From assembly GCF_036711975.1 (NCBI RefSeq), contig NC_091971.1, positions 27,659,501 through 27,723,500 on the forward strand: DNA of 64,000 bases, written 5' to 3'. The stretch is from Onthophagus taurus (lineage: Eukaryota > Arthropoda > Insecta > Coleoptera > Scarabaeidae). The notes below the pieces were generated by a model, which was given only the letters and a program-made list of their open reading frames with translations, was not told the DNA's origin and searched no databases. The translations under genes and the position numbers were made by a program. Below are positions 1-64,000 of the stretch, piece after piece (the first letter of the stretch is position 1; each line of letters opens with the position of its first letter).

Positions 1-188
1 AAACAATGACATTTAAATGTCAGAAATATTTCCGAAAAAAATTGCAAAGCCTACTAAGATTTTAACTAAGATTTTTTTATTAAAAATTCATTGCAACTAT
101 CGATTAACAACCCTACAGCTTAACAGTTAGTGTTTGCTTAATTAATTTTTTTCTCAGAAATTATTAAACGTTCGAAGAACATCAGAGC
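1..188. repeat. Inner part of fold-back repeat arm, left of a retroelement insertion
   Basis: This stretch matches the loop-proximal right arm of the fold-back element at about 33010-33192 almost base for base, including the shared stretch ending cgaagaacatcagag. The remainder of the same arm resumes at about 2268. The copy is therefore a half fold-back element split by the Ty3/gypsy fragment between them. No coding capacity is seen. Confidence 0.75.
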
Positions 189-724
189 TTCCGGGATATC
201 TCCGAAGGTTTGCGCTGGTTCACCTCGATGACGTGATAGTGTACAGCGACTCGTGGGAAGATCATCTCAAACACCTACACCTTGTGTTCGAAAGGCTTCG
301 CTTGCACGGGTTGCGGTTGTCGCCAGAAAAATGTGAACTGGGCGCGACAACCATCGACTACTTGGGTCACCGAATTACGCCAGGCGGAGTTGAGCCCCTG
401 CCAACGCACATCAACGCCCTCTGCAACGCCACGAGCCCGACCAACAAGAAGCAGCTTTGTTCTTTCTTGGGCCTGTGTAACTGGCTCCGCGGTTTTGTGC
501 CTCGTTGTGCCGAGGTGTTGACGCCACTCACCAACCTTTTGCGCGGGCAAAACAAATTTAAATGGAATTCGGACGCAGAAGAAGCCTTCCGTCGGATCAA
601 ACAGCTACTGAATCATCCACTGCAACTGCGACGCCCCAACTTCGACCAACCATTTGTATTGCAAACAGATGCCAGTGGGAAGGGTATTGCTGCGGTACTG
701 TATCAGGATCCCGGAAGAAGATAG
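189..724 (+). pseudogene. pol: Ty3/gypsy Pol: C-terminal reverse transcriptase and start of RNase H
   Basis: The open frame enters upstream of 233 and contains the RT active-site motif HLDDVIVYS, followed by the connection region (DYLGHRI, LGLCNWLRGFV, PLTNLLR). The RNase H start motif FVLQTDASGKGIAAVL is at the end. The palm and fingers upstream of the active site are missing. The frame ends at a frameshift near 715-724, and RNase H continues in the frame that follows. It is part of the polyprotein fragment 189-2072. Confidence 0.85.
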
Positions 725-1735
725 TCGCATTTGCCTGCGCTAAGCTGTCTCCTGCCGAACAACGGTACCACGCCAATGAGCAGGAATGCCTGGCGGTCAT
801 ATGGGCGGTGCGTTACTTCCGTCCTTACTTGGAAGATCGTCGATTCACCTTGCGTACCGACAGTAAGACTCTGTTATGGCTGGACACAATGAAAGATAGG
901 AACGCCAAGCTAACGCGATGGGCACTCCTCCTGCAGGAATTCAAATTTACGGTGGAACACGTTCCGGGAACACAGAACGACATCCCGGACTTCCTCTCAC
1001 GACAGCCAGTTCACGAATCGACTATACCATTGCTTACCGAACAAAAATCGACAGATAGACGAAGCCACCATATTGCGTGCCTAGAAGTACCAGGGTTGGC
1101 CGACGACGTGAAGGAAAGCCAACGCCGATACCCTCATGCCCAGAATCTCATTCAGACCCTGAACACGATCAACCAGGCGGGTCCTGTTAATCCCGGCGAA
1201 GCTAGGATCGTCGACCAATACTCCGTCTACGAGGGATTACTATGGAGACGACATCCAAACGGCAATCGGCTGATTGTACCGCAGGACATGCACGCACAAG
1301 TTCTGCATGCCTACCATGACGCTTCCCTCGCGGGACACCCTGGGGCCGAAGAAACAACGAGGGTCATTCTGAAGAAGTATTGGTGGCTCGGGCTGGAAGA
1401 GCAAGTGAAAGATCTCGTCCGAAGTTGCTGGACTTGCGCTTCCCTTAAACGAGACCCTCTGCAGGAACGGGCCCCGTTGCGGCCCAGGACACCAACCCAG
1501 CCCAGGGAAGTGATCGCCGTCGATCTCATGGGTCCCTATATCAAAACTAGGAACAACAACAGGTTCGTTTTCGTTGTCACTGACCTATTCAGCCGGTGGG
1601 TTGAAGCCTTCCCAGCCACCACCAGCGGCCCCGGAAGATTCGTCGACATCTTGGAGAGCGAGGTGTTTCCGCGGTACGGGTATCCGCGAGCCATCCTGTC
1701 CGAATACGGACCGCAATTCACCTGCATCTCGACTG
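715..1735 (+). pseudogene. pol: Ty3/gypsy Pol: RNase H remainder, integrase zinc finger and core
   Basis: This frame carries the rest of RNase H (LSPAEQRYHANEQECLAVIW, then LRTDSKTLLW and VPGTQNDIPDFLSR). An HHCC integrase zinc finger follows (AYHDASLAGH ... CWTCASLKR). The first integrase catalytic aspartate is in AVDLMGPY. At the second catalytic position the usual S-D-N-G has become S-E-Y-G, which would abolish DDE chemistry. A frameshift near 1735 moves the integrase C-terminal half into another frame. Clearly degenerate. Confidence 0.85.
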
Positions 1736-2072
1736 GGACTCCGCCTTGCGCCGTTGGGGTTGCCTACATTGGACCACCCGCATTTACCATCCCCAAACCA
1801 ACCCAACTGAGAGGCGAATCCAGGAGATAAAAAAATGCGTCCGGATACAGCTGGGAGGGCGAAACCCGACAACATGGGATCGTCACATTAACCGGGCTTT
1901 ATTTAACATTCGCTCAAGGCGTCATGCGGCCACCAAAGAAACTCCTGCCGCTTTGCTGCTAGGCTACGAGTTGCTACGTCCAGGGGAATGGTTGGTAGAA
2001 GCACCCGGCATAAACCAACAACCAGAACTCGAGCGCCCCAGAGAAGAAGACAAATCAGGCAGGCTCACATGA
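1736..2072 (+). pseudogene. Ty3/gypsy integrase C-terminal fragment
   Basis: A short open frame continues the integrase (IYHPQTNPTERRIQEIK, the region of the third catalytic residue, then ALFNIRSRRHAATKETPAALLLGYEL). The motif YHPQTN...ER retains the catalytic glutamate. The protein ends in a short hydrophilic tail with no GPY/F module. It is separated from the preceding integrase core by a frameshift. Confidence 0.8.
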
Positions 2073-2267
2073 TCGGACTCAGCGCTGATTGGACCCCCGC
2101 ACTTCGACCAATCAAAACGCTGGAAATTTCCACTGACTTAGTATTTAAGGGGGTGAAATTGCCAGCTGCCGGCAGTTACCACCTACGTTCTATTATAAGC
2201 TGTATTATTGTAAATAAACAGTTTAAAGCCACATTGCGTTTTATACACCCACTACCCCATCGTAACA
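2073..2267 (+). repeat. Probable 3' LTR remnant of the Ty3/gypsy fragment
   Basis: The stretch after the pol stop contains tatttaag at about 2143 as a possible TATA-like element and taaataaac at about 2211 as a poly(A)-like signal. It ends in taaca directly before fold-back sequence resumes. The layout suits an LTR, but no 5' partner exists in the window for comparison. Confidence 0.4.
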
Positions 2268-2500
2268 ATTGGCTTGAAAAAAGCTTTAGAATAGTTTTAT
2301 CTATCTAACTGAAATTTTTCCCTGTATTTATCATCTTCATAAAAGAAATCTAGGCATAAATTGAACGGGGATGGTTAAGTTTAGGAATATAGAAGGGAAT
2401 GTTGAAAGAACAAATAAGCTAGCAACGTGCTCCCTATTATGAGCTAAACTTATTCCCCAAATTTCATTTTCCTGGTGTATACAGCCTGTTTCAGAGTAAT
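2268..2500. repeat. Outer part of fold-back repeat arm, right of the retroelement insertion
   Basis: This stretch is closely similar to 17466-17690 and 33195-33410. Shared landmarks are the ttgaacggggatggtta segment and cccaaatttcattttcc. It continues the arm begun at 1-188. The arm ends near 2490 and is followed by sequence unrelated to the other two copies. Confidence 0.75.
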
Positions 2501-3534
2501 CGCCTTATTTTTTTTTAGCCACACTATGGGTGATACTTTCAAAATATTTGGCAGGTATATGTTTTAGGACATTCTCTACATGATGTTGATACCTGATTTT
2601 CAATTGGACGAATTATTTCAAAATGGCGACCTTCAACTTTTTTTTTTAATTCGCGACGGTAATGAAAGCTCTAACAGTATCCGATGTTGTAATGAGATTT
2701 TAGTAACATTTTATGGAACCAGTTCAAGTTGATGACATTGGGTCATTAATTTTTCTAATTAATACAATTGTCAATGTGACAATTTTTGTCTGTGGCTGTT
2801 TAAACACGTTCTTAGTATCGAATACAAGATCCACAATGATGAGGACATTGAACACTGAACAATTTCTCTTATTTTGGGAGCTCTACATGAAACATTTTTT
2901 CAGGTGAATACATTTTGTGTTTTGACAGTTTCTAATTGTCAATTCTATTTTCAAGTGTTACGTCGTTACCAACTGCTGCATACCTATTTCCCTACATTGT
3001 CAAAATTTATTTTATTTTTGTTAAAAAAAAAGGATAAAAACGCAATTTACAAAAAATAGGATAAAAAACACGTTTCATAAAACTTAAAGCACTCATTCAT
3101 TAAAAAACTCATGGCTTCGCCACTCGTTTTTCAACTTAAATTCGTGCATTTCAAACGTATTTTACGAAACTTGTTTTTTAATACACTATTTTATTATTGA
3201 GACTCTAAAAACATTCTTTTTACGATAGTATTTCGTTTTTCTTAAAAATTTATTTGTTTTCCCATTAAAAAGCAACTAACATTTTAATCTAGTAGCGCAT
3301 GAATGTTTTACTCGATGTTATTTTTGTAGCCGTTGACACAAAAGAAACAATTAAACTTTATTTTGTAATAAACATCTACTTTTTGAAACTTAAAATTAAA
3401 AATTTACATCAAATAAAAATTAGGTATTTACAAAAAATGGTCGAAATGTTTTCCTTCTTTTTCAATACATAAATTGAAACGTCGTTCAATGGATTCAATA
3501 GACTGACAGCATTGGTTGAACTTTTGAAGAACTA
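2501..3534. other. Non-coding AT-rich stretch
   Basis: No supportable gene is present. Several T-rich homopolymers and short open frames at 2713-3059 have no recognisable domain and biased composition, so I treat them as chance. The block at 3095-3190 with a cgcactcgtttttcaac-like segment looks like dispersed repeat sequence, but I cannot classify it. Confidence 0.5.
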
Positions 3535-3768
3535 TCTACCGTCCTCACACAAATTGAGGCGGTATTAAATTCTCGACCGCTATCACCAATTCCTTCCGAT
3601 CCCAATTATTTACAACCGCTTACCCCGGCGCACTTTCTGGTTTTAGGCCCCTTGAATGAGACCGTTCCAGATCCAGATCTTACATCAATACCTTTGAATA
3701 GATTGGATAGGTGGCAGCTACTGCACAAAATGTGTAAGGATTTTTGGTGTCGTTGGAAGAGCGAATAA
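3535..3768 (+). pseudogene. BEL/Pao integrase C-terminal fragment
   Basis: An open frame of about 77 codons contains LTQIEAVLNSRPLSPIPSDP, then LTPAHFLVLGPL and LDRWQLLHKMCKDFWCRW, ending at a stop at 3766. This order is the hallmark of the region after the BEL/Pao integrase core. It has no start codon and no upstream integrase, so it is a short isolated fragment. The family assignment is strong even though the piece is small. Confidence 0.8.
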
Positions 3769-5600
3769 TCCGAACAAAACATAGACGATTGCAGCGCCCC
3801 GTTGTTAAACTATGTCCGTTACCGATCAACCGATAACATAGATCGTTAACAAATTTATTTTGTATTGTATTTTCGAAATTTATTATGAATGCTCACTTGT
3901 TAATATTGATTTTTTATTGTTATATTTATTTCTGCGTTCTTTACATTTGTTAATCAATTAAAAAAAAAACTTTTTTTTGGGGTGGAGAATGTTTAGGCAA
4001 CCCATATAACAACTTTTGTAACTATGACAATTTATTGATTTCATTCAGTTATTTTTAATAAACAGTAGCCATTTTCTGTTCGTTAACTAAAACAAAGTGT
4101 TTTCTTCTCGATCCACTGCAGAACCCAATTTGCAGAACAATTCAAGTAAGAATTTTCCTATTTCTTTTTTGAACCATCACCCACATATATTCCCAACATT
4201 TGTCGCGCGAACAGTAGACATGGCTCAATTAAGGTACAATTAGAATTCGCGACCTTTGTGAAATCGGAGACGGTGCGAGATGAGGGTGGTGAGGATGTTG
4301 ATAATCGCTAGGCGATCAAATTAAATAATAATCACTTCCCAAACTATTTCGCACACAAGTGATAAATCCTCCAAATAAGGAAAATGGCAATTTCCAACCA
4401 AATAATTTTAAAATTACCAAAATGGCTATCACCAAAAATTTCCGAAGCTCACAGGTGTGGCACGTATCAAAGCTGGTTTTAAAGAGAGCAAGAATCGTCT
4501 CTGAAGACTTGTAAAAATACTCTCGTTGTACAAAAAAAAAATGAACGTGCGCATAAACAAAATTTGAATTAGAGAAATAAAAAGAAAATAGGAAACAGAA
4601 TTGAAATTAGAAATAAGAGGAATATAAAAATGGAAAATTAAGGAAGTTCTAGAAGTACGCTGCTAAAAAAAATACAAACAAATAAATGTATTAATAAACA
4701 ATAAAAATAAATAAACATATTACGTTACGCGTATTATGCAACCCAAAATCTTCCTTTTTTGACAACACAAAACAAATTTACACCAAAACAATACATTAAA
4801 GACATTAGTATTAAAAAGTAATGTAATTAACGGTTTTATTAATTTACTTAATAATGACATAACTTATAGGCATCCCTGTTCTTACTTTCCATATATCTAC
4901 GTTGTGAAATTATATACTAGAATGAAACTGTTTTATACTCTAAAATATATTAATAGGTATTTTAAAGACACAAACAACAAAAAATTAATTATATGGAGAC
5001 ATCAATAAAAAAATTCTTCCTATAGGATAATTGTATGACTTTTATTTTACTTTTTTACTTTACTTTCTTTTCTAATATACAATATTTATATTAAATTTCT
5101 ATCACCCATAGTTTTATATTATTTTATTTTAATAAAACTGTTATAAAATCGTTATTTCTTTTATTTTATTTATAATCACTGTTAATTATTTGTTTTTACA
5201 TATTATGAACTTTAAGAAACTAATGTATGCAACACAAATTGCAGGTAATTATTAAATTTATTCATATTTATACTTTATATAAATTTGTTACAGTATTTTG
5301 TACATGATTATTATGTTTTAAACTTTTTATTTAAAACTATTTAAAACGTTTTGAAACTGTTTTATGCAATTGGTCTTAAACAATTATGCATTAATACAGC
5401 CCTGACATCAAACTTTACCGAATCCACCCCTGCTTATTAGTCCAACGCCACATAGACAAGGTTACGTTAGCTGTACTTAAAAAGATCTAAGCTACCGCCT
5501 GAGAGATGATATTCTGATTGTTGGATATTCTGTGTCCACGGTCTATTGATCATTCCATTAGAAACCTCTGTGTGAGATGTACATCGCGCGCCATTGATCG
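3769..5600. other. Long AT-rich region without a gene
   Basis: Roughly 1.8 kb of AT-rich DNA with homopolymer and short microsatellite runs and no open frame carrying a recognisable domain. A short pyrimidine-rich to mixed segment at 4090-4330 has slightly higher GC content but no coding signal. I see no RNA gene, TIR pair or tandem array here. Confidence 0.5.
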
Positions 5601-5611
5601 TGTCTGATGAA

Positions 5612-5732
5612 ATGTTAATTGAATGTGTTCGGGAATACGACATATTGTATAATCTACGTAATAAGTATTACCATGATAACAACCAAAAGGAAAATGCTTG
5701 GGCAGATGTATCTAGAAAGATGGATTGTTCTG
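5612..5732 (+). pseudogene. First exon of a MADF (Myb/SANT-like) protein, probably a PIF/Harbinger accessory gene
   Basis: The exon starts at an ATG at 5612 and reads MLIECVREYDILYNLRNKYY, then ENAWADVSRKMDCS. This is the N-terminal half of a MADF DNA-binding domain. It ends exactly at a GTAAGT donor at 5733. PIF/Harbinger transposons encode such a protein beside their transposase, and a Harbinger transposase C-terminus lies 50 bp away on the other strand. No second exon is found, so the gene is truncated. Confidence 0.6.
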
Positions 5733-5781
5733 GTAAGTAAAAATGTATTTACTCAAGTAAATTCAAATAACAAAATATAAT

Positions 5782-6110
5782 TTACGGTTGATTGTTCCTT
5801 CCTGCATAAATTCGTTGTAGTTGCCACGGCACGCTTCCTTGATTTGACACAAAGTATTCTTTAAATTGGTCTCTGATATTCAATGCATATTTCTGAAAGT
5901 TTCCTCCTGTGTTTGCTAACCTAGTAACACCTCCGAGCATTACTTCCTGTTCTAATTCGCCTGGCTGCCAAGTACAAGAATCATTACGCAAATAATTATG
6001 CAGAGCAGTGCAAGCTAAAGTAATTTTGTCGAGATGGTCAAGAAAATTCGAAGCTTTTTAGTTATTATACCAAAAGCATTCTCGCTAACCGGTCTGGCTC
6101 TACTATCCTC
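5782..6110 (-). pseudogene. PIF/Harbinger transposase C-terminal fragment
   Basis: The minus-strand frame ends with ALHNYLRND (its start at 5991 lies mid-domain), then TWQPGELEQEVMLGGVTRLA and VPWQLQRIYAGRN. ALHNYL with a preceding RARPVSENAFGI-type motif (in another frame near 6080-6110) is characteristic of the end of the Harbinger DDE domain. One frameshift separates the two blocks. The catalytic core upstream is absent. Together with the MADF exon at 5612-5732 it marks a deleted Harbinger element. Confidence 0.75.
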
Positions 6111-6120
6111 TTAATGACCA

Positions 6121-6138
6121 CCGTTCCTAATTAGGAAC
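6121..6138. repeat. 18-bp perfect palindrome
   Basis: The sequence cgttcctaattaggaacg is its own reverse complement. It lies between the Harbinger remnant and the start of the Ty3/gypsy pol fragment and may mark an element end. No function can be assigned. Confidence 0.4.
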
Positions 6139-6267
6139 GTTCCGAATTTAGCTTGTTGTGACAGTTATGCAAACTGAATTTTGCATATTGCAATTGATAG
6201 ACCGTTGTTCTTATTCAGGAACATTTATATGTTCGAAGAATTTGATCGTTAGTACCATCTATCTGAG

Positions 6268-8559
6268 ATGCATATAACTACAAATTATAACCTCTATAGT
6301 GCAACAGTGCCAGACAGATTTGTGGACTTTGGTGGTAATTTTTATATATTAGCGGTAAGTATATTACAAAAATATGGGAACGTGGACGCGTTGAGTCGTA
6401 ATAATATAATTTCCTTAATTCGAAAACCTGAAAAGGAAAGTTGTAAAATTAATGAGAGGGAAGGAGATCTATTTAATGCGCCAACAGGATGGGTATTTGC
6501 GCATTGTGTGTCTGCGGATTTGGAAATGGGAGCGGGTATAGCTAAGGAATTTAAGGATAGGTTTGGCCATGTGGAAGAGTTAAGACGCCAAAATAAAGGG
6601 GTCGGCGAGGTGGTATCGCTATGTGCGGAAAATAGAAAGATTTATTACTTAATAACTAAGGACCATTACTATAACAAACCCACGTATTATACCCTGAGGC
6701 AGTGTCTGGAAGCGCTACGAGATAAGATGACCGAATCGGGAGAAAAATACTTAGCAATTCCAAAAATTGGATGCGGCCTCGACAAACTAAATTGGGATCA
6801 AGTCAAAGAGGAATTGATTGATAATTTCAACGGCTCGCTTATCATCATAGTCGCATACTATTTACCATATAAAAAGAAACAAAATATCTGTAACGTACAA
6901 GAAGAAATAGCAACCCCAGTTTGGGACAAAACTACCCTTTTGACAGATCAAGATAGAGATGAATTTTGTTTACAAATAAGAACGTCTCTCTCTCTGAATA
7001 GTGGACTCGAGGATAGTTACTTTTTGGATAGTGATGGAATTTTATACAAAATTAATGAATCAGGTAGAGAAGTATTAGTAATACCAAAATCTCTGATAAA
7101 GAAAGCCATTCACGATTATCATGACGTACCCTTTGCTGGTCACGGAGGACGTGTAAAAACGCTAGCGCTACTGAAAGATAGAGTTTATTGGCCCTCAATA
7201 ATTCGAGACGTCAAAAGCTATTATGCGAATTGTGAATCGTGTAATAGGCGAAAAACTTCTCCGCATTTGTCCAGAGTTCCCCTGCAAAAATTCAATACAG
7301 TTCGAAAACCCTTTGAAAGGACGTCCATGGATGTTGTAGGTCCTTTAACAACGACCCATAAAGGAAATAAATATATACTTACCTTTCAAGATTACTTCAC
7401 TAAGTATTTAGAAGCAATTGCTCTGCCCGATCAGAAGGCTGATACTATTGCGAGGGCTTTTGTGACCCTTATAATAAGTCGACATGGTACTCCGCTCCAG
7501 CTGTTAACTGACCAAGGGTCAAACTTCGTTTCATCACTTATGAGAGAAATTTGCAAAATTTTAATTATCGACAAAATACAAACTACGCCCTACCACCCTC
7601 AATGTAACGGACTTATAGAAAGAAGCCATAGGGTCATGAAGGATACAATGTCTCACTATGTTACAAAAGATCCAGCCGCGTGGGATGAATGGCTACCGTA
7701 CGTGCTACTAGCATATCGGTCTACCGTGCATAGTAGCACGGGATACACTCCTCATTTCTTGCTGTATGGTCGAGACATGGAATTGCCTATAGACGCTTTC
7801 CTTCGACCAACAAATCGCCATTACGATTACGATGAAAATTACGCGACAGAGTTAGTAGCACGAATGAACAGTGTTTACGATATAGTATACGAAAACTTGC
7901 AGCTCGTAGCTTTTAGACAGGCTAAGTATTACAATAAGAAAAGTAAACCTCGAACTTTTAATGTAGGTGACTTGGTATTGTTGAAAGAGGTAGCTATCAA
8001 ACCCGGCTTAAGTAAAAAACTAGCTCAACCTTGGGGAGGTCCCTACCTGATCACCAAAATTAAAGGATCGGCAAATTATGAGATTACTGCAACCAACGGG
8101 AGATACAAATCTATTGTCCACGTGAATAGGTTGAAACCTTCTAGAACAAACGAAGAATTGGCTAGGGAAGAGCGTAAGCTACTGGATGCTAACGTACAAA
8201 GCAGAAGTAGGGATGATAATCCCTGTCACGAGTCAAGGATGCCCATAATTCATTTACCAACACCTAAAGCGATTGCTGGAAATAGTGCCGAGCTGGCAAC
8301 CTCCTACGAAACTCAGATTAATACGCCTTGTCCAGCAGTAGCAAAGCAACCGAAAACCCTAAACTATGATGAACCCAGTACCAGTACGAAAAGTAGTAGT
8401 AGTGAGTGGGAAGGAGATGACGTAACTGGAGAGTTAGAAGAAGTGGTGGATGAATCGTTGGATATACGAGATGAAATAATAGACGATTCGCTAGGTGTAC
8501 TATTAGCGGTGAGGCGAGAAAGAAGGATCATAAAACCTCCATCCAGATACTTGGATTAG
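6268..8559 (+). CDS. pol: Ty3/gypsy Pol C-terminal portion with an embedded TARG1/OARD1-like macrodomain and intact integrase
   Basis: The 763-aa open frame begins near the tail of RNase H (YGNVDALSR at 36-44). The RT and most of RNase H are missing, so the ATG is probably not the native start. Residues about 60-205 form a macrodomain: GDLFNAP at 66-72, MGAGIAKEF at 87-95, YYLITK at 126-131, GCGLDKLNW at 168-176. K131 and D172 occupy the positions of the catalytic Lys/Asp pair of human TARG1. Integrase follows: HHCC finger H285/H292/C322/C325, then the DDE triad D355, D415, E451 (D-x59-D-x35-E), and a WGGPY motif near 589-593. The C-terminal 150 residues are acidic and Ser/Thr-rich. No internal stop is present. 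Upstream truncation means this copy is not autonomous. Confidence 0.88.
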   Translation: MHITTNYNLYSATVPDRFVDFGGNFYILAVSILQKYGNVDALSRNNIISLIRKPEKESCKINEREGDLFNAPTGWVFAHCVSADLEMGAGIAKEFKDRFGHVEELRRQNKGVGEVVSLCAENRKIYYLITKDHYYNKPTYYTLRQCLEALRDKMTESGEKYLAIPKIGCGLDKLNWDQVKEELIDNFNGSLIIIVAYYLPYKKKQNICNVQEEIATPVWDKTTLLTDQDRDEFCLQIRTSLSLNSGLEDSYFLDSDGILYKINESGREVLVIPKSLIKKAIHDYHDVPFAGHGGRVKTLALLKDRVYWPSIIRDVKSYYANCESCNRRKTSPHLSRVPLQKFNTVRKPFERTSMDVVGPLTTTHKGNKYILTFQDYFTKYLEAIALPDQKADTIARAFVTLIISRHGTPLQLLTDQGSNFVSSLMREICKILIIDKIQTTPYHPQCNGLIERSHRVMKDTMSHYVTKDPAAWDEWLPYVLLAYRSTVHSSTGYTPHFLLYGRDMELPIDAFLRPTNRHYDYDENYATELVARMNSVYDIVYENLQLVAFRQAKYYNKKSKPRTFNVGDLVLLKEVAIKPGLSKKLAQPWGGPYLITKIKGSANYEITATNGRYKSIVHVNRLKPSRTNEELAREERKLLDANVQSRSRDDNPCHESRMPIIHLPTPKAIAGNSAELATSYETQINTPCPAVAKQPKTLNYDEPSTSTKSSSSEWEGDDVTGELEEVVDESLDIRDEIIDDSLGVLLAVRRERRIIKPPSRYLD

Positions 8560-8816
8560 AGATATAAAAGAAAAAATAAATAAAATAAGCGAGAAAATTA
8601 ATCATAATAATCTCATTTCTTTACAGGTACTTAAATCCTCTTAGGTACAGGTAGTGGTTAGTATTGTAAACTTGGAATTCCGAGGGTAAAACAAAAATTA
8701 GCTTATTAATCTTATGTATTGCTATCAATAATATTCCAAGTAACGGAGGTATTAGAGTTGTTAAATTAAATGTATCATGTTAGAAGTTAAGGGGGGGAAA
8801 GGGAAATTTAGACTGT

Positions 8817-10335
8817 TTGTATGTTACAGGTTACCTCATTGTGTGTTTTTTCATTGGATTCCATGTGCGTATGGGTTTAGCTATTATTGCGTATGACTGT
8901 GATGGCCCTACAGCAAATATTACCAGAATATCCCTTAGGAACGTGGCCGATTGTTCAATTATAGATTCGGCATATATGGAACAGGTTATTAATGTACAAG
9001 TCATTCAGAGAGCACATATTCATCGTCAGAGAGTGTACGGGTGTCTAGTAGAAATAACTAGACAAATTACGCACTGTGGTATGCATAGCCATTCCTCCGA
9101 GGTACGGGGGGGGTTGTTAACGTATATTTACTCCCTGGGAGCAGACCAGTGTCTTAAAGTCCACAAATATGGCATTATTAATTTGATGGGTACCCACATG
9201 TTAAGCAAATTAGAGCCAAACTCGTCAACAACTGTTCATATTTGGGTGGGTACTGTATCGATGCATTATATGGAGAGGTAGCTTGGGAACCGACCCCAAC
9301 AACAGACTGTCGAGCTCAATTAATAACTTTATACGAAGGAAAAGCTAGTTATGTAGAAATACGGGGTACAGAAGATAAGCTTGTGGTTGTCGAAAACCAA
9401 GATCGAGTATTTGCACTCGCTTTAGTAAAAATAGCTTATACTTGCAACGGGGAAGCTTGGTTAACAGAACATCCGAGGATCTTTGTTCACAATGTGAGCA
9501 AGATGGGTAGCATAGAATCCACACGAGGAAATATCGCTGAAAATGTTGATCTGACCGCCTACATAAACAGCAAATTTTTGTATGTCGAGCAAGCGTATAA
9601 GAGATCGATGCAGAAATTCTACTTGGACACCGTGTTGCGACGCTGCCTGTTTAAACGGGAAGTGCTAAAGAATAGATTGCTACTGGCTCCCCTGTCTCCG
9701 AATACTGTCAGTTCGCTAGTGAAAAATGAATTGGGATACATAGGTCGGGCTATTGGAGAAGTATTATATGTGCTAAAATGCATCCCGAAAAATGTTCAAT
9801 TGAGAAGAACCAATACTTGTTACCATGAGCTACCGGTAGTCGATGCAGCTAACAACTCGTACTTCATGTCGCCTTTAACTCATGTACTACAAGAGTATGC
9901 AGAAGAGGTTGACTGTAACCCTATCACTCCGCCTGTATATCAGCTTGAAGCCTCATGGATAGCATTAACTCCTTACCCTGTGCCACAATCATCGATAAAT
10001 CACAAATGAAGTTCAGCCCCGTAATGAATTTGGGAGCTGCTGGTATTTACAACCCGGACGATGCAAGAAAAGCCCAAGAAATTTTACATGGGAATATGGA
10101 AAGGTCAGCTATCAATAATATACTTAACAGAAAACTACAAGGGAAGAAAACAGAAAATCAAGGAATAGATGCGAGTCAAATATTCGATGCGGAAGAGATG
10201 CGCAAATTCGCAAAGAGTACCCTATCATATGTGTGGGGATGGTTCACGGAAATTGGAATGGCCGTTAGTGGGGTCATAGGATTACTGGTTCTGTTCCGTC
10301 TAGTAAAAGGTTTGGCTAGTGTAGTAGCACACTAG
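8817..10335 (+). pseudogene. env: Frameshifted env-like glycoprotein gene of the chuvirus-related type
   Basis: The gene lies 257 bp downstream of pol. Three overlapping open frames (8817-9281, 9242-10009, 9955-10335) make one glycoprotein broken by two frameshifts, near 9245-9280 and 9960-10005. The first frame begins with a hydrophobic signal-like segment (YLIVCFFIGF) followed by a Cys-rich ectodomain with HCGMHSHSS. The last ends with a membrane anchor (MAVSGVIGLLVLFRLV) and a short tail. Cysteine spacing and the CGM-SH motif resemble glycoproteins shared by chuviruses and certain insect LTR retroelements. A splice-acceptor-like tgttacag lies at about 8822-8829, fitting a spliced env message. 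The family call is by recognition only. Confidence 0.7.
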
Positions 10336-10892
10336 CCATGGTTATGCCATCTACAAGACCATGGGATGTGGAGTCGTTATTTTGGCGAGTTTCTGGAACA
10401 ATCTAACAATGTGGCTGCTCAACAAGCAAAGCAGAGCTGAGACTACCACACAAACTATGCCAGGTTCTCCAACAAAATCCACAACCGAGGCAGAGACGAG
10501 CGAGAGCACCTCCTGTCCACAAATATACCCGAAGCTACCTACAGCCCCCAGCTGGATGGGGACCGGATCCTCGCAATGAAGGCGGTCCTGCGCTCTAGCC
10601 ACTGATCCGATAGTTGTAGCAGTGGACCTGAGTCGGGGTGAGTGTAATTACGCGATGATGGTTAACGATAAGTGCGGGAGTGATACCTAAAAATTCGATC
10701 AGTGCTGTAACAGACCGTAAATTCATGTGTAATGAACAAAGAAAAAAAATCTGACTGGTACATGGAAACAGTTAAAGGTGAATTGTGTGTACTAAGATTA
10801 TCTTGTTCTGTAGTAGGTTAAGCAAAGTGTGGTGCGGTTTGTTATTAATGGTTTCATACAAATAAGGCTAACAGTGGTAGCCTTCTTTCAAT
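10336..10892 (+). other. Region between env and the polypurine tract
   Basis: No gene with a recognisable domain is present. A 72-codon frame at 10361-10579 and its antisense counterpart are short, compositionally odd and not supported. The segment is best read as the 3' untranslated part of the env-bearing element. Confidence 0.45.
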
Positions 10893-10905
10893 AAGGTGGG
10901 AGGGA
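10893..10905 (+). promoter_or_regulatory. Polypurine tract of the env-bearing Ty3/gypsy element
   Basis: The run aaggtgggaggga sits directly before TGTAACA. This is the arrangement expected of the plus-strand primer next to a 3' LTR starting with TG. The position, about 560 bp after env, is also as expected. Confidence 0.6.
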
Positions 10906-11776
10906 TGTAACAAACCGCATCCCACCTGTTAGACGTAAGGAATTTTTATGTAGAATTTGTAGATGTTTAGATGTTTTAGATGCTTTAGATGTTTATCGCG
11001 AATCTAGGGTTCGAGTTTTTCTTCTTGCCGCCCAGTAGCAGAGAGTGTAGAAACCTATGGCGTTGGCCCACGGTACAGGGTAAAATTTGTTTGGTTTGAT
11101 ATCGCTGAGTTTTGTTTCGTGCGTAGACTACACAAAGCTCAGCGTTCTTGGGCCGTGGGAGCCATCGCGTGGGGTGATAAGAGCGCTGGGTAGGATAGAG
11201 AGACAGGAGGGAAAGACGGGAGCCGCGGGAGTCGACTGAAAAAACGGAGAGAGTTTTTCGAACGGGCGTTGAGTAAAGTGAGAAAATTTGGAGAAAGTAA
11301 TTATTTTGTTTTCAATTTATATTTTTTTGTTTCGGTTTCTGTGTTTTTGTAGTACAAATAAAATTGTGTCTTAAGGAATTATAGCGGAGTGTGAAACGTG
11401 GACGTTAGGAATGGCTAGAATAGATTGTAAGTAACTTTAAGATTATCGCGCAGTTAATTGAGTAAATCGTTTTGAAAAGTATTGTTCATTTTTAATACAA
11501 AAATGCATTAGTTATTGTTCCCTATTTTTTTTTTGTAACAAATTTAAAAGTTAGTTTCTAGTATAAGTATTTAAAATAATTCTCCGTTGTTTTATTGCTT
11601 TACCTGTTTTCAGAGTCATCCATATACTGCTGTTCGTTTTTAAGCGAGCGCGATAGCAGAGTGCACGACCTCGCCTGGTAAACGGCACGAGCCGCTCCGT
11701 GCCCTTTACAACAGTTCGGAGAGTTCAGAAAAAACCACGTTGACGTTATACACCATTGCTTACAAATAACCCTTAA
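10906..11776 (+). repeat. Probable 3' LTR of the env-bearing element
   Basis: The segment starts TGTAACAAACC immediately after the polypurine tract. It contains an AATAAA signal at 11357-11362 and several promoter-like GC-richer blocks. The right boundary is uncertain because there is no 5' LTR in the window. Candidates are the CA after ccctttacaa near 11713, or the Kolobok insertion site at 11773. The Kolobok-type transposon follows directly. Confidence 0.5.
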
Positions 11777-11930
11777 GGGGACTGGAGGGTCAGATTTTCG
11801 ATTTTTTTTTATTTATTTTTTTTAAAGAACCAACATTTATTTGTATAAATAAAAACAAAAAACATTAAAATTCTGAAAAATGTGAAAGTTATACCCAATA
11901 TTACATAGCAACGCATTAAAACAAAATACA

Positions 11931-11972
11931 CGTCCGCGGCGCGGCCGGCGGCGCCGCGACAGCGCATGCGCG
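11931..11972 (+). promoter_or_regulatory. CpG-dense segment with an NRF1/EWG-type palindrome upstream of the transposase
   Basis: A GC-rich island of about 40 bp (cgcggcgcggccggcggcg-like) stands out in AT-rich surroundings. It ends in GCGCATGCGC at 11962-11971, the known consensus for NRF1, called erect wing in insects. It lies 100 bp before the transposase ATG, so it may be the element's promoter core. Function is inferred from position only. Confidence 0.45.
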
Positions 11973-12071
11973 TTTGACTTGTCTAACGTCAAACGTCATT
12001 TTTAAATGTCGGCATATGTTCTGACTCGGAATTGTTAACCCCGTTAACGCGTTATTTTATCAATAAACATA

Positions 12072-13802
12072 ATGAGTAGTGTATGTATCGACGGAAAAAA
12101 TCGTGGAAAACGACCGCGCAAACGTAAATTTTACGGTAACCAGTATACGTCTACAAAAGACGATTTACAACTTCCTGCCGTATCTATATCGACGTCGTCA
12201 AAAAAAGTAAGTGCATCTGCTGATATTTCTACGAAAGTAAATTCAAGTATCGATTATGAAGTAATAAACTTTATTACTGTGTTTTCTGCAATTGCATCTT
12301 TTGTAAAATGCAAAGATTGTGATGGAGAAGTAAACTTTACCAAACATGCTAAAAATGGACTTGATTTTAAAATTAAAATTTCATGCGATACTTGTAATGA
12401 TAGATTTGTTCCTTCAAGTCCCATAAAAACCGTTTATTCAAATGTAACTTACGAAATTAATACAAGATTTATTGTCGTTATGAGATATTTGGGAATTGGG
12501 TATAGTGGAGTAAAAATATTTTGCAGTCTCATGGATTTATGTGTACCAGCGTGTCGTAGTACATACAACACAATTATTAAAAAAATTCGAAATGCTGCAT
12601 CTGCTATTGCAACCGTCTCAATGAATACTACAGTAAGAGAAGAAATTGAATGTTCGGAACACAAAAATAGTTTAGTTGTATCTGGAGATGGTTCATGGCG
12701 TAAACGTGGATTTCAATCATTACACGGCATTGCATCGCTTATCGGAAATTATACTGGTAAAGTACTTGATGTCGTTGTGAAATCATCTTATTGTGCTGCC
12801 TGCAAAATTTGGGAACATCGGTGTGGAACATCAGAATATTTAGAATGGTTAAATATACACGAAGAAGAATGTAATGCTAATCACGAAGGCAATGCTGGTA
12901 AAATGGAAGCTGATGCAATTATTGAGATGTTTGAGAGCTCTGAATCAAAGTATGACGTTAAATATAAATATTATATTGGTGACGGTGATTCGAAAACCTT
13001 TAAAACCATTCTTACTAAGAAACCATATGGTGCGGAATTTGAAATATATAAGCGAGAGTGCGTAGGCCATGTACAAAAAAGAATGGGTACTCGACTCCGT
13101 TCAATTAAAAAAGAGAAGAAACTTGGCGGCGTAGGAAAGTTGACGGACAATCTTATAGGTGAACTAACTAAATATTATGGTAAAGCGATAAGAGCCAATA
13201 GTGATAGCGTTGAAAAAATGAAAAACTCGATTTGGGCAACATATTACCACAAATGTTCCACTGATGATCATCCGCAACATGAGTTTTGCCCTGTCGGACC
13301 TGAGTCATGGTGTTCATGGCGGAAAGCGGAAGCCGAAGGTAAATTGGAAACATATATACACAAGCCTGCAATTCGTTGTAATGTACAGCGTGAAATTTTT
13401 CCCATTTATGAAGCTCTTTCCGACGATACACTACTACAAAGATGTCTTGGTGGATATTCTCAAAATGCAAATGAGAGTTTCAATAATAAAGTGTGGAAAA
13501 TAGCGCCTAAAACTTCATTCAGTGGAACGGAAACTATTGAAATTGCAGCTTTTTTGGCAACAGCGGTATTTAATGATGGCTGTCATGCATTATTGGCATT
13601 ATTTGAAAAACTAAATATCAGTTATGGAAACCGAACTGTACTCGCTTGCCAAGAGGAAGACAACCGTCGTCTTCATGACTCGGACATTTCCGTGCAAAGG
13701 CGTTCGAAACAAAGCCGTATAAAGAAAATTCGGGATCTACAGAAAAAAGCTGACGAGGATGTAGGTCCGGAAAGCTGTTTTTACCTTCCAGGAAATTTCT
13801 AA
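12072..13802 (+). CDS. Kolobok/Mutator-like-domain DDE transposase
   Basis: An intact 576-aa ORF with a basic N-terminus (KRPRKRK at 13-19). Two CxxC pairs (C80/C83 and C105/C108) probably bind zinc. The DDE core follows: VSGDGSWRKRG with D206, YIGDGDSKTF with D304/D306, and YSQNANESFNN with E468. A CAACKIWEH cysteine/histidine cluster lies at about 241-249 between the first two acidic residues. This layout matches the 'Mutator-like transposase' domain found in many arthropod proteins. TTAA duplications and TIRs around it support a Kolobok-type cut-and-paste enzyme. No stop or frameshift is seen. The ATG at 12072 is the first in frame and lies 100 bp after the CpG-rich block. Confidence 0.85.
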   Translation: MSSVCIDGKNRGKRPRKRKFYGNQYTSTKDDLQLPAVSISTSSKKVSASADISTKVNSSIDYEVINFITVFSAIASFVKCKDCDGEVNFTKHAKNGLDFKIKISCDTCNDRFVPSSPIKTVYSNVTYEINTRFIVVMRYLGIGYSGVKIFCSLMDLCVPACRSTYNTIIKKIRNAASAIATVSMNTTVREEIECSEHKNSLVVSGDGSWRKRGFQSLHGIASLIGNYTGKVLDVVVKSSYCAACKIWEHRCGTSEYLEWLNIHEEECNANHEGNAGKMEADAIIEMFESSESKYDVKYKYYIGDGDSKTFKTILTKKPYGAEFEIYKRECVGHVQKRMGTRLRSIKKEKKLGGVGKLTDNLIGELTKYYGKAIRANSDSVEKMKNSIWATYYHKCSTDDHPQHEFCPVGPESWCSWRKAEAEGKLETYIHKPAIRCNVQREIFPIYEALSDDTLLQRCLGGYSQNANESFNNKVWKIAPKTSFSGTETIEIAAFLATAVFNDGCHALLALFEKLNISYGNRTVLACQEEDNRRLHDSDISVQRRSKQSRIKKIRDLQKKADEDVGPESCFYLPGNF

Positions 13803-14394
13803 GTCGTGTAAGAATAATTATTTGAACGCAAACTACATTTAAACTTTAAACGCGTTTTTCTCGATTTTTTTTTCAACTTTTTGCAGTGATTTATCCGAAA
13901 CTAAGCTTCGTATCGATTAGATATTTTACAACAACAATATTTGTTCATCTGGCTCTCAGATGAATCACGGACAACTCGTTGAAAATATTTTATTTCGAGA
14001 TATTAATTCTTTTTACTGCAAAAAGACTGAAAAATTTAAATTTTTTCTTAATAATTGCTATTTTGTTAATTTTATTCGATTCTTTTTTATAGTGGTTCAC
14101 CGGATAATGATAAGGCTCCTCAAGATTTCTAGCCAATATTCGCTCCGATCGAACCACCGAGAGCCGAGATATTACTGTAAAAACGACATCTTGAATGAAA
14201 AAAAAAGAGTTTGTTTCAGTTATGTTTCTCGTATATTTGTATGAGTATTTGTTAATAGACAATATTTTTCTACTCTTCATATGTTGCATAAATATACCTA
14301 AAATTTTCACTCTTGCATGTTTAATCAGTTCGTCAAAAAATATTATTAAAAACAAGCACGATTTTTTAGCAATCTGACTCTCCAGTCCCCTTAA

Positions 14395-15142
14395 AGTACT
14401 TGTTATTATACTCAATTATTGTAATAAAAAGTTTCTATAATCAAGTTGTTTACATATACAACATTAGTATTTTGTACAGTTTAGATATAAACACAATAGA
14501 TGGCGACACATGTGTTTGAGGCTATGTTCAGAATATTAAATAACCGTTAAAATAATAAGAAGTAAAATAAACATGGTTGCATAAGTTGTTATTAATAGTT
14601 ACCGCTAAACATTATTCATTCTCATAGTTTATTTCTTAATATATCGTTAATGCTAGTTGTGTGTTACTTTAAAAATTTAAAACCATACCCGAACACACAA
14701 GAGGCTCAAAATAAAAACTATAACAAATTTCGCTATCATCATTCACGCAAAATAAGTCGTGTAGCGACTAATGAAGATATTATACAAATGCTTTTATGCT
14801 TTTATTGTCATCAGACCCTGTTATTTCAAATTTAAGAAAACTGCCACCTAAAAAGTAGTAGAATTACATATAGACGTACAAGAACTGCTTCAAGAATAAA
14901 AACTATTCATTCCTTACTTTTTATTCTTGAAGCAATTCTTGTGCGCCTGCATGTTAAATTGAAAGTTTATAATATTTACTTATCTAATTAATTAATTATT
15001 GTTTCCATGTCTTTTATTTTAAGTTATTCTTATTATTTTATATAACTTATGTTGAGTTTGTAATTTCTTCTGTTATGTTCAAAGAACAATAAAGGTTATT
15101 ATTATTACTATTATTATTCTTATTATTATCAATATTATATAA
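14395..15142. other. Non-coding stretch between Kolobok and the hAT MITE
   Basis: No gene is supported. The stretch contains one strong hairpin (described separately) and a TTATTA-type simple repeat run at about 15090-15130. The 61-codon frame at 14650 has no domain. Confidence 0.5.
14878..14942. repeat. Hairpin with 25-bp arms and 15-nt loop
   Basis: The left arm 14878-14902 (acaagaactgcttcaagaat...) pairs with 14918-14942 with one mismatch in 25. The loop is 15 nt. It could be a tiny MITE or a pre-miRNA-like hairpin. Nothing in the sequence decides between them. Confidence 0.6.
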
Positions 15143-15930
15143 TAGTGATGTAAAAAAAGTAACAATTCGTTATACGAGTACTCGTTACTCCGCGAGATCC
15201 GAAGTAACTGTTACCGTATCACATCGGTACCAGTTACTTTGGATCTAACAGTAACTTTTTCCAAAGGCCAAGTATTGTTGGATAGGCGAAATCGACTTAA
15301 AAGTCGAAATGCGCAACAGAATTTATTTTTACATTGCAATAATAAGCTGTAATATCTTTTATTGTTGTTTTAATATTTTTATTTTATTTTATTATTGCTT
15401 GTTTTATAGAAGAAGTTTTGTTTTCCATTGTTAATGTGTTACTACTTTCAAATATTTTTGTTATACAGGGTCATCCACGACGACCGTCCATTAGAACTTT
15501 ACAGGGTTCTGGCCAAAATACAAATTTGAAAATTCAGATTCAAAGATCAGAGAGCTGATTTTTCTAGAAAAATTCGAATAACTCGAGAACTGCCGAAGAA
15601 AAATTCTTCGTTATAATATGCAGTGAAAAAGTAAATCCCATAACCTACACTCTATTTTTTGATATTAGTGCACAGTGCATAATAGCGTAACAAACACAAT
15701 ATAATATACGTACAGTATTTGTTTTCAAAAATAAGTGTAATATAAAATAAATTCATATAAGTATGTAGTCCAACTAAAACGAGTAATCGAACCTCGAGCG
15801 CAAACTAGTACTGGAACCTCAAGCGCAAACGATTACTTGTAACGAGTAACGAGTACAAAGTAACGAATACTTTTTCTGAAAGTAACGGATAGTTACAAAT
15901 ACTAAAAAGTAACTAAACTTTACATCACTA
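15143..15930. mobile_element. Non-autonomous hAT element (MITE) with perfect TIRs and 8-bp target duplication
   Basis: The ends are TAGTGATGTAAA and its exact inverted complement. The flanks TTATATAA at 15135-15142 and 15931-15938 are identical 8-bp duplications, which is diagnostic for hAT. Subterminal parts are rich in gtaacGAGTAACg-like repeats in both orientations. The interior has no transposase. It contains an acagggtcatccacg block near 15466 that looks like another element's end. Confidence 0.85.
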
Positions 15931-15951
15931 TTATATAACTGAACAAAGTAT

Positions 15952-16262
15952 ACAGGATGTTTCGGTGACTCGGAAAACAAATTAACCACATATACTAGAG
16001 TGAAAATAGTGACAATTCATGTAAAAAAAATTAGTAAAAGTCAAATTGCAAAGATACAGGCCAACAAAGTTAGGAAATTTTAACACATTTTTCTAAATAT
16101 CTTAAACACTATTTTAGATAAAGCGTTGAAATTTGCTCATTCTTAGAGAATATTGATTGATAAAAAACCCTTTTCGTATTGAATGCAAAAATTTTGGGCT
16201 CCGAATTCAATAGTAACAGTAAATTTTTATCAATATAAATTTATTCCCCGAGTCACCGAAAC
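15952..16262. mobile_element. Short palindromic-end MITE
   Basis: The left end acaggatgtttcggtgactcgg and right end ccgagtcaccgaaacac are inverted complements across about 14-17 bp. The interior is AT-rich and non-coding. The right end abuts the target duplication of the 6.1-kb hAT element, so that element inserted into or next to this MITE. Confidence 0.6.
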
Positions 16263-16755
16263 ACATTATCAGAGCCCGGACAGTTTAGGAAAATAATAGT
16301 AAAACGTCTCCCACTCCACTCTCAATTTTCAACGTCGTAAATCGAAGTGTGTCGAATATGTCGAACCGGTCGAACCTTATGCCACGAAATTTTGACATTG
16401 TGTCTTGTTGCACTTGCTGTCTTGCTTGTTCATCGCACATATCGAGTTATTCTTTAAGCCTATATCTTCGTTCTATTTGTGTATTTAATTTTATTCGATA
16501 TTCCTTTTTTATTTGAATTTAGTTTCGCTCATAGACATTTTTAGTTTCACTTTATTTCTTTATCTTCGTTTTATTGCGATAAGAACATTTAACTTTTATA
16601 TTAATATTTACAATGCGCGAGCACATTGTAAAAATGTTTCCAAAAATTGGAGGAATGGATACGCGGTTGCGATGGACTGTCTGTTTTAGAAGAGAATGTA
16701 AGTAATATTTTGTAATAATTGTTCCGTTTCCATCGTATGTAGAAAACAGGATCAT

Positions 16756-17102
16756 GTGTTTCAACACATAAAAACCAACAAGCATGCGAAAAATAGCGAT
16801 CCATTAAAAGCAATGTTTGCGGAGGAGTTATGTGAGGCATTTTTGGCGTCAAACATACCCTTAAAAAAATTGAAAAATCCTGTTTTGAAAAGTTTCTTAG
16901 AAAAGTACACACACCAAAAAGTACCTGATGAATCGACCTTACGGAAATATAATATACCAAAATTATATAGTAAAGCGATGGAACCTATAATAAATACATT
17001 ATCAAATAATTACATATGGATAAGTGCTGATGAAACCACTGATATTCTTGGTAGATGCGTGGTTAATGTAGTATCCAACATGTATCCAACATGTGTCAAT
17101 AT
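16756..17102 (+). pseudogene. hAT transposase, N-terminal part
   Basis: The frame reads FQHIKTNKHAKN (end of a BED-type zinc finger), then a helical region (AFLASNIPLKKLKNPVLKSF, DESTLRKYNIPKLY) and ISADETTDI. The last holds the first catalytic aspartate region of hAT enzymes. The preceding zinc-finger cysteines probably lie in an upstream exon ending in a GTAAGT at about 16696. Coding is cut at 17103 by the fold-back insertion. Confidence 0.75.
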
Positions 17103-17839
17103 ACAGGGTGTATCTGAATGACTGCAACAAACTTCAAGGGGTGATTCTTTAGTGAATTTTAAGGGTACTTTGATATATGAACCATGGGCGACTTCGGCTC
17201 CCCAAAGAAGCTACACCCCTCCAAAAATGGCGGAATACTTTGGTTTAATTTTTTTTTCTCAAAAACCATAAACGCTAGGAAAATGAAATTTGGGGAATAT
17301 GTTTAACTCATAATAGGGCACGTTTTGACCCTATTTGTACTTTCAACTTACCCTTCTAAACTACTAAACATAACCACCCCCGTTCAATTTATGTCAGTAT
17401 TTTTTTATGCAGATGGTAAATACATTTAAAAAAAAATTGCATAGGTAGATGAAAGTATCCTAAAACTTTAAAAAAGTTTTAGAATATTTTCATCTATCTA
17501 AATAAAATATTTCCAATGTATTTATCACCGTCATAAGAAAAATCTAGACAAAAATTGAACGGGGGTGGTTATGTTTAGTAACTTAGAAGAGTAGGTTGAA
17601 AGTACAAATAGGGTCAAAATGTGCCCTATTATGAGTTAAACATATTCCCCAAATTTCATTTTCCTAGCGTTTATGGTTTTTGAGAAAAAAAAGTTAAACC
17701 AAAATTTTCCGCCATTTTTGGAGGGGTGTAGCGCCTTAGGGGAGCCGGACTTGCCCATGGTTCATATATCAAAGTACCCTTAAAATTCACTAAAGAATCA
17801 CCCCTTGAAGTTTGTTGCAGTCATTCAGATACACCCTGT
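17103..17839. mobile_element. Fold-back element with arms of about 365 bp and almost no loop
   Basis: The two halves 17103-17468 and 17473-17839 are inverted copies of each other, from ACAGGGTGTATCTGAATGAC at the left to its complement at the right. Only a few bases separate them. Related copies are at 32357-33462, which retains a longer palindromic centre, and at 1-188 plus 2268-2500. It interrupts hAT transposase coding sequence. Its mechanism of movement is not evident because no coding sequence is present. Confidence 0.9.
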
Positions 17840-18090
17840 GTAGAGAACTATGTGAAAATTTACCGCTTCCTCCTTCACCAATTATCACGCGATGGGGAAC
17901 ATGGATGAGAAGCGTGTGTATTTTACGCAAACAATTTTGAAAGCATTAAAAACTGTATATTACATCTGAGGAATGATGCAGCAAGCATTGTACAATGCAA
18001 AGAAATTATTCAAATATCAAATTTACATGAACAGTTTAAATATCGCTGCTCCAGTAAAACACGGACACAACTGCAATTTTTTTAGAAAAT
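17840..18090 (+). pseudogene. hAT transposase, middle remnant
   Basis: Coding resumes directly after the fold-back element with LPPSPIITRWGTWM-type residues and an NDAASIVQCKEIIQ-like stretch in several frames. These resemble the insertion domain of this hAT family (a TRWGTW motif is typical). At least one stop interrupts it. Weakly coding beyond about 18090. Confidence 0.55.
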
Positions 18091-18754
18091 GAGTTACTCG
18101 CGTAAACTAACGCAGAATATTACTATTTATCCGCTAAAAAAACGCCGTACATATACTTGCAGATTGGCTGCCAGAGGGCCGTTACGTCCTTGTCACATTG
18201 CGCGAATCTGTCAGCATTGCTCCGTGAAAATACCGACGCATTTATTAGTTGCGTCTTCGCTATCATCTAACTTTGGGAAATATTGCCGTAAATGCTGGTT
18301 GGGACTATTGTCGTGATTCATTCTTGCTTATTTTCAGAAGAACACAAGAGGTAAGTACACTTTACGTCTATGTTTTGCTAAGTATAGGTCCTATGAAAAG
18401 TCATAACTGTCATAATTATTGTGTGATTCGGCAGAATATAGACGCAATTGTACTTCACGTCTATATTTTTCTGAAAATTATTGTGAACTATGGCCGTAAA
18501 TGTACTTTACGTCTGTATTACTTTAAAAAGTGTTATGAACTCTGAACATAATTGTACCTTACATTAATATTGCTCTAACAATTTTTCAACTAACCAAGTG
18601 ACGCAATTATATTAAGACACATTGTAAATTACAGTTTAGGTGCAAAATGCAATATTAAAAGCTGTTTTCTGGTGTAATAAGTACCTGCGGTTTCTGTTGC
18701 AGAGAAATGAGTTCCCGAACTTATAAAATATTGAGTATAGCGACAACTTAAGTA

Positions 18755-20449
18755 GTGAGTAATATCGATGTTCCTGCAATTCCTAATTGTCCTTCCAATG
18801 AAAATATACCTCCCAATATATGCTCTAAAACAGAAACCGCTACCGATGAAAATCCTATTAATGAGAATGAATCATTTAACGCTGAAGCCCAAAGTCAGAG
18901 CTTTTCTCTTGTTGAAATTCCCAATTCTTCTTCTATAAGTAAGGCTTTAAACGAACATTACGTGGCCGAAAGGAAAAGTACCTCAAAATTGATATTAAGG
19001 AAAATAAACCAGAGTTACAAGGTATACTGCGATTCTGAAGAGGAACCATTTTCTGCAGGATCAGGTGATGATTACAACCCTAATGATGGTAATAATAGTG
19101 ATTCGTGTTCTTCAAGTGAAAGATCAACAAATCTCGAAAATATTGATGAGAATAATGCTAATGATAATGAAGAAGAATCTACGCATTCCCCAGTCAAGAA
19201 AGGAAAAAGAAGAATTAAAAATGTGAACAATTGGAAACAAGTGAAAGCAAAACATTTCAGAAACTCAGGTCAACAATACACTTCTTTAAGAACTGGAAAA
19301 ATTGTCAAAGCTAAGCCCATGAAACCTGCTTGCTCCGATAAATGCATTCGTTCTTGTTCACAAAACATCTCTGAGGATTGTAGAAGACAACTGTTTAAAA
19401 AATACTGGGACTTAGGAAATTTGCAACGCCAGCGAGATTTTCTTGGCTCATGTATCGAAAAACTGATGCTTAAATATAGGCGAGTTTCATCTACAGAGCC
19501 GAGAAAACCAAACTGTGCGTTTTACCTTCACAATAATGGAGAAAAGATCAAAGTATGTAAGACGTTTTTGACGAACACTTGGGATTTCGGAAAAAGTGAT
19601 TAGAACTGTGATTAAATCAAAAGTATCTGAGCAGGGATTTATACCAGAAGATCGGAGAGGAAAGCATGGAAATCATAAGAGAATTGACGAAGAGGTAGTA
19701 AAATCAATATTCGATCACATCAATTCATTCAATTTATAGACAGCGGATTAACAATTGCGGAAATGCACAGGAATTATTGTGAGAAAAGATCTGCTTCGGA
19801 TCAACCATCAGTGTCATACGATTATTATGCTACTATCTTCAACACAAAATTCAATATCGGATTCTTCGTTCCGAAAAAAGATCAATGCGATCTTTGTGAA
19901 AGTTATAAAAATACACCAGACAATGAGAAAATGGAACTGAAACAAAAGTATGAAGAACACTTAGAAGAAAAGGAGCTTAGTCGAAAAGAGAAAGAAAGTG
20001 ACAAAAGAAGAGCACAAGATGACGAAATTACATTGGCTGTTTATGATTTACAGGCAGTGTTGCCTGTACCTGTAGGACAATCATCAGCATTCGTCTATAA
20101 ATCTAGATTAAATTGCTATAATTTCACGGTAAGTTATAATTATTTTTCTGAATTAGTTGTTCATATTATTTTTTTTTGTTAGATAACGGAATTAGCCAAA
20201 GATACAACAAAGGCATTCTTTTGGCATGAAGTATTTGGAAACAGAGGAGCGATAGAAATAAGAACCTGCACTTTAATGTATTTGGAAGAACTATCAAAAA
20301 GCCACCCAGGATCGGATGTAGTATTTTTTTCAAATAACTGCATGGGGCAACAAAAGATTAGGTATAAGAAGACATAATTATGAAATTTCCAAACATGTTT
20401 ATTATCTCCGAATGTTTTAGATTTCTTATTGCAACCTATATCTACGCAG
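18755..20449 (+). pseudogene. Unclassified insect transposon gene (possible DDE transposase), broken, with introns
   Basis: A long N-terminal open frame (18755-19603) is acidic and low-complexity, then Cys-rich (CSDKCIRSC). A second frame (19763 onward) has DQCDLCESYKN, then AVYDLQAVLPVPVG. Two clean introns are visible: 20129-20182 (54 bp) and 20362-20420 (59 bp). The exon between them reads ITELAKDTTKAFFWHEVFG and ends in FFSNNCMGQQK. A D-N-C-x-GQ motif is typical of a widespread insect protein family that I believe is transposon-derived. A frameshift near 19577 and a deletion near 19730 break it. The gene is cut at about 20450 where hAT coding resumes. The true start may lie in a spliced exon near 18090-18357. 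Confidence 0.6.
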
Positions 20450-20607
20450 TAGAAAAGTTTCAAAGTTTTAACTGCGCTCTGTTGACTAGTTGCGATGTAG
20501 AACGATCGTTTTCAATATTTAACACTATTTTTACATCTCGAAGAACGTCTTTTTACAGACACACATTTGGAGATGATGGTATTACTTTGTGTAAACAGCA
20601 ATTATAA
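20450..20607 (+). pseudogene. hAT transposase C-terminal dimerisation segment
   Basis: The frame reads CALLTSCDVERSFSIFNTIF and then SRRTSFYRHTF. This matches the hAT C-terminal dimerisation signature (SCDVERSFS). It is in the same orientation as the N-terminal piece at 16756-17102, so both belong to one split transposase gene. It ends at a stop at 20605-20607. Confidence 0.8.
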
Positions 20608-20639
20608 ATTTAATAAAATCGAAAATGAACAATACATTT

Positions 20640-21229
20640 CGAATTTTTTATTTTTATATTATTTTTTTTTATTTTATATTTATTTTATATATATTTTTTT
20701 TATAGTTCTTCGCTAAGGTACGCTCTTTTAAATTCAATTTTGAAACGCATTTATAATAGATTGATCAAAAGCGGCAACACGGTACGTCGCTTGACGCGTC
20801 GATGCATGCTGTGTTAATTCCGTATGAGCATGCGTTAACCATAAATTTAGTTCAAACTACCGCCACTTTACGCACACATACGTACAAATACTCATACATA
20901 CGCATCAAATCAAAACGTCATCATAGGAAGTATAAAATCAATCAAATTTTGTAAAATTTTGAGTGTAAAACTAACCGAAAAGTGACTTATTTGTGGCGTG
21001 TTGGAATTATTGAAAGGAGATTAGTGTTATTAGTATTAAGATTAATTAAAGAACTGAGGGCATTCCGAATTGAGTAAGTAAAATAAATTAATATTATTTA
21101 AAAAATAATTTATAACAAGTTATTTTTTGCATGTAGAAAAACCAAATAAAGAACAAAAGATTTAAACGAAATAGTGGAGTAAGGACATTGTGAAAACTTC
21201 GTGGAAAAAAACTACCTGAAAACGAATTT
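20640..21229. other. Non-coding stretch inside the hAT element
   Basis: AT-rich sequence with a locally GC-richer block at 20770-20900. A GTAAGT-like donor near 21075 suggests a former 5' exon/intron of the P-like remnant that follows, but no coding can be read with confidence. Confidence 0.4.
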
Positions 21230-21339
21230 AAAAAATTTTAGGCGTGTTTAAATATCTAAAATTGTTTACTCGTGTTCGATCTGTTGTTTGAGTACTATTA
21301 GCAAAATCATTTGCTTCTTCTGTATTATCGTCAAATTCT

Positions 21340-21916
21340 ACAACATCCTTTGAAGAACATGAAGACATGAATGAAGATGAAGGTGAAGATACAGGCGAAG
21401 ATGTAGTCAATCAAAGCGAAATTGTTGCGAATACACACGCATACATTTCTGGCTCGAAAAATATTACAAAGATTGAAATGTAACACATGCCGTAGTGATT
21501 TTATATCACAAAGAAGTAGTCATGGAATACTTATAGAGGAGCGTGCCTATACCCCACAGGCGCTGTTGCAGCCAAGCGATAAGCTACAGGTGTTATTTTC
21601 AGAAGGCACCAAAATAATACATAACAAGTTACCGAAAATAGCTAACCAGCGTTCTATTAAAAAGAAATTAATTTTTTATTTATCAAAAATGGAAAATCCG
21701 AAATTTAATTGTACGGAACACAATTTATTTAAAATTTTTTGTAATATGTTTGTTAAATTTTATGTACATATGTGGGTGAAAAACATAAACGCTATCTGGA
21801 AAGGTTATGACAAGAGAAATGTTAACGATCCTCTAAACATTAAAGCTTTAAAAAAGTGCGACACTCTTCGTGCAAAAAAACGAAAAATTGCTGAAGTTAA
21901 ACAATTACAAATTTAA
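21340..21916 (+). pseudogene. P-element/THAP9-type transposase C-terminal fragment
   Basis: An acidic stretch precedes KILQRLKCNTCRSDFIS, which resembles the cysteine motif in the C-terminal region of P-element-type transposases. It is followed by LQPSDKLQVLFSEGTK and CTEHNLFKIFCNMFVKFYVH. The latter resembles the final C-H helical segment of this family. A frameshift near 21440-21460 separates the acidic part from the ORF at 21422. The catalytic core is absent. It differs from the P-like gene at 28377-35001, so it is another family. Confidence 0.6.
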
Positions 21917-22423
21917 TGTTTTTTATTTATGTTATTTTTAATTACCTACTTAATTTTACTTTCTTTTTTGTAATTTTTATTTCATCATTTTGTTTCTTAA
22001 TTTAGTTTATTTTATTTTTTTGTTTCTATTTTAACATATTTTTTAACTTAAAATTGTTTTTGACTTAACAAAATTTCGTTTTAAAATTGTGTATGTTGAA
22101 ATTTTGCAGAAACAAATTCTCTATAAACAAAATTAACAATTTTTGCTTATAGTGAATTTGTTTCTGTAAAATTTTATCATGCATGGTTTTAAAACAAACC
22201 AAAACCTAATTCTAAAGATTTTTAAAATTCCCGAGTAAAATGCTACCGCGCTACTAGCGCTAAATGAGGGCTAGTCTGAACTAAAAACAGCGTTTCATTT
22301 TAAGGTGGGGAACCCACCATCTATATTAGTATATTTATATATTTAATCTATGCGTCGATGTCAAGGTATTCGTTTCGGGTAGAGGGCGCACGTTTCCTAA
22401 ACTGTCCGGGCTCTGCACATTAT

Positions 22424-25400
22424 ACTTTTTGATAGGAGAGCCCCATAAATACTCGATTTTGGTGATATTGACTCGTAGTTTTTCATATGAAGGACTTTAA
22501 ATAGCGATAATGCCTAATATTTGGTAAAAACCTTTATAATATTGAAAAACTATCAAATACCAAATTAAAATCAAAAATACCTTTCGTACTAATAGTTATC
22601 GATTTTTTTCAGAAAACGGGCTTTTCTGAACCACTGTGCGACGCGGAACGAGATACGCATAACAAGTGTTCACGTTATACTAACTTACTAGTGTATTTTC
22701 TACTTATTATTTGGCAGAATAAAAGTTATTTTAAATACAAGTAAGTTTTACTACGCATACATCTCTGTTACGACATAACAATGCCCCATAATTTTAAATA
22801 AAACTCGACATTCCTTAATATTCCCTGCAGAAACGTGTTGAATAGCAAATTAATGAGTATTAATTCATTAAAGAAAAGTGCAGATACCGCCGAACATCTA
22901 ATCAGGCCAGTAAGAAAAATTGAAACACATTCTTAAAGAAAATGAAGGGTTATTAATAATAAATTATCCAAAAGATTGTTCATTGAAGACATACAAAATG
23001 GAGCCAACAAAAAGTGTTTGCACATACACAAATGATCAATAAATAGATCAATTTGAGTAAACACAAAAAGAACTCATGTCTTTTTCACATAACATTTGAT
23101 ATCCAATCACATACCACATGTGTAAAAATTCAACTAAATCAGAATGAAAGTAATAATAATGCAATAGAGGCTCATTGAAAATAAATTATTGTATAAAAAA
23201 TTTATGTTCAATGAAGACCAACCAAAAACGTTTGCACATACACAAATGTTTGATATCCAAAGAACTGGGTAACCTCAAAAAGAACCCTTCTCTCTCTCAC
23301 AAAACATTTGTGTACCTAATCACAGGCGACATATAAAAAAGGCTGATAACAGTGAGGGTCGTGTGAGGTGGTTAAAATAAGAGCAATGAGGACTCTGGCC
23401 AGTTTAATCAAGTCTAATAAAAAATAAAGCACTTAAATAAAGTCGTTGTCATATTCAAGTCAAAAAGTCTTAACACACAAGAAAATAAGAATGAAAGTGG
23501 TAATAAGTTCAAATTGAAAGAACTCTATGCATATAAAAAACAATTCCTAAAGAATCGTCGATACTTTAAAACACTCCTCACACAAATGATGTTGATGTTG
23601 TTTTGAAACTCTTTTCAAACATTGTTAAATCTTAAATATTCTATCAACATTGTTAGTTGTTCTATTTTTTCCAAGCCATTTTCTATAGTATTTTGAATTA
23701 TACCTGCACTATAAAATTGTCATATTTAACTATACAAGATTATAAAAATGAACCAAAAGAAACTTGTTCTGTGTAAAGAAGGAATAAAATGACATTTTCT
23801 ACATTTTTCGTCACTTAGCTTGCTTTGTTGTAAAGGTAAACTTGCAATAATATTAGAAAATCACGAAAATGCTGATACTTCTTTCTAATTAATATATTAT
23901 GGATCAATCAGTTTATCATTGCTTGATACAACCAACTTGAATTTCTTCACATGTGGTAATTCTTAAAAATGGACTTATCCAAAAACAGTATTTTCCAAAA
24001 ATATTGATGTTTAACAGTACCACTTCTTATGCCCTGTAACAAAACTGTGTGATAATTACATCATTTTATTATTTAATGATCAAAAATGAAATACATCAAG
24101 TATAGGTTTTTGACTTGATTATTTTATTTATTGTTGTTCATAACGTGGACCTTTTTATATAAGGTTATATAAAAAAAGGAAAACTTGATGAAACAACCTA
24201 TATATAAATAAGGTACTTCGCTATTAAGAGGATAAATGATAAAAATTTGTACATCAAAATAATTAAAATTATAGGAATAAGAATGATTACTTTTAAACAA
24301 TTATAATCCTTTGGATTATAATTGTTATTTCTTCTTTCTGGAATTTGACTAGTCCTTTGCTTGCGATTATACCTTGATCTTCAGAATTTTCTTATTCTTC
24401 TCGTTGATGAAAACAAATTTTTTTAGTAGCAAATTATATATACATAAATATGATTGAAATTTAAATTTAATTTAATACTATTAACAAAAAAGATAAGATT
24501 GATACTTACTTTTGTTAGGAATCAAAATTCCATTTACACCATTTCATCCTTTTCTTTATTTCATATTTGTTGATTCAATTATAACTACCCAAGAAACTTA
24601 TGACATTTCTGTTAATTTGATATTTTAAAACTGGTTAACATTGTAATCAAATTTAACCTAAAGCTTCCACAAAACGACTTCTGTAAAGAAAAGCAAAGCG
24701 ACATGTTCTTGGCCGTTCTTGGTCAACACGTCAACTTCAACGGTTAATGGAAATAACGAACAGCGCATTGGTTACTACATTCATTCTAGTTCAGTTTTAG
24801 CTTTTCAATAACAGATGGCACGCTGTAATAATTTAAAATAAAGTCGCTACATTATAATATTATAACTAAATTAAATTATTATAATATTATATTTATTATT
24901 ATATTAATTTGAAAATATTAGAAAAGAATTTTTTATACTTATCGATTTGTTGATATTACTTTTATTATAATAATTTAGCTACAGGTATCTTATAAAAGAT
25001 GGCGCTATTAAATTTAAAATTTATTATCCCAATTTTATTATTTACGGGGAGAGGAAGTAACGAAGTACTCATAATGTTAAAACTAATAGGTATTATTCAA
25101 TTCGGATGAATATCCTCCAAAGTAGTGAAATTAACTTGATATTTGTTTCATTAAGTCAATTTATTCATTAACAAGTCAAGCTTTCGGACATCCACGAGTT
25201 ATACGGTTGGCTTGTAGGTTTACCACTCGTATCCCTTTTTGGTTGGTTTTCGATGGAAAGAAAACGCTTCAATTTCTTTTAAAGAAGAAGTTTATTCTAT
25301 AAAGGATCTTGAAGAACTAAAACTATTACAATATTTTCTTATTATGTTAATTCTGAAATATTACTGAAATTACTACGATAAGACATTCCTCAAGTGTCCT

Positions 25401-25492
25401 CTTATACCATGTGAATTAACGTCTGTCATTAATTCACAGGAATGCGTAATACTACCGGGATCACGTGGTTATCCGTAGGCCGCTGCCTATGG
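22424..25492. other. Gene-free AT-rich region between two hAT elements
   Basis: About 3 kb with no open frame of recognisable content on either strand. It holds an old direct duplication (22948-23344, described separately) and AT-rich simple runs, for example at 24860-24920. This may be the closest thing to host intergenic sequence in the window. Confidence 0.5.
22948..23344. repeat. Diverged direct duplication of about 180 bp
   Basis: Segments 22948-23127 and 23168-23344 share ordered blocks: tgttcaatgaagac, ttgcacatacacaaatg, tttgatatcca, aaaaagaac and caatcaca-like ends. Identity is moderate and small indels occur. No coding potential. Confidence 0.55.
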
Positions 25493-26217
25493 GTGTAGAG
25501 TAGGGTTGCCATCCGTCCCGGTCATAGATAACTTATATAGATGTGACATTTACGTAAAATTTTTGTACACAGCACCAGCGCTCCGAACGGCTCGGACCAA
25601 TACTAATATTAAATAGCGGCTAACGTGATAAATCTTAAATATAAAATTTTCTAACTTTTTTGTGTTGAATTAAATAAAAAAATAAAAGATATTTGTGTAT
25701 TTTAATAATCTTTTTATTAAAATTATTATCATAACCATAAAGTCTTATTTTAATATAAAAGAACAATAACTATAAACAATGTGTAATAATCTAATGATTA
25801 ATGATACTGTTAAAAATTTTACGAAGTGATTTAACTCTTTCGATATAAGATGAAATATTACCGCGAAAAAGTGGTAAATTTAACTAAATTCTAATAGGTT
25901 GCAACACATTTGAATGTCAAAATAACTTTGTTAAAAGATGTTAAAAATACGGTGTTAATCTGTTTATTCCTCACAGTGTAATTTACACTTTTCAACTCTG
26001 CATTATGATTAAAAGTAGAATACAAATAATTCGATGTAAACTAACTAAATTTAAAATTGTATTAACCCCGCTATGTAGTTTTCGTTGTGGTCACATGATC
26101 TATCACGTGATTCTTCTACAGTATTGGCAATTTTTAGTCGAAGCAAGTCGCAGCATGCACAAACGTTATTAAATCGTGGATCATTAATTTTTAAATATTT
26201 TCTATATTTTTATTAAA

Positions 26218-26730
26218 ATGTATGAGTGGTGCATTCGCGTAAAGTATGACCGAAAGAAGAGAGTTAAGTTAAGTGGGCAAGAATTGGCTAAACAATTGAT
26301 TGATGAAGCGGGTAAGTATACTTTACTTATCAAATCATTATTTTATACTCTACCTATTAGATAGAATTGCTCGATAAATTCATACTATTTGCACTATTAC
26401 TGTAAGTTTTACAACGCCGTTGACGAAATTCTTGCTTTTCTGTTAAAGTATTTGTCGAGGTTGCTTTCGAAAATAATAATTATTGTTCTAAATCCACTCA
26501 CCACAAATTAACCGGACATTTGAATTTTTCAAATCATTTTTTTCTTAATATTGTGTGTATTTAGGTTGCATAATAATAAACATTTTGACTTTTTAGGTTG
26601 CTTTAAATTTCCGATTAAAATTTCAAAATTTTGGAAGGTATAAAGGCAAGTTTCCGAAATATATCGATAAACTATTTAAAACGTACACTTCTAATATTCA
26701 AAAAGAACCACCGAAAGGTAATAACTAATA
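26218..26730 (+). pseudogene. Two putative exons of an unidentified gene
   Basis: An ATG at 26218 opens MYEWCIRVKYDRKKRVKLSG, then QELAKQLIDEA, and stops exactly at a GGTAAGT donor at 26312. A T-rich acceptor ending in AG at 26596 precedes CFKFPIKISKFWK or, in another frame, YKGKFPKYIDKLFKTYTS. A third possible exon precedes a GTAAGT at about 26897. The basic N-terminus could be DNA-binding. I do not recognise the family. The next part is interrupted by a pogo-like element. Confidence 0.35.
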
Positions 26731-26913
26731 ACAAATGAATTGTTTATGCGTTCTGTAAATGTTATTTTTCAGGTTGAGATAAGGATACAAATGCGATTTT
26801 AACATTATTTCACTTATCACCACCTATCGCAATGAGAAGAAGATGGGCGAAAAAGGTATCAATTACTGAGATTCAAAAATTAATATGTTTTCATGATGTA
26901 AGTTTTTACTATA

Positions 26914-28310
26914 CAGGTAAACGTCGTTTTGCGCCGGTTCGATTTACACCGATTCACAATTACGCCGGTTGGTGCCGGCGTGGGATTCCCCGGTTCGCCC
27001 GACATCAGACGACAGTAGGCAAAGAATATTCAATTTGTAGTTTCATTATGGACGACAATAGTGATTCAGAACCCAAACATCGTGCGTAAAAAGCACGAAA
27101 AACAATAAGCCTGGAGACAATTACAAAATAGACGTAATTACACGCATTGAAGATGGCCAAACCCGACCTTTTGTCTGTAGAGCTCTAAATTTACCTCCGT
27201 CCACTGTGACAACAATTATGAAAAACGCTGAGAAAATAAAACATTCCACTCGACAGACAACGGCTGTAAGTGTAAAGAACCTAACTTGCAGCCACAACAA
27301 AAATATAGAGAAAATGGAAAAAATGTTGGCATTGTGGGTTGATGATGTCAATCAAGAAAATATTCCTGTAACACGAATAATCATATGCGAAAAAGAACTA
27401 TTGATTTTTCTGATTTGAAGACGCAAGAAAACACTGACGAAACTTTCTTGGCAAGCACTGGGTGGTTCACGAGATTCAAATCTCGAACCGTAGCACTAAA
27501 CTAAGCGGCGAAGCAGCGAGCGCTGATGTAGCAGCAGCAGCAACTTACCGTCAAAAGTTTCAAGAAATTGTGGAATAAGGGAGTTACCCTGCAGATCTCA
27601 TCTTCAATTTTGATGAAACAGGCCTCTATTGGCAGAAGTTGCCATCGAGAACGTTTATTTCGCGAGAAGAACGTAGCACTCTTGGATTTAAAGCCGCCAA
27701 GGATAGACTGACTCTCAAAGTATTTCTCAAAAAGTTTTTACTTTGACATAGATCCTATTTTATAGACTGACTGTTCTCTTGGGACCAAATGTTTCTGGTT
27801 CCTTAAAATTTAAGCCAATGGTTGTCTACCATTCCCAGAATCTACGGGCTTTTAAAGGTCTTGACAAAAGTTCCCTGCCAGTTTTTTTGGAGGTGGAATA
27901 AAAAGGGTCACTCAGAAGATATTCACAGACAGGTATAAAAATTATTTTTGCCCTACTGTGCTTAAATTTTGTGACCAAAATAACCTTCCAAAGAAAGCAA
28001 TCTTGACGCCTTAGACACGGGATTGGACGTCAAGGTAATTTACATGCTCTGTAACACAACCTCCGTTTTACAACCCATGGATCAGGGGGTAATTTCTACC
28101 TTTTAACGTATCATTTGCGGATAACATTAAAAGCACTGATTAAGGGCCACCTCTGTATATAGGATATGTATAAATAAACATGTTAGATTGTTCAGATTGA
28201 CATGAAACCTAACCTTATATCGTCCATTATATTTGTGTTCATTTTACGCCGATTTTGTTTATACCGGTGTCTCTCGGAACAGAACCCTGGCGTAAAACGA
28301 CGTTTACCTG
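26914..28310 (+). mobile_element. pogo/Tigger-like Tc1-mariner transposon, degraded
   Basis: The ends CAGGTAAACGTCGTTTT and its inverted complement are flanked by TA (26912-26913 and 28311-28312). The interior keeps fragments of a DDE_1-type transposase in shifting frames. Length 1397 bp is short for an intact pogo element, so parts are deleted. It is nested inside the P-like insertion, next to the 3' end of the P-type gene. Confidence 0.82.
27060..28130 (+). pseudogene. pogo/Tigger-type transposase pseudogene
   Basis: Frames read KNLTCSHNKNIEKMEKMLAL and WVDDVNQENIPVT (CENPB-type DNA-binding region). They continue with AAATYRQKFQEI and DLIFNFDETGLYWQKLPSRT, the first catalytic Asp block of DDE_1 enzymes. 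Then come VLLGPNVSGSLKFKPMVVYH-like and TTSVLQPMDQGVIST blocks. Multiple stops and frameshifts are present, so the gene is dead. The order of motifs is still that of Tigger/jerky-like transposases. Confidence 0.8.
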
Positions 28311-31300
28311 TACAAATTTGGTTTCTTATAACACAACTGCCTAATGTAATGATATTGAACTTTTTTTACATATATATTATTTTTTTTTTCGTTTTATTTT
28401 AGCAATCTCCATTGCTTGTTGAAAATATATTGCCTTTGCCTTGCTTTTTGAGGAGCGGTTTTCCCTCCCTACCATTGTTAAATTCACTTGTTTAACATAG
28501 TTGTGAATAATTATCGCAATAAAATGCGTTAAAATTTTATTTAGTATTGATGTAGTGTGTTCACACTTCTCTAAGTCAAATACTATATTCTTCTTAACAG
28601 TTTCATGTATTCTTGTCTTAATATTTCTATTGTGTAGATGATTGCCTAACACATATAATATTATTTTGTATGCCAAAAATAATTTATCCATAAAACTTTT
28701 TTTGACATATAATAATCTTCGCTTTTCCACATTGTACTCTTTTTCTAGTATAAGTTTGTACATGTCTACCGATGACGCGTTTGATTCTATGAAGTTATAC
28801 TTACATAAAATACATTGCTTAATGGATGGATAAATTTTTTTCAGTATGTATCCGCTTACATACGCAAGGATGGCCTTCCTTGCAGGATGATTTGATAGGC
28901 AACCTTCTGGAATAATAAATTCTTCCCTTGTTTCTTCAGCCTCCGAATGTGGCGACTGAAAAAAATATTTAATTGAATGTATAAGAAGTAAGCCTTAGGG
29001 CTGGTACGAAATAGTGATGTAGTTTTTCAGGAAACTAGAGTACTTGTACGACGAATACATGAATGCAGTGAATAAACCCATTTTTACATTTATGTGTATG
29101 ATAAGTTACAGGTTAGTTTTTAGAATAAAACGGCCCTTAGTATAAAAAAATATATATATAATATTACCTGAGTAACAAACGTTTTTAATGTAAAAAACAA
29201 TTCGGAATTGTCGTTCTCACAATTCTTCCCTATGGAATGGGATGACGACATGCCATGCATTAAAATACTTCTGTATATATTTAAAAAATGAGTTGGAGTT
29301 GGATTATTGTACCTGTATCCAGCCATCCTCACTTTAGCGAAAAAATTTTCTAGTGGATCTTGATTGGCTGTTCGTGGGTAGATTATTTTAAAATTTAATT
29401 CTGTACATTTTTTATAATACAGCCGAAAATTTTTTATTGTTAAAATAAAATTTTTAATGGATGGTGGTGTAGAACGTCTGCCATTAGGAAAATGAAATGT
29501 CATTGAATCAAGAACCTTTAATGCTGTACTCCAAAATGAATGGTGTTCTGATTTATTTGAAACCCCCTTCCTTAATGGTTTAGAGTTGTTGTATTGTGAC
29601 CATTTAAGCTGTCGAAGAGGGAGTCAAAGAATAAACAGCATTGTGCCGTTCCTAATGCAGACTCATCTAATTTCATGGTTTTGACTCCACCCAATTCTTC
29701 ATTATTTTCAACAGTCCACCCTAAAATATGCATAAAGTCAAAATGTTTAAATATTTATCGTCAATCTCAACCCAAATTAAGTTATATGTTTGTAATGAAA
29801 AATAGATTTAACTTTTAAAATATTAACTTGTGTCCTCACTTTAAAAACGTGTATTTGAAAAGATATTGAAGCTTCTTCTGTACAAATAAATGACATTTTT
29901 AAATTCGCTTTAAAAATCAGAACAGAAGGTAGTATAACTAATGTAATGTTTACCTGATTTTACATATATATTTATAGCTGTAGCTACTGTTCTACTAAAT
30001 ATTTGTGCGCAATTGCTCACTTTCATTTTTTTAAATTTTTCCGGATTTACATGATCTTCTGTAATTTTGGTTAGTATTCGGAATTCTCCCATATGTGGGT
30101 CCATTTTATAGATTTGTGTAATATCTTTCCATTTAGCAATCTAAAACAGAAATACCAATGAATAATTGTGTGAAAAGTAATGACAAGAAGAAATAAATGT
30201 TATTTGATGTTTACTTACATGATGTACATGATCCTTGTTAAAATGCAAATCTGCTTGCAATAAATTATTTCTGACGCCTTTCAGTAGATGAGGAACGTCA
30301 AAAAGTGGTATTATTTTTTGATTGCCTACTTCAAACACATAATCGTACAATTCCTCACCCTGTTTAACATATTTTTCTTTCGTTTCATTCACTAAACATT
30401 TAATTGCACTACTATTATTTTGGCCTTGGTCACAAACTGTGGCGACAATGTGTAATCCAACTTCTTCTACTGCCAATACAATTTCTTTTATTATAGTTTG
30501 GATTTTAACAGCAGTTGTAGCACTTTTACTGAAATTGAAATAAATTGGCTGCTTCCATTTTGAGTGAATGCCACGAAACATAAACACCTATAAAAAAATA
30601 GAATCATACCTAAAATCGTTTTTATATAGTGATATATTCACTCACCTGAACATGGTTGGCAATTTTATTTGATCGCTCTAGACCATAATCTTCAAATCCA
30701 TATACTACATCTTCCGTAGTGTTATATTGTAAATGTGGTTGGATGCTCATTTCATCAAACAACAAAATACAGAATTTATCCTTTTCGTTGGTGAAATATT
30801 TAACTGTTGTTTGAATTAAATTTAAAATTGCTTGATGTAGTCCTGCCCGTAGAGGAACATTCTTTAAAACCCTTTGCACTGTCCTTTTGGATGGCAAGGT
30901 GAAGATATCTCCTAACACCTTATACCCCTTTCCATTTTGTAGCATTAAATGCAATGCCAATATTTTGTCATCAAGCGTATAACGCCTCCCCTGCAACTTT
31001 CTTCCTTCGTTGTCGTATTGGCTCAAAAAAAAAGTATTGTTTTAGTCTGTCTAAACTTGAAATTGACTGCTTAAAAAGTTGTCTCTTTGGTAATAATTTT
31101 CGTTTATTTATTTGGGTTGTTATACACTGGCGCTGGAATTTCCTCTTATACATCACTGCTTTCCTGTATAAATGTTGGGCTTTTGGTGATAAATCGTCTT
31201 GTTTGTGGACACCAACTTCCTCCAATAAACTCTCCCTTTGTTTAGCTGTCAAAAAATATCGGAATGAAATTATAAATATATACAGTAACGCCCAGCTTAA

Positions 31301-32356
31301 CCCATTAAGGTCACCGTTCAATGGCCATTTTTATATGGGCCTATATAGGCCGATAGAGGTTGCTTTCTAACACATTTATGACTTTCTGCCAAATTATTAC
31401 AGAAAAGTAAATACACAGGATTGAAGTACACATATTGTAGTAGTGAATGACATAATTTATTTTATAAAATAGTTGTTATATTAACAATAATAAATTACTA
31501 AACTTTGTCATAAAAAGGGTGTAATAAAAACTGACTTTTATGACAAATTAAGCACTTAAACAAGGTGACAATGCTTCATTCACTAGATGTGTAATATAAG
31601 AAGAGATTCCGTGACAGTACAAGTATAATAGATTTGTTGTTATCTCAGGATTGTGTTTTATCTAAAAATGTGCAATTTTCACGTAATTATTGAAATATGT
31701 AAGGGAATCTACTGAACAACCTAACTTTGGTATTTTGGCAACCGTCTTATAGATGGCGATATTTAAAGAATAAAATATTGCTTTATTATTTTAACTTTGA
31801 ACAGTTTCGTGATGTATTGAATGTTGTGGGATTGTTAATAGATTTTATTTTCCCAACATAATTAATAAAACATTTAATCAAAATTAAATTAGTCAAGCAG
31901 TTTTATACACGAGTGTCTTCTATGAGTTTATTGAAAGGAATGAATAATTTTATATAATAACAAATTTTTGTTGCCAAGATATATTTTTAAAAAAACAAGG
32001 TCCCTAAATCTTTTTGTTTGACGAAGGAAAAATATATGGTGGCATCTTGGATTTAGGAAATGGATTTTGTAGATATGACACTACAAATACTCCCCCTTCC
32101 AAGAAGAAATAAGGTTAACAATGAAATGTAAATCAAGTAGTTATAAATATTTCAATTTTGAAAACGTATTCTTAAAGATTTATTTGGAATTGAATTTTGA
32201 TTAGAAGCAATTTCAAATTTATCGTTAGCTATAAATGCGTATGGTTATCACTATAGCAACATTAACTTTTAAATACATACATTAGTTTCAGATAGAACAA
32301 AAATAATTTTTGTTAATTATTCAATAACTATAAGAAATATACCCAACAAACTATAT

Positions 32357-33462
32357 ACAGGTGTATCTGAATGACATGCCCAAACTTCAGGGGGTGATTC
32401 TTTAGGCAATTTTAACGGTACTTTGATATATAAACCATGGGCGACTTGGGCTCCCCTAAGGAGCTACACCCCTCCAGAAATGGCGGAAAATTTTGGTTTA
32501 ATTTTTTTTTCTCAAAAACCATAAACGCTAGGACAACGAAATTTGTGGAATATGTTTAACTGGTAGTAGAGCACGTTTTCACCCTATTTGTACTTTCAAC
32601 CTATCCTTCTAAACTACTAAACGTAACCACTCCCTTTACATTTTTGCTAAAACTTTTTTATGTACAGGGTAAATACATTAAAAAAAAATTACATAGGTAG
32701 ATGAAAGTATCCTAAAACTTTTTTGTCTCTCTAAAATTTTTCCAAAAACGACTAATTTTGGAGAAAAAAAATAATAAAGCAAACACTGCCCGTTCAACAA
32801 CGGGGTTGTCGATCAAAAGTTGGAATGAATTATAAATGAAAAAATCTTAGTAGGCTTTGCAATCTTTGTCAGAAATATTTTTGACGTTTAAATGTCAGTG
32901 GTTTTCTTACTATTATTATTGTTTTTCAAATTAATTTATGAATAAAGTGCTACCGCATTTACGCTCGTTCACTCGACGTTTCAAAATTTTAAATAAAACA
33001 ATAATAACAGTAAGAAAACCACTGACATTTAAACATCAAAAATATTTCTGACAAAGATTGCTAAGCCTGCTAAGATTTTTTCTTTAAAAATTCATTCCAA
33101 CTTTCGATTAACAACGCTACAGCTTAACAGTTAGTGTCTGCTTAATTAATTTTTTTCTCGGGAACTATTAACTTTTCGAAGAACATCAGAGAGGCAAAAA
33201 AGTTTTAGAATATTTTCGTCTATCTAAATAAAATATTTCCAATGTATTTATCATCGTCATAAAAAAGATCTAGACAAAAATTGAACGGGGATGGTTATGT
33301 TTAGTAACTTAGAAGGGAAGATTGAAAGTACAAATAGGCTCGAAACATGCCCTATTATAAGCTAAACATATTTTCCAAATTTCATTTTCTTGGTGTTAAT
33401 GGTTTCCGGGAAAAATAAAATAAACCAAAATTTTTAGTCATTTTTGCGTTGGGACACCTGTA
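32357..33462. mobile_element. Fold-back element, long form with extended palindromic centre
   Basis: The left arm starts ACAGGTGTATCTGAATGAC and matches 17103-17468. The inner part 32723-32930 is the inverted complement of 33000-33195. The non-palindromic loop is only about 60-70 bp (about 32935-33000). The right arm has lost its outer 120 bp or so and ends gggacacctgta. The 17-kb copy is the internally deleted form of the same family. It lies in intron 2 of the P-type gene. No ORF is present. Confidence 0.85.
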
Positions 33463-34568
33463 CAGGAAAAAGCTGTGCTCTTACATATAGAAGATCATAA
33501 TTTTTAGTAATTTCTCCATAGTCCATCATTCTGCGTACCTTGTTGTCTTATTAAAAGAGCAAACTTCTTCAAGTCTTCAAGGATATCGAATGAATTTTTG
33601 GTTCACATTTCATCTAAAAAAAATCCCTTTTCACATTGTTTTAAAACTACCAAACCGATTGGAATAAGTATTAATTCCATTTATTGGCTATACAATACTC
33701 TTTAGTTTGATGAATAGCACGACCAACTCGGTCATCTCTAACTCGAGATTTGCTGCAAATAATCAAATTACCCCTAAAAAAAATCATATCTCCAAAACGT
33801 ATCCATAGAAAAAATTTTAAATGTGATTTTTGGGTTTAGGGAACCAAACTACATAAGAAAAATACAGTGGCGTCAAATGTACATTTTATGTTTTTTTTTG
33901 TAGACTAGTTAAAATAATAAAGTTTTTTTGAAAGCGTTTAATAACTTTAAAAGGGCCTTCAAACCTCAAGATTTCGCAAACCAAAAGGCATTCGAACACC
34001 AAAAAAACACGAAAAAAACACCAAATAATATCGAGAATAGGAATCGCGTAAGACTACACCGGAATATATTCTCCAACGAATAAAATCATTCAACGGTAGG
34101 ATGACTAATTGTAAGCTGATATAAAAAAGCGTCGCTATGAATAACTGAATTGAGCTCAGGACGACCTCTTTTAACCAACAGCGGAACTATACAAATTTTT
34201 TTTGCACTTTTGCGAACATCACGTGATTGAACGGCGACCTTAACGCCTAAGGATAATTGCACCCATCCTTAAATGGGGATTTGTTAGAAAAATAAAGATT
34301 AGTATAGATCACGCCAATAATGATCCCGATTAACGCTGTTTCCCCATTAAGTGGGGTTTCCCTGTAATATAAAATCAAACTTTAAAAAAATTATACTACA
34401 TTCTTTTGTAATAAAAGGGAAATTAAACGTTTTTTGAATGATGTTTCATTTATTAATAAATAACTCTTATTACGAGTTATAAGCCATTATAGGTAATTTA
34501 ACCATATAGAAAATAAAAAATGGGGAGCTTTTCAAAATAAACGATTTATAAAACACATAATTTCTTAC
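33463..34568. other. Remainder of P-type gene intron 2
   Basis: AT-rich, no gene. A segment at 33530-33900 looks like dispersed repeat DNA, but I cannot assign a family. Confidence 0.4.
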
Positions 34569-35630
34569 CTGGAGTCTCCAATGAAATTGCACTGGTGGAT
34601 GTTGAAGCAATTTGAACTCCTATATCTGCATGTGGAGTAGTGGGCGTGTTATTCGAAGCCTTTGAAGTACTGACTTCTAAGTACTGATATCCTATATGTG
34701 AAAAAAATATGCCTCAGTCCTAACAACATTTTGATAATTTCATACACATACCTGGTAAATTTAACGATGGTACTACTCCTTTTAACAATTTGTTGTTACG
34801 TCCTACATCCTCTCGTCGAAAATGCTTCTCACACACTCGAAAATTATTATAAACCCTCAACTGTTCATACTGAAGCAGGTCTTCTCGCCCACAACATAAA
34901 ACCCATCTTTGATACATTTCTGGATACATTTGTGGGTTTGGAAATCGGTAAAAACTTCCATACCTTTGTATGCATCCACTAATGGCGCAACCTTTTGACA
35001 TTTTCTGCTACAAGAGAATAAGATACATATATATTTATTTTACAAATAGGTACCTAATCCAGTTCCATAATCAGTGTTTAAATTTTAAATTTCAGAGGTT
35101 TTTTATGAGTATTGGTTTCCATATTATTTTAAGGGCAACTTATATTTAAAAATTGATTATGAAACTGGAGATCATAATATATGAAATGAATAAAAAATCA
35201 AATGTACTTACCACGAATAAAATTTCGTAAATTTCGTAAAGTTTCTAAAGTCTTTAAAAAGACTGCTCGTAATATACGGAATATAACTTGCAAAAATCGA
35301 AAACTAAACTATCAAACACAAAGCCGCATCAAAACACTAACCAACTTGACAAACAACTTAGAAAACAGTAGAAAAACAAATTGACGAAACGACTACTTGA
35401 ATCCTAAAATATTTTTAATTTAAACTGCCAAGATAAAGTAGATATCTACATAATATAACGCAATATAACGCCATCTATCCCGTCGGTCCGATACTAAAAA
35501 TGACGTCACTTTGTACAAACACGACGTTAATAAGTGCCAGGGGTATGGTCCCGGTACACCGGGACATGTCACCTGTTTGAAACTTCTGTCCCGGTTGAAC
35601 TACAAAATGTCCCGGTAGATGGCGATGTTA

Positions 35631-35790
35631 GGTCTGTTCCAACACACGAAGAAAACCGTTCCAGAATCGTTTATTATAATAGACCAACTATTCTATGAAC
35701 AGCACTGCGTATATGAATTACATCTCAGAATACCCTGCTTTGTTATAAAAACCGTTCTGGGACGGTTTTCTTGGTGTGTTGGAACAAACC
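35631..35790. mobile_element. 160-bp MITE inside the hAT
   Basis: The ends ggtctgttccaacacacg and the inverted ggaacaaacc side match over roughly 35 bp with few differences: a shared GTTCCAACACAC, then AGAAAACCGT and CCAGAA on both sides. The centre is AT-rich. A target duplication is not clear. It lies in the hAT's 5' region upstream of the transposase ORF. Confidence 0.7.
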
Positions 35791-36006
35791 TGTTTTAATA
35801 GATTTAATGACAGCGAGTGAACATGCGTGCGCGCACTTTGCTGGCTGCGCCCATTTCTACAATTATTCCCGAGCGTTCATTGACGCACATTCAGTAATAT
35901 TTAATCGAGCAACCGTGACGTTATTGTTTATAGTATTATGCAGCGATTAGGATATTGTCTCAACGACGTCTGATACCAAAGGACTAGGTGTAAGTTTATA
36001 ATTATA

Positions 36007-37434
36007 ATGCCAAAACGCAAGTGCCATTTCTCGGATAATTACACGAAAGAGTGGACGTTTATAAAGAAAGGTAGAAGTGAATTCGAAGCGTACTGCACAG
36101 TATGTAATTTATTTATTTCCGTGAGCCATAGTGGTAAGACTTCGATAGAAGATCACAACAAATCTAATGGGCATAAGTCTAACTTGTCGGCAGCTTCTAC
36201 TTCACGAGATATTTCATCATTCATGATTAAAGAAAACACTCCAGAAGATACTTTAGTGTGTGCAGCAGAATTAACAACAGCTTACAAAGTTATTAACCAT
36301 CATTATTCTTTTAATTCATTAGACATCGAAGGCATAGGTTGTCCAGCTCACATAATACATAACACAGCATCCACATCTGCTGACGTACTGTCTATTGATG
36401 TGGAATCAATAGTACTGTAGATTTATAAGTATTTTTCTATATTTACAGTACGCAATGAACGTCTCAAATCGTTTTGTGAAGCAGCTGATGTAACTCATGC
36501 TAATTTACAATCTCACTCAAGAAGTAGGTGGTTGTCGTTGTTACCGGCAATTGAGCGTATTTTGAAGCTGTGTGAACCATTGAGAGACTTTTTTTTGGCA
36601 GAAACCAGACCGCCAAAAGCAATAGTCGATTTCTTTAATCACCCATTGTCACAAGTTTATTTTCTGTTTTTACACAGCCAATCATTTTTATTTGAAAAAC
36701 AAATTAAAAGAATAGAAAAGTCAAATAGAACAGTTATTGAAATTAAGGAACTCATAAACTGTCTCGAAAACACACTTTCAGAGCGAGCTTCAGCTAAATT
36801 TTTAGGAATCCAAACAAAAATTGAATATGACAAGATAAAAAATATTCCTCAGCATTCAGATTTAATAAAATTGTGTGACGAAGAAATTGATAATTATTAC
36901 AAAACGGCTTTGGAATATTTACAGCGGTGGAGTCGTCCACTCACAAAGTATGAAGTATTTTCATGGATGATTCTTGCTGCTCCACCGCAGTGGCATGATG
37001 TTGAAAAAACGGCAAACTATTTACAAGAAAAGGGAGTAATTATTGGCGATAACGTATTTGAAGAAACGTTATACTTGAAAGATTTTATACAGAAACGTAA
37101 AGGTAATGAAGATTGGCAAACAAAAGACATGCATGAAAAATGGTTAATTTTCTTCCAAGAAACAGATGTGTTAGAAAGGAAAAAGACATTATTATTAATG
37201 TGCCAATACCTTTACGCCATCCCTGGACATAACGCCAATGTCGAAAGGATATATTCTTTAATAACTACACAGTGGATGAAAGAACGTAATCGGCTGCAAA
37301 TAGAAACTGTCGAAAGTATAATTCAATGTAAATACAACTTTAAAATGAGCTGCTCAGAATTTCATAAGTATGTAATGGGTAAGCCGGACCTGTTAAAGAA
37401 AGTAAAAAAGTCTGAAAAATATAAAAATAATTAA
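36007..37434 (+). pseudogene. hAT transposase, internally deleted
   Basis: The N-terminal ORF (36007-36420) has a zinc finger (YCTVCNLFISVSHSGKTSIE, then DHNKSNGHKS). The C-terminal ORF (36532-37434) carries SRWLSLLPAIERILKLCEPL and the dimerisation signature AIPGHNANVERIYSLI, then MKERNRLQIETVES. The region between NHHYSFNSLD and CPAHIIHN is missing most of the catalytic domain, including the first acidic residues, and the two ORFs are out of frame at 36420-36470. This is the gene of the hAT whose ends are at 25501 and 37622. Confidence 0.82.
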
Positions 37435-38061
37435 TATTTGTTGCATAATTATTTAGTTTTGGATCGTTTAAATAGTCATTTAAATCAAAACTTACGTTGT
37501 ACGTAATTATACGTAATTGTAAACCGATTTATTAGTGATTTAAATAATAAAAGAAAAAATGAAATTGCCGAGTTTTTTTTCTAGTTGTCCCGGTCAGTAC
37601 TTACACTATTACGGCAACCCTAGTGTAGAGGGTGTTCACCGCACAGGAGTGGCTCATTGAAGAGGCGGTATTTTAGTTTATTGTAAGCTGAATTAACTAT
37701 ATATACAAACGCAATTAACACGTTAAACGCCACCATAACGAAAAAAAATTTTGTTCTGTGGGCCACAATACCAAATAAGTTAAATATGGCTGGTTCAATA
37801 TTTAAAATATTTGTTGTTAAATTTCATCCTCATTTTTAGATTTTTGCAAATTTTTTGATATCTCGGATGCACCACATGGCCCAAATAAGCATTTCTACCT
37901 GACGGCCATGTGATGCACACTTGCTTCTCACTTCTTCAATGTGTGTAACAAATCAAATCTTGTCGATACTTGTTTGATCGCTTTTTACTATCAAACACGT
38001 ACTCGATGGTTTAATGTTCAGTATTTAGTCGACTGTTGAACGAGATATAGTTTTATGCATA

Positions 38062-39643
38062 ATGTCGTACGAACATGAAAGGGAGCGTCTTCAAAATTTG
38101 ATGGAAGAATTTCTATCGAGAGAAGACAGTGATTGTAGTGTTAGCGATAAAGATTATGAAGACTCGGATGACGACGAAAGTTCCAGTAGTTCGTCACAAG
38201 AGGTTTTACAAAGAAAAAACGCAAATCAGTGCTAAATAAAGATATGCCCTCAACGTCAAAAACTGGCGGCGGAAGTTTCACAATAGACGACATAATTGAC
38301 ACCGTTATATCACAGTATCAAATCACACAGGATGATAGTTCTTCAGAAGAAGAGTCGAATACTGAAAAAAGCGAAGAACTATCATGGAAAGAAGTTGATG
38401 GTAAACATTTACACAATGAAATAAAAACCATATAAAAACTTCTTAGAAGTTTTTATATGGTTTTTATTTGATCATTATTCTTGCAACATGGATAACTTTT
38501 TCATTTACACAATATTCCAGACGCAAGGTTTATAAATGAGTATTTGAAATGTTTAGTAAAAAACCTAACGATTTTTTTCAACCATTCATAGACGATAACA
38601 TTTTTGAATTAATCGTTGCAGAAACCAACCGATATGCTCAACAAAACATTAGTAAAGGTATGTATGGACCAAGTGCAAGAATACATAAGTGGACCAACAC
38701 AAATAAAGAGGAAATGAAAACCTTTTTTTCTTTACTCATATGGATGGGTCTAAAGAAATTACCACAGTTAAGTGATTATTGGTTCAAAAATCCGTTATAC
38801 GCAAATAAAATATCAAGTTTTATGTCGCGCAATAGATTTGAACTATTACTGGGTAATTTGCATTTTAGTGATAATGAAGCCAGCGACAAAAGGGTAAGAC
38901 TTTATAAACTAGCACCACTTCTGGAGAAAGTTATATCAAATTTCAAAAAAGTAATAGTGCCGGGTGAGTGTCTGCGCATTGACGAAAGTATTATCCCGTT
39001 TAGAGGTCGCCTATCGTTTAGGCAGTACATAAACAAAAAGCATAAGTTTGGCGTCAAAGTGTACAAACTTTGCTTGGATGGAGGATTTACGTATGACTTG
39101 CAAATATATAGTGGTCATGACAAAACTCGATATCAATCTGTTCCGGACACTGTTGTTTTTCATTTATCAAAGGACTTATTAGATTCTGGCCGTACAATAT
39201 ATACAGATAACTTTTACATCAGTGTTACACTAGCGCACAGTTTAGTAAAAAAACGCACACATTTGGTAGGAACTTTGAGGCAGAACCGGAGACATAATCC
39301 AACAGAAGTGACAAAAGCGAAACTCAAAAAGGGAGAAATAATTGGAAGGGAAAGTAATACTGGTGTAGTAGTAAGTAAGTAGAAAGACAAAAGAGATGTA
39401 CTGATGCTCAGTACCAAACACACCCTTGAAATGGTGGACGTTCGTCAACGAGGTGGAGTAGTACGAAAGCCATCTGCTATTTGTGACTACAATAAAAGCA
39501 AAGGTTACATAAACATTTCGGATCAAATGAAGTCCTACTCAACTGCATTGCGAAAGTCGGTAAAATGGTATCGTAAGATAGCAATTGAGCTTCTCTTGGG
39601 GTCAGCACTTGTGAACTCAGAATATGTTTTCTTTTTCATTTAG
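38062..39643 (+). pseudogene. piggyBac-type transposase with few disabling lesions
   Basis: The ATG at 38062 begins an acidic N-terminus (MSYEHERERL). A frameshift near 38200 moves it to the frame at 38229, and a hairpin replaces or interrupts sequence at 38419-38469. The core ORF (38549-39382) contains LIVAETNRYAQQ, then CLRIDESIIPFRG (first catalytic Asp, residue 145 of this ORF) and TIYTDNFYIS (second, residue 220). A single TAG at 39380-39382 falls where Trp is usual. Beyond it the same frame reads on to MVDVRQRGG and AICDYNKSKGYINISDQM with the remaining Asp residues. No Cys-rich C-terminal finger is seen before the stop at 39641. Confidence 0.82.
38419..38469. repeat. Perfect 51-nt hairpin within the piggyBac gene
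   Basis: Arms of 25 nt (aaataaaaaccatataaaaa... and complement) are perfectly inverted around a single T. The position coincides with the gap between two transposase reading frames. It may be a tiny insertion or a replication-born inverted duplication. Confidence 0.8.
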
Positions 39644-40539
39644 AGAATAAAATAAAGTTTTTGTTATTTTTGTAATTATTTTTCAATAATCTGAAAAATA
39701 AATTTCATTCAGAAATGGTTGGTTTACTACACATAGGTTCGAGGACAACATGGACTAAATACATAACATAGTTCTCCAGGTCACCGAAAAACATGCCTCA
39801 TAATACTATACTACTGCTGAGAAGCATTGTTATACCATGCACGCCGACATTTTATTAAAGCATGAGAAGCAATGGTGCTTCTCACGGCCTAGTTATATTA
39901 AAGGTCTCTGAAGCACACTTGCTTCTCGTGGCGTTCAATGTGTTAAAGGATTTTTTAAGATATTATACTTAAAGAAAATGAAATGTTAAAAAAAACCTTA
40001 ACCAAAAACTTAATATATACACCCCAACGCATTTCAACACTTAACTAAACAAACAAATAATACGATAAAAAACCCTAAGCTTGCGAAATCTTCAAAAGTA
40101 CGCTTGTGTCCATTATCTTAATAGTGATTCTGAAATTGTAAGTATTTATAGTTATGTAATTAAGTATTTCTATTAATTATTCTTGAATATTGAATATAAA
40201 ATAAATACACTCGTTCTGAGTTTTAAAGACCATTAACTAACATGTTGTGGCTTTGTAGATGTCGGAAAAGAAAAACTTTGTCAGGGGCTCAGTATAGAAA
40301 ATGAAAAGCCAGACAATTACAAATTGATCAAGAGTTGATTGGTTCGTTAAATAAATTTTTGGCAGAATTAACACATTCACAAAAAAAAACAAAAAGTTTC
40401 AACTCAAATTGATGCTCCACTAACATCAGAGCAATCCGAACAAATAGGAAAAGTAGATAAGAAAGTAGATAAGCAAGAAACAGAAGTTGGAACAAACACA
40501 ATTGAAGATGAAAGAAATGTAGCTTCCTGTTGTAATATA

Positions 40540-40890
40540 TCCATTCTATCAATGTCTACTTTAAGTTTTGATGCAGCTTGGGGAGATGCCCCGACTTATC
40601 TTATTACTAACGTTGAGGTTGCCCAGAGAACTATTTTAAAAATTATGACATATAAACCGCGCGACTTCCCATCGGACGCGCTGTTTGAACTCACTGAGGT
40701 TTTTAATATTAGGCAACTTTATACAATCGAGATTGCTAAATTTATTATCAACAATCCACCACTGCTGGAATTTCCGGGGCACACTTACTCTACTAAAAAT
40801 GTTTCTGATAGTCTGGCAAGACCTATTAAGCATTTTAAAGCGCACACAGAAATTTTTTTTGTCATGCACATAAAATTTACAATAGCTTGA
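40540..40890 (+). pseudogene. Non-LTR retrotransposon reverse transcriptase, extreme C-terminal fragment
   Basis: The frame reads AAWGDAPTYLITNVEVAQRT, then ILKIMTYKPRDFPSDALF and NIRQLYTIEIAKFI. This order (W-G ... QR-IL-I ... LF-EL ... LY-EI-K) is that of the post-RT region in Jockey/CR1-like retrotransposons. It is only about 110 aa and lacks the RT core. It lies within the ZMYM1-type hAT pseudogene. Confidence 0.6.
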
Positions 40891-41372
40891 CTAGATTTTT
40901 CTCGGCAACTGATAGGAGTCGTACAAACTTGAACTATCTCATAAAATTATGGATAAAATCAATTATTTTATCCTCCACCTCCATAATCAATTTATTAAAC
41001 CACAAGAAAGACAACACCAACCTCCTCGAAAATAGTGGTGTTTACAAATTGAATTGTGACACTTGCGGTGCAATACACATTGGCGAAACGGGAAGATCAA
41101 TAAAACAGAGAATTAACGAACACAAGGGTAGCATCAGATCTAATTTCGGAAGACATCTTCTCAACAACTCACACAGTTTTGATATAAATACTGGTGTAAA
41201 ATTATTACACAGAATGGATAAGGGAATTAAAATGACTCTCACTGAAGCCTACGAAATCGAGAAATTAAAATTCCTGAATAAGAATATCGAATGCCTTAAT
41301 GACCAAATAGATCTAACCAGACCACCCCTATATAGGATGTTAGAGAAACCATTCCCTAATGATCCCCCCTAA
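40887..41372 (+). pseudogene. Penelope-like element, C-terminal GIY-YIG endonuclease fragment
   Basis: The frame contains SGVYKLNCDTCGAIHIGETG and RSIKQRINEHKGSIRSNFG, with a later H-L-L-N-N-S-H-S-F motif. This is the GIY-YIG nuclease fold of Penelope-like retroelements (G-V-Y ... H-I-G-E-T-G-R-S ... R-x2-E-H). The RT domain is missing. The end overlaps by 14 bases the frame where hAT coding resumes at 41359. Confidence 0.8.
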
Positions 41373-42900
41373 ATTCACAGACACCTACATAAAATTAGTA
41401 GAGACTATTGCTAAATTTGATAACGCGATGGCTGAACATTTACGTCGTATTCAAACCTCTGACAAAAAGAATATTGCGCATTATTTAGGAGATGGCATAC
41501 AAAATAAAATAATTCATTTAATGGTCAAAGGCATAAAAAACAGATTTTGGAAATGGTTCACAGTGCAAAATATTATTCGATGGTTCTCGATACTACTCCA
41601 GATATAAGCTATACCGATCAATTGACCATTGTTATTAGATTTGTATTTGGGATATGATAATGGGGCAAACATGCGTGGCAAACACAATGGGCTTCAGCAA
41701 AAAATTATTGCAGCGAATTCAAGAGCCTTTTTTGTTCCATGTTCTAACCACTCACTAAACCTAGTAGTGAACGATGAGGCGATATCATTCGAAACTGTTA
41801 ATTTTTTTGGTGGTATTCAAGAGGTGTATATTTTTTTTTCAAGTTCCTCTAAGCGATGGGCAATACTAAAGTTTCATGTTCAAAATTTTACTTTAAAATC
41901 GTTGTCAACGACTAGATGGGAAAGCCGCATAGAAGCGATAAAACCTCTTCATATGAATATACGCGAAATTTATCAAGCTCTCTTGGAAATCACTGACGAT
42001 CAACTAAAGATATGGAATCAAGAACTCAAGCAGATAACCTGTCTTCAAAAATTACAACAAAACTTCTAACAAAGTTGTTAAATCATTTTGGAGGAAATAC
42101 AAATAACATACGAAAGTATGAATTTTTTAAATAACCGTTTTTTGCAGAAAAACAGGCAATCATATTTTTAGGAAAAGAAAAATAGCAAGTGTTATACCAT
42201 TTTGGAATCTTGACTAAACAGGCCATCTTTTAAAATGACTTGCCAAGGTTATTGTACTGCTCCTTTGTTTAGAAATCGTGTGTCAAACTTAATAGACATA
42301 AATTCTTTCAACCTTAACTCAATCAAACTAATACTTTTTTTTGCAAAACTAACGACTTTTGTTGTTCGATTTGTGATTGCTATAGTAGCATGGTTCATTA
42401 GGAATCCGTTATTAAAAAAATTACTATTAAATTGCGAACATTTCTGACCGTAGTACCTAAAGATATGATGTACGGGAACGATTTTTAACATTTTCAAAAA
42501 TATGTCTATTACCACTTAACTAAGAGACATGGAATTTTTTTCTTATTTTTACCAGAACAGGTATGGGTTGGCCTCTCACCCGGTGCCCGCTTGATGTTGA
42601 GTTTCGGGACACTCTGTATATCTAAAGGACTATCGGACAGATGACAAATTCGAATCAATTGTGAATTCTGCAAAGAACATAGTTGAAAGTTTAGATGTGG
42701 AACATACATTTCCAGATGTTCGGAGAAGAAAAAAGAAAAAACAATTGAGTTGACACTATGAGTCAGATGATGAACCGATTCTTACTAACAAAGACAATTT
42801 CAAAATTAATTTCTTTTTTGCCATATTAGATACCACATATTTAGAATTATTCACAACATTAATGAACTCAGATATTATTCAAAAGAAGATATTTTGAAAG

Positions 42901-43715
42901 AGTGTAAAAATTTACAGATAAAATTGACAAATGCCAATAATCATCGATATTCACGGTAATGTTCTTTTCGATCCTATCTTATTTAGGATGTACAATTTTT
43001 TTTGAATTTTATTTTTTAGTTTTTTTGTTTCCTTTTCATATATTCTTTCTTTGTCCTTGGGGGGGTCTTTTCCTTTCCTTCCTTTTTTTCCTGTTTTTCG
43101 TTCCTTTTGGAATGTATTTGGTTTCACCTTCAGTGTCTTTCAATCCTCCAAATGAACAAACCAAATTTAATGTTATACCTTATATGTTTTTTTACAATTT
43201 AATTTTAATGCTTGATTTGTTATTTATATTTTTATAGGTAAGACTTTCTTTCTTTTAGTCTCTAATATATTAATTTTATTTCCTTTTTTGTCTTAGATTT
43301 AACGTAATTTTAACGCCATTTGAAAAAAAAAAAATTTTATTATATCTTGAATTCATTTTAACATGGTTTTTCCTTTGGAAAACTATTGTTTTTTATATGC
43401 TTTGCTTGGTTTGTGATCCTTCTTACGGTTCCTGACGGTGAGTTCTTTTTTAATATGTTCAGATTTCACTTTTCATTTTTAATTCTAGTTATTTGATTTT
43501 AAATGTTACCATAAGATTAATATCTAATGTGATTTTCATTATTTTAATAGCTTGTCGCTGAAGATGGGAATAATTTCCTGAAATATGTACGACTGTATAT
43601 TTAAATAAAGCAAGTAGAAGTTATTTATTATTTATTAAACAAAAGTAAGCGTATAATGTGTATATGTAAGTTATATAGCCCATATTTGTAAAAACCAGTT
43701 TTATTTTTAGTAACT
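42901..43715. other. T-rich non-coding stretch
   Basis: Long T-rich runs dominate 42980-43340. The 92-codon frame at 42959 is Phe-rich translation of poly-pyrimidine sequence, not a gene. At 43556-43595 a gtcgctgaagatgggaataa segment resembles the conserved tail block of Penelope-like elements. Confidence 0.45.
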
Positions 43716-44205
43716 ATGGATAAACCAGGTCCTAGTAGACATTCCGACCAAGATCCTGATTATATTTTAGAGGATAGTAATGATTCAACTGATGATGAAT
43801 CAATGTCAGATGATGATTTCCTGGAAATAGAACCCAGAAATGATACTATTAGGATGAATCTCGAAGCAAATGTTTTGAGGAAAAACTGAATCCGACGAAG
43901 TCACATAATGTGATGAAATTGTTTTACGTACAAATGAGACAATGAATAATATAAGAGAAAAATTACCGGTGACAACCAATAAATCAAATTATAGAGATAC
44001 GAATTCTACTGAGATCAAAGCGCTGCTTGGACTCCTTATGTTGTCGTCAATTATGAAATCCTCACATGAGGATATGTTATCCCTATTTTCCAAAGATTAT
44101 TTGGGACGTCCCATTTTTAGAACGACAATGTCTGTTAAAAGGTTTGAAATTTTACTAACTAGCCTTATTTTTGATAACAGCGTAGATCGGGAAGAACGAA
44201 AGAAT
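43716..44205 (+). pseudogene. piggyBac-like transposase N-terminal remnant
   Basis: The ATG at 43716 opens MDKPGPSRHSDQDPDYILED, an acidic start with stops near 43888. The frame at 43942 continues EIKALLGLLMLSSIMKSSHE, then DYLGRPIFRTTMSVKRFEIL and LIFDNSVDREERK, the N-terminal helical part of the DDE_Tnp_1_7 domain. Coding ends where the 9-bp satellite starts. It is a different family from the element at 37719-39942. Confidence 0.75.
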
Positions 44206-44471
44206 TTTTTTATTTATTTTATTTATTTTATTTATTTTATTTATTTTATTTATTTTATTTATTTTATTTATTTTATTTATTTTATTTATTTTATTTATTT
44301 TATTTATTTTATTTATTTTATTTATTTTATTTATTTTATTTATTTTATTTATTTTATTTATTTTATTTATTTTATTTATTTTATTTATTTTATTTATTTT
44401 ATTTATTTTATTTATTTTATTTATTTTATTTATTTTATTTATTTTATTTATTTATTTTATTTATTTATTTA
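44206..44471. repeat. 9-bp satellite (TTTATTTAT)n, about 29 units
   Basis: About 265 bp of near-perfect TTTATTTAT units. When read in frame they give an endless Phe-Ile-Tyr repeat, so the apparent ORF through it is not real. It separates a piggyBac remnant from the truncated end of a BEL element. Confidence 0.95.
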
Positions 44472-44934
44472 AAATAGATCTTTTAGTGCATGAACTATCG
44501 CGAGGAGTATAGGAATAAAGGAACTTATCTGTTTCTGGATCCCATTGGAGACCTAGGACCTTCACACATCTAGTGTCTTCATAATCCAGTGAAATTGGAC
44601 ATTGTAAATCGGCCTTTGACATTTCTTGGAGAACTTCAGGACAGTTACTAGCCCACTTTCTCAATTGGAATCCACCATTTCCCAACAAACTAATCAATTC
44701 TTATTTTAAATTAAGTGTTTCTTCCACTGACTGAGCTCCGGTAACAATGTCATCTACGTATACGTTAGTTTGTAAAACTTTAGAAGCATTTGGAAATTCA
44801 TTGGAATAGATGTTTGATAATTCAATTAGCGTTCGTAAAGCTAAGAACGGAGCAGATGCTACTCCATATGTTACAGTGTTCAACTCCTTCTCGAGTGTCC
44901 TCCTTCTCGAAGAGTTGCATGTTAATTTAAACAA
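44472..44934 (-). pseudogene. BEL/Pao reverse transcriptase, catalytic fragment
   Basis: Frame 44934-44701 reads ELNTVTYGVASAPFLALRTL and VYVDDIVTGAQSVEETLNL, containing the YVDD active-site motif. Frame 44697-44461 continues NGGFQLRKWASNCPEVLQEM and VLGLQWDPETDKFLYS, the connection region. A stop at about 44698 separates them. The element is cut at the satellite boundary. Confidence 0.82.
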
Positions 44935-44954
44935 TTACAATAACAAACTTTTAA

Positions 44955-45645
44955 ATGACACAACAGAACTTAATAATACCCGCCAATTTTTAAAATTCAT
45001 TTAATATTAACCTCTCCCCTCCACAGCCTTTTTGCTTTTCCGGCGCAAGACTTTTCCCCAAATTTTATGTCCTTCAGTCCACCTCAAGTTTCTTCACGTC
45101 GGGGATGGACTCGTAAGAATAAAACTTTAATTTTCACGATAATTTTTATAAATTTTTGTAAGTCATGCAACTCTTAATTTAATTAATTTTTTCAAATTTA
45201 GTAAATAAACTTTCCCCTTTCAGATTTCAAACAATTCAATTAATTTCAATTTCTTAAAAACCAGTTTTTTTTTAACGATGAAGAGTAAGTGGCCTTCTCG
45301 ATTCCTTTAACATAACACGTGTCTCTATCTTGTTTTAGAATATTTGTAACCAACTAACTTGCCCTTAAGGCCTTTAAAAAACTTGTTAACGCCTTTTGTC
45401 TCGTCCAATCACCTACAAAATTTCACCACGTTGTCAGATGTTCAATTTTGTGCTCCATAAGTAATTGACGGTAACTAAACAAATTAAAAAATATGTATAA
45501 CAAATTTCTTGCTTCAATTTTATGTTTTTTAGTCGTGCCTGATGAAGAGATTTTGAATCTCGAAACATGTTGCACTGATCTTATATTAAGAATAAATAAT
45601 TTTTCATCGATCCCAAGGAGTTTTTATTTATCACTTACAACCCAC
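44955..45645 (+). mobile_element. Penelope-like terminal block inserted in BEL
   Basis: Non-coding sequence with the signature gcctgatgaagagattttga...ctcgaaacatg near 45539-45575, which typifies the terminal regions of Penelope-like elements. It splits BEL RT coding sequence. A pyrimidine-rich start (cctctcccctccaca at 45010) and a tail of ttttatttatcac at the end mark its limits roughly. Confidence 0.5.
45537..45576 (+). ncRNA. Hammerhead-ribozyme-like core in the Penelope block
   Basis: The order CTGATGA, a 6-bp stem (GAGATT/AATCTC) closed by TTG, then GAAAC matches the conserved catalytic core of hammerhead ribozymes between stems I, II and III. Penelope-like elements are known to carry such motifs. 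The flanking stem I/III pairing and cleavage site are not clear here, so activity is uncertain. Confidence 0.4.
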
Positions 45646-45649
45646 GATG

Positions 45650-45835
45650 AACATTGAATCAACTATCACCAAACTTCAACTCATATTTCTGTATGGGATC
45701 ATCAAGAGAGAATCGCCATAAAATATTTTGAAAGATTTGATCATGAGGTGATACCAAAATCTGGCGATACATTTGCTTGATGTCACAAATGAAAGCGTAT
45801 TTAAATAATCTGAAATTAATTAAAATGTGTATAAT
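45650..45835 (-). pseudogene. BEL/Pao reverse transcriptase, middle fragment
   Basis: The minus strand here encodes a short frame reading FKYAFICDIKQMYRQILVSP and then FQNILWRF, followed by DDPIQKYELKFG. F-x-C-D-I-x-Q-M-Y-R-Q-I is a conserved BEL RT block (motif A region). It is separated from both neighbouring BEL pieces by inserted DNA. Confidence 0.7.
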
Positions 45836-45845
45836 ATTTTGTTGC

Positions 45846-46111
45846 AGTTAAATGATTAAATGATAAATTTGCTTCGCAAATATAACAGTATGACGCAAAC
45901 ATCTGCATACACTAGTCACTATGGATATCAGTCTGGATACCAAAGCTACAAAACAACACCTGCTTGTACAAGTACTGAAAGTAGCGTGTCGCAACTAATA
46001 AGTAGTTACCACACACCGCCTACGCCTGCTGGTGCCAATGCCAATACTGCAGGTAGTTCATCGCAACAAAATAATAATGCATATAGTTTTAGTTATGATG
46101 ATTCTACATAA
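45846..46111 (+). other. Exon-like frame rich in Ser, Tyr and Thr
   Basis: A frame preceded by a tgttgcag acceptor reads MTQTSAYTSHYGYQSGYQSY, then VSQLISSYHTPPTPAGANAN, ending at a stop at 46111. It could be the last exon of a Harbinger accessory protein, since it sits in the same inserted block, or a captured host exon. I do not recognise it. The composition is not that of AT-rich noise. Confidence 0.35.
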
Positions 46112-46183
46112 GATTCTGATATTATCACAAACCTATATTCGCCGTAAAATAAAAACTAAGAGATTAAAAACATAATATTTGGT

Positions 46184-46640
46184 TTTTCTTACCTTAAAGT
46201 TATTGTTAGTCGTTCTTCAGCTGATATACTTTGTCTCATCACTGTATTTCTGCGTGTCAACTCTGGTTTTACAATGGAAAGCAATTCACGAAACGTCGAA
46301 TATGACATTCTATAACAACTTCTGAATTTATGCTCATAGTTTTTTTAGTATTTTAAACGTTGTTACATAATGTCCACCAAGTAATCTCTCTTTATTAAAT
46401 GGGTGCATCCAATTTTGACGCTGCTTTCGTTGCCCACGCTTCGGCTGCTTACGCAAAAGCAGCACCAAAGACAACGTGACTAATGTTGCCTCAACGGAGT
46501 CCATCTTGCAACTGTAGCGATCGCAGGCATTTTTGTGCCACTGAATCGCGTTTGCATCGCGACTGAATCGTGGTTTGGGCGAGGGCAAACAGCTAGCGAC
46601 CGCATAGCGACTCTATCGATGCGAACGCGCGACAGCATTG
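46184..46640 (-). pseudogene. PIF/Harbinger transposase, first exon
   Basis: The minus-strand frames read NKERLLGGHYVTTFKILKKL and, in another frame, SYSTFRELLSIVKPELTRRN and ISAEERLTITLR. They stop at a splice donor (GTAAGAAA) at about 46190. This is the N-terminal signature of PIF/Harbinger transposases. At least one frameshift occurs near 46330. The right boundary near 46640 is where BEL coding stops. Confidence 0.7.
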
Positions 46641-47247
46641 CTACAAAAAGTCGTCGTGGGTTCAGTTTAGGTCCAATCAGCAACATATCATTTAATGACT
46701 TTCCGAAGGATACAATGGTGCGGAATGTAATAATTATTGGAGCTAGGAGAGGGTGAAGGAACTAAAGACATATGATTTGATTTTAAATAATCTTTCATGA
46801 ACTCGGTGTACTTGTCACGAAGAGAGACATTTTTCAGAAGACGATTTTCCAATAATTTAAAACGTTTTAAAGCAACATTGTAGGAATTTCCCAGATCCGG
46901 TTGGTTTTGCTTGAATGGTAACGATACAATGAAACGTCCATCGGTATCACGTCGATAATTATTTATAATTATCATATATGATAATTATAATTATCGTCGA
47001 TATTTTCGTCGTCTATCGTCATAGATTTAATTTCAGGAATTGATTCGAGCTCCCAAAAACGTCGCATTGATGAATCCAAGGATTCTTCCATCGCAGAAAT
47101 GCATGTTGATAAGGAAGTCGTTGATAATTCAGCTTTACCCATTAATATCGAGCCGAAAATGGAATGGAGAGCTACAGGATCATTCTGATCACCGCACACT
47201 CGACCACCAGTAAAAAGTGGAGGAATTAATTCTGCACCCAATAACAA
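46641..47247 (-). pseudogene. BEL/Pao linker and N-terminal reverse transcriptase
   Basis: Frames 47247-46972 (LLGAELIPPLFTGGRVCG, then RRFWELESIPE) and 46975-46688 (DTDGRFIVSLPFKQNQPDLG, NSYNVALKRFKLLENRL, YYIPHHCILRK) show BEL Pol between the protease and the RT fingers. A third frame adds LNDMLLIGPKLNPRRLF up to about 46640, where the Harbinger block starts. Segments expected between HHCILRK and LNDML are missing. Confidence 0.8.
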
Positions 47248-47259
47248 GTCTACTTCCTT

Positions 47260-47682
47260 CTATGGGGAGTGATGTTCTGGATGGAAATCAAGATATTTAA
47301 GAAGATCATAGGACCGAATAATAGAGGATAGTGATGGTTGACCAGAACAAATCGAGGAGGTAACTATGGCTTTAAGATCAAAGATAAAGTTTTGGGATTG
47401 GCATGATTGGATAGTACAGTTGACAATTCCCTTATTGCAGACTGAAGTCATTGAATTTAATCCATGAATCTCCACTGACGAATTACTTTGGTGGGGCAGA
47501 CGAAGTCGTTGCAATAACTTTGTCGTAATAAAATTTGACATGCTTCCCGAATCAATCAGAGCCCGTGCCAAATGAAATTGGCCAAATTGATCACGGATAT
47601 TTACAAAGGCGATTGGCAAAATGACTTTTCGAGTACTTTCGGTCGTTGCCGCCTTATTTGTATTACATGACATGGTTCCCAC
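47260..47682 (-). pseudogene. BEL/Pao aspartyl protease (DUF1758)
   Basis: The frame reads VILPIAFVNIRDQFGQFHLA, then RALIDSGSMSNFITTKLLQR with the catalytic DSG, and EIHGLNSMTSVCNKGIV. A truncated C-terminal part ends in IRSYDLLKYLDFHPE. The active-site DSG is intact, but the surrounding polyprotein is broken into several frames. It follows the zinc-knuckle region and precedes the RT linker. Confidence 0.85.
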
Positions 47683-47907
47683 ATGGATCGCTGGAGAATT
47701 TGACGATTTGAAATGTAATAAAGTATGGTGATGCTGATGGCAAGTACGATATCTATGGGTCGATCAACAGTTGTGAGTTGTATGGGTTTTACTCAAACAG
47801 TTCCGACATAGTGCTTTCTCACGAACCAGCTGCAATCGGTCAGCTGCTGATTTGGACGTAAATAGATTACATCGATATGTCGGATGATATTCTTTAGATA
47901 TGATACA

Positions 47908-48680
47908 TTAAATATTGGTTAAAGGAGATGAACCTTGTTCAATTTTTAAGTTCACTAACTTATTTAACTTTGGACGATTGTAGGAAATTTTATCATTAAA
48001 CGTTAACAGTACAGATTCTAATGCCTTTGCGTTCTTTTCCAGAAACACAATCAGTTTTTTATACGATGGAATTTCAAATTCAGTATGTTCAGCTTCGAAA
48101 GCCGTTTTAGTGGAAGAATTCAATTTTTGGAGAAGTACATTAAATAGTAAAAATACCCATTGATCCACGGGAAATTTCAAGGTTCGAAAACCTTCGACAT
48201 TTTCGTGGAAGGTGTCAATGATTGAACGAAAACCTCTGGCAGAATCTTCCTTCAGAGGCTTTAAATTAATCAGTTCATTGAAATGAAGTGTCGCTAGATG
48301 GCGTTTATTCTGATATCTGCCTTTTAGTGTGTCATAGGCAATCTCGTAATTAGCATCAGTTACTGGAAGTCCTTTCAAAAGATTGAAAGCTTCTCCTTTT
48401 AATGATGCGAGTAGGTACTGATACTTAGCAATAGAAGACAAGGATTTGTTTTCATGTAGCATGGTTTTGTACATATCAAAAAAAGGGTGCCAATCTTTGT
48501 AGTTACCGTCAAACGTAGGTAACGTTAATTTATTAAGTTTTGGGCTTGATGTTGAAGGAGCTTCTTTTGTCGAAGAAGGTTTTGGAGATAAGTGGGTTTG
48601 ATAAGCAGGTTTTGGATTCAAGTAAACGATTATAGAAACCGTTACGACGCAGGGTAAGTCTGGTAAGTTTATCACTCATA
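47908..48680 (-). pseudogene. gag: BEL/Pao Gag
   Basis: A start around 48680 (MSDKLTRLTLRR) lies in a frame that shifts near 48620 to the main frame. The main frame reads LPTFDGNYKDWHPFFDMYKT, then SIAKYQYLLASLKGEAFNLL, YDTLKGRYQNKRHLATLHFN and AFEAEHTEFEIPSYKKLIVF. This is the DUF1759-type Gag of BEL/Pao. It would assemble the retroelement particle. Downstream (47683-47907) zinc-knuckle sequence LCRNCLSKTHTTHNC is followed by an in-frame stop. Confidence 0.85.
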
Positions 48681-49500
48681 ATGGCAGTTAATAAAAATAG
48701 GTAAATCCAAGAAACGAATTCTAATCCCCACAGAAAATGGAGAAAAAATAATAAACTCAAAAGAACAATTGAATCGTTCGAAGAAATAAATTCCAAATTG
48801 GTTTTTGAATAAAATAAAGGATAAATAAAAAAATAGATTTCAAAAGGAAAATAAACGAGAAAATCAGAAAGATTAATTGTAATTAGTGTAAAATAAATGA
48901 TAGAGAATTCCAGGTGAATAAATCACGATGAGGAAAGTACTTTTAAAAAATAAAGAATTTATATTTCAAAAAACGAAGAAAGAAAACCAAAATTAAACGA
49001 AATCTGACGCTAAAAATAGCGTAACAAATTTCAGGTTCTCCAGATGTCCCACAAGAGATCGGAACAACGTGGAAGAACGCAAAAAACGTGGATTAATAAT
49101 CGAAAAATTCTAATAATACGGCGTAAAAACGCAAAAAAAAAACAAAAAATAATTAAACAAATTATAAATTAACTCCGGAAGCATCCGGCTCGAAGGACTC
49201 GAAGGACAATATTCGCGCGGTAAATAACTGGGAAACAAAAATTAGGTGTTGGTTCTTTAATTGAAACAAAATGATAATAAAGATAAATAATAAAACAAAA
49301 AATTGCAACTGACTAAATTTAATATAAATAAAATTGAAAATATAATTACCTTGATTTAATATAAGTGTGAGCGTGGGTGGACGTTATAGCAGAACGTGGT
49401 TTTTCGTATTATTGACAGGTGTGATAGAAAGTATGATTGAGAAGTAAGTGTGTGTGAGTGTTTTAAACTTGAAAACTCCAGGTTGAGCCGGCGTACATGC
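48681..49500 (-). other. BEL leader and possible 5' LTR remnant
   Basis: AT-rich non-coding sequence upstream (on the minus strand) of Gag. A block at 49000-49060 contains a tgacgctaaaaatagcgta inverted pair that could be an LTR end. No second LTR is available to prove it. No other gene is seen. Confidence 0.35.
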
Positions 49501-49520
49501 GCACATAACTCAGACATGGG

Positions 49521-51091
49521 GTGAAAATAAGAAAATTAAATGCAGGACAAACACCTTTCGTCCCCAAGTTGACTGATAAACTTGTTTCAGTTCTGAGGTT
49601 TGACTTGATTAAGTTTCCTAAATGTAACTCTTTACCTTCCACTTGTTTTTCAAGGACTAAAGATCTAGTTCCTAAAAGTCTACAATCTAATGTCATCTAT
49701 AAGATTCCTTGCAATAATTGTGAAAAAACGTATATAGGTACTACCAGTCAGTATTTTGATGCTAGGATTAAACAAGATAAACGGGATTGTCAATCTAGAG
49801 ATGAAAATAAGAGTGCGTTGGTTCATCACCATGTTCTTAGTGGTCACCATTTTAATATTGAGAATTCTCAGATTGTGGATAAAGAATCAATTTATTCTAA
49901 AAGATTATTCTTAGAGATGTTTCTAACAGTAAAGACCGTTACTACTCCTAAACTAACTAATAAACTCTTTTCATCAAATTTTAAAAATAACACAGACACA
50001 ATTAAACGTTTAAACATCATTCTAAAACATTTCATCACTCAGAATTACTGCTCTTTTAACGGAGAAGTCTATAATATTGTAGAAGGTTTACCAATGGGAA
50101 TGCCTCTTTCAGGAATACTTGCCGACATGTACCTTGATCACATCGAAAATGACAAAATAATTAACAGCTCAAACCCTTATAACATTTACATTAACCGTTA
50201 GATAAGATACGTTAATGATGTTTTTTGTGATTGGTTCCCTCCCAAACACAAATGATTGTTTAGATTACTTAAACAACTTACATCAAAAATTAAACTTCAC
50301 TATTGAAATAGAAGAAAATAAGACATTAAATTTTCTAGATCTAACCGTGAAATGCTTAGAAGATGGCAAATTAGAATTTGATATATTTAGAAAACCATCA
50401 ATGATACCAACAACCATTCCTTATGACTCTGCCCACCCTCTCAACCAAAAACTAGCCAATTTCAGGATTCAGAAAAACAGGCTCTTAAAATATCCTTTGT
50501 CAGAGGATAACAATATCAAGGAATATAATTACATACATAATCTAGCGGCTCAGAATGGATTCCCTAATGAAATAATAAATAATCTTTTTAGAAAAGTACA
50601 TATTCAAACAGATCCACTATACGTTAAACCAGAAAAAACAAAAAAACACATACAATCCTATCACTTTTAACAATATCACATTTAAATCAAGTTCAATCTT
50701 CTCAAAGTATAACATTACATTTGCATTCTCCAACAACAACAATTTACTTCGAATATTTTCTAACTATCATAATAAAAACAGCGATAAATTGAAGGAAAGT
50801 GGGGTCTACTCTATTGCATGTTCTGAGTGTGAATGTGTTTATGTTGGACAAACAGGAAGAAAGCTTGAAAAGCGACTTCAAGAACATAAAACTAAAAAAA
50901 ACTCTAACGTTTATAAATACGTAGCAGAAACAAAACATCAAATAGATTATGAAAATGTGAATCTCCTTCCTAAATGCGAAAAAGGCTTTAAGCTTGATTA
51001 TTGGAATCATTGGAAATTCATAAACATAAAGTTAAAAACAAACATAAATTACTTAATGAACAAATTAGTAGTAGATAAAAGCCGATTCTAG
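49521..51091 (+). pseudogene. Penelope-like retroelement (GIY-YIG + RT + GIY-YIG), broken
   Basis: Frame 49521-50201 begins with one GIY-YIG domain (SNVIYKIPCNNCEKTYIGTT). Without a stop it passes into Penelope RT (CSFNGEVYNIVEGLPMGMPL, then SGILADMYLDHIEN). Frame 50215-50670 continues the RT thumb (FTIEIEENKTLNFLDLTVKC, LEFDIFRKPS). Frame 50789-51091 is a second GIY-YIG (ESGVYSIACSECECVYVGQT, GRKLEKRLQEHK). Breaks lie at 50199-50215 and 50668-50790. Canonical Penelope elements have GIY-YIG at the C-terminus only. The first copy is most simply the tail of a head-to-tail neighbour joined in frame. Confidence 0.82.
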
Positions 51092-51198
51092 AACCTCCTC
51101 TCAGAACCTCAGGTCAAGGTCAAGGCCAAGGCCACGTTGAGCGACCATGACCTTGACCTTGTCCTGAGGTTCTGGGAGGAGGTTCCAGAATCGGCTAT
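51083..51198. repeat. Inverted repeat at the left margin of the virus-like element
   Basis: The segment from AGCCGATTCTAGAACCTCCT to the AGGTCAAGGTCA run (51083-51125) is the inverted complement of 51147-51198 (tgaccttgacc ... agaatcggct), with a spacer of about 20 bp. The right arm is the first part of the 94-bp tandem units that follow. It may be part of the element's terminus. Confidence 0.7.
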
Positions 51199-51420
51199 TG
51201 CAAAGGGGGTCGTTGACCAGTAACCTTGACCCGAGTGACCATGACCTTGACCTTGTCCTAAGGTTCTGGGAGGAGGTTCCAGAATCGGCTATTGCAAAGG
51301 GGGTCGTTGACCAGTAACCTTGACCCGAGTGACCATGACCTTGACCTTGTCCTGAGGTTCTGGGAGGAGGTTCCAGAATCGGCTATTGCAAAGGGGGTCG
51401 TTGACCAGTAACCTTGACCT
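51139..51420. repeat. Three tandem 94-bp units with TGACCTTGACC motifs
   Basis: Units start at 51139, 51233 and 51327 and are almost identical. Each carries tgaccatgaccttgacctt, whose complement contains TCAAGGTCA, the consensus type bound by FTZ-F1/NR5A nuclear receptors. GC content is much higher than in the surroundings. The array lies between the Penelope element and the viral polymerase gene. Further tgacct-type hexamers continue to about 51510. Confidence 0.9.
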
Positions 51421-51557
51421 AAACAATGACCTTTACTTTGACCTCAACGGAGACCTTGAAGTCAACCTTAATTGTAACCATGACATTGACCTTGTACGTG
51501 ACCTGAAATGAAGGTTACACGACGTGAGTTCATTGAAAACCCCACTTCGGAGGAGGT

Positions 51558-51618
51558 ATGCTTTAAATAGCAGATAGAAAATCGTGTTCAACAGTATTGA
51601 AGTAAGAGTGTTGTGAAC
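51558..51618 (+). promoter_or_regulatory. Putative promoter of the polymerase gene
   Basis: A TTTAAATAG TATA-like box at about 51562 lies about 55 bp before the ATG at 51619. It is followed by gttcaacagtattg, which could serve as initiator. No experimental support. Confidence 0.35.
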
Positions 51619-52026
51619 ATGTTGACCTGCGACGTGTGTTACAAAGAGTTTACTAGACCAGATAATCTTGTGAGACATCAACGCACAGCATGTATTGGGA
51701 AACGTCGAAAGGTGGAAGAGGATCAACAAGGAGATGTTATAGTGTGTGAAATATGTGATGAACACGTAACCAGACAATGTTACTCCTCACATCTGCGCAG
51801 CAACAAACATAAACAGAAAGCCTTCGTAATAATAGATGATGGTGTAGAAAAAATAGATTCGATATTTGGAGATAAAATCAGTTTGATACAGTCCGTGAGG
51901 AATGTAAATGGTAGTTTAAAAGTGAATACGGAAATTTTTGGATTGTATTTCATAAATACGAAGGAAGAAGTGGAAATCAAATCATTCAACACAAAAAATA
52001 AAATTATAACAGTAACTAACTTGTAA
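51619..52026 (+). pseudogene. polB: DNA polymerase B gene, N-terminal zinc-finger region
   Basis: Two C2H2-type fingers open the protein (MLTCDVCYKEFTRPDNLVRH and CEICDEHVTRQCYSSHLRSN). A conserved segment follows with KVNTEIFGLYFINTKEEVEI, ending ITVTNL and a stop at 52024. The same domain order is found at the N-terminus of many insect Polinton-like polymerases. The stop coincides with a near-exact 16-17 bp local duplication (aacagtaac/taacttgt at 52004-52037), which probably broke the frame. The ATG at 51619 is preferred over the upstream GTG. Confidence 0.75.
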
Positions 52027-55000
52027 CAGTAATAACTTGTACCAAACATACGAGGACTTTATGGACGAGATTATGGTGAAAATGTCGGAATTCCAAGAAT
52101 GGGACTCAGGTAAGAGTATAAGAATAGAAAAGTAGTAAAATGCGAAACTAAAGGTGTTAATACTGCAGGTTGGACCTTGTTGGAAATATTATATCTTGAA
52201 GTGAACTGTAACAAGTTTAATCCTACAAGAGCATCGAGCTACATCGACTTACCGACATCCATAAAAGGGAAGAGAGCGGTAATAAACGTGCAAAATAACG
52301 ATAATAAGTGCTTTGCTTGGGCACTGATGTCCGCGCTGTACCAACCCACAGGTTTACCGCAAAGAATATCATCATACCCAGATTATAGGGAAACAGAATT
52401 AAAGTTTGACTGCGTAACATTCCCAGTACCCATCAGAGACATACCAAAATTTGAGGAAGAAAATAACATTTCAATTAACGTCTATGGTATAAATTCTTGG
52501 TATAATGGAGAGAAAATGGTAGATGATATTGTAACTGTGTGTATATGTAAACAGAAACGGGAGCGTCATGTAAACTTATTAGTAGTCAGCGACAATTTCG
52601 GGAATAACCACTATTGTTGGATAAAAAACTTATCTCGACTGATACATGCACAATCGACTCATGAACATCAAAGATATATTTGTGAGGGTTGTTTGCAATA
52701 CTTTTCAACTGAAGACAAGTTGGTACGACATCAGATGGATGACTGTAAAAAAGTGAAAGCAACAGTACCAAGCGAACAAATAAAAGTGAATAAGTTCGGA
52801 CATCTAGAAAAGGAAAATGTTTTACAATTTGAAGGATTTGAAAAAAAAATGAAAGTTCCGTTTGTGGTGTACGCCGATTTCGAGGCGATTCTGAAACCCT
52901 TAACGCCCGAAGAAGGAAAAGTTTACGATGATAATAAACCATATACGGCCCGATGTTTTGAACACGACCCATACGCGTTTGCGTACTACATTAAGTGTGC
53001 TTACGATGATAACTTATCGAAATTCCAAATATACCGAGGGCGAAACGCTGCTCTGGAATTTATTATAAGATTGGAGAAGGATGTAATAGAGATCTATAAA
53101 CAACATTTGAGGCAAACAAAGGATATGATACCGCTAAGCTGTCTGGACCAATTTGTACATGAACTGAGTTCCGTATGTCACATTTGTGATAAACCAATAA
53201 ACAAAGAAGAGAAAGTGTGTGATCACGATCACTTGACAGGATTGTATAGGGGTCCTGCGCATTCCGTCTGCAATATAAATTATAAATTACCGATGTTTAT
53301 CCCTGTGTTTTTCCACAACCTGTCGAATTACGATGCCCACATGTTTGTGAAAAGTATTGCCCTAAACAAGGAGGAAGTAGAGGTGATAGCACAAAACAAA
53401 GAAAAATATATTTCTTTTTCCAAAAAAATAGTTGTCGGAGAAACAACCGATAACAAGGGAAAGAAACGCAAAGTGTTTATGAAAATAAGATTCGTCGACT
53501 CGTTTATATTCATGGCGAGTTCTTTGGAAAAGTTGGTTTCATATTTGGATGATAAGGATTCTGTGGAAGTGAAAAAAAAATTCAAAGACTCTGAAGAATT
53601 TAGATTGATGCGCCAGAAAGGTGTATTTCCATATTCGTTCGTAGATTCGTTTGAAAAGTTGGAGTATAGTAAATTGCCTGATCATACACAGTTTTACGAC
53701 ATATTGAGTTCAAGTAATATTTCAAAGGAACAATACTCTAGAGCACAGACTGTATGGAATAAATTTAAGTGTACAACGTTGGGAGAATACAGTGACCTGT
53801 ATTTGACGTCAGATGTGTTAATGTTGACTGATGTCTTTGAAAATTTCAGGACAATATCTTTGGAGAATTACAATCTGGATCCTTGCCATTATTATACTGC
53901 GCCCGGGTTTGGGTGGGATGCTCTGTTAAAAATGACAGGTGTAAAATTAGAATTGTTATCAGACATTGACATGTTACACTTTTTTAAGAAAGGAATTAGA
54001 GGCGGTCTCTGTATGTGTGTAAAACGATCTGCAATAGCAAACAACAAGTTCCTTGACGATTTTAACCCAGAAAAACCATCATCATATATTCTATACTTGG
54101 ACGCTACCAATTTGTATGGGTATGCAATGAGTTGTAAATTACCAACAGGCGGTTTTCGATGGTTGTCGAACCAAGAAATAGCAGATATAGATGTGGAGTG
54201 TTTAGATGATGAACACCTTGGTTATGTGTTTGAAGTGGATTTGGAGTATCCCGAAAGGTTACACAACCAGCATGATGATCTACCGTTTTGTCCCGAAAAC
54301 ATAATCGCTCCCGGATCGAAGCATCCTAAGTTGATTGCGAACTTACAAAATAAATCGAAATACATAATTCACTATGTAAACCTACGTGAATGTGTGAAAA
54401 AAGGTCTTAAGCTAACCAAAATACACCGTGCATTGCAATTTCAACAATCGCCGTGGATGAAACCATATATCGATTTTAACTCTGAGAAACGAATGAATGC
54501 TACGAATGAATTTGGGAAAAATCATTATAAACAAATGAATAATATCGTGTATGGGAAAACGATGGAAAATGTTGAAAATAGAGTCGATATACGATTAGTG
54601 TCACATTGGGAGAATCGTTACAGGAGACCCGGTGCAGAAGCTCTTATCGCAAAGCCGACTTTCAAGTCATCGAAAATTTTCTGCCATAATTTGGCAGCCA
54701 TTGAAATGCAGAAGGTGGAGGTCAAATATAACAAACCTCTGTATGTAGGGTTTAGCGTACTGGAATTGTCGAAAGCGGTCATTTATAACTTTTTTAATAA
54801 TTTTTTAAAAGAGAAATATGGTGAAAACGTATTATTGTTATATACAGATACGGATTCGTTAATTCTCGAAATATTTACTGAGAATGTATACCAGGATATC
54901 AAAGAAAATATAGAGATGTTCGATACCTCTAATTACAAGTTAAACAACAGACATAATATTCCTCCAGGGCCGCCGATAGTTGGAAAAATGAAAGATGAGT

Positions 55001-55380
55001 ACCCAAATACGATATTAACATCGTTTTATGGTACAGGAGCTAAAGCTTATTGTATTAACACTTTGGAAGGAGTTGTCAAGCGTGCCAAGGGTGTGAAAAA
55101 GTATGTTATCGATAAAAACTTAAGTGTTTCAGAATATAAACGGATTATCGAAGATGGAGGTTCTGTGCGAAAAAAGATGTATGTCTTTCGCTCCTCCTAT
55201 CACACGATGTATACAGAACTAAAGAATAAAGTGGCGCTCTCTGCACATGACGATAAACGTTACGTGATGGAGGATGGATGTCATACGTTAGCTTGGGGAA
55301 ACTATCTTATTGAAGATCTACGCAGGGAAGATCTTTTGGACAACTTATTGGAGTTGTTAAACGTAAACATGTATGGCTAG
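52027..55380 (+). pseudogene. polB: Family B DNA polymerase (Polinton/adintovirus type)
   Basis: The coding frame resumes at about 52038 (TYEDFMDEIMVKMSEFQEWD). A clean 59-bp intron (52110-52168) follows, and then 1068 codons are open without interruption to 55380. Exonuclease motifs are VVYADFEAIL (Exo I), HNLSNYDAH (Exo II) and YLTSDVLMLTD (Exo III). Polymerase motifs are LYLDATNLYGYAM (A), KQMNNIVYGKTMEN (B) and YTDTDSLI (C). A Cys/His insert (CHICDKPI ... CDHDHLTG ... SVCN) at about 53185-53275 looks like an HNH/endonuclease VII-type zinc site. It would replicate the element. All catalytic motifs look intact; only the N-terminal break is disabling. Confidence 0.9.
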
Positions 55381-55531
55381 TTAAATTGCGATCAGTTAAT
55401 TTGTAAAAAAAAAAAGATACTTGCTTGTATCACAAAACTTGTATATAAAGTAGAAAGTAGGTTGTTAAAAAGGTTACTTGAAATAAAATCAACGAAATTA
55501 AAAAAAGTTTTTTATTTTCTTAGTGTAAAAA
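55381..55531. other. Short convergent intergenic region
   Basis: The polymerase gene (rightward) and the integrase gene (leftward) converge here. A poly(A)-rich run at 55407-55417 and an aataaaat signal at about 55482 on the plus strand could serve the polymerase transcript. The reverse strand is likewise A/T rich. Confidence 0.4.
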
Positions 55532-56467
55532 TTATAATACATCCTTTTTTGCAATCCAAGAATTATGAGAGCTATCCATTCCCAACCATTTCACTCGGAC
55601 TTTATTTCCTTTTCGACGAAGAACTTTTTCAATTAAAAATACATCCGGGTGTTTCACACGTTGTAATTCTTCGTCGTAAAATGCTCCAAGAATGGGTTCT
55701 CCTCTACCATCTTTAATAAGGTAAGTCCTGGGATTAGTATTTTGAACTGTCGCTATGGTGAAAATTTCATTGGACCAAGTTGGTTGGTAACCTTTAGCAA
55801 AAGCGTGTCTGTACTTGCTAATTCGCACGTGTTCCCCCACATTAAATTTACGGTGGTTGGGGTCGACAACTTTAATGGAATTGTATACAGTATTTAAGAG
55901 AGCAGATTCATTTCGTCGATTAACAGCTGAAGGTTTCATGTGAATGGTGCGATGTATTGTGTTGTTGTAAGATTTTAGTAATTTGGGTAGTAAGTCTAAC
56001 CAGCGATAATTCCCTTGCATACTAAATTCTTTCCACATTTTATTTTTTAGGGTTCTATTAAACCGTTCGATAATCGAGCTTTTTAAAGTGGAATAGGTGC
56101 TGTAATGATTAATGTTAAATTGTTCCATTAATTTTTGAAAATCGCTATTGTAAAACTCTTTCCCATTATCGGTTTGTAAGTTGCTCGGGGTAATATTCTT
56201 TTTACTATGCAAAATGTCCTTCATAGCTTGAGTAACCTCTTTCCCAGTTTTGGTTTTGAGTGGTAAGGCCCATGCGTATTTTGAAAAAGCGTTGATAACA
56301 GTCAGTATATACTTGTAACCTTTATTGACCGACGCATATGGGATCATTTCAACCAAATCAGCTTGATAAAGATCCAATAGTCCGTGAAGCAGAACGCGGC
56401 GCCGCCGATAATGTCGTCTCGCAGGTGCATGTAGTTCGTTAACGAGATCTCGCTTAACACTAACCAT
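55532..56467 (-). CDS. Retroviral-type integrase with C-terminal chromodomain
   Basis: A 311-aa open frame. The DDE core is intact: D37 (LYQADLVEM), D100 (LQTDNGKEF), E134 (SSIIERFNR). A C-terminal chromodomain-like segment (about 275-311, VFLIEKVLRRKGNKVRVKWL) could guide insertion to chromatin. No HHCC zinc finger precedes the core within the ORF; the start reads MVSVKRDLVNELHAPARR, as is usual for this lineage. The ATG overlaps the stop of the upstream unknown gene (TAATG). It would insert the element into host DNA. Confidence 0.9.
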   Translation of the reverse strand: MVSVKRDLVNELHAPARRHYRRRRVLLHGLLDLYQADLVEMIPYASVNKGYKYILTVINAFSKYAWALPLKTKTGKEVTQAMKDILHSKKNITPSNLQTDNGKEFYNSDFQKLMEQFNINHYSTYSTLKSSIIERFNRTLKNKMWKEFSMQGNYRWLDLLPKLLKSYNNTIHRTIHMKPSAVNRRNESALLNTVYNSIKVVDPNHRKFNVGEHVRISKYRHAFAKGYQPTWSNEIFTIATVQNTNPRTYLIKDGRGEPILGAFYDEELQRVKHPDVFLIEKVLRRKGNKVRVKWLGMDSSHNSWIAKKDVL

Positions 56468-56472
56468 TACTC

Positions 56473-56874
56473 TACAACCCCTTCAATCAACAACTCTACA
56501 AGAAAAGGTAGTCCTCCTATCGGTGCATTATTTTTACACTTAATGGTATCTCCGCGTTTGAGTTAGACTCCCTGGAGCGACTTAATAACGATATCGTTAA
56601 CAAGTAACTGAACATGAGCGGACTTTGCAACATCTTTTATCATACCTTCGTAGAAAGAATTGATGTAATCCGTAATTCCACTTTTGTTTGTGATTTTATA
56701 AAGTTTTGTTTTTGGATCAACATCTCCATCACCACGTAAAGTTAAAATAAATGTTGATGAAGGTTGTAGAACTTCGGATCTTGCTATGTGGTTCTGTATA
56801 ACATGGTGGTGAACATGCTTACCAAATTTATCGATAGATGTAGAACCATGTTCACCAAAACGGTTTAAAGGCAT
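56473..56874 (-). pseudogene. Unknown virus-like protein with one in-frame stop
   Basis: The frame from 56874 (MPLNRFGEHGSTSIDKFGKH) through HHHVIQNHIARSEVLQPSST and ITDYINSFYEGMIKDVAKSA meets a TAA at 56563-56565. It continues in the same frame for about 30 codons to a stop overlapping the integrase start. I do not recognise the family. Its place between integrase and other virion-type genes suggests a structural role, but that is inference only. Confidence 0.55.
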
Positions 56875-56920
56875 ATTGGCTTCTGAAGCGTCACAGAAAC
56901 AGAAAAAAGTTTATATACCC

Positions 56921-58080
56921 TTAACGAATTACTTGCGCTTCCCGTAATTCCTCTATGAGGGATATAATTTCGTTATGATGAGCAGTATGACCTGCTGCTT
57001 CAGAAGCAAGTAGTAAACGCAACCGATCAACTAATTCGTTCACGTCGTCCCAGTATTCGTACGCTTTAATTGCAGCAGGTACTAACAACTTATTTAAGTG
57101 ACCTGATCCAGTTTTAGGTTTTGGCCAATATCGAGCCCAGTACACATTTGGTCTTTGACCCAAGGAAATTGGTTTGATTATGTTCACAAACTTTTCATTT
57201 TCATCATCAGTTATGATACTTTTTGAAGCGTCATAATCTCTTTTATGTACATTCGAACGTTGTAAGATATCTTTGTAATTTCTCGCATCTGGTAAAGTAA
57301 ATTTACCCGGTTTATTTTTGAATAACAACTCGTATAACCCCGGTGTTCCTGTATACGTAAATTCACCCACCAAAATGTTTTTCCCGTCAAACGTTATTGG
57401 TTGATTTGCGATATACAATCCATCGGTAAGTGCACGAACACCGTAAGTTTGATCGAACTCGTTATTTACATCTACGTTAAACCCGTAACATAGGTACGTG
57501 GTAAGGGGTCCAGCTGTCCTAAAGCTTCTCGAATAACTGTCTGTTCCATCATTCCCTCCATATTCTCTTTCATGCGCTCCAACTGCTCCCTAGCGTCCCG
57601 CTCGTAGACATCTAAAGATGTGTCTGACTCACGAACAGAAAACTCAGGTGTAGTATCTCGACCCTCGAACACCTCTTCGTCGCTGAGAAATTGCGGACTC
57701 CGTCCGAGTTCCGGTGAAACATCCATGCTAGCGCCCGGTTTAATGGGTGTTGACGTAACTCTACGTTTAGGTTTCACTCTAGGAGTTTCCAGTTTAAGTC
57801 CTTTAGAAGGTTTCTGCAAGTCAGCCAGTAAGGCTGAGATATCTGGTGACTGCTCCTTTTTCGGGGTAAATAAATCACGTTTTATCCCGAATTTATTGTC
57901 GAGCGCTAATAAATTGACAGTTTGTAATTTTTTGGAAATATCTCTCAGAGGTTCTTTCAGTGGAGCGAGTTGAGCTTCGGCAATGGACTGCTTCTGTTTT
58001 ATATCTCCTTTCAAAGTGCGTATTTTATGTTTAACATCTTCTCGCGCAGCTATTAACTGTTGTGCAACATTACGATTCAT
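56921..58080 (-). pseudogene. Coiled-coil protein of a type common in insect Polinton-like elements (DUF8207-like), frameshifted
   Basis: The N-terminal ORF (58080-57472) starts MNRNVAQQLIAAREDVKHKI with a long helix/coiled coil. A Pro/Ser-rich middle and a second helix (REQLERMKENMEGMMEQTVI) follow. A frameshift near 57480 moves coding to the ORF 57418-56921, which begins in the conserved part: PITFDGKNILVGEFTYTGTP, GLYELLFKNKPGKFTLPDAR, ending in a helical tail. The second part resembles the DUF8207 family that accompanies such elements. Function is not known to me; a minor virion or scaffolding role is possible. Confidence 0.6.
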
Positions 58081-58143
58081 AGTTTAACGTGATAGTGTAA
58101 TGATCGCACAGAGACTGAGCATGCAGTCGTAAAGTCAATGGTT

Positions 58144-58845
58144 TTACAGTATAATGTACTCATCGAAACCTTTCCGATAGCGTCCATTATTTTTATCGCA
58201 ATCTAAATCAATAACTAATATACCGTGCGGTGTATCCCAACAAGTTCGACAAATTCTGACAAAATCATCCCACGTAATGTCCCCTAGCAAATGATCGTTG
58301 TAAATATGTTTCAAGTTAGTGAGATCTTGTTTAAATAAAACTAAAAGGTTGCAATTGTCACGTAAAAGCTGCTTGGAAATGGCGCTATAACTTTGAGCGA
58401 GTAAAAAAGTATCAACGTTTCTATGACGACCGTATGAAAAATATTCCTTGATAATCTGTTGCTCTGTAGGAGCAATATCATCAAAAATAATAATTGAATA
58501 TTCTTTCACCTTTGACGGTGGTAGAAATCGTCCGACATCTGAGTATTCATAATAGCCGCAAGAGCGGATAGGTTTAAGTAATTGTCGTAGAAATTCGTAT
58601 TTGATTTGGTAGAGTGAATTAGAGCACAAATATACATTCAAAAAGCGTAACCCGTTGAGAGCTGTCAATAAAGTTAACATTACGTTTGTTTTTCCGGCAC
58701 CTGAAGAACCAATTATCAAACCACGTTTACATTCCCCACCAAATAATTCGCTATGTCGTTTAAATTTATTCGCAGCGAAGTCGTTATGAAGATTACAGAT
58801 TGGTAGTGTTAAAGGTTGGCTAACAAACTTAACGTCTTCAACCAT
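58144..58845 (-). CDS. A32/FtsK-like DNA packaging ATPase
   Basis: An intact 233-aa ORF with Walker A GSSGAGKT (46-53) and Walker B SIIIFDDIA (D122/D123), plus TFLLAQSYSAI downstream as a sensor-like segment. The size and motif order fit the FtsK/HerA-type genome-packaging ATPases of Polintons, adintoviruses and nucleocytoplasmic viruses. It starts at ATG 58845. It would drive DNA into capsids, and its presence is one argument that this lineage forms virions. Confidence 0.85.
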   Translation of the reverse strand: MVEDVKFVSQPLTLPICNLHNDFAANKFKRHSELFGGECKRGLIIGSSGAGKTNVMLTLLTALNGLRFLNVYLCSNSLYQIKYEFLRQLLKPIRSCGYYEYSDVGRFLPPSKVKEYSIIIFDDIAPTEQQIIKEYFSYGRHRNVDTFLLAQSYSAISKQLLRDNCNLLVLFKQDLTNLKHIYNDHLLGDITWDDFVRICRTCWDTPHGILVIDLDCDKNNGRYRKGFDEYIIL

Positions 58846-59487
58846 GCTGACGGGTGATACTTGAACGGGAGATTAACAAGAAATGAAGTCGTAGTAGAAA
58901 ACAATGTTTATTTTATCATAAAATGTAGCATACAAAAAATTTCAGCAGATTATTTATCATCATTGTTTCAAAATAATGGTTTACAACACTTTAACTATAT
59001 AAACTGTTAACATTGAGTTTGAAAGTTATTTAAAGCGTGCGTAATATTACACAATATTTATTTTACAATAAGACGTGGTATACATAAATTTACAAAATTA
59101 TTTATTATCATGATTTCAAAAGTATCTGTATGGTTGATGTAGTAGAACCACCAGTGGGTTATTCACATACAGATGTTATGTGATTAAACAAAATAAAGCA
59201 GTGTAAGTCACAGTACAATTTACACTACTTAGTATTAAATTAACAATAAGTAGATACGGTAAATATTCAAATAAATAATTAATAATACATATTAACAAAA
59301 GCATGGGAGCGGTAACAATAAGTAGATACGGTAAATATTCAAATAAATAATTAATAATACATATAAACAAAAGCATGGGAGCGGAAAAGGTGAAAAGGAA
59401 GCGAACTTGTTGTCATATCATCAATTCGAACGATTTTCAGTATCATACAAGGATGGTGTACAAATTTGAAAAACCACCTACAACATA
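58846..59487. other. AT-rich intergenic region with a 72-bp tandem duplication
   Basis: No gene is seen. Units 59241-59312 and 59313-59384 are almost identical (taacaataagtagatacggt ... gcatgggagcgg). The rest is AT-rich. It may hold promoter or terminator signals for the flanking minus-strand genes. Confidence 0.7.
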
Positions 59488-60084
59488 TTAGTTGCTGAGA
59501 CATCCCTCCGACAATTCCTCAGTACTTTGATCCTCCTCAAGTTGTGGTTTAAAACAGACTCGAAACAAAGACACACGACAACACATCGCACACCAATATT
59601 TTTTATTTAAAATAATAGTCTGCAAGCGTTCAGAAGATGCATACTTTATTTTCGAGCGCAATTTCACACGACAATCCAGTTGTAAAACGTTCGTTATACT
59701 AATATGGTGTAGGCGGCGTCGACAACGATAGCAAAGGTTGCCCAAATGTGATTCATAAAAAACATACCTTGCTTGATACTGAAGACCCACTCCGAAAGTT
59801 GAACTCCAATCAACCGGAGAACCGTGGAACAACTTATGTACGGTGCCTTGCGACATTTTCTTTCCAAAGCGTTCCACGGTGGGGAAGCAAACCTCCCCAA
59901 GATTGATTCGATCGCCCTTTCGGGATATTCGACGCCAGAAGCATATGTCCCAGCTGTACATTACGTTTAGTAGTAGAATCTTTGGTAAAACATCTACTAA
60001 CCGCAATGTACGGTCTTTACGGGAAATCGTCGAATTAACGCTCTCCATAGCCAACTCCTGCAACGTTAACACTGCAAGAGACAA
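59488..60084 (-). CDS. Unknown virus-like protein with Cys pairs
   Basis: A 198-aa open frame with LCYRCRRRLHH and YWCAMCCRVSLFRVC near the C-terminus, possible zinc ligands. The N-terminal part has a hydrophobic/basic mix (VLPKILLLNVMYSWDICFWR). It is in line with the other leftward genes, about 40 bp downstream of the next one. A second frame in the same place (59694-59900) is less convincing. No family recognised. Confidence 0.4.
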   Translation of the reverse strand: MSLAVLTLQELAMESVNSTISRKDRTLRLVDVLPKILLLNVMYSWDICFWRRISRKGDRINLGEVCFPTVERFGKKMSQGTVHKLFHGSPVDWSSTFGVGLQYQARYVFYESHLGNLCYRCRRRLHHISITNVLQLDCRVKLRSKIKYASSERLQTIILNKKYWCAMCCRVSLFRVCFKPQLEEDQSTEELSEGCLSN

Positions 60085-60120
60085 AAAAACTGAACGAGCT
60101 TCAAAAAAAAAAAAACGCTA

Positions 60121-61167
60121 TTAACCGTTGTTAGGCAGCAGCCTGAGAAGGGACTTATACAGGTTAATTTTGGTGTTGTACATGTTAAGGATGTTTGAAG
60201 AAGCAGCAAAGCAGACGGTGGGATTCTGGTTTACTGCATCCAACGCGTTCACGAAGTGGCGCTTATGATGTTCCAAAGTCGTTACTTTGGTTTGCAATTG
60301 AGGTTTCAAGCCCAAGATGAAAAAATCCTCTTGGGACAAAAGACTGCTTGCCAAGTTGGTTGTTGAATGCAGAAACGCATCAACCCATGGGTCGGGATGT
60401 GCGGTATTTACAGCTGGAAGATTTTGCCTCTGCGGGATAGGTAAAGGTGGTGGGAACACCACATTTTGTGGTGGGATAGTTGTGATAGGTGGCGGGCTGT
60501 CACGGATGTCGATGGTCACCTCTGGCGGAGATGTAACCACCGTTGCAGGTCTGGTTACTGTAGCGAGTGTAGGTACTCTTCGTGTGTTACGGGGAGGTTT
60601 GGCAAATGCGTTGCGCAGCAATCTACAGGAATCTTGTGAAGCAGGAGAAGGGTTTGGGCGGGTAGTTTGTTTCACGCAACCCCTTGACAACAAGTTGACG
60701 CGTTTTTTTATACGGCGGGATGTGTACCGTATGGGTCCACTCGAGAAGACAGGCGAAACACATATCCTATCGGAGGGTTGGGATACGTCTTCCGTCGCTG
60801 GTACAGACGGTGCCGCAAGCACCTGGTTTTCAGCAGGTGCTTGACTTGTGACATCCGTATGTACAATATCTGGAAGTGGTTGTACCACGTCGGCCTGATT
60901 GGTAGCAGGTTCAGGTGGCACAACAACTTCCTGATATGTTCCTTCTTCTCGTATCTCCATACTGATGCGAGTTAAGCCGTAGGACGACAAGGTTGGACTG
61001 GTGGTAACAATCGCACCATTGTCGTTCCCTGGCTGTGACCGGAGCTCATTCAGTATTTGCTCGTACAGTGGTGGGTCTGTTGTGAAATCCTGCATGGTAC
61101 GACTCAAACCGTCAAAGTTGCCGCTGAACAACATTCGTACTGTCGTTATTGCGTGGCAGCACGGCAA
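60121..61167 (-). CDS. Unknown Pro/Thr-rich virus-like protein
   Basis: A 348-aa intact frame. The N-terminus has two possible starts (61167 and an internal Met reading MLFSGNFDGLSRTMQDF). The middle third is low-complexity, rich in Pro, Val, Thr and Ser with basic patches (RYTSRRIKKRVNLLSRG). The C-terminal third is folded-looking and helical (WVDAFLHSTTNLASSLLSQE, then TTLEHHKRHFVNALDAV). It resembles nothing I can name. The disordered middle with basic patches could suit a DNA-binding virion component; this is speculation. Confidence 0.5.
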   Translation of the reverse strand: MPCCHAITTVRMLFSGNFDGLSRTMQDFTTDPPLYEQILNELRSQPGNDNGAIVTTSPTLSSYGLTRISMEIREEGTYQEVVVPPEPATNQADVVQPLPDIVHTDVTSQAPAENQVLAAPSVPATEDVSQPSDRICVSPVFSSGPIRYTSRRIKKRVNLLSRGCVKQTTRPNPSPASQDSCRLLRNAFAKPPRNTRRVPTLATVTRPATVVTSPPEVTIDIRDSPPPITTIPPQNVVFPPPLPIPQRQNLPAVNTAHPDPWVDAFLHSTTNLASSLLSQEDFFILGLKPQLQTKVTTLEHHKRHFVNALDAVNQNPTVCFAASSNILNMYNTKINLYKSLLRLLPNNG

Positions 61168-61283
61168 CCAGTGGGTCGGTCATACCATCGGTATTATCGC
61201 TTGCACGAGCGTGGCTGTTACCAATTAAGTGAAGCATAATGGGAAAGACTTCAAGGAATCAAAAGGGTTACAAAAAATTTGGA

Positions 61284-61655
61284 TTATTTTATTAAAATTA
61301 TACGTTCGCTCACGTCTGACAAGTTTGCAATGCGCTGAAGAACCACTTTTCTCAGCGTATAACAATTAATGTCTGAAATCATCACAAACATACATGAAGA
61401 AAACCGATAAAAATTGTATTGATGTAACTTACTTTTCAAATGGTTTTCTATCACGTCTGACAGGTTTGCAATGCGCTGAAGAACCACTTTTCTCAGCGTA
61501 TAACAATTAATACCTGAAATCATCACAAACATCCATGAAGAAAACCGATAAAAATTGTATTGATGTAACTTACTTTTCAAATGGTTTTCTACCAGAAGTT
61601 TCTTCGTGGTCGGAAAAACACAGTTTTTAACAAAATCCGTTATTATCGTAAACAC
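61284..61655 (-). pseudogene. Exon-like region with a 141-bp tandem duplication containing splice sites
   Basis: Units 61311-61451 and 61452-61592 are near-identical. On the minus strand each unit has an acceptor-like gatttcag, a small exon-like segment encoding INCYTLRKVVLQRIANLSD in the open frame, and a GTAAGT donor after the repeated ENHLKS-type stretch. The third copy of the exon end (LLVENHLK) lies just upstream. No known family. It may be the spliced leader or 5' part of the unknown gene that follows at 61167. Confidence 0.4.
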
Positions 61656-61738
61656 ACTTTTTAAGGAATTATCGTCTTTTGTACTCTACTATATCTACCT
61701 TTAAGTACGGGTTAGTGAACAGGTATTTGTCCGGTCAA

Positions 61739-61934
61739 CTGTCTGGGAATGCGAGGTCGTTCAGGTCTTCTCCTTGTTATCGCCTGTGACTGAAGGGGAG
61801 GTCATACTGTCTGGGAATGCGAGGTTGTCCAGGTCTTCTCCTTGTTATCGCCTGTGGCCCAAGGGGAGGTCATACTGTCTGAGAATGCGAGGTCGTTCGG
61901 ACCTTATCTTCGCCCGTTACTCAAGGGGAGGTCA
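61739..61934. repeat. Three tandem units of 68 bp
   Basis: Units begin at 61739, 61807 and 61875 with ctgtctgggaatgcgaggt and end with aaggggaggtcat. The third is shorter and more diverged. GC-rich in an AT-rich element. No coding supported across it. Confidence 0.9.
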
Positions 61935-61938
61935 CAAT

Positions 61939-61968
61939 CCCCCCTCCTCCCCTCCCCTCCCCTCCCCC
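61939..61968 (-). other. G-quadruplex-forming tract on the minus strand
   Basis: The plus strand is a near-pure C/T run; the minus strand has six G-runs, five of them of three or more G, separated by single A (GGGGGAGGGGAGGGGAGGGG and on). This meets the usual G4 pattern. It directly follows the 68-bp repeats. Confidence 0.75.
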
Positions 61969-61971
61969 AAA

Positions 61972-62149
61972 TTCTTCGTAATTCCATAGATGGTACTTTA
62001 TCGAAATAATACTGTGTTGGTAAATATTTTAAATCACGAGCTGGAATGTTCGCAAATGAGGCGTCTCGTTCATATTTTTTCATAACGCTGTATACTTTCT
62101 TGGCAGATGTAAGTGGCCAACACCCAAACACAGTGAACACTTGTTCCAT
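61972..62149 (-). CDS. Small unknown protein reading into the repeat tract
   Basis: The ATG at 62149 opens MEQVFTVFGCWPLTSAKKVY, then ASFANIPARDLKYLPTQYYF. This first ~60 codons look like a real globular sequence. Beyond about 61972 the frame runs into the G-rich tract and the 68-bp repeats, so the true C-terminus is doubtful. No family recognised. Confidence 0.4.
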
Positions 62150-62199
62150 CGCAACCAGCTCTTAACTATCCCCCATTACGACTTGTCTCTGCTTTATAG

Positions 62200-62721
62200 T
62201 CACCGACTGTCTTTTGCATCCTTGTTTTGCACCCCCTCTTCGACAACTTCTTGTAAGTGGCGTACATTGGAAAGAGCGCACATACTTCTTCGTCGCGAGT
62301 GAAAAGCACAGCTCGGTATACCCATCTCAAGTTTATAGATACTACCTTCCAACGCAATTATCGGCGCGGAAATAATATGTCTTAAAAATTTAATTTTTTC
62401 AGGTCCTTTAACATACACTTTCTTGACATTCCGACACAGATATTTGACTATGGCGTCGAATTCCATTGGATGGATAAAACCAACTTTCCAGTCGATGCAA
62501 TGATGATGTATCATTAACCAGTTTGCAGTATTCCTATATTTAGATGGTAATGAAGCTATACTGCTACTCGGTTGAAAAACGTGGTGGGTAATGCATTTGT
62601 TACTATCACATGATGCTAATTCTTTAGGTACGAACTGATCTTCGTTGACCATGAAACCTTGTATATCGAGAATTATGTATTGAGTTTTATTTGAATACAT
62701 CTTGCTTCCGTACATCAACAC
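62200..62721 (-). CDS. Unknown conserved-looking protein (possible nuclease-like fold)
   Basis: The 173-aa frame starts MLMYGSKMYSNKTQYIILDI and has QGFMVNEDQFVPKELASC near the start, then ANWLMIHHHCIDWKVGFIHP, KKVYVKGPEKIKFLRHIISA and a C-terminal Cys/His stretch (CAFHSRRRSMCALSNVRHLQ). The D-I-Q-G-F opening and spaced Cys/His residues recall a protein type seen near insect mobile elements, possibly with an RNase H-like fold. I cannot assign a function. It lies between capsid and the repeats, same strand. Confidence 0.5.
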   Translation of the reverse strand: MLMYGSKMYSNKTQYIILDIQGFMVNEDQFVPKELASCDSNKCITHHVFQPSSSIASLPSKYRNTANWLMIHHHCIDWKVGFIHPMEFDAIVKYLCRNVKKVYVKGPEKIKFLRHIISAPIIALEGSIYKLEMGIPSCAFHSRRRSMCALSNVRHLQEVVEEGVQNKDAKDSR

Positions 62722-62889
62722 GATTATCCATACTATGCCGCCGTAAAAATCTGTCGCACAACTTATACTCTACGACTTTTTTTGTTTACGCTGGATATAG
62801 AAGTCTCACATTTCGGATGATGAGCTACGGGTGCGATGCGGCTCAGGATCCGATCCAACTACACACTACCAACTCTTCTTTCCCCATAC

Positions 62890-64000
62890 TCAAGTCATTT
62901 GTTTGACGATTTTTGTTAGTGGAGAATATTGAAACGCCTTATCATGTAAAACTAAACAGTATGCTGTGGTACCATCAGAAATCGGATTTTTTGTCGTAAA
63001 TTCTATCCGTATTTCTACCCCACTTTTGTGTGGCGCTTCTGCTTGATATGTACAATCAATTCCAATCAGTGGATAATTTTCAATAAATTGTTTCGGAGTG
63101 AGTAATGGTTCTCCTTCCTTCCCATAGTAGGACTTTTGAAAGCGTGTATACATGTCATATAACACTGCGACACGATTACTATCAAAGTCTACGTTCAGAT
63201 TATCGTATGGGTAGCGTTCACCGTTTAGGAATACCGTCAAATTGGTGAGTTTTACATTATCAAAGGTTGCCATGTTCGCCAACTGTTTTCCTTTCTTCTT
63301 TGTTTGAAACCCAATTATTATAAATCTAGGTGTTTCCAACTGCGGAGCTGTTTTCACAGCCCATGACTGCTTTGTTGTTTGAGGTAAAGAAGGATATACA
63401 TGTACTTCCCAACTGCGAAAAGGTATTTGCAGATCAATATTTCGTCCTGCTATTTTTGTTAGAGCTAATTGTTCTCGTAAGCCTACGGCTAGATGGGGCA
63501 TTCTCCACACAACTTTATCGATTTTTAACTGTAACGGTTCTTGTACCGTATTCACAAGCACATCATTATCATCATTATTACGAATTAACACTAGCTCTTG
63601 TCTCACATTCATCACAATTGTTTTAAAATCTTCAGCAAACCCTATTAATGTCTTTAGCGGTACACTCAATCCAAAATTTCCATTTTTATCCATTATTGCA
63701 CCCGTTACAGGGGATGTTGGGACCACTTGACCTAGCAGATCCTCGCCCATGTTCCAACCTGTGTTCGCCAACTTTATTATATCGTGAGGGGTATACGAAA
63801 AGTATCCTTTCATACATGATGTTAACCCCACGTTTCTCACTCCATCTATTTGAACACCATTTATAAGATAGCGAATATCACTGAACATAAACGCTACAGG
63901 ATTATTTACCAATTTTACAGTTGCACTAGCATCTTTTGTTGCTTTACCACTCGCATCCAGTTTACGTACGCTCCCTTCCACATACAAAAAACTTTCATGA
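62890..64000 (-). CDS. Major capsid protein, double jelly-roll type, N-terminus cut by the window edge
   Basis: The open frame runs from the right edge to a stop at 62890, at least 370 aa. The N-terminal part contains LVNNPVAFMFSDIRYLINGV, then NVGLTSCMKGYFSYTPHDII. The C-terminal part has YPLIGIDCTYQAEAPHKSGV and EIRIEFTTKNPISDGTTAYC. This is the insect protein type often annotated 'F54H12.2-like', which I take to be the Polinton/adintovirus hexon-like major capsid protein. The first in-frame candidate start in view (63987, TTG) is not the true start because the frame stays open to the edge. No internal break is seen. Confidence 0.78.
   Translation of the reverse strand, partial: HESFLYVEGSVRKLDASGKATKDASATVKLVNNPVAFMFSDIRYLINGVQIDGVRNVGLTSCMKGYFSYTPHDIIKLANTGWNMGEDLLGQVVPTSPVTGAIMDKNGNFGLSVPLKTLIGFAEDFKTIVMNVRQELVLIRNNDDNDVLVNTVQEPLQLKIDKVVWRMPHLAVGLREQLALTKIAGRNIDLQIPFRSWEVHVYPSLPQTTKQSWAVKTAPQLETPRFIIIGFQTKKKGKQLANMATFDNVKLTNLTVFLNGERYPYDNLNVDFDSNRVAVLYDMYTRFQKSYYGKEGEPLLTPKQFIENYPLIGIDCTYQAEAPHKSGVEIRIEFTTKNPISDGTTAYCLVLHDKAFQYSPLTKIVKQMT

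Follow-up and report, generated by a model that had tools for sequence, protein, structure and literature searches.

The human enzyme TARG1 (also OARD1 or C6orf130), a free-standing macrodomain protein of the ALC1-like class, is described as removing ADP-ribose from Asp/Glu residues, from thymidine and from DNA end phosphates, and its K84A variant, in the accounts available, does not rescue DarT toxicity (PMC8501950, PMC7050489). DarG is a macrodomain antitoxin of the same class that belongs to a bacterial toxin-antitoxin pair. It reverses DNA ADP-ribosylation (PMC8501950) and is described in part of a second account as lacking the Lys/acid dyad, of which it keeps only the Lys (PMC7050489). 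The nsP3 macrodomains of alphaviruses share the overall fold and serve in the viral erasing or reading of ADP-ribose.

Additional enzymes within the polyproteins of retroelements have a precedent in the dUTPase of non-primate lentiviruses and betaretroviruses, which occupies two alternative places in Gag-Pol, one of them between RNase H and integrase (PMC4531489, in part). Bovine immunodeficiency virus carries a catalytically dead dUTPase relic (PMC4261571), comparable to the decayed macrodomains described below. The capture of viral glycoproteins is likewise documented: Anakin, a BEL/Pao element of mosquitoes, acquired a chuvirus-type glycoprotein as its env. Protease (PR), reverse transcriptase (RT), RNase H, integrase and the glycoprotein are given for this element, and the only 'macro' string in the accessible text belongs to the title of a reference on macrorestriction (PMC7642597).

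No published description of a macrodomain in the Pol of an LTR retroelement, or of decayed relatives of one, was found in the literature searched, in agreement with the original prediction, whose author knew of no retroelement family with this layout. Here, a TARG1-class macrodomain in the Pol of Ty3/gypsy-type elements of the beetle Onthophagus taurus is described.

A Macrodomain in a Truncated Pol Gene

The window, that is the whole stretch of 64,000 nucleotides analysed (NC_091971.1, positions 27,659,501 to 27,723,500), contains an uninterrupted 763-codon frame, as had been claimed from the sequence (Table 1). Within it, Pfam places Macro, Integrase_H2C2, rve and Integrase_p58_C in this order, the first with a score of 28.6 bits (cut-off 22).

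Table 1. Features of the retroelement copy in the window (positions are those of the window)
Feature	Position	Strand	Evidence or remark
763-codon ORF without stop	6268–8559	+	non-Pol leader, RNase H tail, macrodomain, integrase
RNase H region, C-terminal tail, 24 residues	6367–6438	+	71% identical to family A
TARG1/OARD1-type macrodomain	6448–6858	+	Pfam PF01661; PDB 4j5r E 2.8e-32; structure model and Foldseek
Lys codon (TARG1 Lys84 equivalent; ORF residue 131)	6658–6660	+	
Asp codon (TARG1 residue 125 equivalent; ORF residue 172)	6781–6783	+	
Integrase zinc-binding domain, PF17921	7081–7260	+	Pfam
Integrase catalytic core, rve PF00665	7306–7599	+	Pfam
Integrase C-terminal domain, Integrase_p58_C	8038–8139	+	Pfam
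Env piece 1, Monjiviricetes (chuvirus-type) fusion glycoprotein PF24664	8817–9281	+	ORF list, Pfam
Env piece 2, other frame, broken gene	9242–10009	+	ORF list, Pfam
Env piece 3, other frame, broken gene	9955–10335	+	ORF list, Pfam
Last recognisable element piece	10839–10920	+	84% alike over 83 alignment columns to family A (L058 9062–9140)

The copy in the window is a 5'-truncated relic. Recognisable Pol begins with the RNase H tail; PR, RT and RNase H proper are absent, the RT-RNase H stretch of family A was not found beyond the last ~24 residues, and no flanking LTRs were found. The env gene is broken, being spread over three overlapping frames. At the 3' end, the last recognisable piece corresponds to the family A region directly upstream of the 3' LTR. 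A duplicate of this copy, 98.6–99.4% identical, lies ~44 kb away; it contains a piggyBac-type insertion, and its macrodomain has a small deletion.

Fold and Catalytic Residues

By sequence comparison and by the structure model, the window encodes a complete TARG1/OARD1-type macrodomain. The cut-out 6439–6891 matches human TARG1/C6orf130 with an E-value of 2.8e-32 at 45% identity. The AlphaFold2 model has a mean pLDDT of 93.5, and its top Foldseek match is TARG1 (E 2.6e-17, rmsd 0.9, 45% identity). The assignment to a TARG1-class domain within a Ty3/gypsy-type Pol, made originally from the letters alone, is thus borne out by fold and by the integrase domains in the same frame. The next-best Foldseek matches are DarG macrodomains (E 1.6e-10, 23% identity), and the alphavirus nsP3 macrodomains among the 50 matches listed are 11–17% identical to the window domain.

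The likeness to TARG1 extends to the GxGLD motif and to the catalytic pair. The Lys and Asp singled out in the original prediction correspond, in a gap-free alignment, to Lys84 and residue 125 of TARG1 (numbering taken from PMC8501950 and PMC7050489), and are 41 residues apart in both proteins. In an alignment of the window domain with 71 of the 120 matches listed, both columns are invariant. Outside the decayed lineages, the Lys is present in 10/10 rows from the same genome and in 26/27 database rows, and the Asp in 9/10 and in 25/26, counting those database rows that have a residue at this position; these 37 element rows include several copies of one family. The exceptions are one family D copy, with Asn in place of Asp, and P0032, with Arg and Glu as the pair. 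The TARG1 catalytic pair is therefore nearly invariant in the non-decayed lineages. Unlike in TARG1, the loop glycine G31 is replaced by Ser in family B, in P0003 and in most of the P0015 lineage.

Related Elements in the Genome and in Databases

The same genome holds 72 matches, many of them in frames of 1200–1692 codons. The order RNase H-macrodomain-integrase is found in families A, B and D, which upholds the predicted position between RNase H and integrase and shows it in further copies, although the window copy itself retains just the end of RNase H. The same order occurs in 18 of the 21 database clusters of a second lineage, the P0015 lineage, and the other three lack one flank. In family C the macrodomain is situated between protease and RT, and in P0003 it occupies this same second junction. 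The retroviral dUTPase thus offers a parallel in layout only, since its fold and chemistry are unrelated, and the second place differs: protease-RT for the macrodomain, gag-pro for the betaretroviral dUTPase, as far as the source goes (PMC4531489). A TARG1-type macrodomain is also present in P0036, an alphavirus-like polyprotein of 2029 aa, while no relatives were found in IMG/VR with the window macrodomain and P0015 as queries.

The Ty3/gypsy order PR-RT-RNase H-integrase was found in family A, assembled by pieces, in family C, also by pieces and with a protease match below the Pfam cut-off, and, as far as their sequence was read, in families B and D. The Pol matches are to the Pfam families PF17917, PF17919, PF17921 and Integrase_p58_C. 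Direct repeats that form LTR pairs flank copies of A (300 nt) and B (295 nt), both clipped by the locus edges, and are 100% and 99% identical, respectively, over the part seen. The 10-kb loci of C, F and F2 contain no such repeat pair, and that of D has only a 94-nt repeat. For 17 of the 22 family A matches the listed frame length is 1692 codons, and one of the 17 has a stop within the match. Some family A copies carry frameshifts, which distort codon-variant counts downstream of the macrodomain, and those counts were set aside. The near-identical LTR pairs and the long family A frames suggest that A and B were recently active with the domain kept.

Env types were assigned for individually read copies. 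The chuvirus-type env (PF24664) is matched in the window, B and C, and the family A env resembles that of the window by tblastn. Baculovirus-F-type env (PF12259), the type carried by errantiviruses, was seen only in F and F2 among the copies read, and in none of the window, A, B and C. In family H, a 601-base piece searched for an env has neither a Pfam match nor a match to the F env. The protease-RT site, the chuvirus-type env, the decayed relatives and the truncation of the window copy were all absent from the original prediction.

Decayed Macrodomains in Errantivirus-Like Lineages

The errantivirus-like lineages F, F2, G and H have a decayed macrodomain in the gap between RNase H and integrase. 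In family F, for example, the layout is RT-RNase H-(decayed macrodomain)-integrase, and the env is of the Baculo_F type in contrast to the chuvirus-type env of the window element. Both loop glycines are lost in all four lineages, and the Lys is also lost in F and H; nevertheless, the regions are situated in long frames. Not all relatives, then, depend on hydrolysis. The expected conservation of catalytic residues across copies therefore holds for the families nearest to the window, but not for these sister lineages.

Origin and Divergence

The macrodomain trees lack resolution in their backbone and do not place the origin of the domain. A pairing of host TARG1 with P0003 (support 91/93) in one tree was not recovered in another. 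In AU tests, four groupings absent from the best tree were not rejected: window/A/B/B2/D as one clade (p 0.254), the same five with P0005 and four of the P0015 lineage (p 0.153), the same five with C and P0003 (p 0.071), and window/A/B/B2 with the probable host TARG1 (p 0.115). The last of these is the grouping that bears on the proposed capture of a host gene.

The macrodomains of the window and family A are 68% identical over 137 residues (dN 0.21, dS not computable), compared with 77% for integrase. The macrodomain thus diverges faster than integrase, which counts against a role as an eraser. By one method, dS was computable for 8 of 15 macrodomain pairs, and dN/dS in these is 0.18–0.50.

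Possible Functions of the Macrodomain

The favoured reading, to which a probability of roughly 55% can be given, is that Ty3/gypsy-type elements of one lineage, with virus-type env genes, carry an extra Pol module, a TARG1-class mono-ADP-ribosylhydrolase, which would erase host ADP-ribose marks from the nucleic acids or proteins of the element. Whereas TARG1 acts as a separate protein, this domain would be produced as part of Pol and would enter the particle together with RT and integrase. During reverse transcription and integration it may strip ADP-ribose set by PARP-type enzymes of the host from element nucleic-acid ends or from element proteins, probably by the Lys/Asp mechanism of TARG1, to judge from fold and residues. 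Activity, packaging, target and benefit are all inferred here. The Ser at G31 in several lineages, the Asn of one family D copy and the Arg/Glu of P0032 speak against an eraser, as do the long frames of F, F2, G and H without the loop glycines.

Chromodomains are thought to steer or tether the integration of chromoviruses. On this model, the macrodomain might be a reader that binds ADP-ribose at DNA breaks or in chromatin and guides or anchors the integration complex, an option that seems clearly less probable than erasing. Its position next to integrase in A, B, D and most P0015-lineage clusters would suit such a role, as would the long frames of the four lineages without loop or catalytic residues. 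For the macrodomain of an alphavirus in mosquitoes, the accessible text puts the binding of ADP-ribose above its hydrolysis, and the replication of mutants in mosquito cells was normal (PMC12632316), which favours a reader or a weak role. On the other hand, a near-invariant Lys and Asp would be superfluous for a pure reader, and the family C macrodomain is far from integrase.

Slightly less probable still is counter-defence in trans. Here, the domain would be released from Pol and would act in the cytoplasm, taking ADP-ribose off proteins of the host or of the element like the macrodomains of alphaviruses and coronaviruses, and its place in Pol would merely secure expression. RNA-virus macrodomains are described as countering PARPs (PMC7232374, in part). 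The two different positions in Pol suit a free-acting cargo, and the macrodomain of P0036 points the same way. However, the Pol products of retroelements are usually few and packaged, and a PARP-based antiviral response in the host has to be presumed.

It is improbable that the domain, captured long ago, is now only a structural connector whose chemistry is irrelevant and which provides a folded spacer linking RNase H to integrase. The region does persist in F, F2, G and H although its sites are altered or dead, and the dUTPase relic of bovine immunodeficiency virus is described as needed though without dUTPase activity (PMC4261571, in part). A mere connector would leave unexplained why Lys and Asp are conserved in A, B, C, D, P0003 and the P0015 lineage, as well as family C, in which only 84 residues separate RNase H from integrase.

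Finally, a chance fusion or assembly artefact in a single copy, which the truncation of the window copy and the 66% identity of the next full-length matches beyond the duplicate might suggest, is rejected in view of the 72 genome matches, the long frames, the families that share the layout and the 21 further database clusters, and a domesticated host gene is unsupported, the near-identical second copy being a segmental duplicate.

Implications for Retroelement Biology

A wider and more tentative proposal, which falls somewhat short of even odds, is that an ADP-ribosylhydrolase was an ancestral Pol module of a large env-bearing branch of Ty3/gypsy elements that includes the errantiviruses. The RNase H-integrase connector of errantiviruses would then be a decayed pseudo-enzyme descendant, acting as a reader or scaffold, while relatives with a chuvirus-type env and the second lineage would still erase host ADP-ribosylation. 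This offers a concrete identity for the connector of errantivirus-like elements. If the proposal is true, ADP-ribosylation has been a long-standing check on retroelements; the decayed versions in related elements suggest that hosts may long have held such elements in check by ADP-ribose tagging.

The enzyme class is unreported for LTR retroelements in the literature searched, and occurs here with its catalytic residues in copies that look recently active. The series of active, altered and dead versions in one genome amounts to a natural experiment on the purpose of the domain, and the finding as a whole allows a test of whether ADP-ribosylation keeps reverse-transcribing elements of animals in check.

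A TARG1-type macrodomain ahead of the integrase

The Pol frame of the window element runs for 763 codons with no stop, and its Pfam matches are, in order, Macro (residues 81-181), Integrase_H2C2, rve and Integrase_p58_C. In a search of PDB sequences, five solved human TARG1/C6orf130 sequences are the best matches of the piece 6439-6891 (E about 3e-32); the matches that follow, to DarG-type and further bacterial macrodomains, reach at best E 2e-4. The predicted structure (AlphaFold2; window sequence plus 71 database proteins) has a mean pLDDT of 93.5 and a pTM of 0.87. In Foldseek, the top eight ranks for this model are TARG1 chains (best E 2.6e-17, TM 0.90/0.97, rmsd 0.9), with DarG second to TARG1 (E 1.6e-10). 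An alignment without gaps places Lys131 and Asp172 of the ORF at TARG1 Lys84 and residue 125, with a spacing of 41 residues in both proteins. The acid is printed as Glu125 in an excerpt of a review (PMC7050489); the TARG1 PDB sequence has Asp at that position, within GCGLD.

Outside the decayed lineages discussed below, the Lys is retained in 10/10 own-genome and 26/27 database rows (Arg in P0032), and the Asp in 9/10 own-genome rows (Asn in one family D copy) and in 25/26 of those database rows that have a residue at this position (Glu in P0032); these rows include several copies per family and are not independent counts. Between the window and family A, dN is 0.21 for the macrodomain and 0.14 for the integrase, with dS not computable, while macrodomain dN/dS is 0.18-0.50 in the 8 of 15 pairs with computable dS. 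As judged from these substitutions, the macrodomain is under constraint, weaker than that on the integrase.

The window copy

The sole match to a 500-residue RT-RNase H query from family A near the window frame covers residues 474-497, and RT and RNase H proper are therefore absent from this copy. A fusion glycoprotein lies 3' of the Pol frame, broken across three overlapping frames (Pfam, ORFs), and no direct repeat of at least 60 nt was found in window 1-16000. A stretch comprising the element and its 5' flank is present twice, as a segmental duplication whose larger aligned blocks are 98.6-99.4% identical (L037, L064), the two macrodomains being about 44 kb apart. An insertion carrying a piggyBac-type transposase splits the duplicate, whose macrodomain also has a small deletion. 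We read the window copy as a single old, dead insertion, later duplicated, in which the Macro-IN frame is still open. The window is transposon-rich.

Features, families and database proteins (Macro, macrodomain; PR, protease; RT, reverse transcriptase; RNH, RNase H; IN, integrase)
Feature	Location	Details
Gypsy-type Pol fragment	562-1830	RNase H-integrase without macrodomain; served as negative control
Duplicated stretch	2501-8806	limits are the start of the compared and end of the fetched stretch
Its other copy (L064)	G000:C6:27614500-27624499	
Pol frame	6268-8559	
Family A RT-RNase H match	6367-6438	
Macrodomain	6448-6858	
Fusion glycoprotein	8817-10335	Monjiviricetes (chuvirus-type)
Resemblance to family A	10839-10920	end immediately 5' of its 3' LTR
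Transposase ORFs	12072-13802, 38549-39382, 43942-44472	Mutator-like and piggyBac-type (DDE_Tnp_1_7)
ORF of 1067 codons	52177-55380	Endonuclease_7 match, weak at 25.3 bits (cut-off 23.6)
Family A		22 matches, 64-66% identity; 17 within frames of 1692 listed codons, 1/17 with internal stop
Family B		six matches at 50-52% and one broken copy
B2, relative of B		51% identity
Family C		ten matches at 47%, frames of 1462-1613 codons; fragments
Family D		three matches at 45-46%; pieces
Remaining matches		window, its duplicate, other fragments, probable host gene, group at 25-31%
Family B env	L059 7703-8941	open piece of 413 codons; profile positions 255-647 of 653 (C-terminal part)
Family C env	L060 8380-9999	open to end of stretch read, 540+ codons
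Damaged second copy of probable host TARG1	L051, G000:C3:27699300-27703300	
F2	L046	L062, L063 stand for F and F2 together
G	L067, L069	
H	L068	
P0014		Macro-IN (Pfam)
P0015		PR-RT-RNH-Macro-IN; 137 member sequences
P0003		PR-Macro, stops at start of an RT (Pfam)
P0005-P0008		PR-Macro; Gag-like match below cut-off in P0007, P0008

Related families in the genome and in databases

A six-frame protein search of the assembly (290.8 Mb, 33 contigs) gave 72 macrodomain matches at E up to 0.001, grouped into families by identity. One copy per family was scanned piecewise with Pfam. The order is RT-RNH-Macro-IN in A and B, RNH-Macro-IN in D, and PR-Macro-RT-RNH-IN in C, where the macrodomain lies between protease and RT. 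The protease of C gives a weak match, scoring 19.8 bits where the cut-off is 28.2, and its integrase finger is represented in the scanned piece by no more than its first 23 positions; the C integrase scores 526.5 bits against a profile built from those of the other families. Separate reads identified the protease of A and the Gag proteins of all three of A, B and C, the family A Gag by its zinc knuckles, with a Retrotrans_gag match below cut-off. Direct repeats are 100% identical over the 300 nt seen in A and 99% over the 295 nt seen in B; none was found for C, F or F2 in 10 kb of sequence each, and the D stretch gave only 94 nt. Two exons make up the probable host TARG1 gene on contig C1 (L057); the damaged second copy on C3 shares its intron gap and contains a frame break.

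The env of these Ty3/gypsy-type elements is a fusion glycoprotein of chuvirus type: its profile is matched by the window, B and C (Pfam, copies read). The N-terminal part of the family B env was found in other frames, and in the family A copy read the env is in broken pieces. The BEL/Pao element Anakin carries a chuvirus glycoprotein (excerpt of PMC7642597), and the relevant passages of PMC10084718 report no clear gypsy capture of one; families B and C therefore bear on this question.

The database search gave 15 proteins with the window frame as query, P0014, P0015, P0003 and P0005-P0008 among them, and 22 with the P0015 macrodomain, namely P0015, 20 other retroelement proteins (P0016-P0035) and an alphavirus-like polyprotein of 2029 aa (P0036) with a TARG1-type macrodomain within it. 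All 21 retroelement proteins, here called the P0015 lineage, were scanned, their macrodomains being located by a profile of the present families and human TARG1. The macrodomain is flanked by RNase H before and integrase after in 18 of the 21; the domain scan found no integrase in P0027 and P0032 and no RNase H in P0035. The Pfam Macro profile places nine of them above cut-off and nine below, with three unlisted.

The domain also occurs in other settings. Aphid proteins P0004 and P0010-P0013 (430-656 aa) have a TARG1-type macrodomain but no retroelement or other Pfam domain above cut-off, and P0001 and P0009 have theirs joined to XPG nuclease and T5orf172/YAcAr (SLOG-type) domains. In P0002 (535 aa) the macrodomain is accompanied by a GDSL lipase and by a PHD finger match that is weak (below cut-off), a combination that we take to resemble LINE ORF1 proteins with an esterase.

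Decayed macrodomains in errantivirus-like elements

Profile comparison indicates that the region joining RNase H to integrase in the errantivirus-like lineages F, F2, G and H is a decayed macrodomain. Family F has six near-full-length copies counting the query, 92-100% alike and one with a stop; H occurs, beyond its listed locus, in two more frames of the genome, of 1298 and 600 codons. Pfam recognises no domain in the gap region of F and G, which spans 198 residues in F as against 84 in C. Aligned by hhalign to a TARG1-type profile built from 71 database proteins, the gap regions score 82.7 (F), 96.7 (F2), 85.0 (G, where the alignment is limited to the last 89 columns) and 56.0 (H), all above the maxima of 18-23 from 100 shuffles per lineage. 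The positive control, family B, scores 321.6. Three further controls stay at 8-11, inside their own shuffle range: two RNase H stretches and the 109-residue gap of the window's second gypsy-type Pol. Both loop glycines are gone in all four lineages; Lys and Asp are retained in F2 and G, the Lys is lost in F, and both are lost in H.

F and F2 look like errantiviruses, since a Baculo_F env lies downstream of them (Pfam, copies read). In the integrase tree, F groups with F2 (100/99) and the window with A (100/99); the window-A pair joins B and D (86/94), and the P0015 lineage is recovered at 100/100. The tree gives no resolved place for C or deeper order and its taxa include no close macrodomain-free relative, so gain and loss are not distinguishable.

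Possible roles of the domain

Excerpts of one paper (PMC8501950) report that TARG1 strips ADP-ribose off Asp/Glu and off thymidine in DNA, that it reverses in vitro the end-phosphate ADP-ribose made by PARP1 or PARP3, and that its K84A mutant does not rescue DarT toxicity. Linear cDNA, with free ends and complexed with integrase, would be a plausible substrate of end-modifying PARPs. Given these activities and this putative substrate, we favour a domain that would act at about the time of reverse transcription and integration, taking ADP-ribose off the element's own cDNA, RNA or proteins. Purely cytoplasmic counter-defence and a chromatin reader are both less favoured than such removal.

The retroviral dUTPase serves as the model for the logic, as an additional enzyme at two alternative Gag-Pol sites, RNase H-integrase among them (excerpt of PMC4531489); one virus keeps a dead yet needed dUTPase relic (excerpt of PMC4261571). 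We found no report joining a macrodomain or OARD1 with retrotransposons in the openly licensed literature, where the combined terms led to a review on prokaryotic defence and another on mono-ADP-ribosylation and where no title of this kind stood among 30 of the 772 papers matching a broader search. Word searches gave no mention of 'macro' or ADP-ribosylation in two insect endogenous retrovirus papers (PMC12992720, PMC13172572) or one on the gypsy-like Troyka lineage (PMC12440569). The domain is described here from the sequences of one genome and of database proteins, and from predicted structure.

For the decayed lineages, reader and scaffold readings gain weight. In mosquitoes, what is selected for in chikungunya virus is proposed to be the binding of ADP-ribose and not its hydrolysis (excerpt of PMC12632316).
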